A stretch of DNA of 64,000 nucleotides, taken from NCBI RefSeq assembly GCF_031679605.1, contig NZ_CP117522.1:9610001-9674000 (forward strand), given 5' to 3'. Source of the stretch: Streptomyces luomodiensis (GTDB lineage Bacteria; Actinomycetota; Actinomycetes; Streptomycetales; Streptomycetaceae). Shown here piece by piece: positions 1 through 64,000 of the stretch. Under the pieces are notes generated by a model. It ran no database searches, was not told the DNA's origin, and saw only the letters and a list, made by a program, of their open reading frames with translations. The position numbers and the translations under genes were made by a program. Positions within the stretch are counted from its first letter, which is position 1. Each line of letters begins with the position of its first letter.

Positions 1-1
1 G

Positions 2-163
2 CAACTCGTCGCCACTGACGGCCCCTTCGCGGCCGGTTCCGGACCGCTCGTGTCCGGCACCAGCTTGGCCCTGGTGATGGCCATGACCGGGCGCACGACG
101 TACTGCGATGACCTTGAAGGCGACGGTGTTGAGCTCCTCCGCGGCCGCTGCGCAATAGTGTGA
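2..163 (+). CDS. C-terminal end of a DinB-like/maleylpyruvate isomerase family protein (partial)
   Basis: The window opens inside a reading frame that ends at TGA 161-163. The 53 visible residues include a DGPFAAGSGP segment, then SLALVMAMTGR and GDGVELLRGR. This resembles the C-terminal tail of actinobacterial TIGR03083/03086-type proteins, which are mycothiol-dependent maleylpyruvate isomerase-like, DinB-fold, metal-binding proteins. The metal-binding histidines would lie upstream of the window, so activity cannot be judged. It converges on the E1 gene at 466-2814, and two strong hairpins lie between them. Confidence 0.5.
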   Translation, partial: QLVATDGPFAAGSGPLVSGTSLALVMAMTGRTTYCDDLEGDGVELLRGRCAIV

Positions 164-196
164 CGGCGTGGAGCCGTTCCTCCCAACGCTTCGCCC

Positions 197-232
197 GGTG
201 GAGCCGGGCCCGAGTACGGGCCCGGCTCCACC
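197..232. terminator. Perfect 16-bp hairpin between convergent genes
   Basis: Arms 197-212 and 217-232 are perfectly complementary (GGTGGAGCCGGGCCCG and its complement) around the 4-base loop AGTA. It starts 34 bases after the stop codon at 163 and lacks a U-tract, as is common for actinobacterial terminators. It probably terminates the upstream plus-strand gene and may work in both directions. Confidence 0.75.
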
Positions 233-336
233 GCGTCCCGACACCCCCGGTCACCGGTATGTCGCCGGTAAAGGTGTGGAGTCCTCGCAACGACGCGGAC
301 GCTCCGGTCGTCGCTTTCCAACGCGCGCTGACGAGG

Positions 337-382
337 GACCGCCGGCCGGAGATGGCTGACAGGGCCCGGCCGGCCGGCGGTC
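337..382. terminator. 13-bp GC-rich hairpin downstream of the E1 gene
   Basis: Arm GACCGCCGGCCGG at 337-349 pairs perfectly with 370-382 around a 20-base loop. It lies about 84 bases past the end of the minus-strand E1 gene at 466, so it is a plausible terminator for that transcript. The rest of 164-465 shows no gene. Confidence 0.45.
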
Positions 383-465
383 GTTCGGGGTTATGCGAAC
401 AACGGGCTTTCGCCGCCGCCCGCCGTGGGGTCACCTTCGTCCATGGGCATGCGCGAGCTATCCCT

Positions 466-2814
466 TCAGTCGAGGAGGTCCAACCCGGCGGCGACGATGC
501 TGTCGGTATCGATGCCGTGGTAGCGGTAGACGTCCTCAAGGCCGCCGGACTGGCCGAAGCCGGTCACGCCGAGCGTGGCGATGGGCACGTTGTTGACCGT
601 GGCGAGGAAGGCCAGCGTGTGCGGGTGGCCGTCGAGCACGGTGAGCAGGGGAGTGGCCCGCTCGGCCGGGAAGATCTGGTCGAGGATCCAGGCCGGGGCA
701 GCCGCCAGCCCCCGTCGGGCCTGGAGCGCGCGGAAGAGCAGGTCCGGACTGGTCACGCACACGACGTCGGCGCCGTAACCGAGTGCGGCCAGCCGGTCGG
801 CGGCGGCCATGGCCTGGGGAACCGTGGCGCCCATCGCGGCCAGTGTCACTGCCGGCTGATCGTGCTGCCGTAGCCGGTAGCCGCCTGCGACCACCTGCCG
901 GCGGCGGCGTTCGCGGGCAGCCGGGTCGCTCGGCACCGCCGCCAGGGACTGGTCGATGGGACGGGTGGACAGCCGCAGGTACGCCGAGCTCCCGTCCGGC
1001 CGGCCGAGGTTGCCGAGCGCGGCCAGCAGGCACCACTCGGTATCGATCGCGAACGCGGGCTCGTACGCCACACACCCCGGCTGTTCGATGCCGAGCGAGG
1101 GCGTGGTGATCGACTGGTGCGCGCCGCCTTCCGGTGCGAGGGTGACGCCGGACGGCGTGCCGACCAGGATCGACTGGCCGCCGGCGTAGATACCGAAGGA
1201 CCACGGCTCCAGGGCCCTGTTGACGAAGGGGTCGTAGACCACGCCGATCGGCAGCAGCGGCTGGCCCCAGCGGCTCCAGGTGGCGCCCAGTTCGCCGAGC
1301 AGGCCGACCAGGTTCGTCTCGGCGATCCCCAGCTCCACGTGCTGCCCGGTCGGCTTCTCCCGCCAGTGCAGGATCGTCTCCGCGTCGTCCGCGAACCAGT
1401 TGGTGCGTTCAGCGGGCGACCACACGCCCACCTTGTTGAGCCAGCCGCCCAGGTTGGTGGTGGAGCTGACGTCCGGGCTGACGGTGACGATCCGGCCCGC
1501 CGCCTGCGGTGCCTGACGGGTGAGGTCCAGCAGCACCCGTCCCAGGGCCTGCTGGGTGGTGCCGGTGCCGCTGGGTGCCGGGCGGCCAAGGTCGGGCGGG
1601 ACCGTGGGCGGCGCCTGCGGCTCGCGCAGGGGACGGCGCAGCCGCCGGGCGGCGGCCGCGCACAGATCCGCTTCCGCCGAACCCTCGGCGAAACCTGTCC
1701 ATGGGTGGTCCAGGTCCGTCCCGAGGCGGTCGGCCAGTGCCCGCATCTGACCGGCGGTCAGCAGCGAGGAGTGGTTCTGCGGATGGCCCTCGGTGGGCAG
1801 CCGATGGCCTTTGACCGTGTACGCGAAAATCACGGTCGGGCGGGTGTCGTCGACGGCGTCGTACGCCTCGAGCAGCGTGCCGAGGTCATGGCCGCCCAGG
1901 TTGCGCAGTGCCGCCAGCAGAGTGGCATCGTCCAGTTCCGCGATCAGCCCGGCGATGGGGGCGGCGGTGGAGCCGGTGCCGGGCAGACGTTCGCGCAGCT
2001 GATCGGCGGAGCAGCGCAGCAACCGCTGGTACTCGGGGTTGCCCATGGCGTCGATACGGGCGCGCAGGGACTCCCCGCCGGGACGGGTGAACAACTCCTG
2101 CAGCAGGTGCCCGTACTTGAGGCTGAGCACCTGCCAGCCGGCCGCGGCAAACGTGTCCCGCAGCCGTTCCGCGGCGATTCCGGGCACGACACGGTCCAGC
2201 GACTGCCGATTCAGATCCACGACCCACACCACCTCGCCCAGGCCCGGCACCGCCGGGTCCTGGACCGCCTCCCAGATCGCGCCCTCGTCCAGCTCCGCGT
2301 CACCGAGCAGGGAATACTGCCGCCCGGTGCCGGCGCCGCCGAAGTGGCCCTCCACGTAGCGCCGCGCGAGGGCACCCCACAGGGGAGCGGTGGCGCCGAT
2401 GCCGACCGAACCGGTGGAGTAGTCGACCGGATCGGGGTCCTTGGACCGGCTGGGATAGCTCTGCAGACCGCCGAAAGCGCGCAGACTCGTCAGGTAGGAC
2501 TCGTCCAACTCGTCCAGCAGGTAGTTGATCGCGTGCAGAACGGGTGACGCGTGAGGCTTGACGGACACCCGGTCCTCGGCGGCCAGCGCGTGGAACCACA
2601 GCGCTGTCATGATCGAGGTCATCGAGGCGCTGGACGCCTGGTGACCGCCGACCTTCAGCCCTGACGGGTTCGGCCGCACGCGGTTGGCATGGTCGATGAT
2701 CGCCGTGGAGAGCCACAGCACCCGCCGCTCGACCGCCTCCAGCGTCGCGAGTTGTCCTGGCTGGACAGGCCCCCTGTCCTGAGCGTCAACGGATGCCACC
2801 TTCGGAACCACCAC
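466..2814 (-). CDS. Transketolase-like / homodimeric pyruvate dehydrogenase E1 (AceE-type) protein
   Basis: A TPP-dependent 2-oxoacid dehydrogenase E1-like or transketolase-like enzyme of about 782 residues. It is shorter than typical AceE (about 890-910). The N-terminal half has the TPP/Mg motif (LLGDAELDEGAIWEA, then VVDLNRQSLD about 25 residues on). The middle has the TVKGHRLPTEGHPQNHSSLL segment, and the C-terminal half has the transketolase Pyr and C-terminal domains (ELGIAETNLVGLLGELG). I chose GTG at 2812-2814 because GGAGG lies 6 bases upstream; the in-frame ATG at 2827-2829 would place that ribosome site inside the gene. No E2 or E3 gene is adjacent, so the acceptor is unknown. It is divergent from the Lrp-type gene at 2956, its likely regulator. 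The fold is clear; the substrate is not. Confidence 0.85.
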   Translation of the reverse strand: MVVPKVASVDAQDRGPVQPGQLATLEAVERRVLWLSTAIIDHANRVRPNPSGLKVGGHQASSASMTSIMTALWFHALAAEDRVSVKPHASPVLHAINYLLDELDESYLTSLRAFGGLQSYPSRSKDPDPVDYSTGSVGIGATAPLWGALARRYVEGHFGGAGTGRQYSLLGDAELDEGAIWEAVQDPAVPGLGEVVWVVDLNRQSLDRVVPGIAAERLRDTFAAAGWQVLSLKYGHLLQELFTRPGGESLRARIDAMGNPEYQRLLRCSADQLRERLPGTGSTAAPIAGLIAELDDATLLAALRNLGGHDLGTLLEAYDAVDDTRPTVIFAYTVKGHRLPTEGHPQNHSSLLTAGQMRALADRLGTDLDHPWTGFAEGSAEADLCAAAARRLRRPLREPQAPPTVPPDLGRPAPSGTGTTQQALGRVLLDLTRQAPQAAGRIVTVSPDVSSTTNLGGWLNKVGVWSPAERTNWFADDAETILHWREKPTGQHVELGIAETNLVGLLGELGATWSRWGQPLLPIGVVYDPFVNRALEPWSFGIYAGGQSILVGTPSGVTLAPEGGAHQSITTPSLGIEQPGCVAYEPAFAIDTEWCLLAALGNLGRPDGSSAYLRLSTRPIDQSLAAVPSDPAARERRRRQVVAGGYRLRQHDQPAVTLAAMGATVPQAMAAADRLAALGYGADVVCVTSPDLLFRALQARRGLAAAPAWILDQIFPAERATPLLTVLDGHPHTLAFLATVNNVPIATLGVTGFGQSGGLEDVYRYHGIDTDSIVAAGLDLLD

Positions 2815-2913
2815 AGACCACCTCCGCATCCCGGGTCAAGACCCCGGGCTGTGACTTTGTGATCCGCAAGTAGACAGATAAGTCTCCGACTGCACAAGAT
2901 GCTCCTCTGTGAC

Positions 2914-2928
2914 TGAGCATTCTGCTCA
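2914..2928. promoter_or_regulatory. Candidate Lrp operator between the E1 gene and its divergent regulator
   Basis: TGAGCA-TTC-TGCTCA is a perfect 6-bp inverted repeat with a 3-base centre. It lies in the 141-base gap between the divergent starts at 2814 and 2956, 28 bases before the regulator start. Position and symmetry suit Lrp/AsnC autoregulation and E1 control. Binding is inferred. Confidence 0.5.
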
Positions 2929-2955
2929 AATGCAAGGGGAACGAGAGGACGCCGA

Positions 2956-3474
2956 TTGAACACCGTGAACAGCAAGCGGGCCCTGGACGCCACCGACGCC
3001 CGGATCCTGCTCGCCCTGGCGACCGAGCCACGCGCCACCGTCGTCGCCTTGGCCGAGCGCCTGGGCCTGTCCCGCAACACCGTTCAGGCGCGGCTGGCCA
3101 GAATGGAACGTGGTGGCGCGCTCGGTTCCTTCGAACGCCGCATCACCCCGGACGCGCTCGGCTACCCGCTCACCGCATTCGTCACCGCACGGGTCGACCA
3201 ACACCGGCTGGCCGAGGTCTCCCAGGCGCTGACAGGCATTGCCGAGGTGGTGGAGGTCTTCGGTCTCAGCGGCGAGACCGACCTGCTCGTGCGGGTCGTC
3301 GCAGCCGACGCCGAGGACCTGTACCGGATCGCGGGACAGATCCTCGCCATCCCCGACGTGGAACGCACCACCACGGCCCTCGCCATGCGCGAACTGGTGC
3401 CCCACCGCCTCACCCCACTGCTGCGCCGTGCCGCCATGGACGGCAGCCGGCAACAGGACGATGAAGGGCCCTGA
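2956..3474 (+). CDS. Lrp/AsnC family transcriptional regulator
   Basis: A 172-residue protein with an N-terminal winged HTH (LDATDARILLALATEPRATV, then LSRNTVQARLARME) at about residues 9-58 and a C-terminal RAM ligand-binding domain at about 72-150 (YPLTAFVTARVDQ, GETDLLVRVVAADAEDLYRI). It starts at TTG 2956 with GAGAGGA just upstream; GTG 2965 is an alternative. It is divergent from the AceE-like gene and probably senses an amino or 2-oxo acid to control it. The ligand is unknown. No downstream partner gene follows on the same strand until the amidase. Confidence 0.9.
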   Translation: MNTVNSKRALDATDARILLALATEPRATVVALAERLGLSRNTVQARLARMERGGALGSFERRITPDALGYPLTAFVTARVDQHRLAEVSQALTGIAEVVEVFGLSGETDLLVRVVAADAEDLYRIAGQILAIPDVERTTTALAMRELVPHRLTPLLRRAAMDGSRQQDDEGP

Positions 3475-3761
3475 TGGGCGGGTCGGCCGGTCGGTGCGGG
3501 CGGCACTCCACCACGGGAAGCCCGCCGCCTGAGCAGGTGTCGGCTGGTCACGCTCGGCCGCAGCCGCTGCGGACTACGCCTCTCCAGCGCACCGGCCCTC
3601 GCCGTCGGCTGCCTGCTCCCCGGCGGCCAGGCCACCTCCTGGAGCAGGGAGAAGACCAGCGCGCGCCGTGTGATGGCCTGGGGAGCCCCGCCCCGGCCCC
3701 CGTCGCGGACGGCACCGCCGCGTAGGGGGGGGCGGCCGGACGCGGACCGGCGAGTGGAGCC
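3475..3761. other. Non-coding stretch, no gene recognised
   Basis: GC-rich sequence between the Lrp gene and the amidase promoter. Open frames here look like compositional shadows, with no ribosome site or recognisable domain. Confidence 0.4.
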
Positions 3762-3791
3762 TTGACATGCCGATGAGCCCGTCCCTAGCCT
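3762..3791 (+). promoter_or_regulatory. Sigma-70-like promoter for the amidase gene
   Basis: TTGACA at 3762-3767, an 18-base spacer and TAGCCT at 3786-3791. This is a good vegetative-type promoter about 90 bases upstream of the amidase start. Confidence 0.6.
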
Positions 3792-3810
3792 GTGCCGTGT
3801 TCAGGCACAC

Positions 3811-3829
3811 CGTGCCATGATTTGGCACG
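3811..3829. promoter_or_regulatory. GTGCC/GGCAC operator-like repeats in the amidase leader
   Basis: CGTGCC (3811-3816) and GGCACG (3824-3829) form an inverted repeat around ATGATTT. Another GGCAC/GTGCC pair lies immediately upstream at about 3793-3808. The half-sites begin just past the -10 box, a position suited to repression. No cognate regulator is obvious. Confidence 0.45.
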
Positions 3830-3882
3830 CCGTTAGGGAGTGAAAGCCTTCACCCTCCGGAACGGCGACGATAGGGGTGTTC

Positions 3883-5301
3883 GTGACTTCTTCAGCTGGC
3901 GCGACCGTCGGCACGTACGACCCGGGCGCGTTCCGCGGACTGCGGTTTCACACGGCGGTGGAGCGGTTCCGCAGTGGCGCTGACACGCCGCGCGATTACC
4001 TGGAGCGTTGCCTTTCGAGGATCGCCGAACTCGAGCCGACCGTGCGAGCCTGGGCCGTGCTCGAGGAGTCGGGTGCGCGCGAGCAGGCTGACGCCAGCAC
4101 CCGTCGCTACCGTCGGGGGGAGCCGCTCTCGCCCATCGACGGCATGCCCGTCGGAATCAAGGACGTTCTGGAAACGAAGGACATGCCCACCGAGTACGGC
4201 TGCGCCGCGTACGCGGGTAACTTCCCGAAGCGGGACAACGCCGCGGTGTGGGCACTGCGGCAGGCGGGCGCCGTCCTGGTCGGGAAAACCGTCACCACGG
4301 AACTGGCGGGCCCGGAACCCGGCCCGACGACCAACCCGTTCCACCCGGAGCACACGCCGGGTGGATCGTCGTCCGGCTCGTCAGCGGCCGTCGGGGCGTC
4401 GATGGTGCCCGCGGCGATCTCCACACAGTCCGGCGGATCGCTCATGCGGCCTGCGAGCTTTTGCGGAAACTGGGGTCTGAAGCCGTCACGCGGGGCCATC
4501 AATCGTGGTGAACGACAGACCGCGAGCACGACGGCCCACGGCGTGGTGGCGGCGTGTCCTGAGGACATGTGGCAGGTGGCCATCGAGATCGCCCGTCGCG
4601 TGGGCGGCGATCCGGGTTGGCCGGCCTTGCGCGGGCCCGCCACGCCGCCACCGGCCCGAAAGCCCCTCACCCTCGCCGTCATGGAGACCGAAGGCTGGGA
4701 CCGTCTGGACGAGCGGAGCCGCGAAGCCTTTGACCGGGTGACCCGGCAGATCGAGGCCTGCGGCGTGACGGTGCTCCGGCGAGGCGACGAACCACTGGTC
4801 GAACGATTCGAGCGGGCACTGGTCGGCGCTGCCGAGTTGACCAGTCTGATCCTCGCACGCGAGCACCTGTGGGCCTTCCGTGACCTGGTGGAGGCACACC
4901 CGGACCGCGTCAGCGCGCGGAGCAAGCGCTTCTTCATCGAAGCCGCGGAGAGGCTGGGGGCGGCAGGCTATGAGCGGGCGTTGCAGGACCGCGAAGTCGT
5001 GCAGGCGGCTTTCGCGGGTATGGGCAACGTCGTGGACGCCGTCGTCGCGCCGACATCCACCGGCTCGGCGCCGCGGTGGCTTGGCGATGTCGCCGGAGAG
5101 CCGCCGGCGCGATGGCCGACGGGAGACCCGGTGTTCAATACGCCGAGCTCGCTCTTGGGGGCCCCGGCGGTGAACGTTCCGCTCATGGCGGTCGGCGGGC
5201 TGCCCTTCGGCCTTCAGGTGATGGGGCAACCGGGCACCGATGCCCGCATGGTCGCTATAGCACGCTGGTTGGGTGAGGCCGTTGCGCCGGTCATCGCCTG
5301 A
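3883..5301 (+). CDS. Amidase signature family enzyme
   Basis: A 472-residue amidase-signature hydrolase. The catalytic Lys is in GMPVGIKDVLE (about residue 93), the cis-Ser in the Gly/Ser-rich TPGGSSSGSSAAVGA stretch (about 163), and the nucleophilic Ser in STQSGGSLMRP (about 185), so the Ser-cisSer-Lys triad is present. It has no GatB/GatC partners, which argues against the tRNA amidotransferase role and for a small-molecule amidase. I chose GTG 3883 because AGGGG lies 5 bases upstream; GTG 3877 is an alternative. It has its own promoter and repeat-rich leader. The final bases overlap a possible minus-strand ORF. Substrate unknown. Confidence 0.88.
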   Translation: MTSSAGATVGTYDPGAFRGLRFHTAVERFRSGADTPRDYLERCLSRIAELEPTVRAWAVLEESGAREQADASTRRYRRGEPLSPIDGMPVGIKDVLETKDMPTEYGCAAYAGNFPKRDNAAVWALRQAGAVLVGKTVTTELAGPEPGPTTNPFHPEHTPGGSSSGSSAAVGASMVPAAISTQSGGSLMRPASFCGNWGLKPSRGAINRGERQTASTTAHGVVAACPEDMWQVAIEIARRVGGDPGWPALRGPATPPPARKPLTLAVMETEGWDRLDERSREAFDRVTRQIEACGVTVLRRGDEPLVERFERALVGAAELTSLILAREHLWAFRDLVEAHPDRVSARSKRFFIEAAERLGAAGYERALQDREVVQAAFAGMGNVVDAVVAPTSTGSAPRWLGDVAGEPPARWPTGDPVFNTPSSLLGAPAVNVPLMAVGGLPFGLQVMGQPGTDARMVAIARWLGEAVAPVIA

Positions 5302-5542
5302 TGCGGGCCAACGCGCCGTCCCGGAAGGGGGAGGGTCCGCCGTACCACGCCGAGGCAGCATGTTCCGCCGCTGCATCGTCCGGCGGAACGGCCACGCCGC
5401 TGACGAACGGCTCGGCGAGGTAGTCACCAGGGCGAACGTTGCCGATCCGGCACTGGTGCCAGTACTGCTCTTGGGAGACGCCCCGGTGGTCCGCGGTGGC
5501 TCGTAGCCGGAGGCGTTCACGTGCGTCCGGAGCGCCCACCAC
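5291..5542 (-). CDS. Small hypothetical protein downstream of the crotonase gene
   Basis: An 83-codon frame that starts inside the 3' end of the crotonase gene and ends antisense to the last 11 bases of the amidase gene. Residues such as EQYWHQCRIGNVRPGDYLAE and SAWYGGPSPFRDGAL look protein-like rather than compositional shadow, but I recognise no family. It could be a real small partner of the crotonase operon or the remnant of a longer gene. Confidence 0.3.
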   Translation of the reverse strand: MVGAPDARERLRLRATADHRGVSQEQYWHQCRIGNVRPGDYLAEPFVSGVAVPPDDAAAEHAASAWYGGPSPFRDGALARIRR

Positions 5543-6374
5543 CGGCCAGAAACCGGCTCATCGCTGCCCGAACCTCCGGCCGGGCGGCGGCGTCGGCGAT
5601 GAACCCGGCCTCGCACTCGAGGTGATCACGCAGTCCGTCGAGGTGTCCGGCGCGCATCAGCAGTTTCGCCCGGCTCAGCGCGGCTACTTGGCCGGTGGCC
5701 AGGGAACGGGCCAGTTCCTCGGAGACGGAGGGCAGGTCCTCGTCGTCGACGACCCGGCTGAACAGCCCCCACCGCTCGGCCTCGGTGGAACGCAGAACGC
5801 GGTTGGTGAACACCAGGTCGAGGGCTCGGCGCTCACCCACCAGCCGGGGCAGGAACCAGGAGGCTCCGCAGTCGGGAGTGAGGCCGAGGGCCGTGTAGGC
5901 CAGGCGCAGCTTGGCCGAGCGCGCCGCCACCACCAGGTCGGCGCTCAGCGCCAGGCCCACCCCTCCGCCGGCGACCGCGCCGCTGACTTGTGCGATGACG
6001 GGAACGGACAGCCCCGCCAGTCCGAGGACGGCGGCGTGCGCGGCACTGGCGACCGACATGACGTACGCGCCGACGTCGTCCCCTTGCGCGACGAACGCCT
6101 TGAGGTCGCCGCCGACGCTGAAGTTGCGGCCTTCGGCGCGAACCAGCACTGCGCCTACGCCGTTGCGGTCCGGCTCGGCCGTCCAGGCAACGACCTGTTC
6201 CACGACTCGTCGCAACGTGGTGACGAAGCCGAGGTTGAAAGCGTTTCCCGTTTCCGCGCTGGCCAGCACGACGTGCGCCACGGCGCCGTCGCGCTCCAGC
6301 ACCACAGGAGGGTGGGAGGAGGCGGGCTGCTCACTGGCCGATGGCATCCGGGTTGTCGGTGCGGACTGTGTCAT
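5517..6374 (-). CDS. Enoyl-CoA hydratase/isomerase (crotonase) family, PaaG-like
   Basis: A 285-residue crotonase-fold protein. The CoA/oxyanion-hole segment is EGRNFSVGGDLKAF, and the second oxyanion motif is VSGAVAGGGVGLALSADLVV. The LTPDCGASWFLPRLVG segment has Asp where classical hydratases differ; this matches the PaaG-type isomerase pattern, so an isomerase on an aromatic or alicyclic CoA ester is plausible. The first 25 residues are Ser/Thr/Pro-rich, and a later start is possible. It is the last gene of the minus-strand set with the ligase and MHS transporter, suggesting import, CoA activation and isomerisation or hydration of an aromatic acid. Confidence 0.87.
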   Translation of the reverse strand: MTQSAPTTRMPSASEQPASSHPPVVLERDGAVAHVVLASAETGNAFNLGFVTTLRRVVEQVVAWTAEPDRNGVGAVLVRAEGRNFSVGGDLKAFVAQGDDVGAYVMSVASAAHAAVLGLAGLSVPVIAQVSGAVAGGGVGLALSADLVVAARSAKLRLAYTALGLTPDCGASWFLPRLVGERRALDLVFTNRVLRSTEAERWGLFSRVVDDEDLPSVSEELARSLATGQVAALSRAKLLMRAGHLDGLRDHLECEAGFIADAAARPEVRAAMSRFLAGGGRSGRT

Positions 6375-6437
6375 GAGCTCGTGTTCCTAGTCTCGCGGAG
6401 GACGTGTGGGACCGGCTGGGCGGTGCCTTGCGCCGGT

Positions 6438-6482
6438 GATCCGGCCGCACCGGACGTCGCCGTCGCGGACGACGACCCGCTG
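6438..6482 (+). pseudogene. Inverted fragment of an acyl-CoA ligase gene
   Basis: The plus strand here reads GDPAAPDVAVADDDPL, the segment just before the P-loop of the ligase encoded on the minus strand at 6529-8157. The 45 bases match 7609-7653 in inverted orientation with two differences, both at synonymous third positions. The continuing frame loses similarity. It is probably the scar of a paralogous ligase gene or of an inverted duplication. Confidence 0.5.
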
Positions 6483-6528
6483 TCGGCTGTGTGCCGGGCG
6501 CGGACTGAGGCGGGGGAGGTCCATGCCG

Positions 6529-8157
6529 TCATCGCGCATCGCCGGCGAGCCCGGTCCGGTCGGAGTCGGCGAGGTGCGCGTGTTGCACTCTCAGGTCCTT
6601 CTTGAGGATCTTGCCACTTGGGTTCTTGGGCAGGGATGTGGCCAAGACGACGTACTTGGGCCGCTTGAAGCCGGCGAGCTTCTCGCGGGCGTGAGCGTCG
6701 ATCTGCTCGCGGGTGAGCTCGACACCCTCCTTGGGCACCACCACCGCGGTGACCGCCTCGATCCAGTGCGGGTGGCTGATGCCGAACACGGCGACCTCCG
6801 CCACTCCGTCGAGCAGGTAGAGGGCCTCCTCGACCTCGCGGGAGGCGACGTTCTCGCCACCGGTCTTGATCATGTCCTTCTTACGGTCGACCACGGTGAG
6901 GTATCCGTCCTCGCCGATCACGCCGAGATCGCCGGAGTGGAACCAGCCGTTGCGGAACGCGGCGGCGGTCTTCTCCTCGTCGTCGTAGTAGCCGAGCGCG
7001 GCGTGCGGGGAGCGGTGCACGATCTCGCCGACCTCGCCCGGCGGGACCGGGTTGTCGTCCTCGTCCACCACGCGGGTCTCCACGTTGAGCGCTGCCCGGC
7101 CCGCGCTGCCCGCCAGGGGCAACTGCTCCTCCGGACGGAGGATTGTCGCGACCGGCGACATCTCGGTCTGACCGTAGAAGTTCCACAGTCGCAGGTCCGG
7201 GAGCCGCCGCCGCAACTCGCGCAGCACCTCCACGGGCATCGCCGCGGCGCCGTAGTAGCCCTTGCGCAGGCTGGACAGATCCAGGGTGTCGAAGGCGGGA
7301 TGGCGCAGCAGGGAGATCCACACCGTGGGCGGACAGAACAGCTTGGTGGCCTTCTCGCGCTCGATCGCCGCCAGGATCGTGCCGGCGTCCGCCGCGGGCA
7401 CGATGACGCTGGTCGCACCCAGATAGACGTCCACGCTGAAGAAACAGTCGAGCTGCGCGCAGTGGTACATCGGCAGCGCGTGGACCTCGATGTCGTCCGG
7501 GGTCATGCCGCCGTCGACGATGCAGGACACGTACTGGCTGATCAGCGACTTCGACGACAGCATCACGCCCTTGGGACGGGACTCGGTGCCGGAGGTGTAC
7601 ATCAGGCGCAGCGGGTCGTCGTCCGCGACGGCGACATCCGGCGCGGCCGGATCCCCCTCGGCGATCCAGCTACCGACGTCTTCCCAGTCCCTGGTGGGCG
7701 CCGCACCGGAGAGTCCGATCCAGCCACGGACCCCGCCCGCGAGCCCTGCGGCGGCGATGGCCCTCTCCGCCGTCGGGGCGAGCGCGTCTTCGATGACGAT
7801 GCCCTTGGCACCGGAGTGGCCGAGGATGAACCCGGTTTCCTCGGCGTTCAGCATGAAGTTGACGGGCACGAGCACCACGCCGAGCCGTGCGGTGGCGAAC
7901 GCCAGCACCGCGAACTCCAAGGAGTTGTGCGAGATCAGCGCGAGGCGGTCGCCCTTCTCCAGCCCGCGGGCGGCGAGGGAGTTGGCGCAGCGGTTCACCG
8001 CCTCGTCGAACTCCGCGTAGGTGGCGCGGCGCTCGCCGGCGACCACCGCGAGCTTGTCGGGGTAGCGCTGCGCGGTGCGGTGCAGCAGGTCGCCGAGGGT
8101 GTGCTGACGGGCCTGCGCGATTGAGGCTGCTGTCTGCGGTGCGAACGAGTTCGGCAC
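6529..8157 (-). CDS. Acyl-/aryl-CoA ligase (AMP-forming, FadD-like)
   Basis: A 542-residue ANL-superfamily ligase that would activate a carboxylic acid to its CoA thioester. Motifs in order: P-loop LMYTSGTESRPKGVML (Ser where Gly is usual after Glu), WNFYGQTEMSP, HSGDLGVIGEDGYLTVVDRKKDMIKTGGENV, and the C-terminal catalytic Lys in LPKNPSGKILKKDLR. I chose GTG 8155-8157 because GGAGG lies 6 bases upstream. The frame stays open far upstream (to 9684), but that part is antisense shadow of the transporter gene. It sits between the MHS transporter and the crotonase on one strand, so the substrate is probably the acid that transporter imports. Ligase function is clear; chain or ring specificity is not. 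Confidence 0.9.
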   Translation of the reverse strand: MPNSFAPQTAASIAQARQHTLGDLLHRTAQRYPDKLAVVAGERRATYAEFDEAVNRCANSLAARGLEKGDRLALISHNSLEFAVLAFATARLGVVLVPVNFMLNAEETGFILGHSGAKGIVIEDALAPTAERAIAAAGLAGGVRGWIGLSGAAPTRDWEDVGSWIAEGDPAAPDVAVADDDPLRLMYTSGTESRPKGVMLSSKSLISQYVSCIVDGGMTPDDIEVHALPMYHCAQLDCFFSVDVYLGATSVIVPAADAGTILAAIEREKATKLFCPPTVWISLLRHPAFDTLDLSSLRKGYYGAAAMPVEVLRELRRRLPDLRLWNFYGQTEMSPVATILRPEEQLPLAGSAGRAALNVETRVVDEDDNPVPPGEVGEIVHRSPHAALGYYDDEEKTAAAFRNGWFHSGDLGVIGEDGYLTVVDRKKDMIKTGGENVASREVEEALYLLDGVAEVAVFGISHPHWIEAVTAVVVPKEGVELTREQIDAHAREKLAGFKRPKYVVLATSLPKNPSGKILKKDLRVQHAHLADSDRTGLAGDAR

Positions 8158-8489
8158 GGTCGTCCTCCGAGCGGGTAGACGGGTCGGGTCGGGTGCCTCG
8201 GGCCGCGGCGTTCCCTTGGCGGGAAGCAGGGTCCGGTCGAGCGCCTTCATGCTCGAGATACCCATGAGAGTCAGGTGCGCGCCATCTGGGCCCGCAGGAC
8301 AGAACACATGCTCGACTCCGGCCGGCTGCGGCCGCCGCCCTGCCGTGGAGGTGGGACCGCCCGATGCGGACCGGCGTCGCGTCGAGGCAGGGGCGACGAC
8401 GACGTCGCGAAGATCCGTGCCGCTCGCCGGCGGTGCCGCGCGGGTGAGCGCGGCACCCCGGCCTTCCCGCGGATCGTGCCGGTCCCGCA
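8158..8489. other. Gap between transporter and ligase genes, no gene recognised
   Basis: 332 bases between two minus-strand genes. Apart from the ligase ribosome site GGAGG (8164-8168 on the minus strand), I see no hairpin, promoter or gene. Confidence 0.35.
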
Positions 8490-9833
8490 TCAGGCGCTGG
8501 GCACGGTCTCCGGGTGCTCCGAGCGAGGCTGGTCCACCGTGAGGTCGGTGAGGTCGCGGGTACGGGTTTCCGGGATCCACCACACGGCCAGCGTGCTGAG
8601 CAGGCTGATCACGAGCACGAAGGCGGAGATCAGCCCCGTGTTGGTGCCCCCGCCGGCCGCGGCGAGCAGCGACGCGGCGATGAGTGGTGTGAAACCGGCC
8701 ATGAGGTGGGCGAGTTGGTAGCAGGTGGACACACCGGTGTAGCGGATCTGGGTGGGAAACAGCTCGCTGAGCATGACCGGTGCGACCGCCACCACCGGAG
8801 TCATCGCGAGCACCAGTACCGCGGCGACTGCGAGCATGAACAGCCCGGCCGAGCCGCTGTTTATCAGCAGGAACGCGGGGTGGGCCAGCGCCGCCATGAG
8901 GATGGTGCCCCCGACCACGACCGGCCGACGGCCGATCCGGTCGGACAAGCGGGCGAACAACGGCGTGGCGACCAGGGCGATCAGCGTGCTGACCAGGACC
9001 GCGCTGAGCGTGGTGCTGTGCGCGTATCCGATGGCCGGGGCGTAGGACATGATGAAGATGCCGAACACGCCCTGCCCGACCGTGGCGCCGAGCAGGAAGC
9101 CTGTCGACATGAGAACCGTGACCGGGTGGGTGCGCAGCAGCGTGACGATGGGGGCGCCCGCCGGCTGGTGTTCCTCGCGGCGCGCGAGGAACACGGGGCT
9201 CTCGGCGATGCGCAGACGGAAGTAGAGACCGACGCCGACCAGCAGGAAGCTCACCAGGAACGGAATGCGCCAGCCCCAGGCCAGCAGTTGGTCCTCGGGT
9301 AGCAGGGTCACCAGGGTCATCGCGCCGGTGGCGAGGACCGCTCCACTCGCGGCGCCCATCGCGGCGGCGCTGCTGGCGAGTCCTCGCCGCTTGGTGTCCG
9401 CGTGTTCGGATGTCATCAACACCGCGCCGCCGTACTCGCCGCCGACCGCCAGGCCTTGCAGGATCCGCAGGACGACCAGGAGAAGCGGGGCTGCGTCGCC
9501 GATCTGGTCGGACCCCGGCATGAGGCCGATGAGGCCGCTGGTGACGCCCATGATGACCATGGTGGTCACCAGGACGGCCTTGCGGCCGAGGCGATCGCCG
9601 AAGTGCCCGAAGACGATCGCCCCCGCGAAGCGGGCGATGTAGCCCACCGCGAGGGTCGCGAGGGCGACGATCGTGCCCACCCACGGCGAGAGGCCGGAAA
9701 AGAAGACCTCGTTGAAGACCAGCGCCGCGGCTGTGGCGTAGAGCAGGAAGTCGTAGTACTCGATGGTTGTGCCGAGATAGCTGGAGGTGGCGACTCGGCG
9801 GAGGTGTGTGCCCTTGGACGGCGTCGTTGCCAT
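8490..9833 (-). CDS. MFS transporter, metabolite:H+ symporter (MHS) subfamily
   Basis: A 447-residue, 12-helix major facilitator. The MHS hallmarks are an N-terminal GTTIEYYDFLLYATAAALVF, the loop 2-3 motif GHFGDRLGRKAVL and the helix-5 RILQGLAVGGEYGGAVLM segment. Relatives import shikimate, proline/betaine, 2-oxoglutarate or aromatic acids with protons. The start at ATG 9831-9833 is preceded by GAGAGGGA; the upstream ATG at 9863 lacks a good site. It heads the minus-strand ligase/crotonase set and is divergent from the ring-cleavage operon. An ATTGGTAGGCAAT repeat lies 120 bases upstream, so it is probably co-regulated and imports the pathway substrate. Confidence 0.92.
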   Translation of the reverse strand: MATTPSKGTHLRRVATSSYLGTTIEYYDFLLYATAAALVFNEVFFSGLSPWVGTIVALATLAVGYIARFAGAIVFGHFGDRLGRKAVLVTTMVIMGVTSGLIGLMPGSDQIGDAAPLLLVVLRILQGLAVGGEYGGAVLMTSEHADTKRRGLASSAAAMGAASGAVLATGAMTLVTLLPEDQLLAWGWRIPFLVSFLLVGVGLYFRLRIAESPVFLARREEHQPAGAPIVTLLRTHPVTVLMSTGFLLGATVGQGVFGIFIMSYAPAIGYAHSTTLSAVLVSTLIALVATPLFARLSDRIGRRPVVVGGTILMAALAHPAFLLINSGSAGLFMLAVAAVLVLAMTPVVAVAPVMLSELFPTQIRYTGVSTCYQLAHLMAGFTPLIAASLLAAAGGGTNTGLISAFVLVISLLSTLAVWWIPETRTRDLTDLTVDQPRSEHPETVPSA

Positions 9834-9952
9834 GGGGTTCCCTCTCGGGACAGTGAAGTCCAACGGACGGGTGGCCCGCGACGCACCGCTCGCCTCCGGG
9901 TAGTCGTCATGCGCTGTCGGTTGGCTCGGAGCGGTCCCGCGGTGCAGCCATG

Positions 9953-9965
9953 ATTGGTAGGCAAT
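9953..9965. promoter_or_regulatory. Inverted-repeat operator, site 1 (upstream of MHS transporter)
   Basis: ATTGGTAGGCAAT differs at one base from the perfect form ATTGGTAGCCAAT found at 21856. It lies 120 bases upstream of the transporter start. Confidence 0.6.
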
Positions 9966-10217
9966 TCAAGGGCTGTCAAGGGTTCGGGATGCCCTGGCTT
10001 ATGACACGGTCGACGCGCTCGGAAAGGGCTTCTGTGCGGAGCGGCGCCTTGGAATGCTCGCTGGGATGGCGTCGAGTGGTCCCCTGACCAGGCCAATATG
10101 CTCATCGCTCAGTGCCGCTGCCGTCGTTGGGTGGGGTGTGGATGGTGGGCGCTGCTCCACCGGTTGCCGCTCGGTTTCACGGTTCAAGGACTTGCGTAAC
10201 TCCTCAGGGGCAGCAAT

Positions 10218-10230
10218 ATTGGCTACCAAT
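10218..10230. promoter_or_regulatory. Inverted-repeat operator, site 2 (upstream of dioxygenase operon)
   Basis: ATTGGCTACCAAT is the exact reverse complement of the site at 21856. It lies 161 bases upstream of the dioxygenase start, within the 557-base divergent promoter region 9834-10390 that holds no other recognisable gene. The GntR protein encoded at 14871, in the same operon, is the simplest candidate binder. Confidence 0.65.
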
Positions 10231-10390
10231 CGCGTCGGTGATTGCGCTGGAGATCGCCATGCCAGATCCCACCGGATGGGACGGCTCCGACGAGGCGCCA
10301 GGGGCCGGTGCGCCGTGATCCCCGTCCGTTCAGCGTCGTCGACTGATGTCCGTCCCCACCCCACCAACCCTTACCGAGAGGACGAAACCG

Positions 10391-11371
10391 ATGGCCGAGA
10401 TCGTGTTCGGGGCCGGGACCTCGCACAGTCCGTTGCTCGCAGCCCCGCCCCACCTGTGGGCCGAGCGCGCCGACCAGGACGTCCACAACCCTGAGCTCTA
10501 CGACCACACCGGAGTCATCCGCGGCTTCGGCGAACTCGCCGCCGCCGCGGGCGGCCGGTTCGATGCCGTCTGCACGACGGAGGTCTGGCAGGCGAACTGG
10601 GACCGCTGCCAGGCCGCGCTGGACCGGCTGCGCGAGGATTTCCGCCGTGTCGCACCCGACGTGGTCCTGGTGATCGGCGACGACCAGCGCGAGCTGTTCG
10701 ACGACACCAATCAGCCCGCCATGGCGATCTCCGCCGCGGCGGAGATGAAGACCTGCCTGCTCGACGATCACGATTCGGAGTTCCTCAAGGAAGCCGCGGC
10801 CAGCTATCTCATGGACGAGGAGTTCACCTTCTCCGGCCATGCCGAGCTCGCCGAGGATCTCGTCCGCGGGCTGATGGACGAGGGTATCGACGTCGGCTGG
10901 ATGGCGGGTGCGCCCGCAGGCAAGGGCTTCGGGCACGCCTACGGATTTCCCATCCACCGGTTCCTTCAGCCGGACCCGGTGCCGGTCATCCCCTTCATGC
11001 TCAACACCTACTATCCGCCCAACCAGCCCAGCCCGCGCCGCTGTTTCGCGCTCGGTCGCGCCCTGCGGGCGGCCGCGGCCGCGTCGCCGATCAACGCGCG
11101 CATCGCGATCCTCGCCTCCGGCGGCCTGTCGCACTTCGTGGTCGACGAGGACTTGGACCGCAAGGTGCTCGACGCGATCGCCGCCAAGGACGCGGAGACC
11201 CTGTGCAGCCTGCCGCCCGAGTTGCTCAACAGCGGCTCCTCGGAGATCCGGAACTGGATCACTGCGGCGGGCGCGATGGAGGGGCGGGCGATCGACTGGT
11301 GCGAGTACGTGCCGATCGTGCGCTCCGCGGCCGGGACCGGCTGCGCCATGAGCTTCCTGGCCTGGCAGTAG
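10391..11371 (+). CDS. Class III extradiol ring-cleavage dioxygenase (LigB-like)
   Basis: A 326-residue LigB-superfamily protein predicted to bind non-haem Fe(II) and open a catecholic ring. Likely ligand and catalytic residues are His in the N-terminal GAGTSHSPLL, His in GKGFGHAYGFP, His in ASGGLSHFVVDED and the acidic VLVIGDDQRELF region. It lacks the fused LigA-like domain of gallate dioxygenases (about 420 residues), and no separate LigA gene is nearby. It starts at ATG 10391 with GAGAGG upstream. It is first in an operon with RidA, LigJ-like and RraA-like genes, which fits a 4,5-type cleavage of a protocatechuate- or gallate-like compound. Exact substrate unknown. Confidence 0.88.
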   Translation: MAEIVFGAGTSHSPLLAAPPHLWAERADQDVHNPELYDHTGVIRGFGELAAAAGGRFDAVCTTEVWQANWDRCQAALDRLREDFRRVAPDVVLVIGDDQRELFDDTNQPAMAISAAAEMKTCLLDDHDSEFLKEAAASYLMDEEFTFSGHAELAEDLVRGLMDEGIDVGWMAGAPAGKGFGHAYGFPIHRFLQPDPVPVIPFMLNTYYPPNQPSPRRCFALGRALRAAAAASPINARIAILASGGLSHFVVDEDLDRKVLDAIAAKDAETLCSLPPELLNSGSSEIRNWITAAGAMEGRAIDWCEYVPIVRSAAGTGCAMSFLAWQ

Positions 11372-11377
11372 ATCCGC

Positions 11378-11403
11378 AAGACCGGCCGTAAAGACCGGCC
11401 GTA
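11378..11403 (+). repeat. Two perfect tandem 13-bp repeats
   Basis: AAGACCGGCCGTA occurs twice without a gap (11378-11390, 11391-11403) between the dioxygenase stop and the RidA gene. Each unit contains the palindrome CCGG. It may be replication slippage or an mRNA processing/structure element. Confidence 0.6.
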
Positions 11404-11435
11404 GACGCCCGCACCCATCCGGAAAGGATCCGTCC

Positions 11436-11825
11436 ATGGCCCGACGATCAATCGAGGTGCCCGGACTGCACCACGGTGGCCTGCCCATCCCCCAGGCCAG
11501 CGTGGTCGGCAACCTGCTGGTCTCCAGCGGGATCTCCCCGCTGGACCCGGACACCGGCACCGTTCCGCCCGGTACGGAGGAGCAGGTCGCGCTGGTGTTC
11601 GCCAATGTGCGCCGCGTCCTCGACGCGGCAGGCGGATCGCCCGACGACGTCGTCAAGTGCGCGGCGTTCGTCCGCGACAAGTCGATCCGGCCCGTCATCG
11701 ACAAGCACTGGCTGGAGATGTTCCCCGACGAGGCGAGCCGACCCGCGCGCCACACCCTGCGCATCGACCTCGCCGACCCACTGCAGATCCAGCTCGAGAT
11801 CACCGCCGTCCTCGAAGAAGGCTGA
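11436..11825 (+). CDS. RidA/YjgF family protein (enamine/imine deaminase-like)
   Basis: A 129-residue RidA-fold protein with LLVSSGISPLDPDTGTVPPG, VFANVRRVLDAAGGSPDDVVKCAAFV and the C-terminal IQLEITAVLEEG. The Arg of the 2-iminobutanoate deaminase site is present in PARHTLRIDL. Trimeric members hydrolyse reactive enamines or imines; some act as 2-aminomuconate deaminases in aminophenol and hydroxyanthranilate catabolism. GGAAAGGATCC precedes ATG 11436. Placed between a ring-cleavage dioxygenase and a LigJ-like hydratase, it may deaminate a nitrogen-bearing cleavage product or detoxify an enamine side product. This is inference from position. Confidence 0.85.
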   Translation: MARRSIEVPGLHHGGLPIPQASVVGNLLVSSGISPLDPDTGTVPPGTEEQVALVFANVRRVLDAAGGSPDDVVKCAAFVRDKSIRPVIDKHWLEMFPDEASRPARHTLRIDLADPLQIQLEITAVLEEG

Positions 11826-11831
11826 ACCAAC

Positions 11832-12839
11832 ATGATCATCGATGCACACGCACACCTCGTAGCGCCCGATTCCCTCTACGCCTTCCGCGCACTGCTGCTC
11901 GCCGACGGCGGCTACCACGGCATCGACCCGAAGATTTCCGACGACGCCCTGACCGAAGCCGCAGCCGGCAACGTGGCGATCATGGACTCGGTCGGCACCG
12001 ACCTGCAGCTGCTGTCCCCGCGCCCGTTCCACCTCGGCAGCTCGATGCAGCCCTCGCGGATGCTCGCCCCCTGGGTCCGCGCCAACAACGACACCATCGC
12101 GCGCACGGTCGCGCTCCATCCGACCCGCTTCGCCGGTGTCGGAGCGCTTCCGCTGTCTCCGGATGAGCCCGTCTTGGTGGGATTCGACGAGCTGGAGAGG
12201 ATCGACGAACTCGGCTTCGCCGGGGTGTTGATCAATCCCGACCTCCACGAAGGCCGAGGGAACACCCCGGCACTCGGCGACCGCTACTGGTACCCGCTCT
12301 ACGAGAAGCTCGTCGAGCGCGACCTCCCGATCCACATCCACTCGGCCGGCTGCTACTCCGGCCGCGAGACCTACTCCGAGCACTTCGTCACCGAGGAGTC
12401 GATCGCGATCCTCTCGCTGCTGCGCAGCGACGTGTTCACCCACTTCCCGACCCTGCGCATCATGATCTCGCACGGCGGCGGGTCGGTGCCCTACCAGATC
12501 GGGCGCTGGCAGTCAGAGGCCCTGCACCCCAGCCTCGGAGGCAGCCCGGACGCCGAACGGTTCGAGACCGCGCTGCGCCGCTTCTGGTTCGACTCCGTGC
12601 TGCACCACCCGTTGTCCCTGGAGCTGCTGCTGCGCACCGTCGGCGCGGACCGCGTCCTGTTCGGTACGGAGAAGCCGGGGAGCGGCAGCGCCCTCAACCC
12701 CGACACCGGCCGCGACTTCGACGACATCAAGCCCGTCATCGAGGGCTTGGCATTCCTTTCCGAAGCCGAGAAGCAAGCCGTGTTCGAGGACAACGCGCGC
12801 ACCGTGTTCCCCAAGCTGAAGAACCACGAGGCCCGCTGA
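11832..12839 (+). CDS. ligJ: 4-oxalomesaconate hydratase-like amidohydrolase (LigJ family)
   Basis: A 335-residue amidohydrolase-superfamily protein. The N-terminal metal motif is MIIDAHAHL. GDRYWYPLYEKL, DLPIHIHSAGCYS, MISHGGGSVPYQIGRWQS and RVLFGTEKPGSGS-NPDTG match the LigJ pattern as I know it. LigJ is a Zn-dependent hydratase that turns 4-oxalomesaconate into 4-carboxy-4-hydroxy-2-oxoadipate (CHA) in the protocatechuate 4,5-cleavage and gallate pathways. Its stop overlaps the start of the first RraA/LigK-like gene (ATGA), consistent with delivering CHA to that aldolase. A decarboxylase of the same superfamily is the alternative. Confidence 0.82.
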   Translation: MIIDAHAHLVAPDSLYAFRALLLADGGYHGIDPKISDDALTEAAAGNVAIMDSVGTDLQLLSPRPFHLGSSMQPSRMLAPWVRANNDTIARTVALHPTRFAGVGALPLSPDEPVLVGFDELERIDELGFAGVLINPDLHEGRGNTPALGDRYWYPLYEKLVERDLPIHIHSAGCYSGRETYSEHFVTEESIAILSLLRSDVFTHFPTLRIMISHGGGSVPYQIGRWQSEALHPSLGGSPDAERFETALRRFWFDSVLHHPLSLELLLRTVGADRVLFGTEKPGSGSALNPDTGRDFDDIKPVIEGLAFLSEAEKQAVFEDNARTVFPKLKNHEAR

Positions 12840-13501
12840 TGAACGACATCCTGGAACGACTGCGTGCGGTCGACACCTGCGCGGTGTCCGATGCCCTCGA
12901 CCGCCACGGAGTGCGGGGCGTGGTGACCGGTCTGCGTTCGCTCGCCGCCGACCGCCCCTTCGCCGGGCGGGCCGTCACGGTTCGTCTCGGTCCGCCGGCC
13001 GAGGGCGGCACCCTGCCGAAGCGGCACCTCGGCACCGCCGCGGTCGACGCCTCCGGGCCCGGTCAGGTCATCGTCGTCGACCACCAGGGCCGGACGGACT
13101 GCGCGGGCTGGGGCGGCCTGCTCTCCCGAGCCGCCGCCTCCCGTGGGATCGAGGGGGTGATCGTCGACGGCGCCGCCCGCGATCTCGCCGAGGCCGCGGA
13201 GGTTGGGTTCCCCGTCCACGCTCGCACATCCACACCCGTCACCGCCCGTGCCCGTGCGGTCGAGCACGCCTGGGGAGAACCCGTAACCCTCGACGGCCTC
13301 GAGGTCATGCCCGGTGACCTCGTCCTCGCCGATTCCGGCGGTGTCGTCGTCGTCCCCGCGGACCGTGCTGAAGAGATCATCGCGACCGCCGAGCGCGTCG
13401 CCGCCACCGAAGCGGCCATGGCGCAGGCCATCGACGGCGGCACACCGGTCTCCGACGTGATGGGCAAGACCTACGAGGAGCTCACCGATGCCGATCACTG
13501 A
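12839..13501 (+). CDS. RraA-like / CHA (HMG) aldolase family protein, copy 1
   Basis: A 220-residue RraA-fold protein. It has CAVSDALDRHGVRG near the N-terminus, GWGGLLSRAAASRGIEGVIV and DGAARD, where the Arg-Asp pair is the catalytic/metal site of class II CHA/HMG aldolases (LigK, GalC, ProA). Such enzymes cleave CHA to pyruvate and oxaloacetate. It overlaps the LigJ-like stop by ATGA and the next RraA gene by 14 bases, so translation is probably coupled. Of the three copies, this one is closest to the hydratase, making it the prime CHA aldolase candidate. Confidence 0.85.
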   Translation: MNDILERLRAVDTCAVSDALDRHGVRGVVTGLRSLAADRPFAGRAVTVRLGPPAEGGTLPKRHLGTAAVDASGPGQVIVVDHQGRTDCAGWGGLLSRAAASRGIEGVIVDGAARDLAEAAEVGFPVHARTSTPVTARARAVEHAWGEPVTLDGLEVMPGDLVLADSGGVVVVPADRAEEIIATAERVAATEAAMAQAIDGGTPVSDVMGKTYEELTDADH

Positions 13502-14195
13502 GAACCAGTCCGAGCAGCGGTCGAAGCCGGACCCGGGCACCGCGCCCGAGCTGATCGCCCGGTTGGGCGCGCTGTCCACCTCAGGGGTCTCGGACGCCCT
13601 GGACAAGCTCGGCATGACCGGACAGGCCCTCGGCATCGCACCGTTGGACCGCTCCTTCCGCCTCGTCGGCCGGGCCTGGACCCTGCGCTACGGGCCGGTC
13701 GGCCAGGACCGGGGCACCGTCGGTGACTACATCGACGACCTCGGTCCCGACGACGTCGTGGTGCTCGACAACCAATCCCGTCTCGACGCAACCGTGTGGG
13801 GTGACCTGCTCACCACCACCGCGCACCGACGTGGCGTGGCCGGCACTGTCATCGACGGCGTCTGCCGCGACGTCGACCGCAGCCTGACCCTCGGCTATCC
13901 GATCTTCGCCCGAGGTAACTGGATGCGTACCGGTAAGGACCGGGTGCGGGTTGAGGCCACCCAGGTTCCTGTCTCCATCGGCGGTGTGCGCGTCGAACCC
14001 GGTGACCTGCTGCTCGGTGACGGCGACGGGCTTGTCACGATCCCCGCGGCCCGGATCGAGGAGGTCCTCGCGGCGGCCGAGGGGATCGAGCGAGCCGAGG
14101 ACGCCATCAGGCGCTCGATCGAGTCCGGGGCGTCGCTCCGGGAAGCCCGCACCACCCACCGGTATCACGACCTACAGCATCGGACGACGTCATGA
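13488..14195 (+). CDS. RraA-like / aldolase family protein, copy 2
   Basis: A 235-residue paralogue of the preceding gene, with an N-terminal extension before GVSDALDKLGMTG. The active-site region reads GVAGTVIDGVCRDVDRS, keeping the Arg-Asp pair. GAGGAG precedes ATG 13488, which lies inside the end of copy 1. Sequence divergence from copies 1 and 3 is large, so they probably differ in substrate or form hetero-oligomers. Aldolase or oxaloacetate-decarboxylase activity is family knowledge; the exact role is unknown. Confidence 0.82.
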   Translation: MPITENQSEQRSKPDPGTAPELIARLGALSTSGVSDALDKLGMTGQALGIAPLDRSFRLVGRAWTLRYGPVGQDRGTVGDYIDDLGPDDVVVLDNQSRLDATVWGDLLTTTAHRRGVAGTVIDGVCRDVDRSLTLGYPIFARGNWMRTGKDRVRVEATQVPVSIGGVRVEPGDLLLGDGDGLVTIPAARIEEVLAAAEGIERAEDAIRRSIESGASLREARTTHRYHDLQHRTTS

Positions 14196-14797
14196 CCGCC
14201 ACCCGGACAGCCACCCTCACCTCAGCCACCGTTCACGAGGCCGCCGGGCGGATCGGGGCGCTGCCGTCGGCGATCAAGCCCGTGCATCCCGCGATGCACG
14301 TCGAGGGACCGGCCTTCCCGGTGCGGATGCCGGCAGGCGACAACCTCTGGTTGCACCGCGCGGTCTACGCGGCGAGCCCGGGGGAGATCCTCGTCATCGA
14401 TTGCGGCGGGGGGTTCGAGCACGGCTACTTCGGAGAGGTGCTCGCCGAGGCGGCCCTCGCGCGTGGCCTCGCCGGCCTGGTCATCCATGGGGGAGTGCGC
14501 GACGCGCGTCGTCTCGGAGAGATCGGCTGGCCGGTGTTCGCCGAGCGGGTCTGCATCCGCGGCACCGGCAAGGATCCGCACGGCGACGGGGAACTGGGTG
14601 AACCGATCACCATCGGGGACGTGGAGATCCGTCGCGGCGACCTCGTCGTCGCCGATACCGACGGCGTCGTCTGCGTCCCCGCCGACCGTGCCGAGGAGGT
14701 CCGAGCCGCCTCGGCTGCCCGTGACGAAGCCGAACACGGCTACATCAGTCGACTCCGAGCCGGAGAGAGCACCCTTGCGGTCTATGGGCTGCGATGA
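14192..14797 (+). CDS. RraA-like / aldolase family protein, copy 3
   Basis: A 201-residue RraA-fold protein, the shortest and most divergent of the set. It keeps GLAGLVIHGGVRDARRLGEIG, with Arg-Asp present and His-Gly where the other copies have Asp-Gly. VEIRRGDLVVADTDGVVCVP is the typical C-terminal barrel segment. The N-terminus lacks the usual SDAL segment and instead reads AIKPVHPAMHVEGPA. It overlaps copy 2 by ATGA. The missing N-terminal motif suggests a specialised member. Confidence 0.8.
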   Translation: MTATRTATLTSATVHEAAGRIGALPSAIKPVHPAMHVEGPAFPVRMPAGDNLWLHRAVYAASPGEILVIDCGGGFEHGYFGEVLAEAALARGLAGLVIHGGVRDARRLGEIGWPVFAERVCIRGTGKDPHGDGELGEPITIGDVEIRRGDLVVADTDGVVCVPADRAEEVRAASAARDEAEHGYISRLRAGESTLAVYGLR

Positions 14798-14870
14798 GCA
14801 TGCGGCCGGGCCGCACCGGACCACGCTGTTAGACTCCGAACCGCGGTCAACGGAGGGAGGAGGGCGAGCG

Positions 14871-15563
14871 ATGGCAGGGGACCAGCCCGCGAGCCCGCCC
14901 AGCAAGCGCAGCGTCGCAGCGGTGGTCGACAGGCTGCGCGAACAGATCCTGGACCGCGTTCTCATGCCCGGCGAGCCGATCCGCCAGGAGGAGATGGCCC
15001 GCAGGCTCGGCATCAGCCGAGTCCCGCTGCGCGAGGCGCTGCGGGTCCTCACCACCGAAGGACTGCTCACCCACCGCCCGCACCAGGGCTACTTCGTCGC
15101 ACAGCTCAGCGTCGAGGCCCTGCGCCAGATTCACGCGCTGTTGGAGTTCCTCGAAACCGAACTCATCCGGACCGCCCGCTGGCCGGACGACGAGGAACTG
15201 GCCGAGTTGCGCACGATCAACGCGACCATGGCTCACGCGGCCCGGGTCGGAGACGTCGCGGCTGTCAACCGGCTCAATCGACAGCTGCACAACCGGATCT
15301 TCGCCCTGTCCCCGCAGGAGATCTACCTGAGCGAGGCCGAGCGGTTCTGGACGCTCTCCGAGCCCTACCGACTGCTGCACGTCACCTCCACCGACGCGGC
15401 AATCGCCACGGAGCAGCACGAACAGATCATTGACGCGCTTGCCGCGCGTGACCGCGCACTGTGTCTGCGGGTGCTGAGTGAGCACCGGCGTGAGACGCGG
15501 AACGGCGCGCTCAGCATGCTCAGCCGGATGGAGTCCGGCAGCACGCCTCGCGCGGTCGGCTGA
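14871..15563 (+). CDS. GntR family transcriptional regulator (FCD/FadR-type)
   Basis: A 230-residue regulator with an N-terminal winged HTH (RQEEMARRLGISRVPLREAL, then GLLTHRPHQGYFV) at about residues 15-80 and an all-helical FCD-like ligand domain (LHNRIFALSPQ and later His residues that usually bind a metal and carboxylate). GGAGGGAGGAGG precedes ATG 14871. It closes the ring-cleavage operon. The likely role is repression through the ATTGGTAGCCAAT sites at 9953, 10218, 21856 and 21976, with a pathway acid as inducer; this assignment is inference. Confidence 0.88.
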   Translation: MAGDQPASPPSKRSVAAVVDRLREQILDRVLMPGEPIRQEEMARRLGISRVPLREALRVLTTEGLLTHRPHQGYFVAQLSVEALRQIHALLEFLETELIRTARWPDDEELAELRTINATMAHAARVGDVAAVNRLNRQLHNRIFALSPQEIYLSEAERFWTLSEPYRLLHVTSTDAAIATEQHEQIIDALAARDRALCLRVLSEHRRETRNGALSMLSRMESGSTPRAVG

Positions 15564-15851
15564 CCCGACCGACGGCGGAGCCACGCGCTTCCGCAACCAG
15601 CTGTGTGAGTCCTCATCGCTGTTGCCGAGGTCTCGGGCTGGAGTGGCACCTGTCCCAGCCCGTGCGACTGCGCAATGGCGCGCCGACCTGCACGCCCCCT
15701 TCTGCTTCGGTGCGGTGGGTCTTCGCCGTCGCGCCGTCGACCATCCCTGCCGACTCGGATCCCGTTACTCCAGTCCGTGCACCCCTTCCCCCGCCTGCTG
15801 CACGTCACTCACGGCAAAGAGCCCGTCACCCACCGCAGAGAGAAGGAACAG

Positions 15852-16805
15852 ATGCGCATCGCTTACTGGGCAGGCATTCCACTCGCGCGTCAGCTGATCA
15901 CCGCCAGTCTGCAGTCCGTCGAGGGCGCGGACGTCCTGGTCGTCGACACACTCCCGGCGTTGCTCGACGCGCTGCCCGAGGTGGATGCCCTCGTGCTCTC
16001 CGACTGTCCGGTATCGGAGGCAGTCGAGATAGGCAGGCGACTGCGCTCGCCGGACAACCGAGTGCGGTGGATGCATTTCATCACCGCCGGACGCGAGAAG
16101 TTCCTCAAAGCCGGAATCCCTTCCGGGATTCGCGTGACGGATCCTGACGGGGCCATCGCCCCGACCGTCGCCGAGCACGCCCTCGCACTGCTCTTGGCCC
16201 TGGGGCGGCAGCTGCCGGCTTGCGCCGCATCCACCGGCCGCGGCGAGTGGGACCGCTCGATGGCGGTCCGGGCACGCTCGATCGAGGGCCAGTCATTGCT
16301 GGTGGTTGGGTACGGTCACGTCGGCCGCCAGGTGGCACGCCGCGCTGCTGCGTTCGGCGCACGGATCACCGTCGTCACCCGCACTCCCCGACACGACGAC
16401 GTGGCCAGCGATATCCGACCGCTGTCCGCTCTTGAGGAAGCGCTGTCCACTGCGGACGCGATCGTGGTCACGATCGCGCTCACCGAGCAGACCCGCCATC
16501 TCATAGGCGCCAGGCTGTTCGCCGCTGTCAAGTCCGGAGCCTTGCTGGTCAATGTCGCTCGGGGGGACGTGATCGACCAGTCCGCGCTGGCCGCCGCCCT
16601 GCACGCTGGACGGATCGCCGCCGCGGGACTCGACGTCACCGAACCGGAACCGCTGCCCACTGGTGATCCGTTGTGGGGTGCCCCGAATCTGCTGGTCTCC
16701 GGCCACTTCGCAGGCGCCGGGAGCGCGCCGAGCGTCGAGCGCCTGGCACAGGGCGTAGTGGCCCACGCTGCGAGGTTCGTCGCCAGCTCCGGCTCGGAGG
16801 TCTGA
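15852..16805 (+). CDS. D-2-hydroxyacid dehydrogenase family protein
   Basis: A 317-residue NAD(P)-dependent dehydrogenase. The Rossmann motif is VVGYGHVGRQ, the catalytic Arg lies in LLVNVARGDVID, the Glu in AGLDVTEPEPLP and the His in LLVSGHFAGAG. It probably interconverts a 2-hydroxy and a 2-oxo acid. GAGAGAAGGAACAG precedes ATG 15852. The stop is 3 bases before the next gene, an enolase-superfamily enzyme, so the two form a small operon acting on sugar-acid-like or hydroxyacid substrates. Lower similarity in the N-terminal substrate lobe prevents a specific name. Confidence 0.85.
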   Translation: MRIAYWAGIPLARQLITASLQSVEGADVLVVDTLPALLDALPEVDALVLSDCPVSEAVEIGRRLRSPDNRVRWMHFITAGREKFLKAGIPSGIRVTDPDGAIAPTVAEHALALLLALGRQLPACAASTGRGEWDRSMAVRARSIEGQSLLVVGYGHVGRQVARRAAAFGARITVVTRTPRHDDVASDIRPLSALEEALSTADAIVVTIALTEQTRHLIGARLFAAVKSGALLVNVARGDVIDQSALAAALHAGRIAAAGLDVTEPEPLPTGDPLWGAPNLLVSGHFAGAGSAPSVERLAQGVVAHAARFVASSGSEV

Positions 16806-16808
16806 GAC

Positions 16809-18008
16809 ATGCGTGTGGTGGATGTCCAGGTGCTGGCGGCAGACGGGGGCTACCGGGTCTGTCGCTTCGTGAAGGTGACGACGGATGAGGGCCTGGTGGG
16901 GTGGAGCGAGTACTACGACCAGCTCAGTCAGGTGGATCTCACGTCGCTGATACTCCATCACGGGAGGTCGCTGATCGAGCATCGCATCGATCCGTGTTCG
17001 CCGGGCCTGGTCAGTTCGGCGTTGACCGCTACAACGCGGTTGACGGCCGGCGGAGTGCAGCAGCAGGCGATCGCCGCCCTGGAGAACGCATGCCTCGATA
17101 TTCAGGGCAAGGCGGCAGGCCTGCCCGTGTCCCGTCTGTTCGGCGGGCCGTTCCGGACTCGGATACCCGTCTACTGGACACACTGCGGCAGTCTGCGCGT
17201 GTGGCACGCGGCGTTCTTCGAGCGCGAGTTGGGCATGGCACCGGTACGGTCGCTGGAGGACCTGACCAGCTTGGGCCAACAAGCTCGGCGTCTGGGGCTG
17301 CGAGCGGTCAAGACGAACCCGGTCAGCTTCCGACCGGATGCGAAAGGGTGGAACGGTGGGTTCCGTATCGGTCCGAGGATGTTCGACCGCCGAGGCGACG
17401 ACTCGCTCATCGCCGACATCGAGGACCAGCTGGCCGCACTACGGGCCGGGCTCGGGCCGGACGCGGACCTGATGCTGGATGTGAGCTTCAGCCAGCGCAC
17501 CGAGGGCGCCGTGCGGTTGGTCCGATCTCTGGAGGGACACGGACTGCGGTGGCTGGAGCTGGACATCCCCGATCCGGAGGCGCTGGCGTTCGTCCGCCGC
17601 TCGAGCCGAACTCCTGTGGCCTCTCTGGAGTCGCTCTACGGGCTGAATGCCTACCGCCCGTTCCTACAGCAACGCAGCGCCGATGTCGCGATCGTGGACG
17701 TGCTGTGGAACGGCTTCTGGCAGGCCAACCGGATCGCCACTCTGGCCGACGCCTACGACACCGATGTCGCCCCGCACAACATGGTCGGGGAATTGGGCAA
17801 CCTCATCAGCGCACATTTCTGTGCCGCCATCCCCAACTTTTCGATCATGGAACTGCGGGTCGACGAAGCCCCCTGGACCCGCGACTACGTCACCAGCCCC
17901 ACCGTCTTGGACAACGGCGAACTCATCCTGCCCAGCGGACCCGGATGGGGCAGCGACATCAACGAGGACGCCGTCAAAGACCACCCACCACGCGCTCGAC
18001 CGCGCTGA
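16809..18008 (+). CDS. Mandelate racemase/muconate lactonizing enzyme family protein
   Basis: A 399-residue enolase-superfamily enzyme. The N-terminal capping domain is about residues 1-120. The barrel carries AVKTNP (candidate acid/base Lys), the first metal Asp in LMLDVSFSQ, the second acidic ligand in WLELDIPDPEA, the third in PVASLESLYG, and the likely His base in VAPHNMVGELGNL. Such enzymes abstract an alpha-proton from a carboxylate (racemase, lactoniser or dehydratase). Coupled to the upstream 2-hydroxyacid dehydrogenase, a sugar-acid or hydroxyacid dehydratase is plausible. The C-terminal tail is basic and Pro-rich. Confidence 0.87.
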   Translation: MRVVDVQVLAADGGYRVCRFVKVTTDEGLVGWSEYYDQLSQVDLTSLILHHGRSLIEHRIDPCSPGLVSSALTATTRLTAGGVQQQAIAALENACLDIQGKAAGLPVSRLFGGPFRTRIPVYWTHCGSLRVWHAAFFERELGMAPVRSLEDLTSLGQQARRLGLRAVKTNPVSFRPDAKGWNGGFRIGPRMFDRRGDDSLIADIEDQLAALRAGLGPDADLMLDVSFSQRTEGAVRLVRSLEGHGLRWLELDIPDPEALAFVRRSSRTPVASLESLYGLNAYRPFLQQRSADVAIVDVLWNGFWQANRIATLADAYDTDVAPHNMVGELGNLISAHFCAAIPNFSIMELRVDEAPWTRDYVTSPTVLDNGELILPSGPGWGSDINEDAVKDHPPRARPR

Positions 18009-18075
18009 GATCCCGCACGCCGCCGGCTGAGAGCTGGGTTCACGCGCAGGAACCGACCGGCGTGACAGCCGTCGC

Positions 18076-18106
18076 GGGCACGGATCACAAGTGCGGATCC
18101 GTGCCC
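18076..18106. terminator. Bidirectional terminator hairpin
   Basis: An 11-bp perfect stem, GGGCACGGATC (18076-18086) with its complement at 18096-18106, around a 9-base loop. It lies between the convergent MR/MLE-like gene (stop 18008) and the FAD oxidoreductase (stop at 18218). Confidence 0.7.
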
Positions 18107-18217
18107 ACAGCCGAGGCCGGATACACCGGCACCAGACTCCTGGCCGACGGTGGGATGACGGGCCGCTTCTTCGGGCACACCACCGCGAGTCCGCCGGCGG
18201 AGACGTCGCGGCCAATG

Positions 18218-19462
18218 TCAGATGATCGCGTTCTGGCGGGCGAGTTCGGCACGAACGGCGGCCACATCGTGCGGTATCCCGTCGGCATAGTGCGCGGCCG
18301 CGACGCCGGCGGCATGCCCGGTGGCGAAAGCGGCACCCATGACCCGCACCGAGGCGTACGCCTGGGCGTCGGCGCTGGTGAGGCGTCCGACACCCCAGAC
18401 ATTGTCGGTGTCGGCCGAGCAGATGGCGCCGTAGGGAACGTCGTACCAGCCGCGTCCCGCCAACTCGGTGTAGCGAGTGACGCCAGGACCTGCGTGGTCC
18501 TCGATCGGCCAGCCGCACCGGGCGATCGAGGATGCGGGCAGCTTACGCGTGGTGAGCACGTCGGACGCGGTCAGTGTCTCCCGGCCGATGAGATGCCGGC
18601 TTTCCCGGATACCCATCTGGGGACCGGTCTCGATCAGGTGCGCACCGGACCAGCCGGGAAGGTACGTGCGCAGCGCCGACAGATAATGCCACGCCTGACG
18701 GCGCGCACTGACCTCGTCTCGGCTGAGCGCATCGACGTCCAGCGCGTCGACCTGTTCATCGGCCAACAGCGCAACGACTTCACCGGTGAGCGGCAGATGC
18801 GCCGCGATGCCGGAGTCCCGGGCAAGCCGCACTCCGGCATCACGACGGTACGCGGCCACCGCCGCCCGCAATCCGTCGCGAGACAGATCGGCGTCCTGGG
18901 CGACCCCTCCGAAGCGGCACACCAACGTGCTGGTCTGCCGACGCTCGACCGGCTCCACTCGCACACCGGCACCCGCCGCCGCCAGTACCGCGCCGTCACC
19001 GCTGGCGTCCACGAACGCCGGCGCCGCGACGTTCTCACGACCACCCCGGTGGTACAACTCGACCTCGGTGACACGGCCATCCTCCCGCCGGGCGCCGATG
19101 AGCGTGGTGTGCAGGAGCACATCCACCCCGGCGGCCTCGGTGACCGCGTCACACGCCAGCTTGGTCGCCTCGGCGTCGAGCAGGATGACACGATTCCCCG
19201 AGGAGCTCATGGTCTTTTCCTCGTACGCACCGAGGTCACGTAGCTGCTTCAAGACCTGCTCGCCCGCCCCCGCGACCACGCGTTCCCCGCGCTGGTCGAA
19301 GAAGCCGCAATAGCCCAGCACCGAGCTGTTCGTGGCCGCTCCGCCCAGGAACGGAAACCGCTCGACCAGGAGCACTCGGGCGCCTGTCCGCGCGGCACCG
19401 ACGGCCGCTCCGATACCCCCCGCGCCGCCCCCGACGACAACGACGTCATATGACCTGCTCAT
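18218..19462 (-). CDS. FAD-dependent oxidoreductase
   Basis: A 414-residue flavoprotein that begins with the dinucleotide-binding motif VVVVGGGAGGIGAAVGAARTG followed by VLLVERFPFLGG. It belongs to the FAD_oxidored (PF12831-like) group. The FVDASGDGAVLAAAGA segment and the C-terminal GAAFATGHAAGVAAAHYAD close the FAD site. GGGGTGG precedes ATG 19462. It is divergent from the LysR gene at 19563, so LysR control is likely. It may dehydrogenate a substrate of the neighbouring hydroxyacid/enolase-type pathway. Substrate unknown. Confidence 0.85.
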   Translation of the reverse strand: MSRSYDVVVVGGGAGGIGAAVGAARTGARVLLVERFPFLGGAATNSSVLGYCGFFDQRGERVVAGAGEQVLKQLRDLGAYEEKTMSSSGNRVILLDAEATKLACDAVTEAAGVDVLLHTTLIGARREDGRVTEVELYHRGGRENVAAPAFVDASGDGAVLAAAGAGVRVEPVERRQTSTLVCRFGGVAQDADLSRDGLRAAVAAYRRDAGVRLARDSGIAAHLPLTGEVVALLADEQVDALDVDALSRDEVSARRQAWHYLSALRTYLPGWSGAHLIETGPQMGIRESRHLIGRETLTASDVLTTRKLPASSIARCGWPIEDHAGPGVTRYTELAGRGWYDVPYGAICSADTDNVWGVGRLTSADAQAYASVRVMGAAFATGHAAGVAAAHYADGIPHDVAAVRAELARQNAII

Positions 19463-19562
19463 CGACCACCCCTTTCTTGACCTGCGGCCAGTACACGATG
19501 TGCGGGGCGGGCGACGCCAATATCATTCGAACATCAGGCTCATAACGCAAAGGTATGGCTTC

Positions 19563-20447
19563 ATGGAGCTACGACAGCTGCGCTACTTCGTCGCGATTTT
19601 CGAACATCGCTCGGTCTCCCGCGCGGCTGAACACCTGCGGATCTCGCAGCCTGCGCTCACCCGCCAGCTCCGTCAGCTCGAGCGTCACGTGAACACGCCC
19701 CTGTTCGAACGCGGGCCCACCGGGGTCAGCCCCACATCGGCGGCGGTAGCTCTGCACGAGCATGCGAGGCTTCTGCTCCGGCTGGCTGACGCCACTGGCG
19801 AGGTCGCCCGCTCGGCCGGCCCGGCCAAGGAGATCGTGCGTGTCGGTCTGCCGCCCGGTACGCCCTCGGCGTGGCTGGACCAGGTACTTGACGCGCTGCG
19901 CAGCCACGCTCCCGGTGCGGCGATCCAGTTCACCGACGCCAGCAGTACCGACCAGGTACGGCTGCTGCGTGAAGGCCTTCTCGACATAGCCCTCGTCCAC
20001 CAGCGACCAGCGACTCGGTGCACGGCTCGGTTGCTCTACGAACAGCCGGCCGGGATCGCGGTGCGCCCCGGCCACCCGTTGGCCCGCCGTCGCCGCTGTC
20101 ACCTGGCCGAGCTCGACGGGCTGCGGATTCTCGCCCACAGCCGGGACCAAACCACCGCCGAACACGACCGTGTCCTTACCGTCGCGGAATCGCTTGACGT
20201 GCGCCCCGATTGGGTCTTCGCGTGGTTCATCGAGAACGCGCTCGCCTGCGCCACCGCCAGCGACGCCGATGCCGCGTTGCTCACCCGCCCCAGTGCCCAG
20301 CGGCTGTTGCCCGGTTGGCGCTGGCTACCGCTCACCGATCCCGGCTTCGCCTTGCCGACCTGGCTCGCCAGGCAACCGCGGGCCCGCGCGATCGTGGAGA
20401 GGGTGGCCGAGGTGGTCACGGCGACGGCCGCCGACCCGACCGCATGA
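19563..20447 (+). CDS. LysR family transcriptional regulator
   Basis: A 294-residue LTTR with the N-terminal HTH MELRQLRYFVAIFEHRSVSRAAEHLRI-SQPALTRQLRQLE and a periplasmic-binding-like effector domain from about residue 90. The 100-base gap to the divergent FAD oxidoreductase should contain its operator; I see AT-rich sequence around 19521-19550 but no convincing dyad. It is most likely the activator of the oxidoreductase. It lacks the ATTGGTAGCCAAT element in its own promoter. Confidence 0.9.
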   Translation: MELRQLRYFVAIFEHRSVSRAAEHLRISQPALTRQLRQLERHVNTPLFERGPTGVSPTSAAVALHEHARLLLRLADATGEVARSAGPAKEIVRVGLPPGTPSAWLDQVLDALRSHAPGAAIQFTDASSTDQVRLLREGLLDIALVHQRPATRCTARLLYEQPAGIAVRPGHPLARRRRCHLAELDGLRILAHSRDQTTAEHDRVLTVAESLDVRPDWVFAWFIENALACATASDADAALLTRPSAQRLLPGWRWLPLTDPGFALPTWLARQPRARAIVERVAEVVTATAADPTA

Positions 20448-20472
20448 ACCAAGCCGCCGACCCGACCGCATG
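20427..20472 (+). repeat. 20-bp direct repeat across the LysR stop codon
   Basis: The 20 bases GCCGCCGACCCGACCGCATG occur at 20427-20446 and again at 20453-20472, offset by 26 bases, with the first copy containing the start of the stop region. It looks like a small slippage duplication with no obvious function. Confidence 0.6.
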
Positions 20473-20668
20473 CACCACAGCGTCTCGGCCACTGTCGTCG
20501 TCGACTCGGTGCCGCGCTGGAGGTGCCCGGTCACGCTCGTGCCTTCCCAAGACCACCCCGCCGTGGCTCCCCACTCGAACCGGTGCTCTGCCAACCGTCA
20601 GTGCCGAGCAACGCCATGGTGTGTTCCTCTTGAGCAAGCGGTCGGAATGTTTCGCTGACGTGCCGGCA

Positions 20669-21772
20669 TCAGTCAGGCATGGTGAGGAGCGGCTTGATCA
20701 CCTCGCCGCGAGCCGACGCTTCGAGGGCATCCTCGACGCGCTCCAGCGGGAAGGACTCAATGAGCCGGTCGAAGGGAAACCGGCCCTGTGCGTACAGGTC
20801 CATCAGGGCGCCGATGAGTTCCAGGCTCCGGCCTCCGCCGCCGAGGACGCCTACGACCGACTTACCACGCAGCATGCTCCCGTGGTCGAGGCTCAGTTCG
20901 GCGCCGGCCGACGTTCCGCCGACGAGCACGCACGTGCCGAGCATGCCGACCGAGTCGGCCGCTTGCCGCGCGCCCGAGACGGTGCCGGTGCAGTCCACCG
21001 CGTGGTCCGCGGGACCGTCGCATATGTCGTGGATTGCGCGTACCGGGTCTTCTTGCGTCGTGTTCACGACGTGGGTGGCGCCGAGCTGCTTGGCCAGTGC
21101 CAGTCGCGACGCGTAGCGGTCGACAGCCACGATCCTGGTGGCTGCCGTGCTGACGCAGGCCATGATCGCTGATAGACCGACGGCGCCGACTCCGTAGACA
21201 GCGACCGACGCACCGGGCGACGGCCGGACGGTGTGGAAGACCGCTCCCGCTCCGGTGGCCAGACCACACGCGAGAGGACCCATGAGCCCAACGGGGAGCC
21301 CGTCGGGGATGGGTACCAGCGACGACGCGTAGGTCACCGAGTGGGTGGCGAACGACGACTGACCGAAGAAGTGGCTCGACAGCCGCTCGCCGGTGAGTTC
21401 ACGCAAGGCCGACGAGCCGTCTTGCCGACCGCCGCTCGACGCGAGCGCGAAGACCGACTGGCAGTATCTGTGCTCTCCTGCCCTGCAGTGTCGGCACCGT
21501 CCGCACCATGGCCAGCCGATGACGACGGCCTGGCCCTCCCGTACCTCGGACACGCCGTCGCCGACAGCGACGACGGTGCCGGCGCCCTCATGCCCGAGCA
21601 CTCCGGGCAGCGGAAACGGCAGGTTTCCGTCTCGTGTGGCGGCGTCCGTGTGGCAGATGCCACTGGCCGCGATCCTGACCAGCACCTCCCCGGGCCCGGG
21701 TTCATCAATCTCAACGTCCCGGACGTCGAACCGGCCGTGCAGCCTGTCCACGACCGCCGCGCTGACCCGCAT
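20669..21772 (-). CDS. Zinc-dependent alcohol dehydrogenase (aryl-alcohol dehydrogenase-like)
   Basis: A 367-residue medium-chain dehydrogenase. Catalytic zinc ligands are in SGICHTDAATRDG and LGHEGAG. The structural zinc lobe is CGRCRHCRAGEHRYC, with four Cys. The NAD site is AVYGVGAVGLSAIMA. Overall it resembles benzyl/aryl-alcohol dehydrogenases of the class III-like branch. AGGGGAG lies 6 bases before ATG 21772. Two ATTGG-type operators lie 84-96 and about 204-216 bases upstream, tying the gene to the dioxygenase regulon 10 kb away. It probably oxidises an aromatic alcohol to feed that pathway; specificity is inferred. Confidence 0.88.
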   Translation of the reverse strand: MRVSAAVVDRLHGRFDVRDVEIDEPGPGEVLVRIAASGICHTDAATRDGNLPFPLPGVLGHEGAGTVVAVGDGVSEVREGQAVVIGWPWCGRCRHCRAGEHRYCQSVFALASSGGRQDGSSALRELTGERLSSHFFGQSSFATHSVTYASSLVPIPDGLPVGLMGPLACGLATGAGAVFHTVRPSPGASVAVYGVGAVGLSAIMACVSTAATRIVAVDRYASRLALAKQLGATHVVNTTQEDPVRAIHDICDGPADHAVDCTGTVSGARQAADSVGMLGTCVLVGGTSAGAELSLDHGSMLRGKSVVGVLGGGGRSLELIGALMDLYAQGRFPFDRLIESFPLERVEDALEASARGEVIKPLLTMPD

Positions 21773-21855
21773 GAACTACTCCCCTCGCTGTGGCCTCTCG
21801 GAGGAACCCTCGCCACGAAGTCAGAGCCATGGCAGGAGGATCAATGGGAGACGTT

Positions 21856-21868
21856 ATTGGTAGCCAAT
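21856..21868. promoter_or_regulatory. Inverted-repeat operator, site 3 (upstream of alcohol dehydrogenase)
   Basis: ATTGGTAGCCAAT is a perfect ATTGG/CCAAT inverted repeat with centre TAG, 84 bases upstream of the alcohol dehydrogenase start. It is identical, in reverse complement, to the site at 10218. Confidence 0.65.
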
Positions 21869-21975
21869 CCATATGGCAAGGGTCACGGTATCTATGTGAT
21901 TTCCGGTCCTCTGTGGGCGGCAAGTCTGGATGGAGACGCACCAGAAGGCCATCGAGGGCATCCGACATCCGTGGA

Positions 21976-21988
21976 CTTGGCTACCAAT
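21976..21988. promoter_or_regulatory. Inverted-repeat operator, site 4
   Basis: CTTGGCTACCAAT matches site 2 at 12 of 13 bases and is spaced 120 bases from site 3, about 11 helical turns. Paired sites suggest looping. The surrounding 21773-22285 region (513 bases) holds no gene I can support. Confidence 0.5.
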
Positions 21989-22285
21989 CCTGATGGCCGA
22001 CTCGTGTCTGCCGCGCCGGCTGCTCGCGCGGAGTGCCGCGCTGCTCATGGGGGAAGGTCGGCTGCCGGACGCTGACCGGATCGAGTGTGAGCGGCTGGCG
22101 GAGGGCAAGAACTCGAGTCCGCACTTCGGGTACGGCGCTTCGTACCGCGGGCAGGGGGGGCCGGCCGCGGCCGATTGCGTCGCGCAGTACGCGTGCAAGC
22201 GGCCACTGCCGGCCTACCGGGCCCGACGGACAGAGGTCAGGTCCCCGTTTGCGACCGGGTCGTGTAGGCGGCGCCCGGACGACGA

Positions 22286-22774
22286 TCAGCCGTTCTCGCG
22301 TCGGTCCAGCGTGCTGCCCACCACCTTGGGATTCCCCTGCGTCCAGGTGCCGGTGACCCGTCGTCGGGCGATCCGCCAGCCTTCGGTCGTGCGCGTGAGC
22401 CGGTCCTCGTACCTGCCCCCGATGAGGAACTGGTCGCCGCCTTCGGTGTTCGCGCGGACGTGCTGGGCCAGGAAGTAGGCCGTCGCTTCGGCGGTATCAC
22501 CGTCGATGACGGTCTCGATGTTGGTGACCAGGTGCTGTGTGGTGTCCAGCGGCGGCAGGAACGCCTTGTAGTCGACGAGCATCCTGTCCAGTCCGACGGC
22601 CTGGCCGGTGGCGAAGTCGCCCACGGCCTCGGGGATGAAGCAGGTGGCCAGCAGGTCCCAGTCGCGGGTGTCCATCGCGCGGGCGAGCCGGTGCAGAACC
22701 TGGGCGATCTGGATCTGGTCGTGGTCCGGGCCGGTCGGCGCGTCCGCGGGAGTGGGGGTGGGGGTGGGGGACAT
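22286..22774 (-). CDS. NTF2/SnoaL-like protein
   Basis: A 162-residue SnoaL_4-type alpha+beta barrel protein. QIAQVLHRLARAMDTRDWDLLATCF is the typical first helix-turn-helix pair, followed by a strand-rich half (HLVTNIETVIDGDTAEATAYF, GGRYEDRLTRTTEGWRIARR). These folds act as small hydrolases, dehydratases or cyclases. I chose ATG 22774, since ATG 22780 is too close to AGGA. It lies 37 bases after the exporter gene on the same strand, so it shares that operon and probably TetR control. The N-terminal Pro-Thr repeats are low complexity. Confidence 0.8.
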   Translation of the reverse strand: MSPTPTPTPADAPTGPDHDQIQIAQVLHRLARAMDTRDWDLLATCFIPEAVGDFATGQAVGLDRMLVDYKAFLPPLDTTQHLVTNIETVIDGDTAEATAYFLAQHVRANTEGGDQFLIGGRYEDRLTRTTEGWRIARRRVTGTWTQGNPKVVGSTLDRRENG

Positions 22775-22811
22775 GTGCATCGTCCTGTCTGTGTCGTCTT
22801 GTTCGTCTGGT

Positions 22812-24287
22812 TCAGGTGTTGGGCTGCGGGGCGGGTGGCCGCTTGTGGCGGTAGAGCAGGGCGGTGAGGAATGCTCCCGCGGTGTAGGTGCCGGCGCCCC
22901 ACCAGTAGGCGACGGCATAGCCGTGGGTGGCGGCCTGTGCGGTGGCGGTCGGCGAGGTGCCGTGTGCGGCGAGGTAGTGGTCGGTTGCCGCGGTGGCCAG
23001 GGTGTTGAGCAGGGCGGTGCCGATCGAGCCGCCGATCTGCTGGCTGGTGTTGACCACGGCGGAGGCGACGCCGACGGTTCCGGGATCGACGCCCGAGGTG
23101 CCGGCCTGGAAGGACGAGGTGATGACGTTGCCGATGCCGAAGCCGATGAGCAGCAGGGCGGGCAGGACGCCGGTGGTGTAGGTGCTGTCCGGCTCCAGGC
23201 CGGTGAGCAGGACCATGCCGATGGCGCCCAGCACCATGCCGGTGGGCACGACCCTCCGGTGCCCGAGACGGGGCAGGAAGACGTTGGTCGCCAGCTGGGA
23301 GCCGATGATGAGCAGGACGACCATGGGCAGGAAGGCCAGCCCGGTCCGTATCGGCGAGTAGTGGAGGGAGTTCTGCAGGTAGTAGTTGACGAAGAGCAGC
23401 ACACCGAACATGCCGACGCTTGCCAGCAGGATGCCGCTGTAGCCGGCCGCGCGGTCGCGGTCGAGCAGGACGCCCAGTGGCAGCAGGGGGTGCGCTGCGC
23501 GCCGCTGCCAGGCGGCGAAGGCCACCAGTAGCAGCGCCGAGGCGGCGAGTGGTGCCCAGCTCAGCGGCGAGGTCCATCCGTCGGTCTCGGCCTCGGAGAA
23601 GCCGAGGACCAGGGCGAACAGCGCGGCGGAGACCAGCACCGCGCCGGGAATGTCGAGCGCCGGACGGGGTCCCTGACGCGGGGTGCGGCCGATGGACACG
23701 GTGGCCGCGGCCGCGGCCACCACGGCGATGAACACGTTGATGTAGAGCGTCCAGCGCCAGTTCAGGCCCTCGGTCAGAAATCCGCCGAGCAGCACGCCGA
23801 TCGCGCTGCCGGCGCCCGCGGCGGCACTGAACACGCCGAAGGCGCGGGCGCGTTCCTTCGGCGCGGTGAACGTTGTGGCCAGGACGGCCAGCGCCGTGGG
23901 TGCCAGCAGCGCGCCCGCCGCACCCTGGAGCACGCGGGCGGTCACCAGCATGCCGAATCCGTCGGCCGCACCGCCCAGTGCGGACGCGGCGGCGAAGCCC
24001 ACCAGGCCCGCGAGGAACGCGCGCTTGCGGCCGATCATGTCCGACACCCGGCCGCCGAGCAGCAGCAGACCGCCGAAGGCCAGCGAGTAGCCGGTGACGA
24101 TCCACTGGCGGTCGCCGTCGGAGAAGCCCAGGTCTGTCTGGGCCGAGGGGAGCGCGATGTTCACCACCGTGCCGTCCAGGACCACCATGAGCTGGGCCAG
24201 TACCACCGCGCCGAGCACCCACCAACGCCGCGCGGACGTGCCGTCGCCGGGCCGGGGCGGCGCTCCGCTTCGAAGTGCAGTTTCCAT
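22812..24287 (-). CDS. MFS exporter, DHA2 (EmrB/QacA) family
   Basis: A 491-residue drug:H+ antiporter-type protein with about 14 predicted helices. Hallmarks are motif D/A near the N-terminus (LAQLMVVLDGTVVNIALPSAQ, GGRVSDMIGRKRAFLAG) and motif C (VFSAAAGAGSAIGVLLGGFL). The frame is open further upstream, but the operator and the TetR gene occupy that DNA; ATG 24287 or 24299 are the credible starts. It is divergent from the TetR gene at 24384 and its promoter contains a 40-bp dyad, the standard arrangement of a ligand-induced efflux pump. Substrate unknown. Confidence 0.9.
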   Translation of the reverse strand: METALRSGAPPRPGDGTSARRWWVLGAVVLAQLMVVLDGTVVNIALPSAQTDLGFSDGDRQWIVTGYSLAFGGLLLLGGRVSDMIGRKRAFLAGLVGFAAASALGGAADGFGMLVTARVLQGAAGALLAPTALAVLATTFTAPKERARAFGVFSAAAGAGSAIGVLLGGFLTEGLNWRWTLYINVFIAVVAAAAATVSIGRTPRQGPRPALDIPGAVLVSAALFALVLGFSEAETDGWTSPLSWAPLAASALLLVAFAAWQRRAAHPLLPLGVLLDRDRAAGYSGILLASVGMFGVLLFVNYYLQNSLHYSPIRTGLAFLPMVVLLIIGSQLATNVFLPRLGHRRVVPTGMVLGAIGMVLLTGLEPDSTYTTGVLPALLLIGFGIGNVITSSFQAGTSGVDPGTVGVASAVVNTSQQIGGSIGTALLNTLATAATDHYLAAHGTSPTATAQAATHGYAVAYWWGAGTYTAGAFLTALLYRHKRPPAPQPNT

Positions 24288-24307
24288 GGACGTCACCATA
24301 AACGAAA

Positions 24308-24347
24308 CCAGCCAGTTCCGGAAACGCTTAGTTCCGGAACCGGCTGG
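24308..24347. promoter_or_regulatory. TetR operator: 40-bp dyad between exporter and regulator
   Basis: CCAGCCAGTTCCGGAA (24308-24323) and TTCCGGAACCGGCTGG (24332-24347) are inverted with one mismatch around an 8-base centre. Each arm contains the palindrome TTCCGGAA, so two dimers could bind. It lies immediately upstream of both divergent genes. Confidence 0.75.
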
Positions 24348-24383
24348 TACGCTGCTGGAGACATCGAAGGGAGTGCGTCGCGC

Positions 24384-25058
24384 ATGTCTGGAACAGCAGC
24401 CGCCATAAGCGGTGCCGGCGGGGCCGTGCCGGAGCGTCCCGCCCCGCGGCTCGGGCGCAAGCGGGACCACACCCGTGACGCGGAAATCCTCAAGGCCACG
24501 CTCGACGTCCTCGCCGAGACCGGGTACGAGGCCATGTCGATCGACATGGTCGCCACCCGCGCCAAGGCGGGGAAGGCCACGATCTACCGGCGGTGGGACA
24601 CCAAAGGGCACCTTGTACTCGATGCCATCTCCTCTTTGAAGGACACCGCGCTGTCCCCCGACCGGCTGCCGGACACCGGCTCACTGCGCGGCGACATGAT
24701 CGCGATGATCAACCCGCGCTGGCTCGGCGAGAGCGAGCAGCGCATCAAGATCCAGTCGGGTCTGATGTCCTTGCTGTACCGCGCTCCCGAACTCGCCGCG
24801 GCCGTCGACGCCGCGATCGTCGAGCCATCCGCCGCCGCCTACCGGCAGCTCATGGCGCGCGCCGTCGAACGCGGCGAAATCCCCGCCAGCACGGACATCG
24901 ACACGCTCGCGCTGATCATCCCGTCCATGAGCGCGTACCGCGTGATGTTCATGCGCGGATGCGCGGACCGGACATTCCATGAAGCCCTGGTCGACGAAGT
25001 GATACTGCCGGCGCTCGGCATCCGCCCCTCACAGACCGTCGCAGATCAGCGGTTCTGA
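24384..25058 (+). CDS. TetR family transcriptional regulator (exporter repressor)
   Basis: A 224-residue TetR-type protein. The HTH is at about residues 32-78 (ILKATLDVLAETGYEAMSID, KAGKATIYRRWDTKGHLVLDA), and a C-terminal ligand-binding core of the TetR_C_16-like type follows. GAAGGGAG precedes ATG 24384. It is divergent from the DHA2 exporter with the 40-bp dyad between them, so it almost certainly represses the exporter/NTF2 operon and itself. Confidence 0.9.
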   Translation: MSGTAAAISGAGGAVPERPAPRLGRKRDHTRDAEILKATLDVLAETGYEAMSIDMVATRAKAGKATIYRRWDTKGHLVLDAISSLKDTALSPDRLPDTGSLRGDMIAMINPRWLGESEQRIKIQSGLMSLLYRAPELAAAVDAAIVEPSAAAYRQLMARAVERGEIPASTDIDTLALIIPSMSAYRVMFMRGCADRTFHEALVDEVILPALGIRPSQTVADQRF

Positions 25059-25193
25059 CATACAGCACGATTCCGTGAAAGCCACGTCGATCGAGTACCG
25101 AGGGCCAGTTCGACGGCCTGTGACGTCGCAGTCCAGTCCGGCTGCTCCGTGCTCACTCGGCGTTCCCCGCCTTCGTAATGTCTCCATGGCCGT

Positions 25194-25350
25194 CCGACGT
25201 ATCCCGCCACCGACGCGCTCTGCCAGCTCGCGAGCCGCCTGGAGGTGAACGTCCTGGGCACCAGCCCCGGCTACCTGGCGGCCTCCCGCACGGCCGGTGT
25301 GCGGCTCGCCGACCACCACCCGGCCTCGCTCGAGCGCCTGGGGGCCGGGT
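25194..25350 (+). pseudogene. Internal fragment of an acetoacetyl-CoA synthetase-like gene
   Basis: The frame reads PTYPATDALCQLASRLEVN then VLGTSPGYLAASRTAGVRLADHH. This matches the middle of acetoacetate-CoA ligases (the FGTSAAYL-type region). There is no start, no adenylation motifs and no continuation, so it is a relic. It abuts a Cas1 relic on the other strand. Confidence 0.55.
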
Positions 25351-25369
25351 GTAACGGCGGCCGCGCCGG

Positions 25370-25510
25370 GGGGGGCACCGGTGCGGCGGCGCGCTCTCGG
25401 TAGCAGTCCTTCACCCGGCGCCCCTCGCGGCCCAGGAGTTCCTGCCGGGTGAGGCCGACAGGGTCCTCGTCGGGAAAGCGCAGCCGGTACATGGCGCATG
25501 CGGCAGCCAG
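25370..25510 (-). pseudogene. Fragment of a type I-E-like Cas1 gene
   Basis: The minus strand reads LAACAMYRLRFPDEDPVGL then TRQELLGREGRRVKDCYRE. This closely follows the Cas1 pattern of an R-x-MY-x-x-RFP start and LRGREG-x-RV near the catalytic region. A stop precedes it and similarity ends after about 40 residues. No repeats or other cas genes are visible in the window. Confidence 0.5.
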
Positions 25511-25742
25511 CTAAGACAACCGTTCCGGCTCTGCGTGGGGTGTGAGCAGGGCGGCTTGTCGCGGTGGCCGCCCGGGGCCAGGGCTGGAAGCTGCTGCGCG
25601 GGTGCCTGCCCCTCGGGCACTCGAATGGGTTATTAAATGCGGCGACTTTCAAGGTAGCACTCTCATAGTGAATGTGAGCGCGGAAACGTGATCAGACGCA
25701 TGGACCAGCGATCTGGTACTGCCGACCGAAGAAGGAGTAATG
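25511..25742. other. Leader region of the RiPP locus
   Basis: Composition shifts from GC-rich debris to markedly AT-richer DNA from about 25620 (GGGTTATTAAATG). A promoter for the precursor gene should lie in 25620-25725; I cannot assign -35/-10 boxes confidently. AAGGAG at 25732-25737 is the precursor ribosome site. Confidence 0.4.
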
Positions 25743-25985
25743 ATGGCCGGGAAGAGCATTTCGGAAGCTTTGGCAGGCTTGACTGCAGAAGACATCAACG
25801 TGGACGAGGAGGGCCGGGTCGAGATCAACAATCCGGAGATTTCTAAGACCCTGGCAGAGGCGGTTTCTGAAGCTCCTGGAAAGGGTGGCCAGACTCCGTC
25901 AAATGCTAGTGCCTGCCAACCCAACGGCTCAAAATGCAGCCCTAATGCCTCGCAGTGCAACCCTCCGAAGCCAATCAAGGCGTGA
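25743..25985 (+). CDS. RiPP precursor peptide with three NX3C heptads
   Basis: An 80-residue peptide. The acidic leader (residues 1-50) contains AEDINVDEEGRVEINNPEI; the core follows a Lys-Gly-Gly-Gln stretch. Core residues 52-72 form three exact heptads ending in Cys58, Cys65 and Cys72: P-S-N-A-S-A-C, Q-P-N-G-S-K-C, S-P-N-A-S-Q-C. Each has Asn four residues before Cys. The tail NPPKPIKA is basic and Pro-rich. There is no aromatic residue in the core and no signal peptide. AAGGAG lies 5 bases before ATG 25743. The adjacent radical SAM gene makes this a thioether-type (sactipeptide/ranthipeptide-like) precursor candidate. I do not recognise a described family. Confidence 0.82.
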   Translation: MAGKSISEALAGLTAEDINVDEEGRVEINNPEISKTLAEAVSEAPGKGGQTPSNASACQPNGSKCSPNASQCNPPKPIKA

Positions 25986-26013
25986 CTCCTCAACGCCAAG
26001 GGGAAGGATCGTG

Positions 26014-27063
26014 GTGAATAGTCGCACTGACGTTGCTACGAGATTCACCGAAGAGCTCGCACTCTCGCTCCGCAACGACAGCCTGCACCTCATCCTGCTG
26101 CCCACAGAGAAGTGCAACTTCAGGTGCACTTACTGTTACGAGGACTTCTCTGTGGGCCGCATGAAAGATTCGATCGTCAAGGGCATCAAGGGCCTGATCG
26201 ACCGACGCCTGGAGGGTTTGCGCTCTCTTAGCATCTCGTGGTTCGGCGGGGAGCCTCTGCTGGCTCTTCCGGTGATCGAAGAGGTCTCCGCCCACGTCAT
26301 CAGAGTTGCCGCGGATCATTCGGACCTGGAGTACGCGGCCGACATGACGACAAACGGCTACCTCCTTGACTCCACAACGATGACCCGTCTGAGCGCGTTG
26401 GGAATCCGTCAATACCAGATTTCCCTCGACGGGCCGCAGAAATTTCATGATCGAACTCGCGTACAGGCTAACGGTTCCGGATCGTTCCATCAAGTATGGG
26501 AAAATCTGCTGGCGATTCGCCAGAGTGCAACGCCGGTCCACGTCATCCTGCGGGTGCATATTACCCCCGCCAACTTGTCGTCAATGCCAGAGTTTCTGAC
26601 GCACATCCAGGACGCGTTCCTCGGAGATGCTCGATTCTCTGTGCTCCTTAAGCCGGTGGAGCGACTCGGCGGACCTAATGACGAGAAGATGAGCGTCATC
26701 GGCGGAGAGGAAGCACCGAAGATCCTCGCCGATCTACAGTCGATGGTGCTTTCTGGTGGAGCAGGCTCCGGCCTGCAGCCCGTTCCGGACGTTTGCTATG
26801 CCGCACGTCCCAATTCCTTGATGATTCGCGCCAATGGCGTCGTCGGGAAGTGTACCGTGGCGCTTACCGATCCCGCCAATGCCATTGGGAGACTCCGGTC
26901 GGACGGCACTGTCGAAATCGACAATGTTCTGCTCCGCCCCTGGTTGCGGGGATGGGAATCCGGTGACTGGAGTACCTTGAGCTGTCCCGCTAACGGACTT
27001 CCGCGTAATCAACCCACGTTGCTGCAGGTCGGTCCCACACGACTTGAGCCGGAGCGGATGTAA
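26014..27063 (+). CDS. Radical SAM peptide maturase with SPASM-like C-terminus
   Basis: A 349-residue radical SAM enzyme. The [4Fe-4S] motif CNFRCTYC (Cys34, 38, 41; CX3CX2C) is followed by WFGGEPLLALP (SAM-binding GGE), MTTNGYLLD and ISLDGPQKFHD. The C-terminal part looks like a SPASM domain (DVCYAARPNSLMIRANGVVGKC, then LSCPANGLP), but I count only three Cys there instead of the usual six or seven. I chose GTG 26014 because AAGGA lies 5 bases upstream; GTG 26011 is adjacent. It lies 28 bases after the precursor gene and 2 bases before the next gene. Expected role: thioether or C-C crosslink formation on the precursor. Lower GC than its neighbours suggests transfer. Confidence 0.88.
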   Translation: MNSRTDVATRFTEELALSLRNDSLHLILLPTEKCNFRCTYCYEDFSVGRMKDSIVKGIKGLIDRRLEGLRSLSISWFGGEPLLALPVIEEVSAHVIRVAADHSDLEYAADMTTNGYLLDSTTMTRLSALGIRQYQISLDGPQKFHDRTRVQANGSGSFHQVWENLLAIRQSATPVHVILRVHITPANLSSMPEFLTHIQDAFLGDARFSVLLKPVERLGGPNDEKMSVIGGEEAPKILADLQSMVLSGGAGSGLQPVPDVCYAARPNSLMIRANGVVGKCTVALTDPANAIGRLRSDGTVEIDNVLLRPWLRGWESGDWSTLSCPANGLPRNQPTLLQVGPTRLEPERM

Positions 27064-27065
27064 AA

Positions 27066-28259
27066 ATGTCCCCCGCTGCTACGTGGCCGGGCTGCTCGCT
27101 CGCCGCAGAATCCCTCATGGACTATGACCGACCATCGCGGCGTGCTCTGGACAAGTGGGCAAACGAGCTGTGCGGTGACCTGAATTCTCTCAACTCCGCA
27201 CAGCACCTTATGGATCAGAGAGAAACAGCGTCAGCATATATGAATCTCGCCGCCCTCGTCGTAGCTCATTCAGGTGACGTCAAAACCGCTGAACGACTGT
27301 GCTGGCTCCAATTGGAGTGGTTAGCTCGGCTCTCCTCCGATTCCGGTGAATCTTTCATCCTGCACAACACTTTGCAGCCATGGATCAATGTGGGGCGGCT
27401 GCGTGCTCTTCAGGGGGATGCGGATGGGGCCCGACGTCACTTTCTTCTGGCCGAGTATATGCGCGATCGCCGAGCTGTGCAGCTAGGTCCGTGCAGTATT
27501 CTGGCTGGCGCATGGCCGCTCATTCTGGCCGCCGAACCTGAGATTCCTGGCGTACTGTGGAATGTTTACGCAATCGATCAGGTAAAAGCATATATGCGCT
27601 CTGGAGATCCAGCCCGTGCGCTGGCTGTTATCTCTGGTCTGCGTCGTGTTGCCCCGCCCGCATCGCATCCATTCATCACCGAAGGAGAGATTCTCATCCT
27701 TCTGCGCAGCGGGCGCGCCAAGGAGGCCCTCGACAAGGCAACCAATGTGACCCCCGAAAGACCGTCCAGCGAGATGGCATTTCTGTTGCATCAAGTAGCG
27801 GCCATGGTTGCGTTGGGACATGAGGGGCGTGCGAGACGGCTCGCAATCAGTCTCACGGCGCTTGTTACGCGGACAGACCTGGAGTACGCCACTCCCGGCA
27901 CTTTTCTCCGGCACCTCAAACAACTTGGGCTGCTTCTGGAAAAGGTCAGCGAATTCAATTACGCCCGTGCAATTTATCTCCGAGGGCTGGAAGTATGTGA
28001 CAAACATGAGGATGAGCCGTTGCGTCTGGAGTTCGTAGAAGGAGTCCTGCGCCTGGCGCCGAATGATGCTGCATCAGCCAAGTGGCGTTCTAGACGGGAT
28101 GACCTGCTCGGGCGATCCTTGTACTTTGAAGTACGCCGAAAGAATGGTATAAGAGCAGCGCACGACCATCCATCGATCCGTCATCTGGTAGCGGCCGCTG
28201 AATCGATGAGTGGGTGCAGCTCTGTTTCGAGTAAGGCGTTGAGGAGCAGCCGAGCGTGA
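27066..28259 (+). CDS. Helical-repeat (TPR-like) protein of the RiPP locus
   Basis: A 397-residue soluble, helix-rich protein. Repeated helical pairs such as ETASAYMNLAALVVAHSGDV-KTAERLCWLQLEWLARL, INVGRLRALQGDADGARRHF and FNYARAIYLRGLEVCDKHEDE suggest TPR-like repeats through most of its length. I see no HTH, protease or transporter motif. ATG 27066 lies 2 bases after the maturase stop, so the genes are co-transcribed; ATG 27117 is an alternative start. Composition matches the precursor and maturase. Possible roles are scaffold or chaperone for the modified peptide, or a regulator sensing it. Function unknown. Confidence 0.75.
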   Translation: MSPAATWPGCSLAAESLMDYDRPSRRALDKWANELCGDLNSLNSAQHLMDQRETASAYMNLAALVVAHSGDVKTAERLCWLQLEWLARLSSDSGESFILHNTLQPWINVGRLRALQGDADGARRHFLLAEYMRDRRAVQLGPCSILAGAWPLILAAEPEIPGVLWNVYAIDQVKAYMRSGDPARALAVISGLRRVAPPASHPFITEGEILILLRSGRAKEALDKATNVTPERPSSEMAFLLHQVAAMVALGHEGRARRLAISLTALVTRTDLEYATPGTFLRHLKQLGLLLEKVSEFNYARAIYLRGLEVCDKHEDEPLRLEFVEGVLRLAPNDAASAKWRSRRDDLLGRSLYFEVRRKNGIRAAHDHPSIRHLVAAAESMSGCSSVSSKALRSSRA

Positions 28260-28575
28260 GGTCGGCCTCCCCGGTCGGGAGCCAGTACGACTCGTGATGG
28301 CGGACCCGGCCGGCCAGGTCCGCCAGCGGCGTCCCGGAGTGTTCCGGGAAGATCCGGTTTTGACCTGACGGTGCCCGGTTGACGGGTGTGGAGGGGAGCC
28401 GAGCACGGCACTTGGGGATCATGGAGTTCTCTACGCTTCAAGATCCGCCGCTTCGAGATCCGCAAGGTTGCCGTGCTCGTTGCTTCGTCCTTCCCCAACG
28501 AGGTGCGGCCGGTCGACGCGTGCGTCCCGGTACTGTGTCGCCTACTACCCGACGCGCGGGCCGAGGAAGGGGAGC
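28260..28575. other. Gap between RiPP locus and Trypco2 operon
   Basis: 316 bases in which base composition returns to high GC. Minus-strand frames contain a protein-like HHESYWLPTGEADLTLG stretch (about 28230-28310) that could be a relic, but I cannot name it. The promoter of the Trypco2 gene should lie here. Confidence 0.35.
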
Positions 28576-28884
28576 GTGTTGGAACTCACCGAGATGATCC
28601 GGGAATTGCGGGCGCAGCTGACGGCCGCGGCGGCGGACGGCACGGGTGAGTCGCTCCAGTTCGAGGTCGGCCCGATCGAGATCGAGGTGAGTGTCGCCGT
28701 CAGCAAAGAGGCGGGCGGCAGCGGCAAGGTGCGTTTCCTCGTCGTCGAGGCGGGCGCTGACGGCAAGTACGCGAGGGCCGAGACACAGCGCATCACGATC
28801 ACCCTTCAGCCGACGTCCCCAGGTCCGGGCGGCACTCGCACGGCCACCCGGATCTCGGGGGCCGAGGTGCCGGAAGAACGCTGA
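28576..28884 (+). CDS. Trypco2 (trypsin-co-occurring domain 2) protein
   Basis: A 102-residue protein beginning LELTEMIRELRAQL and continuing LQFEVGPIEIEVSVAV and GADGKYARAETQRITITLQP. This is the Trypco2 pattern: a short domain found next to trypsin-like peptidases in predicted NTP-dependent conflict systems. GGAAGGGG lies 3-6 bases before GTG 28576/TTG 28579. The stop is 16 bases before the trypsin/NTPase gene, so they form an operon. Family knowledge suggests it is an adaptor or substrate-like partner for the peptidase; its biochemical role is not established. Confidence 0.85.
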   Translation: MLELTEMIRELRAQLTAAAADGTGESLQFEVGPIEIEVSVAVSKEAGGSGKVRFLVVEAGADGKYARAETQRITITLQPTSPGPGGTRTATRISGAEVPEER

Positions 28885-28900
28885 GGGGTGAAGCTGGACG

Positions 28901-31900
28901 GTGGGGGGATTGGACATCGGCCGCGTCGCCGAGATCATCGTCACAACTGCGGCAGGTAAGGGGCTCCGAGGTTCGGGCTATTTGGTGGCGGCCGGGCGGG
29001 TTCTGACGGCGGCGCACGTGCTCACGGATGCGGTGGCCGTGCGGGTGCGGTTCGACGCGGACCGGCCGGGGGAACGGGTGCTCGACGCCGAGGTGGTCTT
29101 CACGAACGTGGCGATCGATGTCGCCGTCCTCTCCGTCGCCGCCGTTGCCGGTGGGCCCGCCCGGTTCGGCCGCGTGGGCGAGCGGGACGCGGTGCTGCGG
29201 TGCAGTGCCGTGGGCTTCCCGGCGTTCAAGCTGCGGGAGGACGAGGACGGATCGCGCTACCGCGACTCCGAGCACGTACAAGGCACCTGCCCGGTGCTAT
29301 CCAACCGTCGCGAAGGCACCCTCGATCTGCATGTCCCGGCGCCGCGGGGCGACTGGGACGGCATGTCAGGGGCGGTGGCCTTCAGCGACGGCCGGATCGT
29401 CGGGATCGTGGTGATCCACCACCCGGCCGACGGTCCCGGGCGCCTGGCGGTGAGCCGTGCCGATCGCTGGGCCGAGCGCCTGTCCGCTGACGAACGGAAG
29501 ACGCTTGAGAAGCTGCTGGGGACGGAACTCCTTCCGGATCGGCTGCCCGACGTGCTGGTGTCAACCGGGTCCGGCCGGACCAGAACCGGCTTTGAGGAGT
29601 TGTTGCGGGACATCGCACCACCCGAGTTGCTGGGGCGGGAGGCCGAGCTCAAGGATCTTGTGACGTTCTGTGCCGGACGGGAGCCGTACCGGTGGCTCCG
29701 GGGAGGTCCGTGGGTGGGAAAGACGGCGCTGGTGTCGTGGTTCGCGCTGCATCCACCCCGTGGCGTGATCCCCGTGTGGTTCTTCATCACGTCACGCCTG
29801 GCCGGACAGGCGGACGTCGCCGCGTACACGGAGGCTCTCGTCCACCAGCTCGCCTGGCTGGCCGGGCGGGAGCCGTCCTCGCACACCTCGCCGATCGCCA
29901 GGGACGTGGAACGCAGACAACTGCTGAGGGAGGCGGCCGAACACGTCGCTGAGGACGGGGGCACGCTGCTGCTCATCGTCGATGGCCTTGACGAGGACCA
30001 ATCCGCGAGACTCGGCAGCGGTGTGAGCATCGCCTCGCTGCTGCCGGAGCACCCGCCGGACAACGTGCGGGTGCTGGTCACCAGTCGGCCGAACCCCGCT
30101 CTTCCCTTGAGCGTCAAGCCCACCCATCCGCTGCGTAGGTGCATGGTGCGGTGGCTCGACAGCACCCACGTGGCGCGGAACCTGGAGGACCAGGCACGGT
30201 TCGAACTGAACCAGGCGTTCGCGGGGGACGCCGTGGAGAAGGACATCGTGGGCCTGCTGGCGGCGGCGCGCGGTGGCCTGCGTCCCGAGGACCTGCGGGA
30301 GCTGAGCGGGCAGGCGCTGTACGCCGTGCGGCACCGCGTGGACAGCGTCTTCGGACGAATTCTGCGCTCCCGCAGCACCGTGGCCGGTGAGCCGGCCGAG
30401 CGTCGCTACCTGTTCGCGCACGAGACGCTCTACGAGGCCGCGGTGCACACGCTCGGACCGGACATCCACCCGTACCGCGAACGCATCGAGGAGTGGGCCG
30501 AGTCCTACCGCCGGCGGAGCTGGCCCGAGGACACGCCGCCGTATCTGCTGGAGTCCTACGTGCCGATGCTCGCGGAGAACGGAGACACGGCACGGGCCAT
30601 GGCCCTGGCCACGGACGCCGCTCGGCACCACCGGATGCGTGCCATCACCGGCAGCGACGCAGCCGCGTTCGCCGAGATCGACGCCGTCCGGCGGGAACTG
30701 CGTCGCAAGAACCCAGGTGACGTGGGTGACCTGGCGGTCCTCACCGCGACCGAGGACACGTTGAGCCGCCGCAACGCGCTGATGCCGGCGAACATCCCCG
30801 CCATCGTGGCGCGGCTGGGGCAGCTCCGGCGCGCGGAGGGTCTGGCAAGGACCGTGGTGCCACCTTCTTATCGCCCCATGGCCAAGGCGCGCGCGCTCGC
30901 CGCCGTAGCCCGGGTCATGGCCGAGAGAGGTGAGCCCCGTGCGGTGGGGCTGGCGCTGGAATCCGAGCGTCTGGCAAGAGGCATCATGGAGGACGGCAGA
31001 CCGCTTCCAGCCTATGACGTCTATGCGGTATTCAGGGACGCGGCTACCGCCCTCGCGGGAGCGGGGCTCGGAGAACGGGCCCGCGGCATGGTCGGGTCTC
31101 TCCGGACCGTGCTCCTGTACGGGGAGTTCGACGGAGATGTCGAGTACGGCCCTTCGCCTCCCTTTCCCAGGTTCTCCCATGAGCGTCGTCTCGCGTCCAG
31201 GGAGGCGGCCATGGCGCTGGTCGACGTATCGGCGGCGTTGCGTGGGCGGGACGCGCTGCTCGCCGCGGACATCCTGGATGAGGCGGAGCAGGGCGCCGAG
31301 GAAGAAGCGCACGCCAGCGGCCGTGTCCAGGTACTGGCAAAGGTGCTCCGCGCGTGCTCGGGCTCCGATCGTGAACGGCACTGTCGAGTGCTCGGCCGGA
31401 TCGAGAGGACGGTCACCGATCCAGCGGCCGATGCACTTCAGGCAGCAGACACCCTGTCCGCAGCAGCTGTCGCCCTGCATGATGTCCTCCCGGAACGTGC
31501 CGCCCACTGGGCCCAGGAGTTGAGTCGGCGCTTCACGTCCGGCTCTTCGACCGAGCGTGAATGGACGCGCACGAATACGGGACAGATAGCCTATGCCCGA
31601 ACCATCCAGACCCTGACGGCCCTCCACATGATCCACCACGCACAAACCCTCATTGACGCGTATGTCGGGGGTGAGGAGCTGAACCATCGGTTCAGGAGGC
31701 GATGGGAGGATCCGACGTCATCGGAGGACCCCATGTCATGGGCGGTTCTCCGTAACGACTCTCTTGCCGCGATCGCCTGCGCATGGGCGCGGGCAGGCCA
31801 CGCGGACAAGGCTCGGGAAGCATTGCAGCAGCGGCGGAGACCGGGGCTCTTCGGGGAGGTGGGGACGGAGACCCGGAAGGCGGTGGCCTGCGCCCTGGCA

Positions 31901-33193
31901 GCGAGTGGGCTTGTCGCAGAGGCGGAGAAGTGGGCCAACTCCATGCCGGGCACTCTGGCCGCCATGGCGGAGCGCCTGTGCGAACGCGATCGGGACCAGG
32001 CCGAGCGGCTCGTTGAATCCGCAATGAACCGCTACAGCCCCATTATTGGTTACGCGGACACCGCGTTCTTCGAGGCTCTTGCCGGGGCGCTCGCCGCATG
32101 TGGAGACCAGGTCCATGCCGAGCGACTCGCCAGGCGTGCCGTGGGCAGGACGGCACGGGCCTTGGCCGCCGTGGCTCCTGCTGTCGGAGGCGGACGCGCG
32201 GCGCGTCTGACAGCGGACGCGCGCGAGTTCGCCGACCGCCCGTACATGGACAGTAATGACGGCCGGGACAAAGGACTGGCGGCGGTCGCTGATGCCCTCG
32301 CACGGACCAGGCAACAAGACGCCGCGCTGTCCTTGCTCGCAAAGTTCGTGCAGGATATGGAAAGCATGGACCAATGGGGTCGGCTGATCTCTGACGATCC
32401 CGGCCGGCGGCTGAATACCATCCGCATCCCATTGGTGTCCAGCCTGTGGGAATGGGCGCCGACTGCTGCCGCCTCCCTCGCCGATGATGTGGAACGTGAC
32501 TGGGACGACAAGACTGGACCCGTCTCCCACATCCTCTTCCACACCTCGCACCAGAGGGAATACAGCGTTGATCTCATGGCGCGGCTCATAGCAGCGGTCG
32601 GTGACCGGGATATGCCACGGAGCCGCCGCCTCGTCGGCAAGCTGAAGTCGCTGTCCTTACCTGACGATGAGCGCATTCGAAGTGAAACATGGGTGCTGGC
32701 GGCGATGGCGGTCGCGACAACCGAACCAGATCATGCCGAGGCCCTGCTGCTGCGAGCTGACGCGCGCCTGCGTGAGTACACCCCCGATGAGCCTCTCACC
32801 CCCCGAAGCCTGAACGTGCGGGCGGTCTCCCACGCCGCGGCTGGAGACTACGAGACGGCCGAGGAGCTTGCCGAGCGGATACCCGCGGGCAGGGAACGAG
32901 CCACGTGCCTGGCCTCGGTGGCGGCGCTGCTGGTGGGGCTGCCGGACGACGCCACGCTTGTGCATCTCGACGTTCTCAGCGGTTCCCGCCCTCATCTGCT
33001 GCGTCTGGGCGCCGATCTGCTCGGCCCGCCCACGGCGGCAGATATCGAGGATCGGTTGAGGCGCGCCCGTCGGCTCGTCGCCAAGGCGATGGCGAGCGAG
33101 GAGTGGTATCACGCCCTGCCGGTCCTCGCTCAGCTGGACCGGGATGCCGTCCGGAGCGTCGGAGCCGTCGTCTTCTCACACCTGGACTTGTGA
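28901..33193 (+). CDS. Trypsin-like protease / STAND-type NTPase / helical-repeat fusion
   Basis: A 1430-residue multidomain protein. Residues 1-200 are a trypsin-like serine protease with all three catalytic residues: His39 (LTAAHVL), Asp73 (IDVAVLSV) and Ser156 (WDGMSGAVAF). Residues about 240-560 are a STAND/NACHT-like NTPase with Walker A GGPWVGKTA (268-276) and Walker B LLLIVDGLDED (Asp361). The remainder is helical repeats rich in ARALAAVARV-like units, a probable sensor. There is no signal peptide or membrane segment, so the protease is cytosolic. GTG 28901 is used; TTG 28910 is possible. Predicted mechanism: repeat-mediated sensing, NTP-driven assembly and protease activation. Confidence 0.9.
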   Translation: MGGLDIGRVAEIIVTTAAGKGLRGSGYLVAAGRVLTAAHVLTDAVAVRVRFDADRPGERVLDAEVVFTNVAIDVAVLSVAAVAGGPARFGRVGERDAVLRCSAVGFPAFKLREDEDGSRYRDSEHVQGTCPVLSNRREGTLDLHVPAPRGDWDGMSGAVAFSDGRIVGIVVIHHPADGPGRLAVSRADRWAERLSADERKTLEKLLGTELLPDRLPDVLVSTGSGRTRTGFEELLRDIAPPELLGREAELKDLVTFCAGREPYRWLRGGPWVGKTALVSWFALHPPRGVIPVWFFITSRLAGQADVAAYTEALVHQLAWLAGREPSSHTSPIARDVERRQLLREAAEHVAEDGGTLLLIVDGLDEDQSARLGSGVSIASLLPEHPPDNVRVLVTSRPNPALPLSVKPTHPLRRCMVRWLDSTHVARNLEDQARFELNQAFAGDAVEKDIVGLLAAARGGLRPEDLRELSGQALYAVRHRVDSVFGRILRSRSTVAGEPAERRYLFAHETLYEAAVHTLGPDIHPYRERIEEWAESYRRRSWPEDTPPYLLESYVPMLAENGDTARAMALATDAARHHRMRAITGSDAAAFAEIDAVRRELRRKNPGDVGDLAVLTATEDTLSRRNALMPANIPAIVARLGQLRRAEGLARTVVPPSYRPMAKARALAAVARVMAERGEPRAVGLALESERLARGIMEDGRPLPAYDVYAVFRDAATALAGAGLGERARGMVGSLRTVLLYGEFDGDVEYGPSPPFPRFSHERRLASREAAMALVDVSAALRGRDALLAADILDEAEQGAEEEAHASGRVQVLAKVLRACSGSDRERHCRVLGRIERTVTDPAADALQAADTLSAAAVALHDVLPERAAHWAQELSRRFTSGSSTEREWTRTNTGQIAYARTIQTLTALHMIHHAQTLIDAYVGGEELNHRFRRRWEDPTSSEDPMSWAVLRNDSLAAIACAWARAGHADKAREALQQRRRPGLFGEVGTETRKAVACALAASGLVAEAEKWANSMPGTLAAMAERLCERDRDQAERLVESAMNRYSPIIGYADTAFFEALAGALAACGDQVHAERLARRAVGRTARALAAVAPAVGGGRAARLTADAREFADRPYMDSNDGRDKGLAAVADALARTRQQDAALSLLAKFVQDMESMDQWGRLISDDPGRRLNTIRIPLVSSLWEWAPTAAASLADDVERDWDDKTGPVSHILFHTSHQREYSVDLMARLIAAVGDRDMPRSRRLVGKLKSLSLPDDERIRSETWVLAAMAVATTEPDHAEALLLRADARLREYTPDEPLTPRSLNVRAVSHAAAGDYETAEELAERIPAGRERATCLASVAALLVGLPDDATLVHLDVLSGSRPHLLRLGADLLGPPTAADIEDRLRRARRLVAKAMASEEWYHALPVLAQLDRDAVRSVGAVVFSHLDL

Positions 33194-33377
33194 CGCACTG
33201 CTCCGGAGCCCAAAGGGCTTCTGAACAGTGTTCCGCGTGGGTGCACCCGATGCGTGGCAGGTCGGCGGCGCTGCGGCCAGCGCGGTTGCGGGGCCGATGG
33301 GGAGTGATTCCATGGAAGGAGGTGGTGGCCCTGCGGGTCTGGCGTGCCGAGAGCTGTTCTCGGAAGGAGAGCGCGCG

Positions 33378-36300
33378 ATGCCGAAGGTTATTCGTCACCC
33401 GCCGGGCAAGAGGCGACCGCGCAGCGCGCCGATGGCCACCCTGGATCTGAGACGGGCGGGAGAACGGTTCCGGCGAGCCGCTCTCAGCTATTGGCACATC
33501 GCGGCTATGCGCCTGGAGGCGCGCCGGGCAACCACCCGCCCCAAGAAGTGGCGCCGATGGATCTCATACGCCAACGTGACCAGGATGGTCTGGCTGGTCG
33601 CCGCGCTCGCTGTCCTTGCCTGGTGCGGGGAGGGCCTGTACATACTGGTCACACATCAGACGACCCCCTTCGAGGGGTGGCTGCGGGGGAACGCGGGGTT
33701 CGACGCCGTCGTCCGCTTCGTCGGTCCGGTACTCACCGCTTCGATCGCTGCCGTGGCGTTCCTGTTCTGGTGGTACAGGGGGGCCAAGCGGCGTTACCTC
33801 GCCAAGGCACGCAAGCATCCCCGGGAGTTGGTGCTCACGGCGGGGCCGGATATCGCCGAGATTGTGGGCCGGGAGGAGGTCGCCCAGGTCATCGCCCAAC
33901 GGTTGCGGGAGCGCACCACCCGCAGGCCCTATGTGCTCGTTGGCGGTGTCGGAGCGGGGAAGACCGCTGTCCTGGTGAGGCTGACCGAATTGCTGGCCCG
34001 GCAGCATGCCGTGCCCGTGCCGATCCGGCTGAGGGACGTTGCCAGTGCCGCCGACATGAACTTCGAACACATGGCCAGGAAGCGATTCGCCGAGGAGGCG
34101 CCCCAGGGCATCCTGGCCCGCGCCAAGAACGAGCGAGTCTGGCAGCAGATGCTCGCCGACGACAAGCCCGTGGTCATCGCCGATGGCTTGGAAGAGGCGC
34201 TCCTTGACGAGAGTCTCCAGGAAGACCGGGACAACATCATCCGTCGGGCGATCGAGCGTGCCCATGCGGAGAAATTGCCTCTGGTCATCGCTTCCCGGCC
34301 GCACAGTCCGCTGGAGAGTACCCAAGCCGCGATCATGGAGCTGGAACCGCTGAGTGAGGAGGAGGCGCTGCACTTCCTGGAAGCACGTGTCCCGGAGACG
34401 GACGAGCGCCGGGTGGACTGGATCGTGGAGACGGCGGAGGTGACCGAATCGCCTATCTACCTTCAGATCGCCCGGGAACTGCACCGCCACGGAGCCTTGG
34501 AACGCGACCGTCCGCGCAACGACCCGCAGCGGTTGGACACCCGCAGTTGGGATCGCAGCACGCTCCGGCTGTGGCTGCTGGAGACCTGGGACCACGCCCT
34601 GTGCGAAGGCCGACTGCGCGAGGATGTCGCGCTGGCCCTGCAAGAGCGGCGCGACACCCTCGAAGTGCTCTCCGCCCTGGCGTGTGTAGGACTGCTCCAG
34701 GACAAGGTGGAGGTCGGCTTCGCCGAGTTGCTCGACCAGGACGTCCACCCTGGTCCGGCGCGACGCGCGAGGGCCCGTGCGGAGCACCTTTGGGCGAGGC
34801 GACGTGGCTTCGACCGGTACGGCAAGCGCGGGAACGCCCTGTCCGAGAGGCACCGGCAACACCTATGGGACGCGCTCTGCGACAGGCTCAGCGCCGAGGA
34901 GAGCAGACACCTGCGCGAAGGGAACATGGGCCAGTGTCAGGCCGCGCTCGCCCGCTTCGCGAACAACGCCAACAAGCTCGAGCTGGTGGAGGGATGCGAA
35001 CAGAAGGTCCGTTTCCCGCACAGCATCATCCAGGCGTACCTCGGTTTCCGCATGCTGAGCCATCTGGGGGAGCGCGGGGCCGGGGAACTGATCGAGCAGG
35101 TGCTGCAGCCGCCCGGTCCCAGCCGCGAACTGCTGATCGCGCTGGTGCTGTTGTCACGTCAGCAGGCGGCGAAACTCACAGCCGAGTGCGGCAGTGTCCG
35201 GGCCGAGATGAAGAAGCAGATGGCGAATCGGTGGCGACAGGCGCCCGTCAGTGGACGTACCCTGGCCAACCGCCTCCACGCGGCCGCGAACCACCGGACG
35301 GATGACCCGAAGGTCCTCGACCTGTACGCGGCAGCCCTGGAAGTCGAGAGCGTGGAAGAAAACCCGAAACTGCTCAGCTGTATCGTCGGCACGGTGCACG
35401 CCCGCTGGGACAGCATCAAGGGGGATCGACGCACCGTCGAGGACGCAAAGCGGCGACTGCTCAAGCAACTCGGCGCGGCGCTGCGCAAGGCCTCCGACAA
35501 GATCGACACCACGCCGCTGTACGAGAAGCTCTTCGAGATCGGCATTGCGGAGCCCACCTACCCCATTCGCTTGGCCGCTGCTCAAGAGTTCGGCAGCGGC
35601 GGCAATGCGGCCTTCGCCGTGATCCGCGAGCGGGTCGGTCTGAACAGTGACCCCGTGCGGGAGTACAACGAGAGGATCAGCGATCTGAAAGCCTGGAAGC
35701 GGCAGGAGCACCAGGCATGGGCCGACGAGATAAGGCGCGCGAGAGCTGCCCGCACGTTCTCGCCGACCACTCCCGGCAAGATCATCGAACAGTTGCAACG
35801 CGACCGGCAGGATTTCAAGCGGCGGTACCAGAAGCAACGCGCCGACCTCATACGGGAGTTCGCGATGCGAGCCTGGATGCTGCCCATGCTTCTGGGCTCC
35901 GTCGACGACGCCCACCGCGACGAGGCCCGGGAACGCCTCACCAAGTGGCTGCGTCACCTCGACCCGAAGTTCACCGGCGGCGCTCCCGACCTGCCGCTCG
36001 CCCTCGAGGCCGCGCTGGCCCAGGGCTTCAAGTACGCGGCCAACCGGCGCAAACGTCACCCGCACACCTACCCGGGCAGTCGTGCCGACCTGATTCGGCA
36101 GGCGGAGACCGTGCTGCAGCAGTCTCGGTGCTGGTATGCGCAGATCAGCTTGCTCCAGGCGCTGTGCTTGTGGGAACTCCCGGACGATATCGGCCGCCAT
36201 GAGCAGGACGAGGACACGTTGACATGGCCGGATGGCGATCGCCACGCGGCGCGCGAACCGTCCCGAGGGATCGGCGGGACAACCGCCGTGCAGACCGTGA

Positions 36301-37010
36301 AGCGCTGGCTCTCGATGGCGGGCACGGTGAACGGAGCGCGCGGACAGCCCGGTATGAGTCCTGACTCAACCCGACCATGCGTACATCCATTCGTCGCCGA
36401 GGCGGGCGACCTGGTTGCCCTTGCTTTGGAGACCGGGCAGGTCGAACGCTTCCTATGGATCGACGAGAAGGGGGTCGCCGACAACATCGGCTCCCGCACC
36501 CGCACCCCCACCCACGGGGCGTACCGCAAGCACAACCTTTGGATTCCGCCTTCGGCCGGGTGGAGCACCCTCGACGGGCGTGCCCAACGACTTGTCGCCG
36601 ATCTGCTGGTCATGCTGAACCTCATCGAACGGGACGGGCACCCGGACGAGGTCGAGGAGCGTCTGGCCCGCGCGGAGCAACCCGGCATGCCGCTTCCGCC
36701 GTGTATCCGTACCGACCGCGATGCACTGCGGCCCGGCTTGCGGGCCGGTGTCTCCACCCCGCCCGTACCAGGCACCACCTGCCTGGCCGACTGCACGTTC
36801 CAGCTCTGCCCGTATCCGCCCCTTGGGTCCGTATCCCGGGGCGAGATCCGTGAGCCGTTCTGCCGCCAGCAGCAGGCCCTCTTGCCCGGACGCTGGCGCC
36901 GCTGTTTTCCCAGGGTCCTGCGCCGGAAGACGCCCTACTGGGTGGGTATGCGCGTCCGGGAACTGGACCGTTTCTGGGACGCGATGGCCAGGCGAACGCG
37001 CCACTCCTAG
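33378..37010 (+). CDS. Membrane-anchored NACHT-like STAND NTPase
   Basis: A 1210-residue protein. Two hydrophobic helices at about residues 70-91 and 114-133 form an N-terminal membrane hairpin. The NTPase has Walker A GGVGAGKT (189-196) and Walker B KPVVIADGLEEA (Asp269), a sensor-like LVIASRPHSPLE and a FPHSIIQAYLGFRML segment typical of the helical region after NACHT domains. The long C-terminal half is helical, with a His/Cys-containing end (CLADCTFQLCPYPP). GGAAGGAGA precedes ATG 33378; the frame stays open from 33228 but without a comparable site. It lies 184 bases after the protease/NTPase gene, same strand. No known catalytic effector domain is seen; membrane perturbation or partner activation is inferred. 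Confidence 0.88.
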   Translation: MPKVIRHPPGKRRPRSAPMATLDLRRAGERFRRAALSYWHIAAMRLEARRATTRPKKWRRWISYANVTRMVWLVAALAVLAWCGEGLYILVTHQTTPFEGWLRGNAGFDAVVRFVGPVLTASIAAVAFLFWWYRGAKRRYLAKARKHPRELVLTAGPDIAEIVGREEVAQVIAQRLRERTTRRPYVLVGGVGAGKTAVLVRLTELLARQHAVPVPIRLRDVASAADMNFEHMARKRFAEEAPQGILARAKNERVWQQMLADDKPVVIADGLEEALLDESLQEDRDNIIRRAIERAHAEKLPLVIASRPHSPLESTQAAIMELEPLSEEEALHFLEARVPETDERRVDWIVETAEVTESPIYLQIARELHRHGALERDRPRNDPQRLDTRSWDRSTLRLWLLETWDHALCEGRLREDVALALQERRDTLEVLSALACVGLLQDKVEVGFAELLDQDVHPGPARRARARAEHLWARRRGFDRYGKRGNALSERHRQHLWDALCDRLSAEESRHLREGNMGQCQAALARFANNANKLELVEGCEQKVRFPHSIIQAYLGFRMLSHLGERGAGELIEQVLQPPGPSRELLIALVLLSRQQAAKLTAECGSVRAEMKKQMANRWRQAPVSGRTLANRLHAAANHRTDDPKVLDLYAAALEVESVEENPKLLSCIVGTVHARWDSIKGDRRTVEDAKRRLLKQLGAALRKASDKIDTTPLYEKLFEIGIAEPTYPIRLAAAQEFGSGGNAAFAVIRERVGLNSDPVREYNERISDLKAWKRQEHQAWADEIRRARAARTFSPTTPGKIIEQLQRDRQDFKRRYQKQRADLIREFAMRAWMLPMLLGSVDDAHRDEARERLTKWLRHLDPKFTGGAPDLPLALEAALAQGFKYAANRRKRHPHTYPGSRADLIRQAETVLQQSRCWYAQISLLQALCLWELPDDIGRHEQDEDTLTWPDGDRHAAREPSRGIGGTTAVQTVKRWLSMAGTVNGARGQPGMSPDSTRPCVHPFVAEAGDLVALALETGQVERFLWIDEKGVADNIGSRTRTPTHGAYRKHNLWIPPSAGWSTLDGRAQRLVADLLVMLNLIERDGHPDEVEERLARAEQPGMPLPPCIRTDRDALRPGLRAGVSTPPVPGTTCLADCTFQLCPYPPLGSVSRGEIREPFCRQQQALLPGRWRRCFPRVLRRKTPYWVGMRVRELDRFWDAMARRTRHS

Positions 37011-37078
37011 GACGTGCCGGAGCACTGGCCGACCGGCGCACGTATTCACGTTCGAGTGCCGCGGTGCCGGGTGTGCCC

Positions 37079-37486
37079 CTACCGGTCGGGGTCGCTGGGG
37101 GTGAGCTGTTCGCGGATCGCCTCCATGTCGATCAGGGACCAGATTTCTGCGATCCTGCCGTCCTGGTAGCGGTAGAAGACGTGCTCGACGAACGAGATGG
37201 GCCGGCCGGTGGGCGGTATGCCGCGGAAGCTCGCCGCAGGGGTGCAGTCGAACCGGATGCGGCACGCCACCTGCTCGCCTTGGACGACGAGCCGCTCGAT
37301 CGCGTAGTGCAGATCGGGTATCTCCGCTGCGTCACGGCGCAGCAGATCCTGGAACTCGGTGATGCTCAGCGTCCGGTCGTTGTGCACCACGGGGTTGTGC
37401 ACGAACTCCGAAAGGTCATGGAAGCGCCGCTCGTTCAGGCACGTGAGGTACTCGCGGTATCGGTTCTCAAGGTCAAGATCAGTCAT
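37079..37486 (-). CDS. SnoaL-like ester cyclase/NTF2 family protein
   Basis: A 135-residue NTF2-fold protein with NRYREYLTCLNERRFHDLSEFVHNPVVHND, RDAAEIPDLHYAIERLV, RIRFDCTPAASFRGIPPTGRPISFVEHVFYRYQDGRIAEIW. This is the SnoaL/ester-cyclase pattern with the conserved F-G/P-T-G segment. Members hydrolyse or cyclise small molecules. AGGA lies about 10 bases before ATG 37486. It converges on the large NTPase gene, with 68 bases between them. Confidence 0.82.
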   Translation of the reverse strand: MTDLDLENRYREYLTCLNERRFHDLSEFVHNPVVHNDRTLSITEFQDLLRRDAAEIPDLHYAIERLVVQGEQVACRIRFDCTPAASFRGIPPTGRPISFVEHVFYRYQDGRIAEIWSLIDMEAIREQLTPSDPDR

Positions 37487-37683
37487 GGGGTGTGTTTCCT
37501 CGATTCCGTGGGCACGGTGTCCCTCCGACGCGGTACCTCTGGCGGGGCGGTCCACCATCGGATTGGCACCTGAATCTACAGCCAGCATGTGGGGTTCGCC
37601 CGGGGCGGGCTGGGTCGCTACGGCCCGTCGTGTCCTATCGAGGCCAACGCCATGAGCGGGCGATGCCGGTGTAGTAGGCGTAG

Positions 37684-38454
37684 TCGTCCCTCGACCGGAT
37701 CGCCGCCCCGGCCCAGCCCTCCGCCTCACCCCGTGTCGCGATCGTCACCGGCGGCTCGCGCGGCATCGGCCGCCAGACCGTCGGCCGGCTGACCGCCGAC
37801 GGGTACGCCATCGTGGTCGGCTACGCCGGCAACCAGGACGAGGCCGAAGCCGCCGTGAAGGAGGCCGTCACCAGCGGTGGCCGGGCGATCGCAGTGCGCG
37901 CAGACGTCGCCGACGAACATGCGGTCGCGACCCTGTTCGACGCGGCCGAAGCAGAGTTCGGCGGCATCGACGTCGTCGTGCACGCGGCCGGGCGGGCGCA
38001 CACGGCGCCGATCGCCGAGCTGGACCTGGCCGTCCTGGACGACCTGCACCGCACCAACATTCGCGGCACGTTCGTCGTCGTCCAGCAGGCCGCCCGTCGG
38101 GTGCGCCCCGGCGGTGCGATCGTGACGTTCTCCACGTCCGTGGTGGGGCTGGCCTTCCCGAACTACGGCGCGTACTCCGCCAGCAAGGGCGCGGTCGAGG
38201 CGCTGACGCTGTTCCTGGCCAGGGAGCTGCGGGGCCGGGACGTCACCGCCAACGCCGTCGCGCCCGGCCCCACGGCCACCGACCTGTTCCTGGACGGCAA
38301 GGACGAGGAGACCATCGCCCGCCTGGCCGCCCAGCCCCCGCTGGAGCGACTCGGTAGCCCGGCCGACATCGCGGAGGTCGTCGCGTTCCTGGCCTCCCCG
38401 GCCGGCCACTGGATCAACGGACAGGTCGTCCGTGCCAACGGCGGAATCATCTGA
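37684..38454 (+). pseudogene. 5'-truncated short-chain dehydrogenase/reductase
   Basis: The frame encodes an almost complete SDR: PRVAIVTGGSRGIGRQTVGR (NAD-binding TGxxxGxG), HAAGRAH, the catalytic Ser in TFSTSVVG, the YSASKGA Tyr/Lys pair, and the ending HWINGQVVRANGG. However, between the in-frame stop TAG at 37681 and the Rossmann motif there is no ATG, GTG, TTG or CTG. The first usable start (GTG 37813) lies after the cofactor motif. The 5' end has probably been replaced by rearrangement, leaving a pseudogene unless a rare start codon is used. The intact SDR gene downstream may have been its operon partner. Confidence 0.7.
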
Positions 38455-38495
38455 ACCGCCCGCCGCCACCCCATCGAGCAACGAAAGGCTCTGTC

Positions 38496-39407
38496 ATGAG
38501 GAACGACGACACCGAGAAGGTCATCCTGGTCACCGGGGCCTCCAGCGGCATCGGGGCGCTGTCCGTACGTGCTCTGGCCCGCGCCGGTCACACCGTGTAC
38601 GCGGGCATCCGCCAGACCGCGACCCGTAACGCCACCGCGGTGGCCGACCTGACGCGCTACGGCACCGACCACCAGGTCGAGGTGCACGCCGTCGAGCTGG
38701 ACGTCACCTCCCAGGACTCCGCCGACGCCGCAGTCGACCGGATCCTCGCCGAGCGCGGCAGGCTGGACGTGGTCGTGCACAACGCCGGGCACATGGTCCT
38801 GGGCGCCGCCGAGGCGTTCACCACCGAGCAGCTCGCGGACCTGTACGACGTGAACGTCCTGGGCACCCAGCGCGTCAACCGCGCCGCCCTGCCGACGTTG
38901 CGTGCGCAGGGCTCGGGGCTGCTGGTGTGGATCGGCAGCTCCAGCACCCGCGGCGGCTGCCCCCCGTTCCTGGCCCCGTACTTCGCCGCCAAGGCCGCGA
39001 TGGACGCCCTGGCCGTCAGCTACGCCGCCGAGGTGCTCCCGTTCGGCATCGACACCGCGATCGTGGTGCCCGGCGCGTTCACCACCGGCACCAACCACTT
39101 CGCCAACGCGGGCGCTCCCGCCGACGTGGACTGTGCGGAAGCCTACGACCAGCGCCACCGACCCCTGATGGACGATCTGGGCAAGCGCCTGGCCGCGCTC
39201 ATCCCTTCGGACGCCGATGTGAGCGAGGTGGCTGAAGCCGTCGCGCGCCTGGTCGCGATGGAGCACGGCACTCGGCCTCTGCGCACCCACATAGACCCCA
39301 GCCGGGACGGCAGCGAAGTGGTCTCCGCGGTCGCCGACCGCCTCCGCGCCGACTTCTTCCGCCGCATCGGGCTGGACAACCTGCTCACCGCAGGCAGCTC
39401 CCTGTAA
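38496..39407 (+). CDS. Short-chain dehydrogenase/reductase
   Basis: A 303-residue classical SDR with the cofactor motif VILVTGASSGIGALS, Asn in VVVHNAGHMVLG, Ser in LVWIGSSSTRGG and the YFAAK Tyr/Lys pair. The C-terminal 70 residues form a longer substrate lobe. GAAAGG lies upstream of ATG 38496, and the gap to the truncated SDR is 41 bases. An NADP-type specificity is suggested by Arg/Thr residues after the second strand (GIRQTATRNA). Substrate unknown. Confidence 0.88.
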   Translation: MRNDDTEKVILVTGASSGIGALSVRALARAGHTVYAGIRQTATRNATAVADLTRYGTDHQVEVHAVELDVTSQDSADAAVDRILAERGRLDVVVHNAGHMVLGAAEAFTTEQLADLYDVNVLGTQRVNRAALPTLRAQGSGLLVWIGSSSTRGGCPPFLAPYFAAKAAMDALAVSYAAEVLPFGIDTAIVVPGAFTTGTNHFANAGAPADVDCAEAYDQRHRPLMDDLGKRLAALIPSDADVSEVAEAVARLVAMEHGTRPLRTHIDPSRDGSEVVSAVADRLRADFFRRIGLDNLLTAGSSL

Positions 39408-39442
39408 CGCCCCACGGGAAGGCGGATGGGACGGGGCGTCCG

Positions 39443-40921
39443 TCACTCGTAGAACAGAAACGGGGCCCTGATGCCGTTGGGGTCCATGACGAGTACCGGG
39501 TAGGGGGGCGTGCCTGACGGCGCGACGGCCGTCGGAGCCTGCGTCGAGGACATGTGCTGCCCGTTTTGGAGCGCGTGGTGGAGCACCCCCGCAAGCCCGT
39601 TGATGGTGAACTTGAGGGACGAGGGGGAGGCGGCGCTGTAGGCGAAGACGTGGCTTTCGTGCTGCGGGGTCAGCCGCACGCACTCAAGGTTGGTGACCGT
39701 ATGGGTGGCCTGTGCCCCTCCCTGGTTCGGGAGGGGCACCGCAGACGGCGGAGGGCTGTCGGTGAACACCGCCCCGGTGTGGCGGATGGTCCCGGGCAGG
39801 AAATCGGCGTCGATGGCGTTGCCGATCGATGCGTTGAGGGAGGCGTCCCCGATCCGCAGATTCTGCGAGCTGCTGTTGAGGGCGCTGAGCAGGCTCTGGA
39901 TCGCGGCCTCCACCGGAGCGCGCTGCGTCCTGGTGAAGGGATGGTTCAAGGCGTTGATGACGGCGTTGCGCCGTTGGACCATCGCGGTGTGCTCGGGCGA
40001 GCCATTCGTGAACAGGGCGTCGCAGTTCGCCTCGAATGCGGCGACAGCACTCTGCCACCCCGTTGTGCCGCGGGCGTCGAACAGAAAGTTCGCGTGCTTG
40101 TCCAGGTCGCGCTGGATCCGTTCGAACGGGATGATGTGGTTGAGGGACGCGTTCGGCCCGGCATTGTTGGCCATCGCTTGGGCGGTGGGTTCCCAGGCCG
40201 GGCGGCCCGGTGTGAGCTGGAGCTCGAAGCTCCCGTCGTCGGCGTTCGGCCCGAACTCGATCAGCCGCTGCACGGCGGCGTGGCCGTGGTCGTGCGCCGC
40301 GGAGTCCGGGGCGGGGCCGTCGGTGTGCTGCTGCGCGCTGACCGGCCCGGACATCACCCGCCGCGCGGTGGCTTCGGCCTCGCGCTCGAAACGGTCGGAC
40401 GGGTCGCTCACCCGCAGGCCGTGGCCGGTGTCGCTGCCCGCGACAGGCCCCCGGCGCTGCTGGACGACATGGGTCAGCTCGTGGGCCAGCGTGTGCTTGT
40501 CCACGCCGCCTTCGCCGACAACGATGTGGCTTCCGGAGGTATAGGCCTGGGCGTCGATCTCGCCCGCCGAACGCCGGGCGGCGGCATCCGCGTGCACGCG
40601 TACATCGCTGAAGTTCACGCCCCCGAAGCGGGCCTCCATCTCGGTGCGGAGTCCTTCGTCCAGCGGCTGCCCTGCCGAGCGAAGGACATCGTGCACCGCG
40701 GACCGCTGCACCGCCAGTTCCTGTTCATGGCGGCAGCCCGTGCCGCGCCGCCGACCGATCATCCGTGCCACCGCCGCGTTTCCGACGGTGCGTTGCAAGG
40801 ACGCGACCACGGGAGCCGACATGACCCCGGCGGCGGGCTGCGCCCTGGCAGTGGTCTGCCGCGTCGGGTTCGGCAGGCTCCGTGGACCGGCACTCTTCTC
40901 CGGCTGTTCCTTGGCGTGCAT
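39443..40921 (-). CDS. DUF4157 / eCIS-core domain protein with C-terminal unknown domain
   Basis: A 492-residue protein. After a disordered N-terminus, residues about 65-150 form the DUF4157 (eCIS core) domain: PLDEGLRTEMEARFGGVNFSDVRVH followed by the zincin-like TLAHELTHVVQQRRG. It then has a Pro/Ala/His linker and a C-terminal region with LNHIIPFERIQRDLDKHANFLF and alpha-helical sequence ending in MDPNGIRAPFLFYE. eCIS-core proteins are often cargo or accessory proteins of extracellular contractile injection systems, but no sheath, tube or baseplate gene lies in this window. The C-terminal half could be a toxin or effector domain; I do not recognise it. ATG 40921 is preceded by GAGAAGGG. 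Confidence 0.8.
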   Translation of the reverse strand: MHAKEQPEKSAGPRSLPNPTRQTTARAQPAAGVMSAPVVASLQRTVGNAAVARMIGRRRGTGCRHEQELAVQRSAVHDVLRSAGQPLDEGLRTEMEARFGGVNFSDVRVHADAAARRSAGEIDAQAYTSGSHIVVGEGGVDKHTLAHELTHVVQQRRGPVAGSDTGHGLRVSDPSDRFEREAEATARRVMSGPVSAQQHTDGPAPDSAAHDHGHAAVQRLIEFGPNADDGSFELQLTPGRPAWEPTAQAMANNAGPNASLNHIIPFERIQRDLDKHANFLFDARGTTGWQSAVAAFEANCDALFTNGSPEHTAMVQRRNAVINALNHPFTRTQRAPVEAAIQSLLSALNSSSQNLRIGDASLNASIGNAIDADFLPGTIRHTGAVFTDSPPPSAVPLPNQGGAQATHTVTNLECVRLTPQHESHVFAYSAASPSSLKFTINGLAGVLHHALQNGQHMSSTQAPTAVAPSGTPPYPVLVMDPNGIRAPFLFYE

Positions 40922-41148
40922 GTCGAGACGACCCTTCTCACGGCTTCCGCGCTCCCTCCTCCGTACAGAAGCGGAAGCCGTCCGGGAACGGTACGGACGG
41001 GCAACCCTGGTGCACATGACTGCCCTTCCGGGCACCGGGGCCGGGTGGAGTCGCTGCGCGTCGAGTTGGCGAGGGCAGAGCGAAGCCGCAGCGCTTGGCG
41101 GGATGGCGGGGCGGTGGCCGCCTCGGTGTCCTTGGCCCCGGCGGTCCG

Positions 41149-41706
41149 CTAACCGCTGGACAGGTGCTCGACTGCGCCGAGGAAGACGCGGAAGGCCTGG
41201 TCGGTGCGGGTGGTGTCGCCGGTGGCGTCGAGGTCCATGAGGAGACCGCGGATGACAGCGAGAACGAGCGTCGCGAGATCCGGCCGGCCGATGCTGCGCA
41301 GACCGTCCTCGAGCGGCCCGAGCCAGTCGGTCGTCGCGGTGCGCCGGAAGTTGGGCCACAGCTGCTGCTCCGTACTCTCGCGCAGCTGACCGAACATGCG
41401 CAGGTACGGCTGGCCGTCCGGGCCGGTGATGGAGGTCCAGGCGCGATACAGGGTGGTCGTGTACGGCTCGTCGGGCCGCACCCGCAGGAGGTCGCCGAAT
41501 GTGTCGAGTTGGCGTTGCCGCGCGCGCCCGAGGACGGCCCGCAGCAGGGCGTCGCGGGTGCCGAAGTGGTAAATCAGCATGCGGGCCGAGGTGCCGGTGG
41601 CGGTGGCCAGCGGTTCGAGCCGGTCGGGGAGGCCGTGCGCGAGGGCGTGATCAGCGCAGGCATCGAGCAGCCTCTCCTTGATGTGCGGTTGCGGTCGTCT
41701 GCCCAC
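41149..41706 (-). CDS. TetR family transcriptional regulator
   Basis: A 185-residue TetR-type protein with HTH ERLLDACADHALAHGLPDRLEPLATATGTSARMLIYHFGTRDALLR (about residues 11-57) and a helical ligand domain. It is divergent from the alpha/beta hydrolase gene at 41784; a TCTAC(C)GTTGA/TCAACGTAGA dyad lies between them. The HTH has unusual Leu-Glu-Pro-Leu spacing where Ser/Thr is common, but the fold pattern holds. Confidence 0.88.
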   Translation of the reverse strand: MGRRPQPHIKERLLDACADHALAHGLPDRLEPLATATGTSARMLIYHFGTRDALLRAVLGRARQRQLDTFGDLLRVRPDEPYTTTLYRAWTSITGPDGQPYLRMFGQLRESTEQQLWPNFRRTATTDWLGPLEDGLRSIGRPDLATLVLAVIRGLLMDLDATGDTTRTDQAFRVFLGAVEHLSSG

Positions 41707-41738
41707 GACTCCAACTTTTTCACGTAACGGCGGCTACG

Positions 41739-41770
41739 TCTACCGTTGATCGAAAGGCAGTCAACGTAGA
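41739..41770. promoter_or_regulatory. Candidate TetR operator before the alpha/beta hydrolase
   Basis: TCTACCGTTGA (41739-41749) and TCAACGTAGA (41761-41770) are inverted copies apart from one inserted C. They lie in the 77-base gap between the divergent TetR and hydrolase genes. Confidence 0.5.
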
Positions 41771-41783
41771 TGTGGAGGCAGCG

Positions 41784-42479
41784 ATGAGGGTCGTGTTCGT
41801 GCATGGGGCGTGTGTGCGGGACGGGTCGTGGTGGTGGCACCGCACCGCCGAGCTGCTGCGGGAGCGAGGGGTGCCGAGCGTGGCCCCGGCGCTGCCGAGC
41901 TGCGGCGAGGCGGGCCCGCCCGGCGGCGTCGGCGGTCCGGGGCTGTCCGAGGATGTTGCCGCGGTGCGGCAGGTGCTGCAGGCCGGCGACGAGCCGACCG
42001 TCGTGGTCGCCCACAGCTACGGCGGCATCGTCACCGCGGAAGCCGCCGCGGGAATCGGGTCGGTACGCCACCTGCTGCTGGTCTCCAGCTATCTGCCCGA
42101 GGTCGGGCAGAGCCTGTCGGAGTTCGGGGACGGCAGCCCGGCCCCGTTCCTCGACGTCGACCCCGGCGCCGGCACCTTCGGGGTCCGCCCCGAGCTGCTG
42201 GTGGACACGTTCCTGCACGACTGTGACCCTGAGGTCCAGGCGCAGGCGGCGGACCATCTCGCCCGGCAGAGCGTGCAGGTGACCGGGCAGCCGGTCGGGG
42301 CGGCCGCATGGCAGCAGGTGCCCTCGACGTACCTCGTCTGCGCCCAGGACCGCGGCACTCCGCCGCGGCTGCAGCGCGAGTTCGCCCGCCGGGCCGGCAG
42401 TGTCGTCGAACTCGAGACCGGCCACCACCCGTTCCTGTCCCAGCCCGCCGCGGTCCGGGACCTGCTGCTGAGCCTGTGA
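41784..42479 (+). CDS. Alpha/beta hydrolase
   Basis: A 231-residue alpha/beta-hydrolase fold protein. The oxyanion-hole region is FVHGACVRDGSWWW, the nucleophile elbow VVAHSYGGIV (Ser), the acid in YLVCAQDRGTPP (Asp) and the base in LETGHHPFLS (His). GTGGAGG precedes ATG 41784. It is divergent from and probably controlled by the TetR protein at 41149. It resembles small esterases of the salicylate-esterase/MenH-like type (HG-x-W); substrate unknown. Confidence 0.88.
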   Translation: MRVVFVHGACVRDGSWWWHRTAELLRERGVPSVAPALPSCGEAGPPGGVGGPGLSEDVAAVRQVLQAGDEPTVVVAHSYGGIVTAEAAAGIGSVRHLLLVSSYLPEVGQSLSEFGDGSPAPFLDVDPGAGTFGVRPELLVDTFLHDCDPEVQAQAADHLARQSVQVTGQPVGAAAWQQVPSTYLVCAQDRGTPPRLQREFARRAGSVVELETGHHPFLSQPAAVRDLLLSL

Positions 42480-42539
42480 CGGCAGCCGCGGACGAGCCGG
42501 GCCCGCGAACCGAGGACCAGGAGAACCAGGAGACCGTCA

Positions 42540-42737
42540 TGAGTGCCTGGGGAGAACTGCTGTCGAGGGCCTACCTGGCCTGCAACGGGCAGGACGTCGA
42601 CGGCCTGCCCGCTCTCGTCGGCGACGACGTCGGCCGGCCGGACGGTTCGCAGAGCGGCGTGGGGTCATCCGAAGGCCGTGGTCGTGAGTCTGGTGCATCA
42701 AGGGGGCCCAGGAGTTCCCGTAGGAAAAAGCAACGGT
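42540..42737 (+). pseudogene. Truncated NTF2/SnoaL-like gene
   Basis: ATG 42540 begins MSAWGELLSRAYLACNGQDV and DGLPALVGDDVGRPDG, the usual first 35 residues of an NTF2-like protein. From about 42650 the sequence becomes Ser/Gly/Arg-rich with no family resemblance and stops at 42735-42737. The 3' part has been lost, probably by the insertion or deletion that also placed unrelated sequence at 42650-42730. Confidence 0.6.
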
Positions 42738-42776
42738 GAGGAAGGAGAAGCGCACCGCCACCGTCGAGGGCTCTGG

Positions 42777-43235
42777 CTAGTCGGTCAGATCGGCCACGGC
42801 CACGATGTGGGTGGGGTGAACACGGACCAACAAGGTGCCTGGGCCTCCGATGCGCCTTCCGATCTCGTCGGCGAGGTCGGCGCCCATGTAGCGCGCCGCG
42901 CTTGCCGTGGCCCACCTCAGCAGTTCTTCGGGCTCTTCGCTGAGGGTGACCGTGCCCTCGATGCTCACGAAGGAGAACGGTGGCCGTTCGTCGTCGATGC
43001 ACAAGGCCACTCGTGGATCGCGGCGCAGTGCTCGTCCCTTCACCGAGGCGGCACCGGTGGTGATCACGATGTCGCCGAGCGGTGACTCGGGGGTGGCCGC
43101 TGTCCGGTCCAGGGTGAACCAGACCGGGGCCGCATGGGGCCTCCCGTCCGGGCGCACGGTGGCCAACGTGGCCGTCCGGGCCGGTTCCGCCGTGAGGAAG
43201 GCCACCAGCTCGTCATCGCTCATGGGGTGGGGCAT
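42777..43235 (-). CDS. Pyridoxamine 5'-phosphate oxidase-like flavin/F420-binding protein
   Basis: A 152-residue split-barrel protein: PARTATLATVRPDGRPHAAPVWF, KGRALRRDPRVALCIDDERPPFSFVSIEGTVTL, ARYMGADLADEIG. This is the TIGR03618-like PPOX class F420-dependent pattern of actinobacteria. Such proteins reduce small molecules with F420 or bind FMN. GGAG lies 6 bases before ATG 43235. It is transcribed in the same direction as the NTF2-like gene at 43299 and is 63 bases downstream of it, so the two may form an operon. Confidence 0.85.
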   Translation of the reverse strand: MPHPMSDDELVAFLTAEPARTATLATVRPDGRPHAAPVWFTLDRTAATPESPLGDIVITTGAASVKGRALRRDPRVALCIDDERPPFSFVSIEGTVTLSEEPEELLRWATASAARYMGADLADEIGRRIGGPGTLLVRVHPTHIVAVADLTD

Positions 43236-43298
43236 CTCTTCTCCATTCGGGCCGGAGGGGGCATGGGCGAGGTTGCGCGGGTCCGAGGAGACGGCGCG

Positions 43299-43685
43299 TC
43301 ACTCAGAGCCGGGCAGCGCGTTCATGTAGTCCTGGATGCGCGTCACCTTGCCGTCGCGCCGGGTGATGAACCAGATGTAGCCGAGATCCCTGGGCGTGCC
43401 GTCGGGGCTTCGGTGGTGGCCGGTGGCCTGGACGATGGTCTCGTCGCCCGCCTCACGCACGTGGACGTCGGTGAACGGCCCGAACTCGATGACCTCAGGG
43501 AGCCGGCTCATGTAGGCCGCGATCGCGTCGCGCCCCTCCAGACGGCGGACGGCGCCTTCGGCCGCCCAGGGGAATTCGTGCGTGGCGTCGGGAGCGTAGA
43601 TGCTCATCCACCCGTCGAGGTCGCCGGCGGCAAGGGAGCCGAGCGCGTCGGCGAGCCATGTGGGGAGAGCGGACGTGGGTGACAC
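43299..43685 (-). CDS. NTF2/SnoaL-like protein
   Basis: A 128-residue NTF2-fold protein (PTWLADALGSLAAGDLDGWMSIYAPDATHEFPWA, YIWFITRRDGKVTRIQDYMN). The start at GTG 43683-43685 is preceded by GGAGG at 5 bases. It is divergent from the TetR gene at 43712, only 26 bases away, so the tandem operators there should control both. A small-molecule isomerase or dehydratase role is possible; there is no specific evidence. Confidence 0.85.
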   Translation of the reverse strand: MSPTSALPTWLADALGSLAAGDLDGWMSIYAPDATHEFPWAAEGAVRRLEGRDAIAAYMSRLPEVIEFGPFTDVHVREAGDETIVQATGHHRSPDGTPRDLGYIWFITRRDGKVTRIQDYMNALPGSE

Positions 43686-43702
43686 CGGGTCCTCCGATAT
43701 AT

Positions 43703-43753
43703 TTACGGACTGTGAGTCCAGAACACTCTAACAGTATTACGGACCGGCAGTCC
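43703..43753. promoter_or_regulatory. Tandem TetR operators overlapping the regulator start
   Basis: TTACGGACTGTGAGTCC (43703-43719) and TTACGGACCGGCAGTCC (43737-43753) are direct repeats matching at 14 of 17 positions. Each carries a GGAC...GTCC dyad. The first spans the GTG start of the TetR gene and lies 18 bases from the divergent NTF2-like start. Confidence 0.7.
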
Positions 43754-44353
43754 GCAAAGGCGGGTGCGGGTGCGCGTCGAGGCCGCCCACCGGTTCGCCC
43801 CGAGGTCGTGCTCGCCGCCGCCGACGGGCTCTTCGCCGACGCCGGCGCCCCCGACACGGTCCCGATGGACGCCATAGCCGCCGCGGCCGGCGTGGGGAAG
43901 GGAACTCTGTTCCGGGCCTTCGGCAGCCGCGACGGCCTGCTCGACGCACTGTGGGCCCATAAGCTCACCGCCCTGCGCGAGGCCGTGGAGGAAGGAGAGG
44001 CACCGCTCGGTCCGGGGGCACCGTCGCGCGAGCGGGTCGTCGCGTTCCTCGACGCGCTGCTCACCTTCAAGCTGGACAACCGCCACCTCATCCGCGCACG
44101 CGAGGTGGCCTCCGCCGGAGTGCGGCAGTCGGAGCACTACAAGTGGATGCACGGCCTGCTGCGGAACCTGATCGAGGATGCCGCGCCCGGGGCGACGGCG
44201 GACGACACCGTATACGCCGCCCACGTCCTGCTCGCGGCGCTGCACATCGATCTCATCGAGGAGTTGCTCGCCGCCGGACGCTCGCCCCGAGCGATCCGCC
44301 GCGCACAGGCCGCGCTCGCGCGAGCGGTCATGGACGACGCTCGACGCCGCTAG
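43712..44353 (+). CDS. TetR family transcriptional regulator
   Basis: A 213-residue TetR-type protein with HTH VVLAAADGLFADAGAPDTVPMDAIAAAAGVGKGTLFRAFGSRDGLL and a C-terminal domain ending AQAALARAVMDDARRR. I chose GTG 43712: the frame is open upstream, but that DNA is the divergent promoter, and no later in-frame start precedes the HTH. There is no clear ribosome site, and an operator covers the start, so the mRNA may be leaderless and self-repressed. An IS5-type remnant begins 2 bases from the stop. Confidence 0.87.
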   Translation: MSPEHSNSITDRQSAKAGAGARRGRPPVRPEVVLAAADGLFADAGAPDTVPMDAIAAAAGVGKGTLFRAFGSRDGLLDALWAHKLTALREAVEEGEAPLGPGAPSRERVVAFLDALLTFKLDNRHLIRAREVASAGVRQSEHYKWMHGLLRNLIEDAAPGATADDTVYAAHVLLAALHIDLIEELLAAGRSPRAIRRAQAALARAVMDDARRR

Positions 44354-44635
44354 GACTTGTCCGGCCGATCATGTGATTGCATCCGGCACACCATCCCGGA
44401 GAAGTGCCGACAGCCAGGCCACCCGCCTGCGCAAAGGCTCCCGCGGTGGACGGCCGCCTGGCTTCGACGAGGAGCGGTGCAAGAGGCGCAACACGGTCGA
44501 GCGGGCGATCAACAGGTTGAAGCATTCCCGGGCCGTGGCCACTCGGTACGGCGAACGCGGCTACGTCTTCCTCGGCACTGCCACCACAGCCGCCCTGGTC
44601 ATCTGGCTTCGCGCATGATCGACCGGACAAGTCCT
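44352..44635. mobile_element. 284-bp IS5-type deletion derivative with intact terminal repeats
   Basis: Ends 44352-44373 and 44614-44635 are inverted repeats matching at 21 of 22 bases (outer part AGGACTTGTCCGG). Inside, a plus-strand frame from about 44415 to stop 44618 encodes only the transposase C-terminus: GSRGGRPPGFDEERCKRRNT, VERAINRLKHSRAVATRYGE. The element has lost the rest of its transposase, but with both ends intact it could be mobilised in trans, like a MITE. I cannot define a target duplication. Confidence 0.75.
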
Positions 44636-44644
44636 GGATGCGTC

Positions 44645-45238
44645 CTAGATGTGGTCGGCCGCCATGGCGCGGCGAACGCTCTCGCGGAGCAGGGTGCGAC
44701 GCCGGTCGTGCAGTTCGGGTGGCTCCTGCGCCGTTGCCGCGTAGACATTGCTGACCGGGGACCATGCCATGGACATGGCGATCACCATGGCCATGAGGTC
44801 GAACGGGTCTCCCTGGCGCACCGAACCGGCGGCCTGGGCCTCGGCGATGGCGCGTAGCTTGCGGTCGTCGAGGCGGTCGGGATCGTCCACCAGGTGACCG
44901 GCCGGGCGCCGCTCCAGGCGCGCCCAGGTGGCCAGCCGGATGAGGTCGGGGCGGCGCAGATACTCGTCGTAGAGGCGTACGGCCCAGTCCGCGAGGTCGG
45001 TGGCGTCGATCGGGACGACATTCACGATCCGCTCCAGCGAGCCGAAGAAAATGGCGTCGAAGAGCCCTTCCTTGCTGCCGAAGTAGGCGTAGAGCTGCGC
45101 CTTGTTCGTGCGGGCCGCAGCCACGATCCGCTCGACGCGCGCGCCGGCGATCCCGTACTCGGCGAATTCCTGGGTCGCCGCTTCGAGGATGCGTTGGTAC
45201 GTCGCGGCTCCACGCGCGCTCAGGGGCTGATCGGCCAT
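44645..45238 (-). CDS. TetR family transcriptional regulator
   Basis: A 197-residue TetR-type protein with HTH ILEAATQEFAEYGIAGARVERIVAAARTNKAQLYAYFGSKEGLFDA and a TetR_C_17-like C-terminal domain. It is divergent from the zinc alcohol dehydrogenase at 45332. The ACAGAC/GTCTGT dyad between them is the likely operator. Its 3' end lies 10 bases from the IS5-type remnant. Confidence 0.9.
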   Translation of the reverse strand: MADQPLSARGAATYQRILEAATQEFAEYGIAGARVERIVAAARTNKAQLYAYFGSKEGLFDAIFFGSLERIVNVVPIDATDLADWAVRLYDEYLRRPDLIRLATWARLERRPAGHLVDDPDRLDDRKLRAIAEAQAAGSVRQGDPFDLMAMVIAMSMAWSPVSNVYAATAQEPPELHDRRRTLLRESVRRAMAADHI

Positions 45239-45298
45239 GTGCCCAGGCTAACAGACAGAATAGTTGGTTTGCCTGGGGTCGCAGCGGGCGCTACGGTG

Positions 45299-45316
45299 AC
45301 AGACCGAACAGTCTGT
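45299..45316. promoter_or_regulatory. TetR operator before the alcohol dehydrogenase
   Basis: ACAGAC-CGAACA-GTCTGT is a perfect 6-bp inverted repeat in the 93-base divergent promoter, 15 bases before the dehydrogenase start. A second AACAGAC half-site lies at about 45250. Confidence 0.6.
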
Positions 45317-45331
45317 TTATAAGGATGCGCC

Positions 45332-46375
45332 ATGAGGAACACGGTTGGCTGGCAGGTGGAAGACTCGTCGTCGACGCTGCGGCGGACGCCGCTGCAACGA
45401 CGCGATCTGCGCCCTGACGACCTGGCTGTCAGGGTGGATTACTGCGGTGTCTGCCACTCCGATCTGCACGCCATCGGTGCCCGGGACGGCGAAGGCAGCC
45501 GGCCTTTGGTGCCCGGACACGAGTTCACGGGCGTGGTGACCGAGACCGGCCCCGCGGTCACCCACTTCACCGTCGGTGACCTGGTCGCGGTGGGCAACAT
45601 CGTCGACTCCTGCGGCGAGTGCGCCATGTGCCAGGCCGGTCAGGAGAACTTCTGCCGCGCCATCCCGACCCTGACCTACGGCGGCACCGACCGGCACGAC
45701 GGATCGACCACGCTTGGGGGTTACTCCCGCGAGTACGTGGTCCGCGACCGCTTCGCCTACCCCCTTCCCGCCGGACTGGATCCGGCCGCCGCCGCTCCGC
45801 TTCTCTGCGCCGGGGTCACCGTCTGGGAACCGCTGCACGCCCTCGGCGTGGGGCCGGGAACCCGCGTCGCCGTGGCCGGACTGGGCGGCCTGGGCCACCT
45901 CGCGGTCAAAATCGCCGTGGCGCTCGGCGCCGACACCTCGGTCATCAGCCGCTCACCGGACAAGGCCGAGGACGCTCGCCGTCTGGGGGCCCACGGTCTC
46001 ATCGTCTCCGCGGACCCGGAACAAATGGCTGACGCCCGCGACCGCTTCGACGTCGTCATCGACACCATCTCCGCCCCGCACGACCTCGGCCCTTACCTGC
46101 GCCTGGTCGCCATGGACGGGACGCTGAGCCATCTCGGGCACCTTGGACCCGTCACCGTGGAGACCACCGACCTGCTCGTGGGGCGCAAGAAGCTCAGCTC
46201 CGCAGGCAGCGGCGGCAGGCCCGCGACCATCGCCATGCTGGACTTCTGCGGCGAGCACGGCATCACCGCCGACATCGAACTGCTCCCCTCGGCGCAGGTG
46301 AACGAGGCCCTCGACCGTCTGAGGCGCAACGACGTCCGCTACCGCTTCGTACTCGACATGTCCGACGTGGACTGA
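45332..46375 (+). CDS. NAD(P)-dependent zinc alcohol dehydrogenase (CAD/YahK-like)
   Basis: A 347-residue medium-chain dehydrogenase of the cinnamyl-alcohol-dehydrogenase branch. Catalytic zinc: CGVCHSDLHAIG and VPGHEFTG; structural zinc: SCGECAMCQAGQENFC; proton-relay and cofactor region TLGGYSREYVV and VAGLGGLGHLAVKIA. The pattern suits aldehyde reduction with NADP(H). AAGGA lies 6 bases before ATG 45332. It is divergent from and probably repressed by the TetR protein at 44645, suggesting induction by a toxic aldehyde or alcohol. Confidence 0.9.
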   Translation: MRNTVGWQVEDSSSTLRRTPLQRRDLRPDDLAVRVDYCGVCHSDLHAIGARDGEGSRPLVPGHEFTGVVTETGPAVTHFTVGDLVAVGNIVDSCGECAMCQAGQENFCRAIPTLTYGGTDRHDGSTTLGGYSREYVVRDRFAYPLPAGLDPAAAAPLLCAGVTVWEPLHALGVGPGTRVAVAGLGGLGHLAVKIAVALGADTSVISRSPDKAEDARRLGAHGLIVSADPEQMADARDRFDVVIDTISAPHDLGPYLRLVAMDGTLSHLGHLGPVTVETTDLLVGRKKLSSAGSGGRPATIAMLDFCGEHGITADIELLPSAQVNEALDRLRRNDVRYRFVLDMSDVD

Positions 46376-46701
46376 CGCCCCGCGGCAACGTCCGTGACCG
46401 GAAGGTGGGGGTGTCCTCCCGTCACCGCGGGTTCTCGGCGAATGTACAGGTCATCGTGGATGCGGAAACCCGCTCGTGATGGCGGCGGCCCGGTGGGGCA
46501 TCCGACCACGGAGACTCCGCGACCTCCGCGAAAACCCGTTGGCGGACCACGGCGACCACTGCTACTTTTCCGGAGGCCGTGCGAGAGAACGAGGAGGTGG
46601 TACCCGTGAACGTATCGACATGGGTGCTCCCCTCCGGGGTCACGGTCGGGCGATAGGTCGTCCGGGAGCGCCGTTCAAGAGCCCTCCCGAAAGGCACGAC
46701 C
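46376..46701. other. Gap with no supported gene
   Basis: 326 bases between the alcohol dehydrogenase and the next hydrolase. Short frames on both strands show no domain or ribosome site. The hydrolase promoter presumably lies in 46540-46690. Confidence 0.35.
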
Positions 46702-47424
46702 ATGCGATTCACTTCTGAACAGCGCCTCGACGTCGGCGTCCTCGAGCGCGAATTCACCCTCGGCGAGATCCCCGGCACCCTGTGGACGCCTGGGCCCGCA
46801 CCTGCCCCGCTGATCCTGATCGGCCACAACGGCGGCTTGCACAAGCGGGAATCGCGGCTGGTGGCCCGTGCCCGGCACGCCGCGGCGGAGTACGGCTACG
46901 CGGTGGCCGCCATCGACCACCCCGGGCACGGTGGCCGGCCCCGTTCCGCCGTCGATGAGCAGGCCCGCGCCGACCTGCGTCGGGCGATGGCGGCCGGCGA
47001 GCCGGTCGACGAGATCTTCGAGTCCTTCATCGGCCCGCTGGTCGAAAAGGCGGTCCCGGAATGGCGGACCACTCTGGACGCCCTCCTCGCGCTGCCCGAG
47101 ATCGGCGGCCCGGTCGGGTACTCGGGGATGACCGCCATCGGCATTCGGCTGGCGGTGGTCGAACCGCGCATCGCGGCCGCCGGTTTCTTCGCCGGGGGTT
47201 ATGTGCCGCGCGCCCAGCGCGAGGAGGCCCGGCAGGTCACCATTCCACTGCTGTTCTTGCTGCAGTGGGACGACGAAGGGAACGACCGGCAGTCGGCCCT
47301 GGACCTGTTCGACGCCTTCGGCACCAAGGAGAAGACGCTGCACGCCAATATGGGCGGGCACGCCGGCACCCCGTGGTTCGAGGTGGACGACGGGGACCGG
47401 TTCTTCGGCCGGCACCTGCGGTGA
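46702..47424 (+). CDS. Alpha/beta hydrolase (dienelactone hydrolase-like)
   Basis: A 240-residue hydrolase with ILIGHNGGLHKRES (oxyanion loop), nucleophile elbow PVGYSGMTAIGI (Ser), FLLQWDDEGNDR (Asp) and ANMGGHAGTPW (His). The IDHPGHGGRPR segment is typical of alpha/beta hydrolases annotated near dienelactone hydrolases. GAAAGG precedes ATG 46702. No regulator is adjacent on the upstream side. Substrate unknown. Confidence 0.85.
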   Translation: MRFTSEQRLDVGVLEREFTLGEIPGTLWTPGPAPAPLILIGHNGGLHKRESRLVARARHAAAEYGYAVAAIDHPGHGGRPRSAVDEQARADLRRAMAAGEPVDEIFESFIGPLVEKAVPEWRTTLDALLALPEIGGPVGYSGMTAIGIRLAVVEPRIAAAGFFAGGYVPRAQREEARQVTIPLLFLLQWDDEGNDRQSALDLFDAFGTKEKTLHANMGGHAGTPWFEVDDGDRFFGRHLR

Positions 47425-47726
47425 GGCCGGGCCGTCAGGCCGGCCGCAGACGGTAGGCGGTGTCGGCCAGGATGCCGCCATCGAGGACAGCTCCCGGCCC
47501 TCCTCGATGGCGGCGGCCGGCAGATGCGCAACCGCCCCGATCGCGGCGGTACCGGCCCTCGGCGGCACCGGCAAGCAGGCCCCGGTCACCGGCGAAGACA
47601 CAGCAACTCCGGTCCTCCGGCTGCACGACGTCCTCGACGACGCGACACGGCCTCAGCCACTCCGGACGGCTCCTTCGGGCTTGGCAAGGCACATGCGGGA
47701 CCCCACCGCCCGACCGGAGACACGGC

Positions 47727-47816
47727 ATGAACGCCAGAACCGCTCGTGTGACCGGCGGCGCCCGCGGAGTGGGCGCCGCCACCGCCCAGCGCCCTTCGCG
47801 CACCGGGAACCGATGA
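47727..47816 (+). pseudogene. 5' stub of a short-chain dehydrogenase gene
   Basis: With GGAG upstream, ATG 47727 begins MNARTARVTGGARGVGAATA, an intact SDR cofactor motif, then reaches a stop 29 codons in at 47814-47816. The remaining 650 or so bases of an SDR gene are absent. The rest of 47425-47850 holds nothing recognisable. Confidence 0.55.
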
Positions 47817-47850
47817 CCGGCGGTTGCGGGATGCGGGTGCGACGGCCTGG

Positions 47851-48435
47851 TCAGGGCGTGGGGGCGGGACCTGGCGGCAGGTGGACCGTCATGATCAGGT
47901 GGCAGGTCTCGCCACCCGCCCCGCGGTAGGTGTGGGGGGCATCGCCGTCGAAGGTGGCGGTCTGGCCGGCCTCGACGGGGTGCTCCGTGCCGTCGACGAC
48001 GAGGACCATCCGCCCCGAGGTGACGCTGACGGTCTCGATGACTCCGGCCTGGTGGGGGTGGCTGGCGTACTCCTCGCCGGGCTCCAGCCGCCAGCGCCAC
48101 ACCTCGACCGGGGCCGGCCCCGAAGCCGTCAGCATGAGCCGGGCCTCACTGCCCCGCTCTCCCGCCCACAGCGGCATCACGGCATCGGCGGACACCACGC
48201 GGACACGGCCCTCGGTCGGCCCCTCCATCAGGGCGGACACCGAGATGCCGAGCGTGTCGGCCAGCCGGACCAGAGTGGCGAAGTTCGGATTCCCCTGGGC
48301 CTTCTCCAGGCCGACCAGGGCCCCTTTGCTGACCTTGGCGCGGCGGCCGAGCTCGTCCAGGGACAGGCCCGCGCGGGCGCGGGCCGTCCTGACGTTGTGC
48401 GCGAGTGTGCGCAACGCTGCCTCCGTCTCGGCCAC
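47851..48435 (-). CDS. XRE family regulator with cupin domain
   Basis: A 194-residue protein. The XRE HTH is at about residues 10-68 (VRTARARAGLSLDELGRRAKVSKGALVGLEKAQGNPNFATL). A C-terminal cupin barrel follows at about 100-185 (RLEPGEEYASHPHQAGVIETVSVTSGRMVLVV). These HTH-cupin regulators sense small metabolites. It is divergent from the EamA transporter at 48564, so it probably controls that gene and the PaiB-like gene behind it. Confidence 0.9.
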   Translation of the reverse strand: MAETEAALRTLAHNVRTARARAGLSLDELGRRAKVSKGALVGLEKAQGNPNFATLVRLADTLGISVSALMEGPTEGRVRVVSADAVMPLWAGERGSEARLMLTASGPAPVEVWRWRLEPGEEYASHPHQAGVIETVSVTSGRMVLVVDGTEHPVEAGQTATFDGDAPHTYRGAGGETCHLIMTVHLPPGPAPTP

Positions 48436-48497
48436 CTGATCACCATCCTCACCGGTCGGTCAGTTCGGTCAGTGGAATGCACCATCCAGTCGTTTGG

Positions 48498-48528
48498 TTG
48501 ACAGAGGCTGGTCGTTCCGCTGTACGGT
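48498..48528 (+). promoter_or_regulatory. Promoter and CAGTCGTT repeats before the EamA transporter
   Basis: TTGACA at 48498-48503 and TACGGT at 48523-48528 (19-base spacer). The octamer CAGTCGTT flanks it as direct repeats at 48487-48494 and 48531-48538, candidate XRE-cupin contacts. Confidence 0.5.
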
Positions 48529-48563
48529 TCAGTCGTTCTACTGCAATGGTAAGGGATCGTCTC

Positions 48564-49400
48564 GTGATAGCTCTGCTGCTGGCCCTGGGCAGCTCACTGG
48601 CCTACGGATGCGCCGACTTCCTCGGTGGCCTGGGCGCCCGCAAGGCCCACGTGCTGCGCACCGTGATGGTCGCCGCCCCCGCCAGCCTCGCGGTCGAGCT
48701 GCTGCTGTGGCCCGTGCTCGGCGCCTCCTTCAGCCCGGACGCCGTCGGCTGGGGCGCCGCCTCCGGTGTGGCCTCGGCCGCCGCGTTCGCGCTGCTCTAC
48801 AAGACCCTCGCCATCGGTCCGATGAACGTGCTCTCGCCGGTGACCGCGCTCGTGTCCGCCGCGCTCCCGGTCGTGGTGGGGCTGCTGGAGGGCGAGCACC
48901 TGGGCCCGGCCGGACTGCTGGGTCTGCCGCTCGCGCTGGTCGCGGTGGTGCTGGTCAGCGCCGGACACGGCGCGGGTTCGTCCCGCCCGTCGCGTACGGC
49001 GCTGCTGCTGGCCTTCGGCGCGGGCGCCGCTATCGCCCTGCAGCTGATCTTCCTGCACCAGGCGCCGTCCGACAGCGGCGTGGCACCGCTGGTCATCGGC
49101 CGGGCGGTCTCGTCGGCCGTCACGCTGACCGCGGCCGGACTCCTGCGCCGCAGGCTCGGCCCCGAGAAGCCCGCATACGCCCTGTCGGCCACCGCCGGTG
49201 TGCTGGACTCGCTGGCGAACCTGCTGTTCCTGCTCGCCGCGCGCAGCGGCGACCTCACGGTCGTGGCCGTGATCACCGCCCTCTACCCGGCCGGGACGGT
49301 GCTCCTCGCCCGCAGCGTGCTCGCCGAGCGCATCCGCAAGGGTCAGCTCGTCGGCCTGGGCGCCGCCGCGGTCGCGGTCAGCCTCCTCGCCCTCACCTGA
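48564..49400 (+). CDS. EamA/DMT family transporter
   Basis: A 278-residue integral membrane protein with about 10 helices in two EamA repeats (LLLALGSSLAYGCADFLGGL; VAVITALYPAGTVLLARSVLAERIRKGQLVGLGAAAV). DMT proteins export amino acids, nucleotides or other metabolites. I chose GTG 48564, since AAGGGA lies 7 bases upstream; the ATG at 48546 has no site. It is followed after 35 bases by the PaiB-like gene, and the divergent XRE-cupin gene is its likely regulator. An amino-acid or amine exporter is plausible. Confidence 0.87.
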   Translation: MIALLLALGSSLAYGCADFLGGLGARKAHVLRTVMVAAPASLAVELLLWPVLGASFSPDAVGWGAASGVASAAAFALLYKTLAIGPMNVLSPVTALVSAALPVVVGLLEGEHLGPAGLLGLPLALVAVVLVSAGHGAGSSRPSRTALLLAFGAGAAIALQLIFLHQAPSDSGVAPLVIGRAVSSAVTLTAAGLLRRRLGPEKPAYALSATAGVLDSLANLLFLLAARSGDLTVVAVITALYPAGTVLLARSVLAERIRKGQLVGLGAAAVAVSLLALT

Positions 49401-49435
49401 GCGATCCCGTCATCCCCGTGATCAAGGAGCCCCGC

Positions 49436-50083
49436 ATGTTCATCCACCCTTGGGACGCGGCCCTGGACGAGGCCGAATGGCAGACCTGGATCGCCGACGG
49501 CCACGACTTCGGACTGCTCAGCGTCAACGGCCCGCTCGGCCACGCACCCGCGGTCGTGCCCACCCACTTCGCCCCGGACGGTGACCAGCTGCTGATCCAC
49601 CTGGCCCGGCCGAATCCGGTCTGGGAGTGGATCGAGTACGACCCGAACGTCACCTTCAGCGTGATCGGCGACTACGCCTTCGTCCCCGGCCCCTGGCGCG
49701 CGGGGCCCGGTATCCCGCCCACCGACGGCGTGCCCACCAGCTACTACGCGGCCGTCCAGTTCGTCTGCCAGGCCCGTATCGTCGACGAACCCGAGGCCAA
49801 GGCCGAGCTGCTGCGCCGCCAGATGGCCCACTTCCAGCCCGACGGCGACCATGCTCCGGTCGAGGTCGACCAGCCGCCGTACGGCCGGATGCTGCCCGGC
49901 ATCCGAGGCCTGAGGCTGGACGTGGCCGAGGTGCGGGCCAAGTTCAAGTACGACGACCACAAGCCCGTCGACCACCGCACCACCGTCGCCGACCGCCTCA
50001 CCGCCCGCGGCCAGGCGCTGGACGAGCCCACGGCCCGCCAGCAGCGGCGCCGCCTGGACCGCATCGGCCCTTGGACACCCTGA
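49436..50083 (+). CDS. FMN-binding PaiB-like protein
   Basis: A 215-residue FMN-binding split-barrel protein: MFIHPWDAALDEAEWQTWIA, PTHFAPDGDQLLIHLARPNP, VIGDYAFVPGPWRAG, PTSYYAAVQFVCQARIV and KFKYDDHK near the end. This is the PaiB/negative-transcriptional-regulator pattern. AAGGAG precedes ATG 49436. Co-transcribed with the EamA transporter, it may be a flavin-dependent enzyme or accessory regulator in the same stress or export response. Confidence 0.88.
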   Translation: MFIHPWDAALDEAEWQTWIADGHDFGLLSVNGPLGHAPAVVPTHFAPDGDQLLIHLARPNPVWEWIEYDPNVTFSVIGDYAFVPGPWRAGPGIPPTDGVPTSYYAAVQFVCQARIVDEPEAKAELLRRQMAHFQPDGDHAPVEVDQPPYGRMLPGIRGLRLDVAEVRAKFKYDDHKPVDHRTTVADRLTARGQALDEPTARQQRRRLDRIGPWTP

Positions 50084-50162
50084 CCGCTGCGTGGCCACGA
50101 ACCCTGGCCCGACACCAGCGCCGCCCTCGACGCCCGTGCGCTCGCCTCCAGACCCAGGCTTG

Positions 50163-51530
50163 TCAGGTGCTGGACATGGTTGTGGGGGCCGGGGCGGCGG
50201 ACCGTCCCTCGGGATCTTCCACGTGCCGTGTCTCCTTGGCCAGAATGACCGTCCCCGCCGTGAGCCCGCTCATCAGGGCGATGAAGACGACGACGCCGGT
50301 CACGCTGTGGTCGAACCAGAGCAGCAGCGCCGTGGCGAGCATCGGCGCGAGTCCGCCGGTCAGGACGGTGCCGATGTTGTTGGCGACGCCGACCGCGCTG
50401 AACCGGACCTTGGTGTCGAAGAGTTCCGCGAAGAACGCGGGCTGCGAGCCGAGGATCGCCGACTGCCCGGCGCCGAGGGTGACCAGCAGCGCCACCCAGA
50501 TGAGCGCTGTGTTCCCGCCGTCGACGATCGTGAAGAACGGCCACGCCGCGAGCAGCAGCACCAGCGCCCCGCCGATCGACACGGGCCGCCGCCCGACACG
50601 GTCCGAGAGCGCGCCGAATGCGGGCACCGTCACCAGCTTCACGGCCGCCGCGATCGAGATTCCGCTGAGCAACGCAGCGGTCGACAGGCCCCGGTCCTCG
50701 GCGTACGCCACGGAGAAAGTGCCGAAGATGTAGTAGCCGGCGTTCTCGGCGGCACCCGCGCCGATCACGATCAGCATCTCCTTGGGGTAGCGCCGCCAGG
50801 CTTCCACGAACCGGGTGCGGGCCAGCCGCTCGCGCCATGTGCCGCTGCGGTCCCGGGGGACGGTGGCGCCGTTCTCTTTGAACTCGGCGGTCTCGTCGAG
50901 GGACGTGCGCACCCACAGCCCGAACAGCGTGAGCACCGCGCTGAGCAGGAACGGGATGCGCCAGCCCCAGGCCAGGAACGCGTCCTCGCTCAGCAGCCCG
51001 GTACAGAGCGCGAAGGCGCCCGTGGACAGCAGCGTCCCGGTGCCTGTGCCGATCGCGGGCAGCGAGGTGAGCAGCCCGCGCCACTTCGGCGGCGCGTTCT
51101 CGAACAGGATGATCAGCGCCCCGGTCTTCTCGCCGCCCGCCGCGAACCCCTGCACGAACCGCAGCAGGGTCAGGAGCAGCGGCGCGGCCACGCCTATCCG
51201 CGCGTACGTCGGCAGCAGCCCGATGGCGGTGGTGGCGAGGCCCATCAGGAGCAGCGTCGCCACGAGAACCTTCTTACGGCCCTGTGTGTCGCCCTTCTCG
51301 CCGAAGTAGGCGCCGCCGAGCGGCCGCGCGAGGAAGCCGATGGCGAAGGTGCCGTAGGCGAGGATCGTGCCGACGAGCGGGTCGCTGTCGGGGAAGTAGA
51401 GCTTGTTGAACACCAGTGACGCCGCGGTGCCGTAGAGGGCGAAGTCGTACCACTCGACGGTCGTTCCGAAGACGGCCGCGATCGCCGTCCTCGGTTGCAA
51501 CAGCCGCCTTCTGCTTGCCACTTCGCTCAT
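50163..51530 (-). CDS. MFS transporter, MHS subfamily
   Basis: A 455-residue, 12-helix symporter with TTVEWYDFALYGTAASLVFNKLYFP, YFGEKGDTQGRKKVLVATLL and LRFVQGFAAGGEKTGALIILF (Lys-Thr where Glu-Tyr is usual). AGGGAG precedes ATG 51530. It is divergent from the IclR gene at 51689, which heads the CoA-transferase/citryl-CoA lyase operon, so it likely imports the organic acid processed there. The C-terminal tail is Ala/Pro-rich. Confidence 0.9.
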   Translation of the reverse strand: MSEVASRRRLLQPRTAIAAVFGTTVEWYDFALYGTAASLVFNKLYFPDSDPLVGTILAYGTFAIGFLARPLGGAYFGEKGDTQGRKKVLVATLLLMGLATTAIGLLPTYARIGVAAPLLLTLLRFVQGFAAGGEKTGALIILFENAPPKWRGLLTSLPAIGTGTGTLLSTGAFALCTGLLSEDAFLAWGWRIPFLLSAVLTLFGLWVRTSLDETAEFKENGATVPRDRSGTWRERLARTRFVEAWRRYPKEMLIVIGAGAAENAGYYIFGTFSVAYAEDRGLSTAALLSGISIAAAVKLVTVPAFGALSDRVGRRPVSIGGALVLLLAAWPFFTIVDGGNTALIWVALLVTLGAGQSAILGSQPAFFAELFDTKVRFSAVGVANNIGTVLTGGLAPMLATALLLWFDHSVTGVVVFIALMSGLTAGTVILAKETRHVEDPEGRSAAPAPTTMSST

Positions 51531-51688
51531 GGGACTCCCTCGTCGTCGGACGCCTGGAGCGGTCGAGAACCACCGTCGTACCACCTGGTGGTCCTCTTGT
51601 GCCGCTGAATGGTTTGGTGATGTTATGGAGGGGCCCACCTCATGGCAAGGGGTCGGCACCGATGTGTTCCGTTTCCGGGAGGAGACCC

Positions 51689-52450
51689 ATGCCCGAGTCC
51701 GAAGCAGGGGGCGTGCGCAGCGTGCAGCGCGCGGTCGATCTGCTCGCTCTGTACGACGCCGAGCACCCCGCCCGCACCGTCCGCGAACTGGTCGACGAGA
51801 CGGGTCTGGCCAAGAGCACCGTCGTCCGTCTCGTGCACACGCTGGAGCAGTGCGGCCTGCTGTGGAGCCGCGGCGACGGCCGCACGGTGCCCGGCCCCGG
51901 CCTGCTCCGCTGGGCCGAACTGGCCAGCTCCACCTGGCAGTTGCCCGAGGCGGCGCTCGCCCTGATGAAGCAGCTGAGCGAGGCCAGCGGCGGCGAGGCC
52001 GTGCATCTGTACGTGCGTCAGCGGGACGCCCGCGTCTGCATCGCCCGGCACGAGGGCACCCGCACCCTGCGGCACGTGGTCCGCGTCGGCGAGGAGATGC
52101 CGCTGTGGTCCGGCGCCGCCAGCCACGTCCTCCTCTCCCGCGCCGAACGCGCCGACGTCGAGGCGGTGGCCGCGACCGCCCCGCACGAGGACTGGCCCAC
52201 GCTGCTGTGGGAGCGGGCGCAGCGGGCCGCGGTGGCGGGCTGGTCGGCCAGCCACGGGGAGCGCGAGGCGGGCGTGTCCGGTGTCGCCGCGCCCGTCTTC
52301 GGCCGGTCCGGCCGCGTCGTCGCCGCGCTCGCCCTGGGCGGGCCCACCACACGCTTCACCGAGGAGACCGTGGCCGACTTCGCGAAGCTCCTCGTCGAGT
52401 CGGCCACGGCACTCACCGCCCTCGACTGCATCGGAGGCACCGCCCGATGA
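51689..52450 (+). CDS. IclR family transcriptional regulator
   Basis: A 253-residue regulator. The N-terminal winged HTH is SVQRAVDLLALYDAEHPARTVRELVDETGLAKSTVVRLVHTLEQCGLL; the C-terminal IclR effector domain (GAF-like) includes MPLWSGAASHVLLS and GVSGVAAPVFGRSGRVVAAL. GGGAGGAG precedes ATG 51689. Its stop overlaps the CoA-transferase start (ATGA), so it is part of the operon it likely controls, together with the divergent MHS transporter. The ligand is probably the imported acid. Confidence 0.92.
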   Translation: MPESEAGGVRSVQRAVDLLALYDAEHPARTVRELVDETGLAKSTVVRLVHTLEQCGLLWSRGDGRTVPGPGLLRWAELASSTWQLPEAALALMKQLSEASGGEAVHLYVRQRDARVCIARHEGTRTLRHVVRVGEEMPLWSGAASHVLLSRAERADVEAVAATAPHEDWPTLLWERAQRAAVAGWSASHGEREAGVSGVAAPVFGRSGRVVAALALGGPTTRFTEETVADFAKLLVESATALTALDCIGGTAR

Positions 52451-53652
52451 GCACGCCACTTCTGGAGGGCGTACGCGTCCTCGACCTCACGAACGTCCTC
52501 GCCGGCCCCTTCGCGGGCTATCAGCTCGCCCTCCAGGGCGCCGACGTACTGAAGATCGAGATGCCCGGATCAGGCGATCTGGCCCGGCAGTTGGGCGCCG
52601 ACCGCGCGCTCAGCGAGGACCTGCTCGGCGCCTCGTTCCTCGCGCAGAACGCCGGCAAGCGCTCCCTCACCCTCAACCTCAAGGAAGCGGCGGGCAAGGA
52701 GGCCCTGCTGCGGGCCGTGCGCGACGCCGACGTCCTCGTGGAGAACTTCCGGCCCGGCGTGATGGACCGCCTCGGCGTCGGCTGGGAGGTACTGAAGGGC
52801 GAGAACCCGGGCCTCGTCTACTGCGCCATCTCCGGCTTCGGGCAGACCGGACCGATGCGCGAACGCCCCGCCTACGACCAGATCGTGCAGGGCCTCAGCG
52901 GCATGATGAGCGTCACCGGCACTCCCGAGGCCACCCCGCTGCGGGCGGGATTCCCGGTCGCGGACACGCTGGGCGGCATGGCGGCCGCGTACGCCATCGC
53001 GGCCGCGCTCGTCCGCCGCGCTCGCACCGGCGAGGGTGCCCTCCTCGACGTGTCGATGCTGGAGGCCGCACTCACGGCGATGGGCTGGGTCACCTCCAAC
53101 TACCTGATCACCGGCCGGACTCCGCAGCCCATGGGCAACGAGAACTTCACCGCGGCCCCCTCCGGCACCTTCGCGACCGCCGACGGCCACCTCAACATCG
53201 CCGCCAACCGCCAGCAGCAGTTCGCGACGCTGTGCCGGCTCATCGGCCGCGACGACCTCCTGGCCGACCCGCGCTTCGTCCACCCCGCCGACCGCAAGAC
53301 GCACCGCGATCAGCTGCGCGCCGAGGTCGAGGCCGGGCTCGCGCTGCGCACCGCCAAGGAGTGGGAGGAGATCCTCTCCGACGCGGGCGTCCCCGCCGCC
53401 CGCGTCCTGTCCGTCCCGGACGCCCTCGGCCTGGAGCAGCTGGCGGCCCGCGGCTTTGTCCACCGCCTCACCTTCCCCGACGGCCGCGACCGGCCTCTGG
53501 AGGTTCTGGGCAGCGCGATCCAGGTGGACGGCGAACCGGTCGGCCCGGCCGGCCCGCCCCCGCTGCTCGGCGAACACACCGACGCGGTCCTGGCCGAACT
53601 CGGTTACGGGGAGCGGGAGATCGAGGAACTGCGCGCGAACGAAGCGGTGTGA
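52447..53652 (+). CDS. Class III (CaiB/BaiF-type) CoA-transferase
   Basis: A 401-residue family III CoA-transferase: PLLEGVRVLDLTNVLAGPFAGYQLALQGADVLKIE, DADVLVENFRPGVMDRLG, and the catalytic Asp in RPAYDQIVQGLSGMMSVTG. Relatives move CoA from succinyl-, acetyl- or similar CoA to a carboxylic acid. It overlaps both the IclR gene and the citryl-CoA lyase-like gene by 1-4 bases. The pair could activate a citrate-like hydroxy-tricarboxylate or citramalate-type acid as the CoA ester for cleavage by the next enzyme. Confidence 0.92.
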   Translation: MSTPLLEGVRVLDLTNVLAGPFAGYQLALQGADVLKIEMPGSGDLARQLGADRALSEDLLGASFLAQNAGKRSLTLNLKEAAGKEALLRAVRDADVLVENFRPGVMDRLGVGWEVLKGENPGLVYCAISGFGQTGPMRERPAYDQIVQGLSGMMSVTGTPEATPLRAGFPVADTLGGMAAAYAIAAALVRRARTGEGALLDVSMLEAALTAMGWVTSNYLITGRTPQPMGNENFTAAPSGTFATADGHLNIAANRQQQFATLCRLIGRDDLLADPRFVHPADRKTHRDQLRAEVEAGLALRTAKEWEEILSDAGVPAARVLSVPDALGLEQLAARGFVHRLTFPDGRDRPLEVLGSAIQVDGEPVGPAGPPPLLGEHTDAVLAELGYGEREIEELRANEAV

Positions 53653-54488
53653 TGACCGAAGGTCCCGTACGTACCGAGGCGGCGCTGATCGAGCAGGACC
53701 GGGTCACCGACTGGTGGTCCACGGCCGTGAGCCGCGTCCGCCCCGGCGAGATCCTGCTCCGCGGCTACCCGGTGGAACAGCTCATCGGCCACGTCACCTT
53801 CGCCGAACAGATCTGGCTGATGCTACGCGGCGAACTGCCAACTCCCCTACAGGGCAAGCTCCTTGAGGCAGCCCTCGTCTCCGCCGTCGACCACGGCCCG
53901 CAGGCGCCGTCCATCGCCGCTGCGCGGATGGCCGCCACCTGCGGAGTGGGCCTCAACAGCGCGGTCGCCACCGGCGCGGGGCTGCTCGGCGACACGCATG
54001 GTGGGGCGGGCCAGCAGTGCATGGAGATTCTGGAGCGCATCGTCGCGGGCGCCGAACCGCGCGCCGTGGTCGCGGAGTTCAGGGAACGCAAGGCGTACGT
54101 CCCCGGCTTCGGACACCGCTTCCACCCGCACGACCCGCGCCGCGATCCGCTGCTCGCGCTGGTGAGGGAGGCGGTGGAGGCGGGGGAGGTGCCGGGCCGT
54201 GCGCTGGCCGCCGGTCTCGCGCTGGAGGCGGCGCTGGCGGAGGGCCGTGCCCGTCCGGTCCCGATGAACATCGACGGGGCGACCGCCATCGTCTACGCCG
54301 AACTGGGCTTCCCCGCCGAACTGGGGCGTGGCCTCTTCATCCTCTCCCGCAGCGTCGGCATCCTCGCCCACGCCTGGGAGGAACACGGGAGCGGGACCCG
54401 GATCAAGGGCCCCCTGCCCAGGCCCCTGCTGGCCGGATACCACGGTGTGGCCCCGCGCGACCTGGAGCGCGCGCGCCGTATGGGGTGA
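53652..54488 (+). CDS. Citrate synthase-fold citryl-CoA lyase-like enzyme
   Basis: A 278-residue citrate-synthase-fold protein. It has the short N-terminus typical of citryl-CoA lyases, NSAVATGAGLLGDTHGGAGQQC (His) and VPGFGHRFHPHDPRRDPLL (second His and Asp region). At 278 residues it lacks the extra helices of full citrate synthase (about 380-430), matching the lyase group. It starts at ATG 53652, overlapping the CoA-transferase stop. With that CoA-transferase it probably splits an acyl-CoA ester of a citrate-like acid into acyl-CoA and an oxo acid. Exact substrate unknown. Confidence 0.85.
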   Translation: MTEGPVRTEAALIEQDRVTDWWSTAVSRVRPGEILLRGYPVEQLIGHVTFAEQIWLMLRGELPTPLQGKLLEAALVSAVDHGPQAPSIAAARMAATCGVGLNSAVATGAGLLGDTHGGAGQQCMEILERIVAGAEPRAVVAEFRERKAYVPGFGHRFHPHDPRRDPLLALVREAVEAGEVPGRALAAGLALEAALAEGRARPVPMNIDGATAIVYAELGFPAELGRGLFILSRSVGILAHAWEEHGSGTRIKGPLPRPLLAGYHGVAPRDLERARRMG

Positions 54489-54611
54489 CGTCACGGTGGG
54501 AAGCCGCGTACCGACTGGGGCACCAGCCATCCCGGCGTCCGAGGATATGGGCCGCTTCTGATGAGACCAGGTCCGGCGCATACCTGCGGGCCGCGACCGG
54601 ACCGGGTGCTG

Positions 54612-55016
54612 TCAGCGGCCGGGGACGGGCAGGAGGCCCTCGGTGTACTGGGCGCGTCCGAAGCCGAACGACCAGTCCTGGGGCCCGTTCTCGAAGATGG
54701 AGACGAAGACGTCCTCGCCGTCGATACCGAGGGGCTCCAACCGTTCGGCAACGGTCCGGAAGACGCGTTGCTTGACCTCGGTCGTGCGCCCTTCCTGAGT
54801 GAAGATCTGGATCATCACGAGCCGCTCGCCGCGCTCGAAGCCGAGGCCGGCGTCGAGGGCGATGACATGGTCGGCGTCGTGCTCGGTGAGGATCTGGAAT
54901 CTGTCCCGCTCGGGGATGCCCAGCACATCCACCAGGGCACGGTGTGTCGCGTCGGCGATCGCCCGCAGCTCGTCGGTGCGTCGCCCGCGGATGAGATCGA
55001 TGCGTACCAAAGGCAT
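54612..55016 (-). CDS. Tautomerase family protein (MIF/4-OT superfamily)
   Basis: A 134-residue tautomerase-fold protein with the catalytic Pro immediately after Met (MPLVRIDLIRGR), IADATHRALVDVLGIPERDRFQIL and VFVSIFENGPQDWSFGFGRAQY. The tandem beta-alpha-beta architecture in one chain matches MIF-like and cis-CaaD-like members. AAGGAG lies 8 bases before ATG 55016. It lies downstream of the MBL-fold gene on the same strand. A keto-enol tautomerase in aromatic or oxo-acid metabolism is plausible. Confidence 0.88.
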   Translation of the reverse strand: MPLVRIDLIRGRRTDELRAIADATHRALVDVLGIPERDRFQILTEHDADHVIALDAGLGFERGERLVMIQIFTQEGRTTEVKQRVFRTVAERLEPLGIDGEDVFVSIFENGPQDWSFGFGRAQYTEGLLPVPGR

Positions 55017-55126
55017 GAGTGTGACTCCTTTTCCGCCGGGTCGCACTTCGACGCTAGTGACCGCCTGGCCTGGACGGAAATGCCTGTCGCGCGCAGTCCA
55101 TGCGCGTGGGACATGGATGCAGGGTC

Positions 55127-55183
55127 ATTGCTGACCGGCGGGAACGGCCGCAGTCGCGCCCACTCCGTATCCGTCAGATCACC
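55127..55183 (-). pseudogene. N-terminal fragment of an IS5-type transposase
   Basis: The minus strand reads GDLTDTEWARLRPFPPVSN, the usual opening of Streptomyces IS5-family transposases. No continuation is seen. It overlaps the last bases of the metallo-beta-lactamase-fold gene, which therefore may have acquired its stop codon from the element. Confidence 0.4.
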
Positions 55184-55944
55184 TCGAAGGTGGCGCCGGG
55201 GGCGGCGTAGTCGACGGGACCGTCGAACCGCGCCGAGGCACGCGCCACGGCTTGCTGCGGGGTGAGGAAGCGGCCGACGTGTGTCACGATCAGTCGGCCC
55301 ACCCCGGCCGTGCGGGCTGTGTCCCCGGTGTCCTCGGGCGTGTGGTGCACCTGTTCGCCCTCGACTGGTGCCTGTGCGCTTTCGGCTTCGCACAACAGCA
55401 CGTCGCATCCCTCGGCCAGCTCGGTGAGGCTGGGGCACGGTGCTGTGTCCCCGGAGTACACCAGCGACGTGCCCGCAGCCTCGATGCGCACTGCGAAGGC
55501 CGGGATGCCGTGCGACACCGCGCGGCTGGTCAGTCGGAGCGAGCCGATGGCCGCCTGATGTCCGTCGTGCAATTCGGTTACCGCGAAGGCGGATTCGACC
55601 GGGCTGCGAGCCGGGGTGTTGGTGAGGAAATTGGCCAGCCGGTCGGCGATTCCAGGCGGACCGTAGAGAGGGATCGGCGCCGCGAGGTGGATGTCCGCGT
55701 ACAGGGCGCCGTAGTAGGCGGTGAGCAGGTCCGCGCTGTGATCGGCGTGCAGGTGCGAGATCCAGATCGCATCGAGCTCATCCAGCCGCACATGACGCTG
55801 GAGCGGGCCGAGTGTCCCGCTGCCCGCGTCCATCCAGATACGGGTGTCCCCGCTCGACACCAGGTAGCCCGAGCATGGATTGTCCACGCTCGGGTAGGGC
55901 GTCGCGCAGCCCAGGACCGTGAGGTGAAGAAGCTCATCGCCCAT
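55174..55944 (-). CDS. Metallo-beta-lactamase-fold hydrolase (RNase Z-like)
   Basis: A 256-residue MBL-fold protein. The metal motif is HLHADHSADL; further ligands are in SRAVSHGIPAF, LVYSGDTAPCPSL and LIVTHVGRFLTP. The LTVLGCATPYPSVDNPCSGYLVSSGDTRIWMDAGSGTLG start is typical of the RNase Z/phosphodiesterase-like branch of small hydrolases in Streptomyces. The C-terminus abuts a transposase fragment. Substrate may be a cyclic nucleotide or small ester; not determinable. Confidence 0.9.
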   Translation of the reverse strand: MGDELLHLTVLGCATPYPSVDNPCSGYLVSSGDTRIWMDAGSGTLGPLQRHVRLDELDAIWISHLHADHSADLLTAYYGALYADIHLAAPIPLYGPPGIADRLANFLTNTPARSPVESAFAVTELHDGHQAAIGSLRLTSRAVSHGIPAFAVRIEAAGTSLVYSGDTAPCPSLTELAEGCDVLLCEAESAQAPVEGEQVHHTPEDTGDTARTAGVGRLIVTHVGRFLTPQQAVARASARFDGPVDYAAPGATFEVI

Positions 55945-56393
55945 CCCAAGATTCTATCGGCCGATGCGACCCCGGCCAGCGCCGCGGACTCCGCCCGCAC
56001 GGCGGTGCGCGCCACTTCACGCGCTGAGCCGCGGGCGGCGGCCAGGGTCCGCCGCTCAACCGACTGCCTCCTGGCCGACGGTGAAAGCCCGCCGCCCGTC
56101 GACCCTGTTTCCCGCTTGGGACACCTACGGCATCGACGACACCTGCCAGCACGAGCCCCCCGAGCCCGTGGCGCGCGTCTGAAAGCCCGTGGCCGGGTGG
56201 TGAACGCGGCCACGGCGCGCCGTCCGGCCCGGTATGGACACCGATCCGGCAGGCCCGTCGGGCGGGCCGATCCGCGGTCGGGCCGCCGGATGGGGGCGTC
56301 AGGCCGGTTGGTGAGTTCGTGAAGTGGCTTCGTGAGGTCTTCGTCACCACCGATTCACCGGAGGGTATTGCAATCCATTCATGGAAGAGGAAC
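55945..56393. other. Gap with no supported gene
   Basis: About 450 bases of GC-rich sequence between the MBL gene and the NCS1 operator. A plus-strand peptide (YGIDDTCQHE) near 56130 recalls Rieske proteins, but no frame extends it. Confidence 0.35.
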
Positions 56394-56413
56394 CCTGCAT
56401 AGACATATGCAGG
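56394..56413. promoter_or_regulatory. Palindromic operator candidate upstream of the NCS1 transporter
   Basis: CCTGCATA-GACA-TATGCAGG is a perfect 8-bp inverted repeat 66 bases before the transporter start. A shorter TCCAT/ATGGA pair sits at 56374-56385. Confidence 0.55.
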
Positions 56414-56478
56414 CGGTGGTGCGGCCCCGAGCTCTGGCGTGCCCGGCCCCGCCGAGGAACGGCAGGACGGAGCACGTG

Positions 56479-57894
56479 GTGGCACAGGCCATGGTCGAAC
56501 GGCGTTCCATCGACGTCATCCCCGACGAGGAGCGCCATGGGACGGCGTTCTCTCAGTTCACCCTCTGGCTCGGGGCCAATCTCCAGATCACCACGGTCGT
56601 CACCGGCGCGCTTGCCGTCGTCTTCGGCGGTGACGTGGTCTGGTCCGTGGTGGGGCTGCTCGTCGGCAATCTGCTGGGCGGCGCGGTCATGGCCCTGCAC
56701 TCGGCGCAGGGGCCCCGGCTGGGCCTGCCGCAGATGATCTCCTCGCGGGCGCAGTTCGGGGTGCGCGGAGCGGTCGTACCGCTGGTCCTGGTGGTCGTGA
56801 TGTACATCGGGTTCTTCGCCAGCGGTTCGGTGCTCGCCGGCCAGGCGGTCGGCAAGCTGACCCACCTCGGCCCGGTGCCCGGCATCATCGGCTTCGCCCT
56901 GGTGACCGGTGTCATGGCGACCGTGGGCTACCGGGTGGTCCACGCCCTGGGCCGGGTGGCCAGCGTGGTGTGCGCGCTGGCCTTCGTCTACCTGGGTGTG
57001 CGCCTGATGGAACGAGCGGATCTCGCACACCTCGCACACCAGCACCACTTCGCGCTGCCGATGTTCCTGCTGGCCATGTCCTTGTCGGCGTCGTGGCAGC
57101 TGGCGTTCGGGCCGTACGTGGCGGACTACTCGCGCTATCTGCCGCGCACCACGTCCGCACGGGCCACGTTCGGCTGGACTCTGGCCGGTACGGTGCTGGG
57201 TGCCCAATGGTCGATGAGCTTCGGCGTGCTGGTCGCGGCCACCGCCGGCACGGCCTTCGTGGACGACCAGGTCGGCTACGTGGTGGGCCTGGGTGGGACC
57301 GGTCTGGTGGCGTCCTTCCTGTACTTCGTCATCGCGCTGGGCAAGCTGACGGTGAACGTGCTCAACACCTACGGCGGATTCATGTCCCTCGTGACCAGCG
57401 TCAGCGGATTCCGCGGCCGGCGGGTGCTGTCGCAGCGCGGTCGTACCGCCTACATCCTGGGCATCATGGTCGCGGGCACCGCCGTGGCGCTCGCGGGGCG
57501 CACGTCGTTCCTGGACTCCTTCGCCGACTTCCTGCTGTTCCTGCTGACGTTCTTCACCCCGTGGTCGGCGATCAACCTGGTGGACTACTACCTGCTCTCC
57601 AAGGAGCGGTACGACCTGCCGGCCCTGAGCGATCCCAACGGCCGTTACGGCGGCTGGCGCTGGGATGCCCTGCTGGTCTACGGCGTCGGTCTCGTCGCCC
57701 AGTTCCCGTTCCTGTCCACCAGCTTCTACACCGGCCCCCTGGTGACTCCGCTCGGCGGTGCCGACATCTCGTGGATCGTCGGTCTGATCGTTCCGGCCGT
57801 GCTCTACGCGGCCCTGGGCTCCCGCCGTGCCCGCACCGCACCGCCTTCCCCCACGACCGCCGACGCGTCCCGCACCGCCTCGCGCGCCAGCTGA
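56479..57894 (+). CDS. NCS1 family nucleobase:cation symporter
   Basis: A 471-residue, roughly 12-helix LeuT-fold transporter. The pattern is that of bacterial cytosine/purine/allantoin permeases: RHGTAFSQFTLWLGANLQITTVVTGALAVVFGGDVVWSVVGLLVGNLLGG, the LPQMISSRAQFGVRG substrate segment and WQLAFGPYVADYSRYLP. I chose GTG 56479 because GGAG lies 6 bases upstream; ATG 56491 is possible. The closest plus-strand neighbour is the Lrp gene, after a 589-base gap. It likely imports a purine, pyrimidine or hydantoin-like compound. The C-terminal 25 residues are Ser/Thr/Ala-rich. Confidence 0.9.
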   Translation: MAQAMVERRSIDVIPDEERHGTAFSQFTLWLGANLQITTVVTGALAVVFGGDVVWSVVGLLVGNLLGGAVMALHSAQGPRLGLPQMISSRAQFGVRGAVVPLVLVVVMYIGFFASGSVLAGQAVGKLTHLGPVPGIIGFALVTGVMATVGYRVVHALGRVASVVCALAFVYLGVRLMERADLAHLAHQHHFALPMFLLAMSLSASWQLAFGPYVADYSRYLPRTTSARATFGWTLAGTVLGAQWSMSFGVLVAATAGTAFVDDQVGYVVGLGGTGLVASFLYFVIALGKLTVNVLNTYGGFMSLVTSVSGFRGRRVLSQRGRTAYILGIMVAGTAVALAGRTSFLDSFADFLLFLLTFFTPWSAINLVDYYLLSKERYDLPALSDPNGRYGGWRWDALLVYGVGLVAQFPFLSTSFYTGPLVTPLGGADISWIVGLIVPAVLYAALGSRRARTAPPSPTTADASRTASRAS

Positions 57895-58440
57895 AGTGAT
57901 CCGTCGCCCGAGATCACCCGGCGCCCCTGCGGACGCGTGCGGGAGGTGAGGGGCTCCCTCCGGGAGACTCGGCCAGGGCCTGCCCGGCGGGCCTTCCAGC
58001 GGCGACGGTCCCGCCCCGATTCGTCCGCGCCGGTCCCGCCTTGCGGGCACGGCCAGCGTGCTGGTCAGCGGTCCCGCCATGACGGTGACGGAATCCGGCA
58101 CGACACGGGACGACACGACACGGTACGGCACGCGCACGGCACGCTCGCCGCCACCGTCGGTGCGCACGGCAGCCGCCTGCCATACCCGCCCGTGCCGTTC
58201 CGTAAGTGTGGCTCCCGCAGCGGGCGACGTCGGCGGTCATGCCGTACGGGACCCTCGGAGAAGAACGGACAGCGGCCCAGGTCATGGCCGAGCGGGGCAC
58301 TGGTGAACTCTTCTGGCGACGGACATGGGGAAATCCTTCATGCGCTGTCCATCCGCAGGAAAGGTCCGGAGCAGCGCTTTTGTTGCCGCCCTGAGTTCCA
58401 GCTGCTCGATCACACCTCGCTGACCAGCAATAATGCAGGA
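57895..58440. other. Long intergenic stretch between NCS1 and Lrp genes
   Basis: About 550 bases without a supported gene. The last 100 bases before 58441 are relatively AT-rich and lead into the Lrp promoter. Confidence 0.4.
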
Positions 58441-58477
58441 TTCCGCCATTGACTGGCGGAAAATCGCTGGTTAGCTT
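58441..58477 (+). promoter_or_regulatory. Lrp promoter with palindrome over the -35 box; likely leaderless start
   Basis: TTGACT (58449-58454) and TAGCTT (58472-58477) are 17 bases apart. The -10 ends 6 bases before ATG 58484, so transcription should begin at or next to the A of ATG. TTCCGCCA-TTGAC-TGGCGGAA (58441-58461) is a perfect 8-bp inverted repeat covering the -35 box, ideal for autorepression. Confidence 0.65.
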
Positions 58478-58483
58478 CGGTGC

Positions 58484-59485
58484 ATGACCGAGGCAGCCCT
58501 CAGGGACACCATCGACGAACTGGACCGTCGCGTCATCGCAGCGCTCCAGCTCAACGGCCGTGCCCCGTGGAGCGCGGTGGCGCGCTGGGTGGGTGCCAGT
58601 GAGACCACCGCGCAGCGCCGCTACACGGCTCTGCGTGAGCGGGGGCTGCTGCGCGTGTCCGGAACTCTGGAGCTGGACCGGACCAGGGAGGGATCCTCCA
58701 TGATGGTCCGGGTCCAGGCCCGCCCGGGTCGTGGGCTGGAGGCCGCGGCCCGGTTCAGTGAGAGCCCCGACGTCCGTTTCGTGGCCGTCGTCACCGGATC
58801 GGCCGACCTCATCGTCGACTTCGTTGCCCGTGACAACGAGGAGATGATGCGGATGCTGTTCACCGATCTTCCGGCGACCGACCTCATCACGAGTACCGAG
58901 GCCGTTCCCGTCATACGGTCCTTCACCTCGGCGGCGATGTGGGACACCGGCTTGCTCCCGCCCGCGGCGGCCGCCGAACTCCGGCCGGCCTCGTCCGCGC
59001 GCGACCGCCCCGACCGGGACCGCGCGCCACAAGCGCTCACCCCGCTCGAGCAGGAGATCGCCGCAGCGTTGAGGGAGGACGGCCGGACGCAGGTCAGTGT
59101 CCTCGCCCGGCATATGAACCGTGCCGAGTCCAGCGTCGCCCGCGCCATGGACCGGCTCATCTCCCGTGGCGTCCTCCAGTTCCGCACCCTCGTCGAACCG
59201 TCCCTGCTCGGCTTCGACGCGGAGTTCATGGTGTGGCTGTCCATCGAACCCGGACAGCTGGACGCCGCCGGCAGGCAGCTCGCCAAGCATCCGGGGACGA
59301 AATTCCTCGGCGCGACCACCGGGCGTTTCAACCTCATCGGACACATGGTCCTGCCCCGGCGCGCAGACCTGCACCCCTACACCAGCGAGGTCATCGGCTC
59401 GCTGCCCGGACTCATCGCCTCCGACGTGACGCTGCACCTCGCCACCATGAAGTACTCCTGGTACCGGATGGACCGACCCGTCTGA
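58484..59485 (+). CDS. Lrp/AsnC family regulator, double-module type
   Basis: A 333-residue protein, twice the usual Lrp length, with two HTH-RAM modules. The first HTH is DELDRRVIAALQLNGRAPWSAVARWVGASETTAQRRYTALRERGLL; the second, from about residue 185, is TPLEQEIAAALREDGRTQVSVLARHMNRAESSVARAMDRLISRGVL. RAM-like segments follow each. There is no ribosome site; the promoter predicts a leaderless mRNA. It stands 101 bases before the deacetylase operon, which it probably regulates. Confidence 0.9.
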   Translation: MTEAALRDTIDELDRRVIAALQLNGRAPWSAVARWVGASETTAQRRYTALRERGLLRVSGTLELDRTREGSSMMVRVQARPGRGLEAAARFSESPDVRFVAVVTGSADLIVDFVARDNEEMMRMLFTDLPATDLITSTEAVPVIRSFTSAAMWDTGLLPPAAAAELRPASSARDRPDRDRAPQALTPLEQEIAAALREDGRTQVSVLARHMNRAESSVARAMDRLISRGVLQFRTLVEPSLLGFDAEFMVWLSIEPGQLDAAGRQLAKHPGTKFLGATTGRFNLIGHMVLPRRADLHPYTSEVIGSLPGLIASDVTLHLATMKYSWYRMDRPV

Positions 59486-59586
59486 ACCACCGGCCCACCC
59501 GCCCACCGGCCCTGCCCACCCTCGCCGCGCCGCGGCCCCTTCACCTCCGCTCCTCCCCGGCCCGTATCACCCTCAGGGAGTCACCC

Positions 59587-60537
59587 ATGCCCTCAGAAGA
59601 CTCCAGCCTGCCCGCAGAGAGCTGGCGCTGGCCCGAGACCACGTGGCGCGGTCACGTCGACGCCGTGCGCGCCGGACAGCGCCTGGTCCCGAACCGCTGG
59701 CCCGGCGACGCCCGCGTCGCCGTCGCCCTGTCGTTCGACTCCGACCACGAGACGATCCCCCTGCGCGACGGCGAGACCAGTCCCGGCCGACTGGCCCAGG
59801 GCGAATACGGCGCCCGCGTCGGCGCGGCGAGAATCCTGAACCTGCTGGCGCACTACGGCGTCCCCACCACGTTCTTCATGCCGGCCGTCGCCGCCCTCCT
59901 CCACCCCGAGGAAGCCCGCGCGTACACCCAGGACGGGCACGAGCTGGCCGTACACGGCTGGATCCACGAGCGGAACATGCTCCTGGGCCGCGCGGACGAG
60001 CGGGAGCTGACCGCTCGCGCCCTGGACACCCTCACGACGCTGACCGGGCAGCGTCCGGTCGGCATCCGGACTCCCTCCTGGGACTTCTCCGAGTCCACCC
60101 TCGCGATCATGCTCGAGCTCGGGTTCGCCTACGACTCCTCGCTCATGGCCGACGACGAGCCCTACGAGATCCTCGCCGGCGGGCGCCCCACCGGTCTGGT
60201 CGAGATCCCCGTCGACTGGATCCGGGACGACGCGCCGTACTTCACGATGGATCGCTACGGGTCCGTCCGCCCCTACAGCCGGCCCCGCGACGTAGGGGAG
60301 ATCTGGCGGGACGAGTTCGACGCCGCCTACCGCGACGGCGGAGTCTTCCAGCTCACGCTGCACCCGCACGTCATCGGTCACCGCTCACGCCTGGTGGTAC
60401 TGCGCGAACTGCTCGACCACATCACCGCGCACCACGACGTCTGGTTCGCCACCCACGCCCAGCTCGCCGACGCCGCCCGCGGCGTGCTGCACGGCTCCAC
60501 CACCGCCCGTACCGTCCCCTCGGAGCACACGCCATGA
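59587..60537 (+). CDS. Polysaccharide deacetylase (NodB-fold) family protein
   Basis: A 316-residue NodB-homology protein. Motif 1 is ALSFDSDHETIPL (Asp-x-Asp variant of the usual TFDDG), motif 2 is ELAVHGWIHERN (His-x3-His), motif 3 VGIRTPSWDFS and the last His is in LTLHPHVIGH. The pattern is closer to cytosolic PuuE/HpPgdA-like amide hydrolases than to secreted chitin or peptidoglycan deacetylases: no signal peptide is present. In an operon with a carboxylate transporter and reductases, and near an NCS1 nucleobase transporter, an amidohydrolase on a small amide is plausible. AGGGAG precedes ATG 59587. Confidence 0.88.
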   Translation: MPSEDSSLPAESWRWPETTWRGHVDAVRAGQRLVPNRWPGDARVAVALSFDSDHETIPLRDGETSPGRLAQGEYGARVGAARILNLLAHYGVPTTFFMPAVAALLHPEEARAYTQDGHELAVHGWIHERNMLLGRADERELTARALDTLTTLTGQRPVGIRTPSWDFSESTLAIMLELGFAYDSSLMADDEPYEILAGGRPTGLVEIPVDWIRDDAPYFTMDRYGSVRPYSRPRDVGEIWRDEFDAAYRDGGVFQLTLHPHVIGHRSRLVVLRELLDHITAHHDVWFATHAQLADAARGVLHGSTTARTVPSEHTP

Positions 60538-61862
60538 CCACCGGATCTGCCATGTCCGCCGGGTCCCGGAAAGAAGAGGGCGGCGTGTCCGCCCCGGGGA
60601 AACTGCGTGCCACTCAGCGCAAGGCCATCGTCGCAGGCACCATCGGCAACACCGTCGAGTGGGTGGACTGGGCGCTGTACTCGATCTTCGCGAAGATCAT
60701 CGCGGATGAGTTCTTCCCCAAGGGGGACGGCGCGGTCGCCCTGCTGTCGACTCTCGCCGTGTTCGCGGTCGGGTTCGTCATGCGCCCGGTCGGTGCCGCC
60801 GTGCTCGGCGCCTACGCCGACCGCCACGGCCGCAAGAAGGGCATGACGCTCACCGTGGCCCTGATGGCGGGAGCCGGCTTCGTGATCGCCATCACCCCCT
60901 CCTACGAGCAGATCGGTGTCCTCTCGCCGCTGCTCCTGCTCATCGCCCGCCTGGTGCAGGGCTTCTCCGCCGGCGGCGAGTTCGGTTCGTCCTCCGCCTT
61001 CCTCGTCGAGTCCGCAGCCCGGGGCCGCCGGGCCTTCGCCGGGTCCTGGCAGCAGGTGTCGGTCGCCGGCGGTGTCCTGATCGCCTCCCTCCTGGGCACC
61101 CTCACCACCTCGGCGCTCAGCGACGGGGCGCTGCACTCCTGGGGCTGGCGCGTCGCGTTCGTCTTCGGAGGACTGCTGGGACTGGTGGGTCTGTGGCTGC
61201 GCGTCTCAGTCGAGGACACCGAGTCCTTCGCTCGGACCCAGGGCAGCGGCCGCACCCGCAGCAATCCCGTCAAGGCGATGCTCGTCGAGCATCCGGCAGC
61301 CACCCTGCGCGTCGCCGGCATCACGATCGCCGGCACGCTCACCTACTACATCTGGGTCAACTACCTGCCCACGTACGCGAATCTGACCACCGGCATCCCG
61401 CTGAAGACGGCACTGCTCTCCCAGACCCTGTGCCTGATCGTCTTCGTGGTCGCGCTGCCCTTCGCCGGAGTGCTCTCGGACCGGATCGGACGCAAGCCGA
61501 CGATGGCCGGCTTCGCCGGCGGGTTCGTCGTCCTGGCCTGGCCGCTGCTGCACCTGCTCGGCAACAGCTTCCTGAGCCTGTTCCTGGTCCAGCTCGTGGG
61601 CATGCTGCTCATCCTCGGCTACTCCGCCAACTGCGCCGTCATCATGGCCGAGCAGTTCCCCGCGGAGGTCCGGGCCACCGGCATCGCCCTGCCCTACGCA
61701 CTGGCCGTCGCCGTCTTCGGCGGCACGGCGCCGTACATCACGACGTGGATGCACGAGAGCGGCCACAGCGACCTGCTGTGGATCTACGTGTGCGCGGCAT
61801 CGCTGATCTCCCTCGTCGTCTACCTCACCATGCCCGAGACCAAGGACAAGGACTTCACGTGA
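60534..61862 (+). CDS. MFS transporter, MHS subfamily
   Basis: A 442-residue, 12-helix symporter: GTIGNTVEWVDWALYSIFAKIIADEFFP, GAYADRHGRKKGMTLTVALM, ARLVQGFSAGGEFGSSSAFLVESA. It begins within the deacetylase stop (ATGA) and its TGA overlaps the next ATG, so it is translated as part of the operon. A first Met at 60534 is used; downstream GTG/ATG codons (for example at 60552) are alternatives. It probably imports the acid acted on by the operon's hydrolase and dehydrogenases. Confidence 0.92.
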   Translation: MTTGSAMSAGSRKEEGGVSAPGKLRATQRKAIVAGTIGNTVEWVDWALYSIFAKIIADEFFPKGDGAVALLSTLAVFAVGFVMRPVGAAVLGAYADRHGRKKGMTLTVALMAGAGFVIAITPSYEQIGVLSPLLLLIARLVQGFSAGGEFGSSSAFLVESAARGRRAFAGSWQQVSVAGGVLIASLLGTLTTSALSDGALHSWGWRVAFVFGGLLGLVGLWLRVSVEDTESFARTQGSGRTRSNPVKAMLVEHPAATLRVAGITIAGTLTYYIWVNYLPTYANLTTGIPLKTALLSQTLCLIVFVVALPFAGVLSDRIGRKPTMAGFAGGFVVLAWPLLHLLGNSFLSLFLVQLVGMLLILGYSANCAVIMAEQFPAEVRATGIALPYALAVAVFGGTAPYITTWMHESGHSDLLWIYVCAASLISLVVYLTMPETKDKDFT

Positions 61863-62686
61863 TGCGGCACGTTCTCATCACCGGCGCCGCGGGCGGTATC
61901 GGCAGCGCGACCGCCGAGGCGTTCGCCGGCCAGGGTGCGTTCCTGACGCTCACCGACCGCGACCACGACGCACTCCGGGCCACCGCCTCCCGCTTCGGCA
62001 CGAGCGCCGCGACCCGGGCCGCCGACCTGACCGATCCCGGCGCGGCGACCGCCCTCGTCCAAGAGTCCTGGGCGGCGCACGGTCCGGTGGACGTCCTGGT
62101 CAACGCGGCGGGCATCTACCCCTCCCTGGACATGGCCGACGTCGACGCGGCCGCCTGGGACCGGCTGTTCGCCGTCAACGCGCGCGCCCCCGTCCTGACG
62201 ACCGCGGCACTCGCCCGCCTCGCCATGGCGGAAGGCCGGCCCGGCTGCGTCGTCAACATCTCCTCCGGCTCGGCCCTGCGCTCACGCCCGGGGGGCGGAC
62301 CGTACGCCAGCTCGAAGGCGGCCCTCGAAATGGCCACCCGGGCCGCCGCCCTCGAACTGGGCGGACACGCCATCCGCGTCAACGCGGTCAGCCCCGGCTT
62401 CGTCCTGGTCGACAGCGACTGCAATCCCGTCTCCGCCGAGTACGCCAAGGCCATCAGCGTCAACCCGCTGGGCCGCCCCGGAACGCCCGAGGACATCGCC
62501 CGCGCCGTGTGCTGGCTCGCGGGACCCGACGCCTCCTGGATCACGGGGGAGGTCCTCCGCGTCGACGGCGGGTCGAGCACCGGAGCCCTCCACCTTCCCC
62601 GGATCTGGCAGTCCGACGACACCCGCGCCACCGCGGCCCCCGCACCCGTGGCGGCCGTCCCCACGACAGAGGAACACGCCCGATGA
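61862..62686 (+). CDS. Short-chain dehydrogenase/reductase
   Basis: A 274-residue classical SDR: HVLITGAAGGIGSATAEAFA, LTLTDRDHDALR (Asp after strand 2, suggesting NAD), LVNAAGIYPSL, VVNISSGSALRSRPGGGPYASSKAALEMA (Ser, Tyr, Lys) and WITGEVLRVDGGSSTG. A C-terminal tail of about 30 residues is Ala/Thr/Pro-rich. It overlaps genes on both sides by 1-4 bases. It probably oxidises a hydroxyl in the operon's substrate. Confidence 0.92.
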   Translation: MRHVLITGAAGGIGSATAEAFAGQGAFLTLTDRDHDALRATASRFGTSAATRAADLTDPGAATALVQESWAAHGPVDVLVNAAGIYPSLDMADVDAAAWDRLFAVNARAPVLTTAALARLAMAEGRPGCVVNISSGSALRSRPGGGPYASSKAALEMATRAAALELGGHAIRVNAVSPGFVLVDSDCNPVSAEYAKAISVNPLGRPGTPEDIARAVCWLAGPDASWITGEVLRVDGGSSTGALHLPRIWQSDDTRATAAPAPVAAVPTTEEHAR

Positions 62687-64000
62687 GCGACACCAGCCCG
62701 GAACGAGCCGCCTACACCATCGTCGGCGCGGGAGCGATCGGCGGTACTCTCGCCTTCGCCCTCGCCCGCGCGGGCCACCCCGTCACCCTCGTCGACACCG
62801 ACCGTGAGCACGTCGACGCCATCCGCGCGCACGGACTCGTCCTCGCCCAGGGCGACGGCCGAACCAGCGTCCCGGTGACCGCCACCACCCCCGACACGTT
62901 CACCGGCCGGCTACAGCGCGTCCTGCTGGCAGTGAAGGCTCAGGCCACCAAGAGCGCGGTCGACTGGATCGCTCCCCGCCTGGACCCGGACGGGTACGTC
63001 GTCTCGGTGCAGAACGGTTTCAACGAGGACCTGATCGCCCAACACGTCGGCGCTCACCGCACCGTGGCGGCCTTCGTCAACATCTTCGCCGACGTCATCG
63101 AACCGGGAGTGGTCCAGGACGGCGGCGCGGGAGCCCTGGTCATCGGCGAGCCCAACGGCGCCCCCCTCAGCGCACGCGTCCGCGACCTGGTCGCCGACCT
63201 GCAGAGCTGGGGCCCCGCTCGGGCCGGCGACAACATCGAGGGCTACCTGTGGGCCAAGGCGGGATTCGGCGCGATGCTCGCCGCCACCGCCCTCGCCGAC
63301 GCGCCCATGGCTGACCTGATCGACCGCCACCGCCCCGCCATGGCCGGGCTCACGGCGGAGATATTCGCCGTAGCCGACCAGCGCGGCGTCACTCTCCAGG
63401 CGTTCGACGCCTTCGACCCCCACCCCTTCCGGCACGGCGCGGACGCCACGGCACGCGACGCCGCCTTCGACCGTCTCACCGCCTGGCTGCGCACCCAGAC
63501 CAAGGACCGCAGCGGCATCTGGCGTGACCTGGCCGTACGCCACCGCCCCGTCGAAGTCACCACCCACTACAGCGACGTCATCGCGTACGCCACCCAGATG
63601 GGGCTGCCCACAGCCCTCCTGCGGACCGTCATGGACGGACTGCGCGAGCTGGAAGGCACACCGCAGAAGATGTCCGAAGAGCGACTCGACGCACTCGACC
63701 GGCTCACCGGGCAGCCGACGCCCCGGCACATCCCCGCCGACGAACAGACCGCGCCCGTCCGGCGCTGGCTGGCACACCACCGCGAAGACATGGTCGCCGA
63801 CCTGGCCGCCTACACCGCCCAGGGCAGCGCCAGCGACGACCTGGACGCCCTCGACGCCTGTCTCGCCTGGCTGCGCGACTGGCTCGACCAGCGGCTCGGA
63901 GCCCCGGACACGGAAGAGATCCTCCCGCGCGCCGAGGCCGGCGACATCATGATCCGCCGGTACCCGGCGCACGACGCCACCGCGGCCGACCAGCGCCCGG
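62683..64000 (+). CDS. Ketopantoate reductase (ApbA/PanE)-like dehydrogenase, truncated by window end
   Basis: Open from ATG 62683 to the window edge (439 codons, no stop). The N-terminal Rossmann motif is AYTIVGAGAIGGTLAFALARAGHPVTLVDTD; RVLLAVKAQATKSAVDWI carries the conserved Lys and SVQNGFNEDLIAQHVG the Asn. The ApbA_C helical domain follows (LWAKAGFGAMLAATALADAPM). Standard PanE proteins are about 300 residues; this one continues at least 130 residues further with helical sequence. It overlaps the SDR stop (ATGA). Operon context argues for a catabolic 2-oxo/2-hydroxy acid reductase rather than pantothenate synthesis. Confidence 0.85.
   Translation, partial: MSDTSPERAAYTIVGAGAIGGTLAFALARAGHPVTLVDTDREHVDAIRAHGLVLAQGDGRTSVPVTATTPDTFTGRLQRVLLAVKAQATKSAVDWIAPRLDPDGYVVSVQNGFNEDLIAQHVGAHRTVAAFVNIFADVIEPGVVQDGGAGALVIGEPNGAPLSARVRDLVADLQSWGPARAGDNIEGYLWAKAGFGAMLAATALADAPMADLIDRHRPAMAGLTAEIFAVADQRGVTLQAFDAFDPHPFRHGADATARDAAFDRLTAWLRTQTKDRSGIWRDLAVRHRPVEVTTHYSDVIAYATQMGLPTALLRTVMDGLRELEGTPQKMSEERLDALDRLTGQPTPRHIPADEQTAPVRRWLAHHREDMVADLAAYTAQGSASDDLDALDACLAWLRDWLDQRLGAPDTEEILPRAEAGDIMIRRYPAHDATAADQRP

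Follow-up and report, generated by a model that had tools for sequence, protein, structure and literature searches.

The 64,000-nucleotide stretch of Streptomyces luomodiensis DNA analysed here (the window) probably encodes a compact RiPP operon, comprising a precursor, a thioether synthase of the radical SAM type and an accessory protein resembling TPR proteins, whose product would carry three Asn Cbeta-S-Cys(i+4) thioethers. Judged from the sequences of precursors that adjoin related maturases, the conserved feature of the family is an Asn three or four residues ahead of a Cys, and the exact heptad of the window is one clade's version of it. The features concerned are:

25732..25737 (+): Shine-Dalgarno-like AAGGAG, from direct reading of the sequence, 5 nt upstream of the ATG at 25743
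25743..25985 (+): RiPP precursor gene of 80 aa, from translation and a match to a leader HMM (E 3.6e-10, the window leader being one of the model's seeds)
25788..25859 (+): conserved leader segment, residues 16-39 (EDINVDEEGRVEINNPEISKTLAE), from like leaders in small ORFs adjoining related maturases and from a close-clade alignment
25902..25958 (+): core with three NX3C heptads, Asn54-Cys58, Asn61-Cys65 and Asn68-Cys72, from translation
26011..27063 (+): radical SAM maturase of 350 aa with a GTG start (26014 also possible), from Pfam PF04055 (55.1 bits, cut-off 29.5) and an AlphaFold model
27066..28259 (+): TPR-like alpha-solenoid protein of 397 aa, which the closest clade keeps together with the maturase, model pLDDT 86
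5427..28497 (no strand): segment of about 23 kb missing at the same place in a same-species genome, from genome comparison, its right end holding the RiPP operon

The three genes lie on the same strand, the precursor gene ending 25 bp ahead of the radical SAM gene. An ATG at 25740 is also possible and gives a longer precursor ORF; that at 25743 is the better start because AAGGAG lies 5 nt ahead of it. Translation confirmed what an earlier note on this DNA had described, namely a peptide of 80 aa with an acidic leader, exact Asn/Cys heptads, Pro or Ser ahead of each Asn (Ser, Pro and Pro in turn for Asn54, Asn61 and Asn68), Ser midway (at Asn+2 in all three heptads) and a core devoid of aromatic residues, and the neighbouring radical SAM gene it reported is borne out by the Pfam score given above. 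The C-terminal end of the precursor reads TPSNASACQPNGSKCSPNASQCNPPKPIKA. Shuffling the 30-residue core 300,000 times yielded a triple heptad only twice, and the six-frame translation of the window has one among 127,996 residues. The 2,536,742 residues of the loci examined contain six, all in the window gene or in Planomonospora and including duplicates (the window gene as L001 and L102; the Planomonospora locus as L021 and L113, identical in sequence). A chance repeat or spurious ORF was ruled out by these shuffle statistics together with the orthologous Planomonospora locus. When the window precursor was used to search a protein database it matched nothing except itself; small ORFs are often missing from databases. 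Neither the window peptide nor ten relatives' precursors, picked by hand, reached any Pfam or NCBIfam cut-off.

In the Planomonospora locus, two paralogous precursors adjoin an orthologous maturase, and both carry three NX3C heptads that follow the pattern N-x-S/T-x-C, the midpoint being Ser in five of the six and Thr in the sixth. The N-glycosylation sequon N-x-S/T, present in 3/3 window and 6/6 Planomonospora motifs, was considered and rejected as the meaning of the motif in the family, as the Asn of many relatives is without Ser/Thr at +2.

The wider family was surveyed with an HMM of the leader alone, seeded with 30 regular-expression matches and leaving the core unconstrained, which was run on 3,205 small ORFs from both strands within 1.5 kb of maturases scoring at least 200. 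Matches at E <= 1 were kept; 81 were obtained at E <= 10, and 62 distinct cores at E <= 1, two of them retained although on the strand opposite the maturase, were reduced to 57 once cores more than 75% alike were removed. All 57 of these cores, which were collected at a lenient E limit from loci that are not independent draws and include the window peptide itself, contain Cys (147 in all), and Asn is found at -3 of 63 Cys (shuffle expectation 15, z 14) and at -4 of 39 (expectation 14, z 7.3). Asn at -9 to -5, -2 and -1 stays within z 2, and downstream, at +2 to +4, it is slightly raised (z 2.0-2.8), as repeats would give. Position -2 has no single fixed residue (Gly 30, Ser 21). Combining the two spacings, 95/147 Cys have Asn at -3 or -4 against a mean of 27.3 and a maximum of 41 in 1,000 shuffles, with 56 having only -3, 32 only -4 and seven both. 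At least one such pair is present in 53/57 precursors (mean 22.3, maximum 35 in 2,000 shuffles), leaving 52 Cys and four precursors as exceptions. As controls, opposite-strand ORFs of the same loci gave Asn at -3 or -4 for 88/1,324 Cys and same-strand ORFs without a leader match for 174/1,142, the latter set still including missed precursors; the leader-selected set gave 95/146 in the same comparison. Precursors of the nearest maturases (score at least 450; 16 precursors, 43 Cys) have Asn at -3 of 11 Cys, at -4 of 13 and at either of 24, and those of the remaining maturases (41 precursors, 103 Cys) at -3 of 52, at -4 of 26 and at either of 71.

The strict heptad was accordingly rejected as a rule for the maturase family, given that NX2C is commoner than NX3C and that the triple heptad occurs in the window and Planomonospora only, among the loci examined. 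The earlier note's pairing of the precursor with the maturase, and of Cys with an upstream Asn, was upheld, whereas its exact NX3C heptad did not hold as a rule. The number of repeats varies, as the note had proposed to check, and it is Asn before Cys, not strict NX3C, that is kept. Maturase homologues without a nearby Cys-heptad peptide, which the note had named as evidence against its reading, do occur and count against the strict heptad; the wider rule of Asn before Cys applies to the majority of loci with a detected precursor but not to every one.

Variation is apparent from one relative to the next. The precursor of Streptomyces G582 (L110) combines two NX2C motifs with one NX3C, and the number of pairs per precursor ranges from one to several (L084, L131, L076). 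In the Nonomuraea and Nannocystis cores, of the NNC-x-GGNC-x-GC type, the -3/-4 rule fails at some Cys and C-X3-N fits equally well. A leader-type precursor was detected at 18/21 distinct loci scoring at least 450, 33/68 at 330-450, 3/16 at 300-330 and 2/11 at 200-300. Several lower-score loci without a leader match show NX2-3C peptides by eye. Of the three undetected at a score of at least 450, L108 and L025 have visible precursors, and the third is L022 (Streptomyces specialis), where neither a leader-type peptide nor a small ORF with NX2-3C was seen within 700 nt of the maturase.

Several loci merit mention for other reasons. Maturase relatives labelled as Micrarchaeota/Marsarchaeota metagenome bins (L087, L090, L097) adjoin NX2-3C small peptides, the core at L097 being NSGCDGANTGCQNSGCDGSNSGC, and these are possible archaeal RiPPs of the same kind, judging by sequence. 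Four different Cys/Asn-rich small ORFs surround a single maturase at L054 (5718-7929), which possibly serves several precursors. Candidate precursors at L077, L082, L135, L138 and L145 start, by eye, with a Sec-type signal peptide and not an acidic/double-glycine leader, which suggests another export route. On Deinococcus plasmids, maturase relatives come after genes annotated as alkane 1-monooxygenase (L147, the relative having eight C-terminal Cys) and MsnO8-family LLM oxidoreductase (L149, also with a lantibiotic dehydratase nearby).

The maturase bears the CX3CX2C motif as Cys35, Cys39 and Cys42, and otherwise only Cys262, Cys281 and Cys325 are conserved across the family. Once maturases scoring under 300 or identical were left out (115 reduced to 105), Cys35/39/42, Cys262 and Cys281 were present in 105/105 and Cys325 in 104/105, with exactly three Cys beyond residue 200 of the trimmed sequence in 70/105. 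CX2CX5CX3C was found in none of the 105 and the looser CX2CX4-7C in ten, which are relatives that score low (301-347) and have eight Cys in the C-terminal part. The family core retains the first SPASM pair (CX13GX4C) and one further Cys, from which we infer a single auxiliary cluster with three protein Cys ligands and an open iron site. The 34 residues ahead of the radical SAM motif are too few for an RRE of the type carried by CteB, SuiB and SkfB (excerpts of PMC6231123), and the maturase is thus without an RRE-sized extension.

Structural and sequence comparisons placed CteB closest among solved structures. The AlphaFold model (pLDDT 85) gave CteB 5wgg as its best Foldseek match (E 1.5e-15), followed by ChlB and anSME, with SkfB at rank 19 and EpeE, TigE and the non-peptide enzymes BlsE and DesII among the other matches. 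By sequence, the best PDB matches were CteB 5wgg/5why, at 50.9 bits versus 17.2 for SkfB, and at 73.2 versus 29.7 in a second comparison. Among the best 25 of 68 NCBIfam models listed, no cut-off was reached and no model named NxxcB appeared; TIGR04463 scored best (146.8 bits, cut-off 525), the PapB model NF047865 scored 105.2 (cut-off 340), the SCIFF model TIGR03974 56.6 (cut-off 425) and the sactipeptide maturase model NF035951 (RumMC) 53.8, CefB and CcpM being among the other top models. TIGR04463 matched 38/38 members of an alignment of the window maturase with 37 of 120 listed relatives (A1), with the best E-value of all models.

Relatives of the maturase amount to 3,826 proteins at E <= 1e-5, many of them distant, among 7,996 candidates scored. 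Those at 66-74% identity include Streptomyces, Streptosporangium, Nonomuraea and Planomonospora; remoter ones are labelled in database records as cyanobacteria, Nannocystis, Brevibacillus, Neobacillus, many Proteobacteria, Bacteroidota and archaeal bins. The gene is accessory, with a match at E <= 1e-40 in 9/392 sampled genomes of the window's genus and in 15/297 of the family of genome G701, several of the latter being low-scoring eight-Cys relatives. Five distant matches, under 60% identity, were found in phage records, and a genome search re-centred on G582 returned no loci beyond those already found.

The window precursor and maturase are, on their sequences, almost certainly a true pair. 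In the proposed pathway the conserved acidic leader (VDEEGRVxIxxPEI) would dock the precursor onto the maturase. The Cys35/39/42 cluster would generate a 5'-deoxyadenosyl radical that abstracts a beta-hydrogen of each Asn; the Asn radical would then be captured by the Cys at i+4, which may be bound to the open iron site of the Cys262/281/325 cluster. The product would contain three Asn(Cbeta)-S-Cys rings that are independent of one another, span N-x-S-x-C and recur every seven residues, and it would be lighter by 6 H (~6.05 Da); the leader would then be cut off by a protease. Three such rings are predicted because of the chemistry of NxxcB, and of CteB and PapB as relatives by fold or sequence, together with the spacing data from the family: NxxcB links Cys23 of NxxcA to the beta carbon of Asn20 (excerpts of PMC8326336, PMC13361665 and PMC11002830), CteB forms a Cys-Thr S-Cgamma link (excerpts of PMC11002830) and PapB, which has the mirrored CX3D spacing, accepts 0-6 intervening residues (excerpts of PMC9413430), making i+3 and i+4 rings plausible within one family. 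That the window peptide carries an Asn-Cys thioether is predicted with good confidence from its sequence and these analogies, attachment at the Asn Cbeta is the likely form of it by the same analogies, and the balance leans slightly towards all three rings being made.

In NxxcA/NxxcB of Streptococcus orisratti and S. porci (Caruso et al. 2019, as reported in excerpts of PMC8326336, PMC13361665 and PMC11002830), an upstream Asn is likewise the acceptor of a Cys thiol through a radical SAM enzyme, and the NX2C spacing of NxxcA is the commonest spacing in the window maturase's family. NxxcA nevertheless has a single i+3 link, whereas the window precursor has three i+4 pairs and no NX2C, and NxxcB is described as a SPASM enzyme (excerpts of PMC9012708) of Rgg-linked loci (excerpts of PMC13361665), in contrast to the one inferred three-Cys site and TPR partner of the window. 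Freyrasin (PapA/PapB) resembles the predicted product in its four-residue spacing and several identical Cbeta thioethers (excerpts of PMC8326336 and PMC9413430), but its acceptor is an Asp after Cys and not an Asn before it; there is no Asp or Glu beyond the first Cys of the window precursor, as CX3D/E would have, and the maturase scores well below the NF047865 cut-off. CteB, of thermocellin/SCIFF, is the best fold and PDB sequence match and has an auxiliary cluster with an open site (excerpts of PMC6231123), yet it possesses an RRE and a two-cluster SPASM domain, as against the short N-terminus, three C-terminal Cys columns and low TIGR03974 score of the window enzyme. TIGR04463 ('rSAM_vs_C_rich'), the best model for the family and by name one for Cys-rich substrates, lies far above the window maturase in its cut-off, and its maturase on a Methylomagnum plasmid is 488 aa long beside the 679-aa CefA, compared with 350 aa here. 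On that plasmid (M. ishizawai, L148), CefA, a precursor with Cys at every fifth position, the TIGR04463 maturase and a radical SAM C-methyltransferase occur together.

The same Asn-Cys pairs could instead be joined from sulfur to the Asn alpha carbon, as sactionines, making the product a sactipeptide. Sactipeptide acceptors include Asn (excerpts of PMC8326336), the fold matches include SkfB, a sactisynthase of the Twitch type whose auxiliary site is open, and the near-equal RumMC and SCIFF scores indicate that HMMs separate sactionine from non-alpha chemistry poorly. We nonetheless consider this unlikely, as the enriched acceptor is one kind of residue whose side chain activates the beta position, just as Asn does in NxxcA and Asp in freyrasin, which are both linked at Cbeta (excerpts of PMC8326336), while the PapB model reaches 105 bits and CteB outscores SkfB in both sequence comparisons. 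Furthermore, apart from ruminococcin C and streptosactin, every sactipeptide forms a hairpin in which the donor Cys are N-terminal and the acceptors C-terminal, according to excerpts of a 2021 review (PMC8326336); the window peptide, in which each presumed Asn acceptor precedes its Cys locally, has no such arrangement, a feature that is not universal in sactipeptides. It is rather improbable that the maturase makes a change other than a crosslink (epimerisation, Cys/Asn oxidation or rearrangement) with Asn and Cys as its recognition site: radical SAM peptide enzymes are chemically diverse and the fold matches include the epimerase EpeE, TigE, BlsE and DesII, but Cys is present in every leader-selected core, Asn is enriched at fixed spacing, and CteB and the PapB, TIGR04463, CefB and CcpM models represent thioether or Cys-rich peptide maturases.

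A thioether from Cys to some other residue, either the Ser at -2 or a downstream Asn in CX3N cores, with the upstream Asn for recognition only, would accommodate the midway Ser of all three window and five of six Planomonospora heptads as well as the Nonomuraea and Nannocystis cores; with no fixed residue at -2 and Asn dominating -3/-4, this seems very unlikely. Least credible is a peptide left unmodified by the maturase, be it a metal-binding or disulfide peptide or a spurious ORF. Three Cys could bind metal and the database search found the precursor alone, but the good ribosome site, the operon spacing, the leader conserved beside orthologous maturases and the two paralogous Planomonospora heptad precursors all argue against it.

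The preferred reading, of Asn Cbeta thioethers, would place the locus among ranthipeptides of the known Asn-Cys thioether kind, by sequence and analogy: a radical SAM maturase adjoins a Cys-containing precursor, and a Cys/acceptor spacing recurs among homologues. The repeat for which the earlier note suggested a new subclass is read here as a variation on a known type, Asn-before-Cys thioethers being already known from the Asn20-Cys23 link of NxxcA (excerpts of PMC8326336). In the searchable literature no description appears to exist of an array of i+4 heptads, of a maturase with one auxiliary cluster and no RRE, or of how widely the family is spread; searches there for radical SAM with TIGR04463, NX3C, NX2C, NxxxC or CX3N, or for a combination of three terms on Cys-Asn thioethers, gave no match, and the excerpts of PMC9062424 describe other radical SAM peptide clusters and contain no NX2-3C repeat. 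Subscription papers could hold such descriptions. The novelty of the family would be lower if NxxcB belonged to it. NX2-3C peptides adjoin family members in many bacterial phyla and some archaeal metagenome bins, as labelled in records, and opinion is evenly poised on whether this amounts to a widespread ranthipeptide subclass whose repeated beta-thioethers, from Asn(i) to Cys(i+3) or Cys(i+4), are installed by a minimal RRE-less enzyme with one auxiliary cluster held by three Cys, identical i+4 rings at heptad spacing being the form made in the clade of the window. If so, the Asn-Cys thioether, known from streptococcal NxxC peptides in the excerpts cited, would be a common modification, made by a family of compact enzymes whose precursors are easy to recognise, and the single auxiliary cluster would allow the role of the open iron site in thioether formation to be tested without a second cluster. 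The heptad peptide, with three near-identical motifs, no aromatic residues and no further Cys, represents a clean test substrate, and NX2C and NX3C family members a natural ring-size series.

Structure matches of the TPR-like protein are weak (LGN TPR at E 1e-4; the quorum sensor NprR at rank 42), as are its TPR Pfam matches, and it has no HTH match; the regulator upstream of the operon is of the TetR type. The gene is also present at Planomonospora L021, G582 (L110) and L108/L005, at 63%, 50% and 28-30% identity, respectively. Linkage to the maturase is further suggested because matches to both fall on contigs of equal size in four more database pairs (85,622; 119,160; 3,259; 2,896). The protein probably binds peptide, as a clade-specific chaperone or as a sensor, a guess that is the weakest step of our proposal. 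C39-peptidase ABC exporters are usual for double-glycine peptides. They were found near the maturase at four of seven loci examined (L042, L065, L084, L048), and none was seen among nine neighbours in a second set or among the three window operon genes, loci and neighbours having been picked by hand.

The operon has a G+C content of 56-58% and a third-position G+C of 0.57-0.68, lower than its flanks (0.86 for the TetR gene, 0.80 for the large ORF at 28901). In the same-species genome G384, which has no maturase match at E <= 1e-40, window positions 1-5426 and 28498 onward adjoin, approximately 97 bp apart and at 96-99% identity in matching pieces; because both flanks lie side by side there, the segment of about 23 kb is extra in the window strain. 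No Rfam model matched in window 20,000-34,000, no tRNAs were found within the window, and promoter-like and terminator-like sites were roughly as frequent in shuffled sequence. A 21-nt inverted repeat (90% complementary) at 26093-26164, around the codons of the maturase CX3CX2C motif, is probably coincidental. The extra segment also carries MFS transporter, LigB-type dioxygenase, 2-hydroxyacid dehydrogenase, enolase-superfamily and alcohol dehydrogenase genes. Starting at its edge, window 28468-37010 encodes a Trypco2-domain ORF (PF19631) followed by two very large ORFs of 1430 and 1260 aa with P-loop-like stretches by eye, which perhaps constitute a conflict system.
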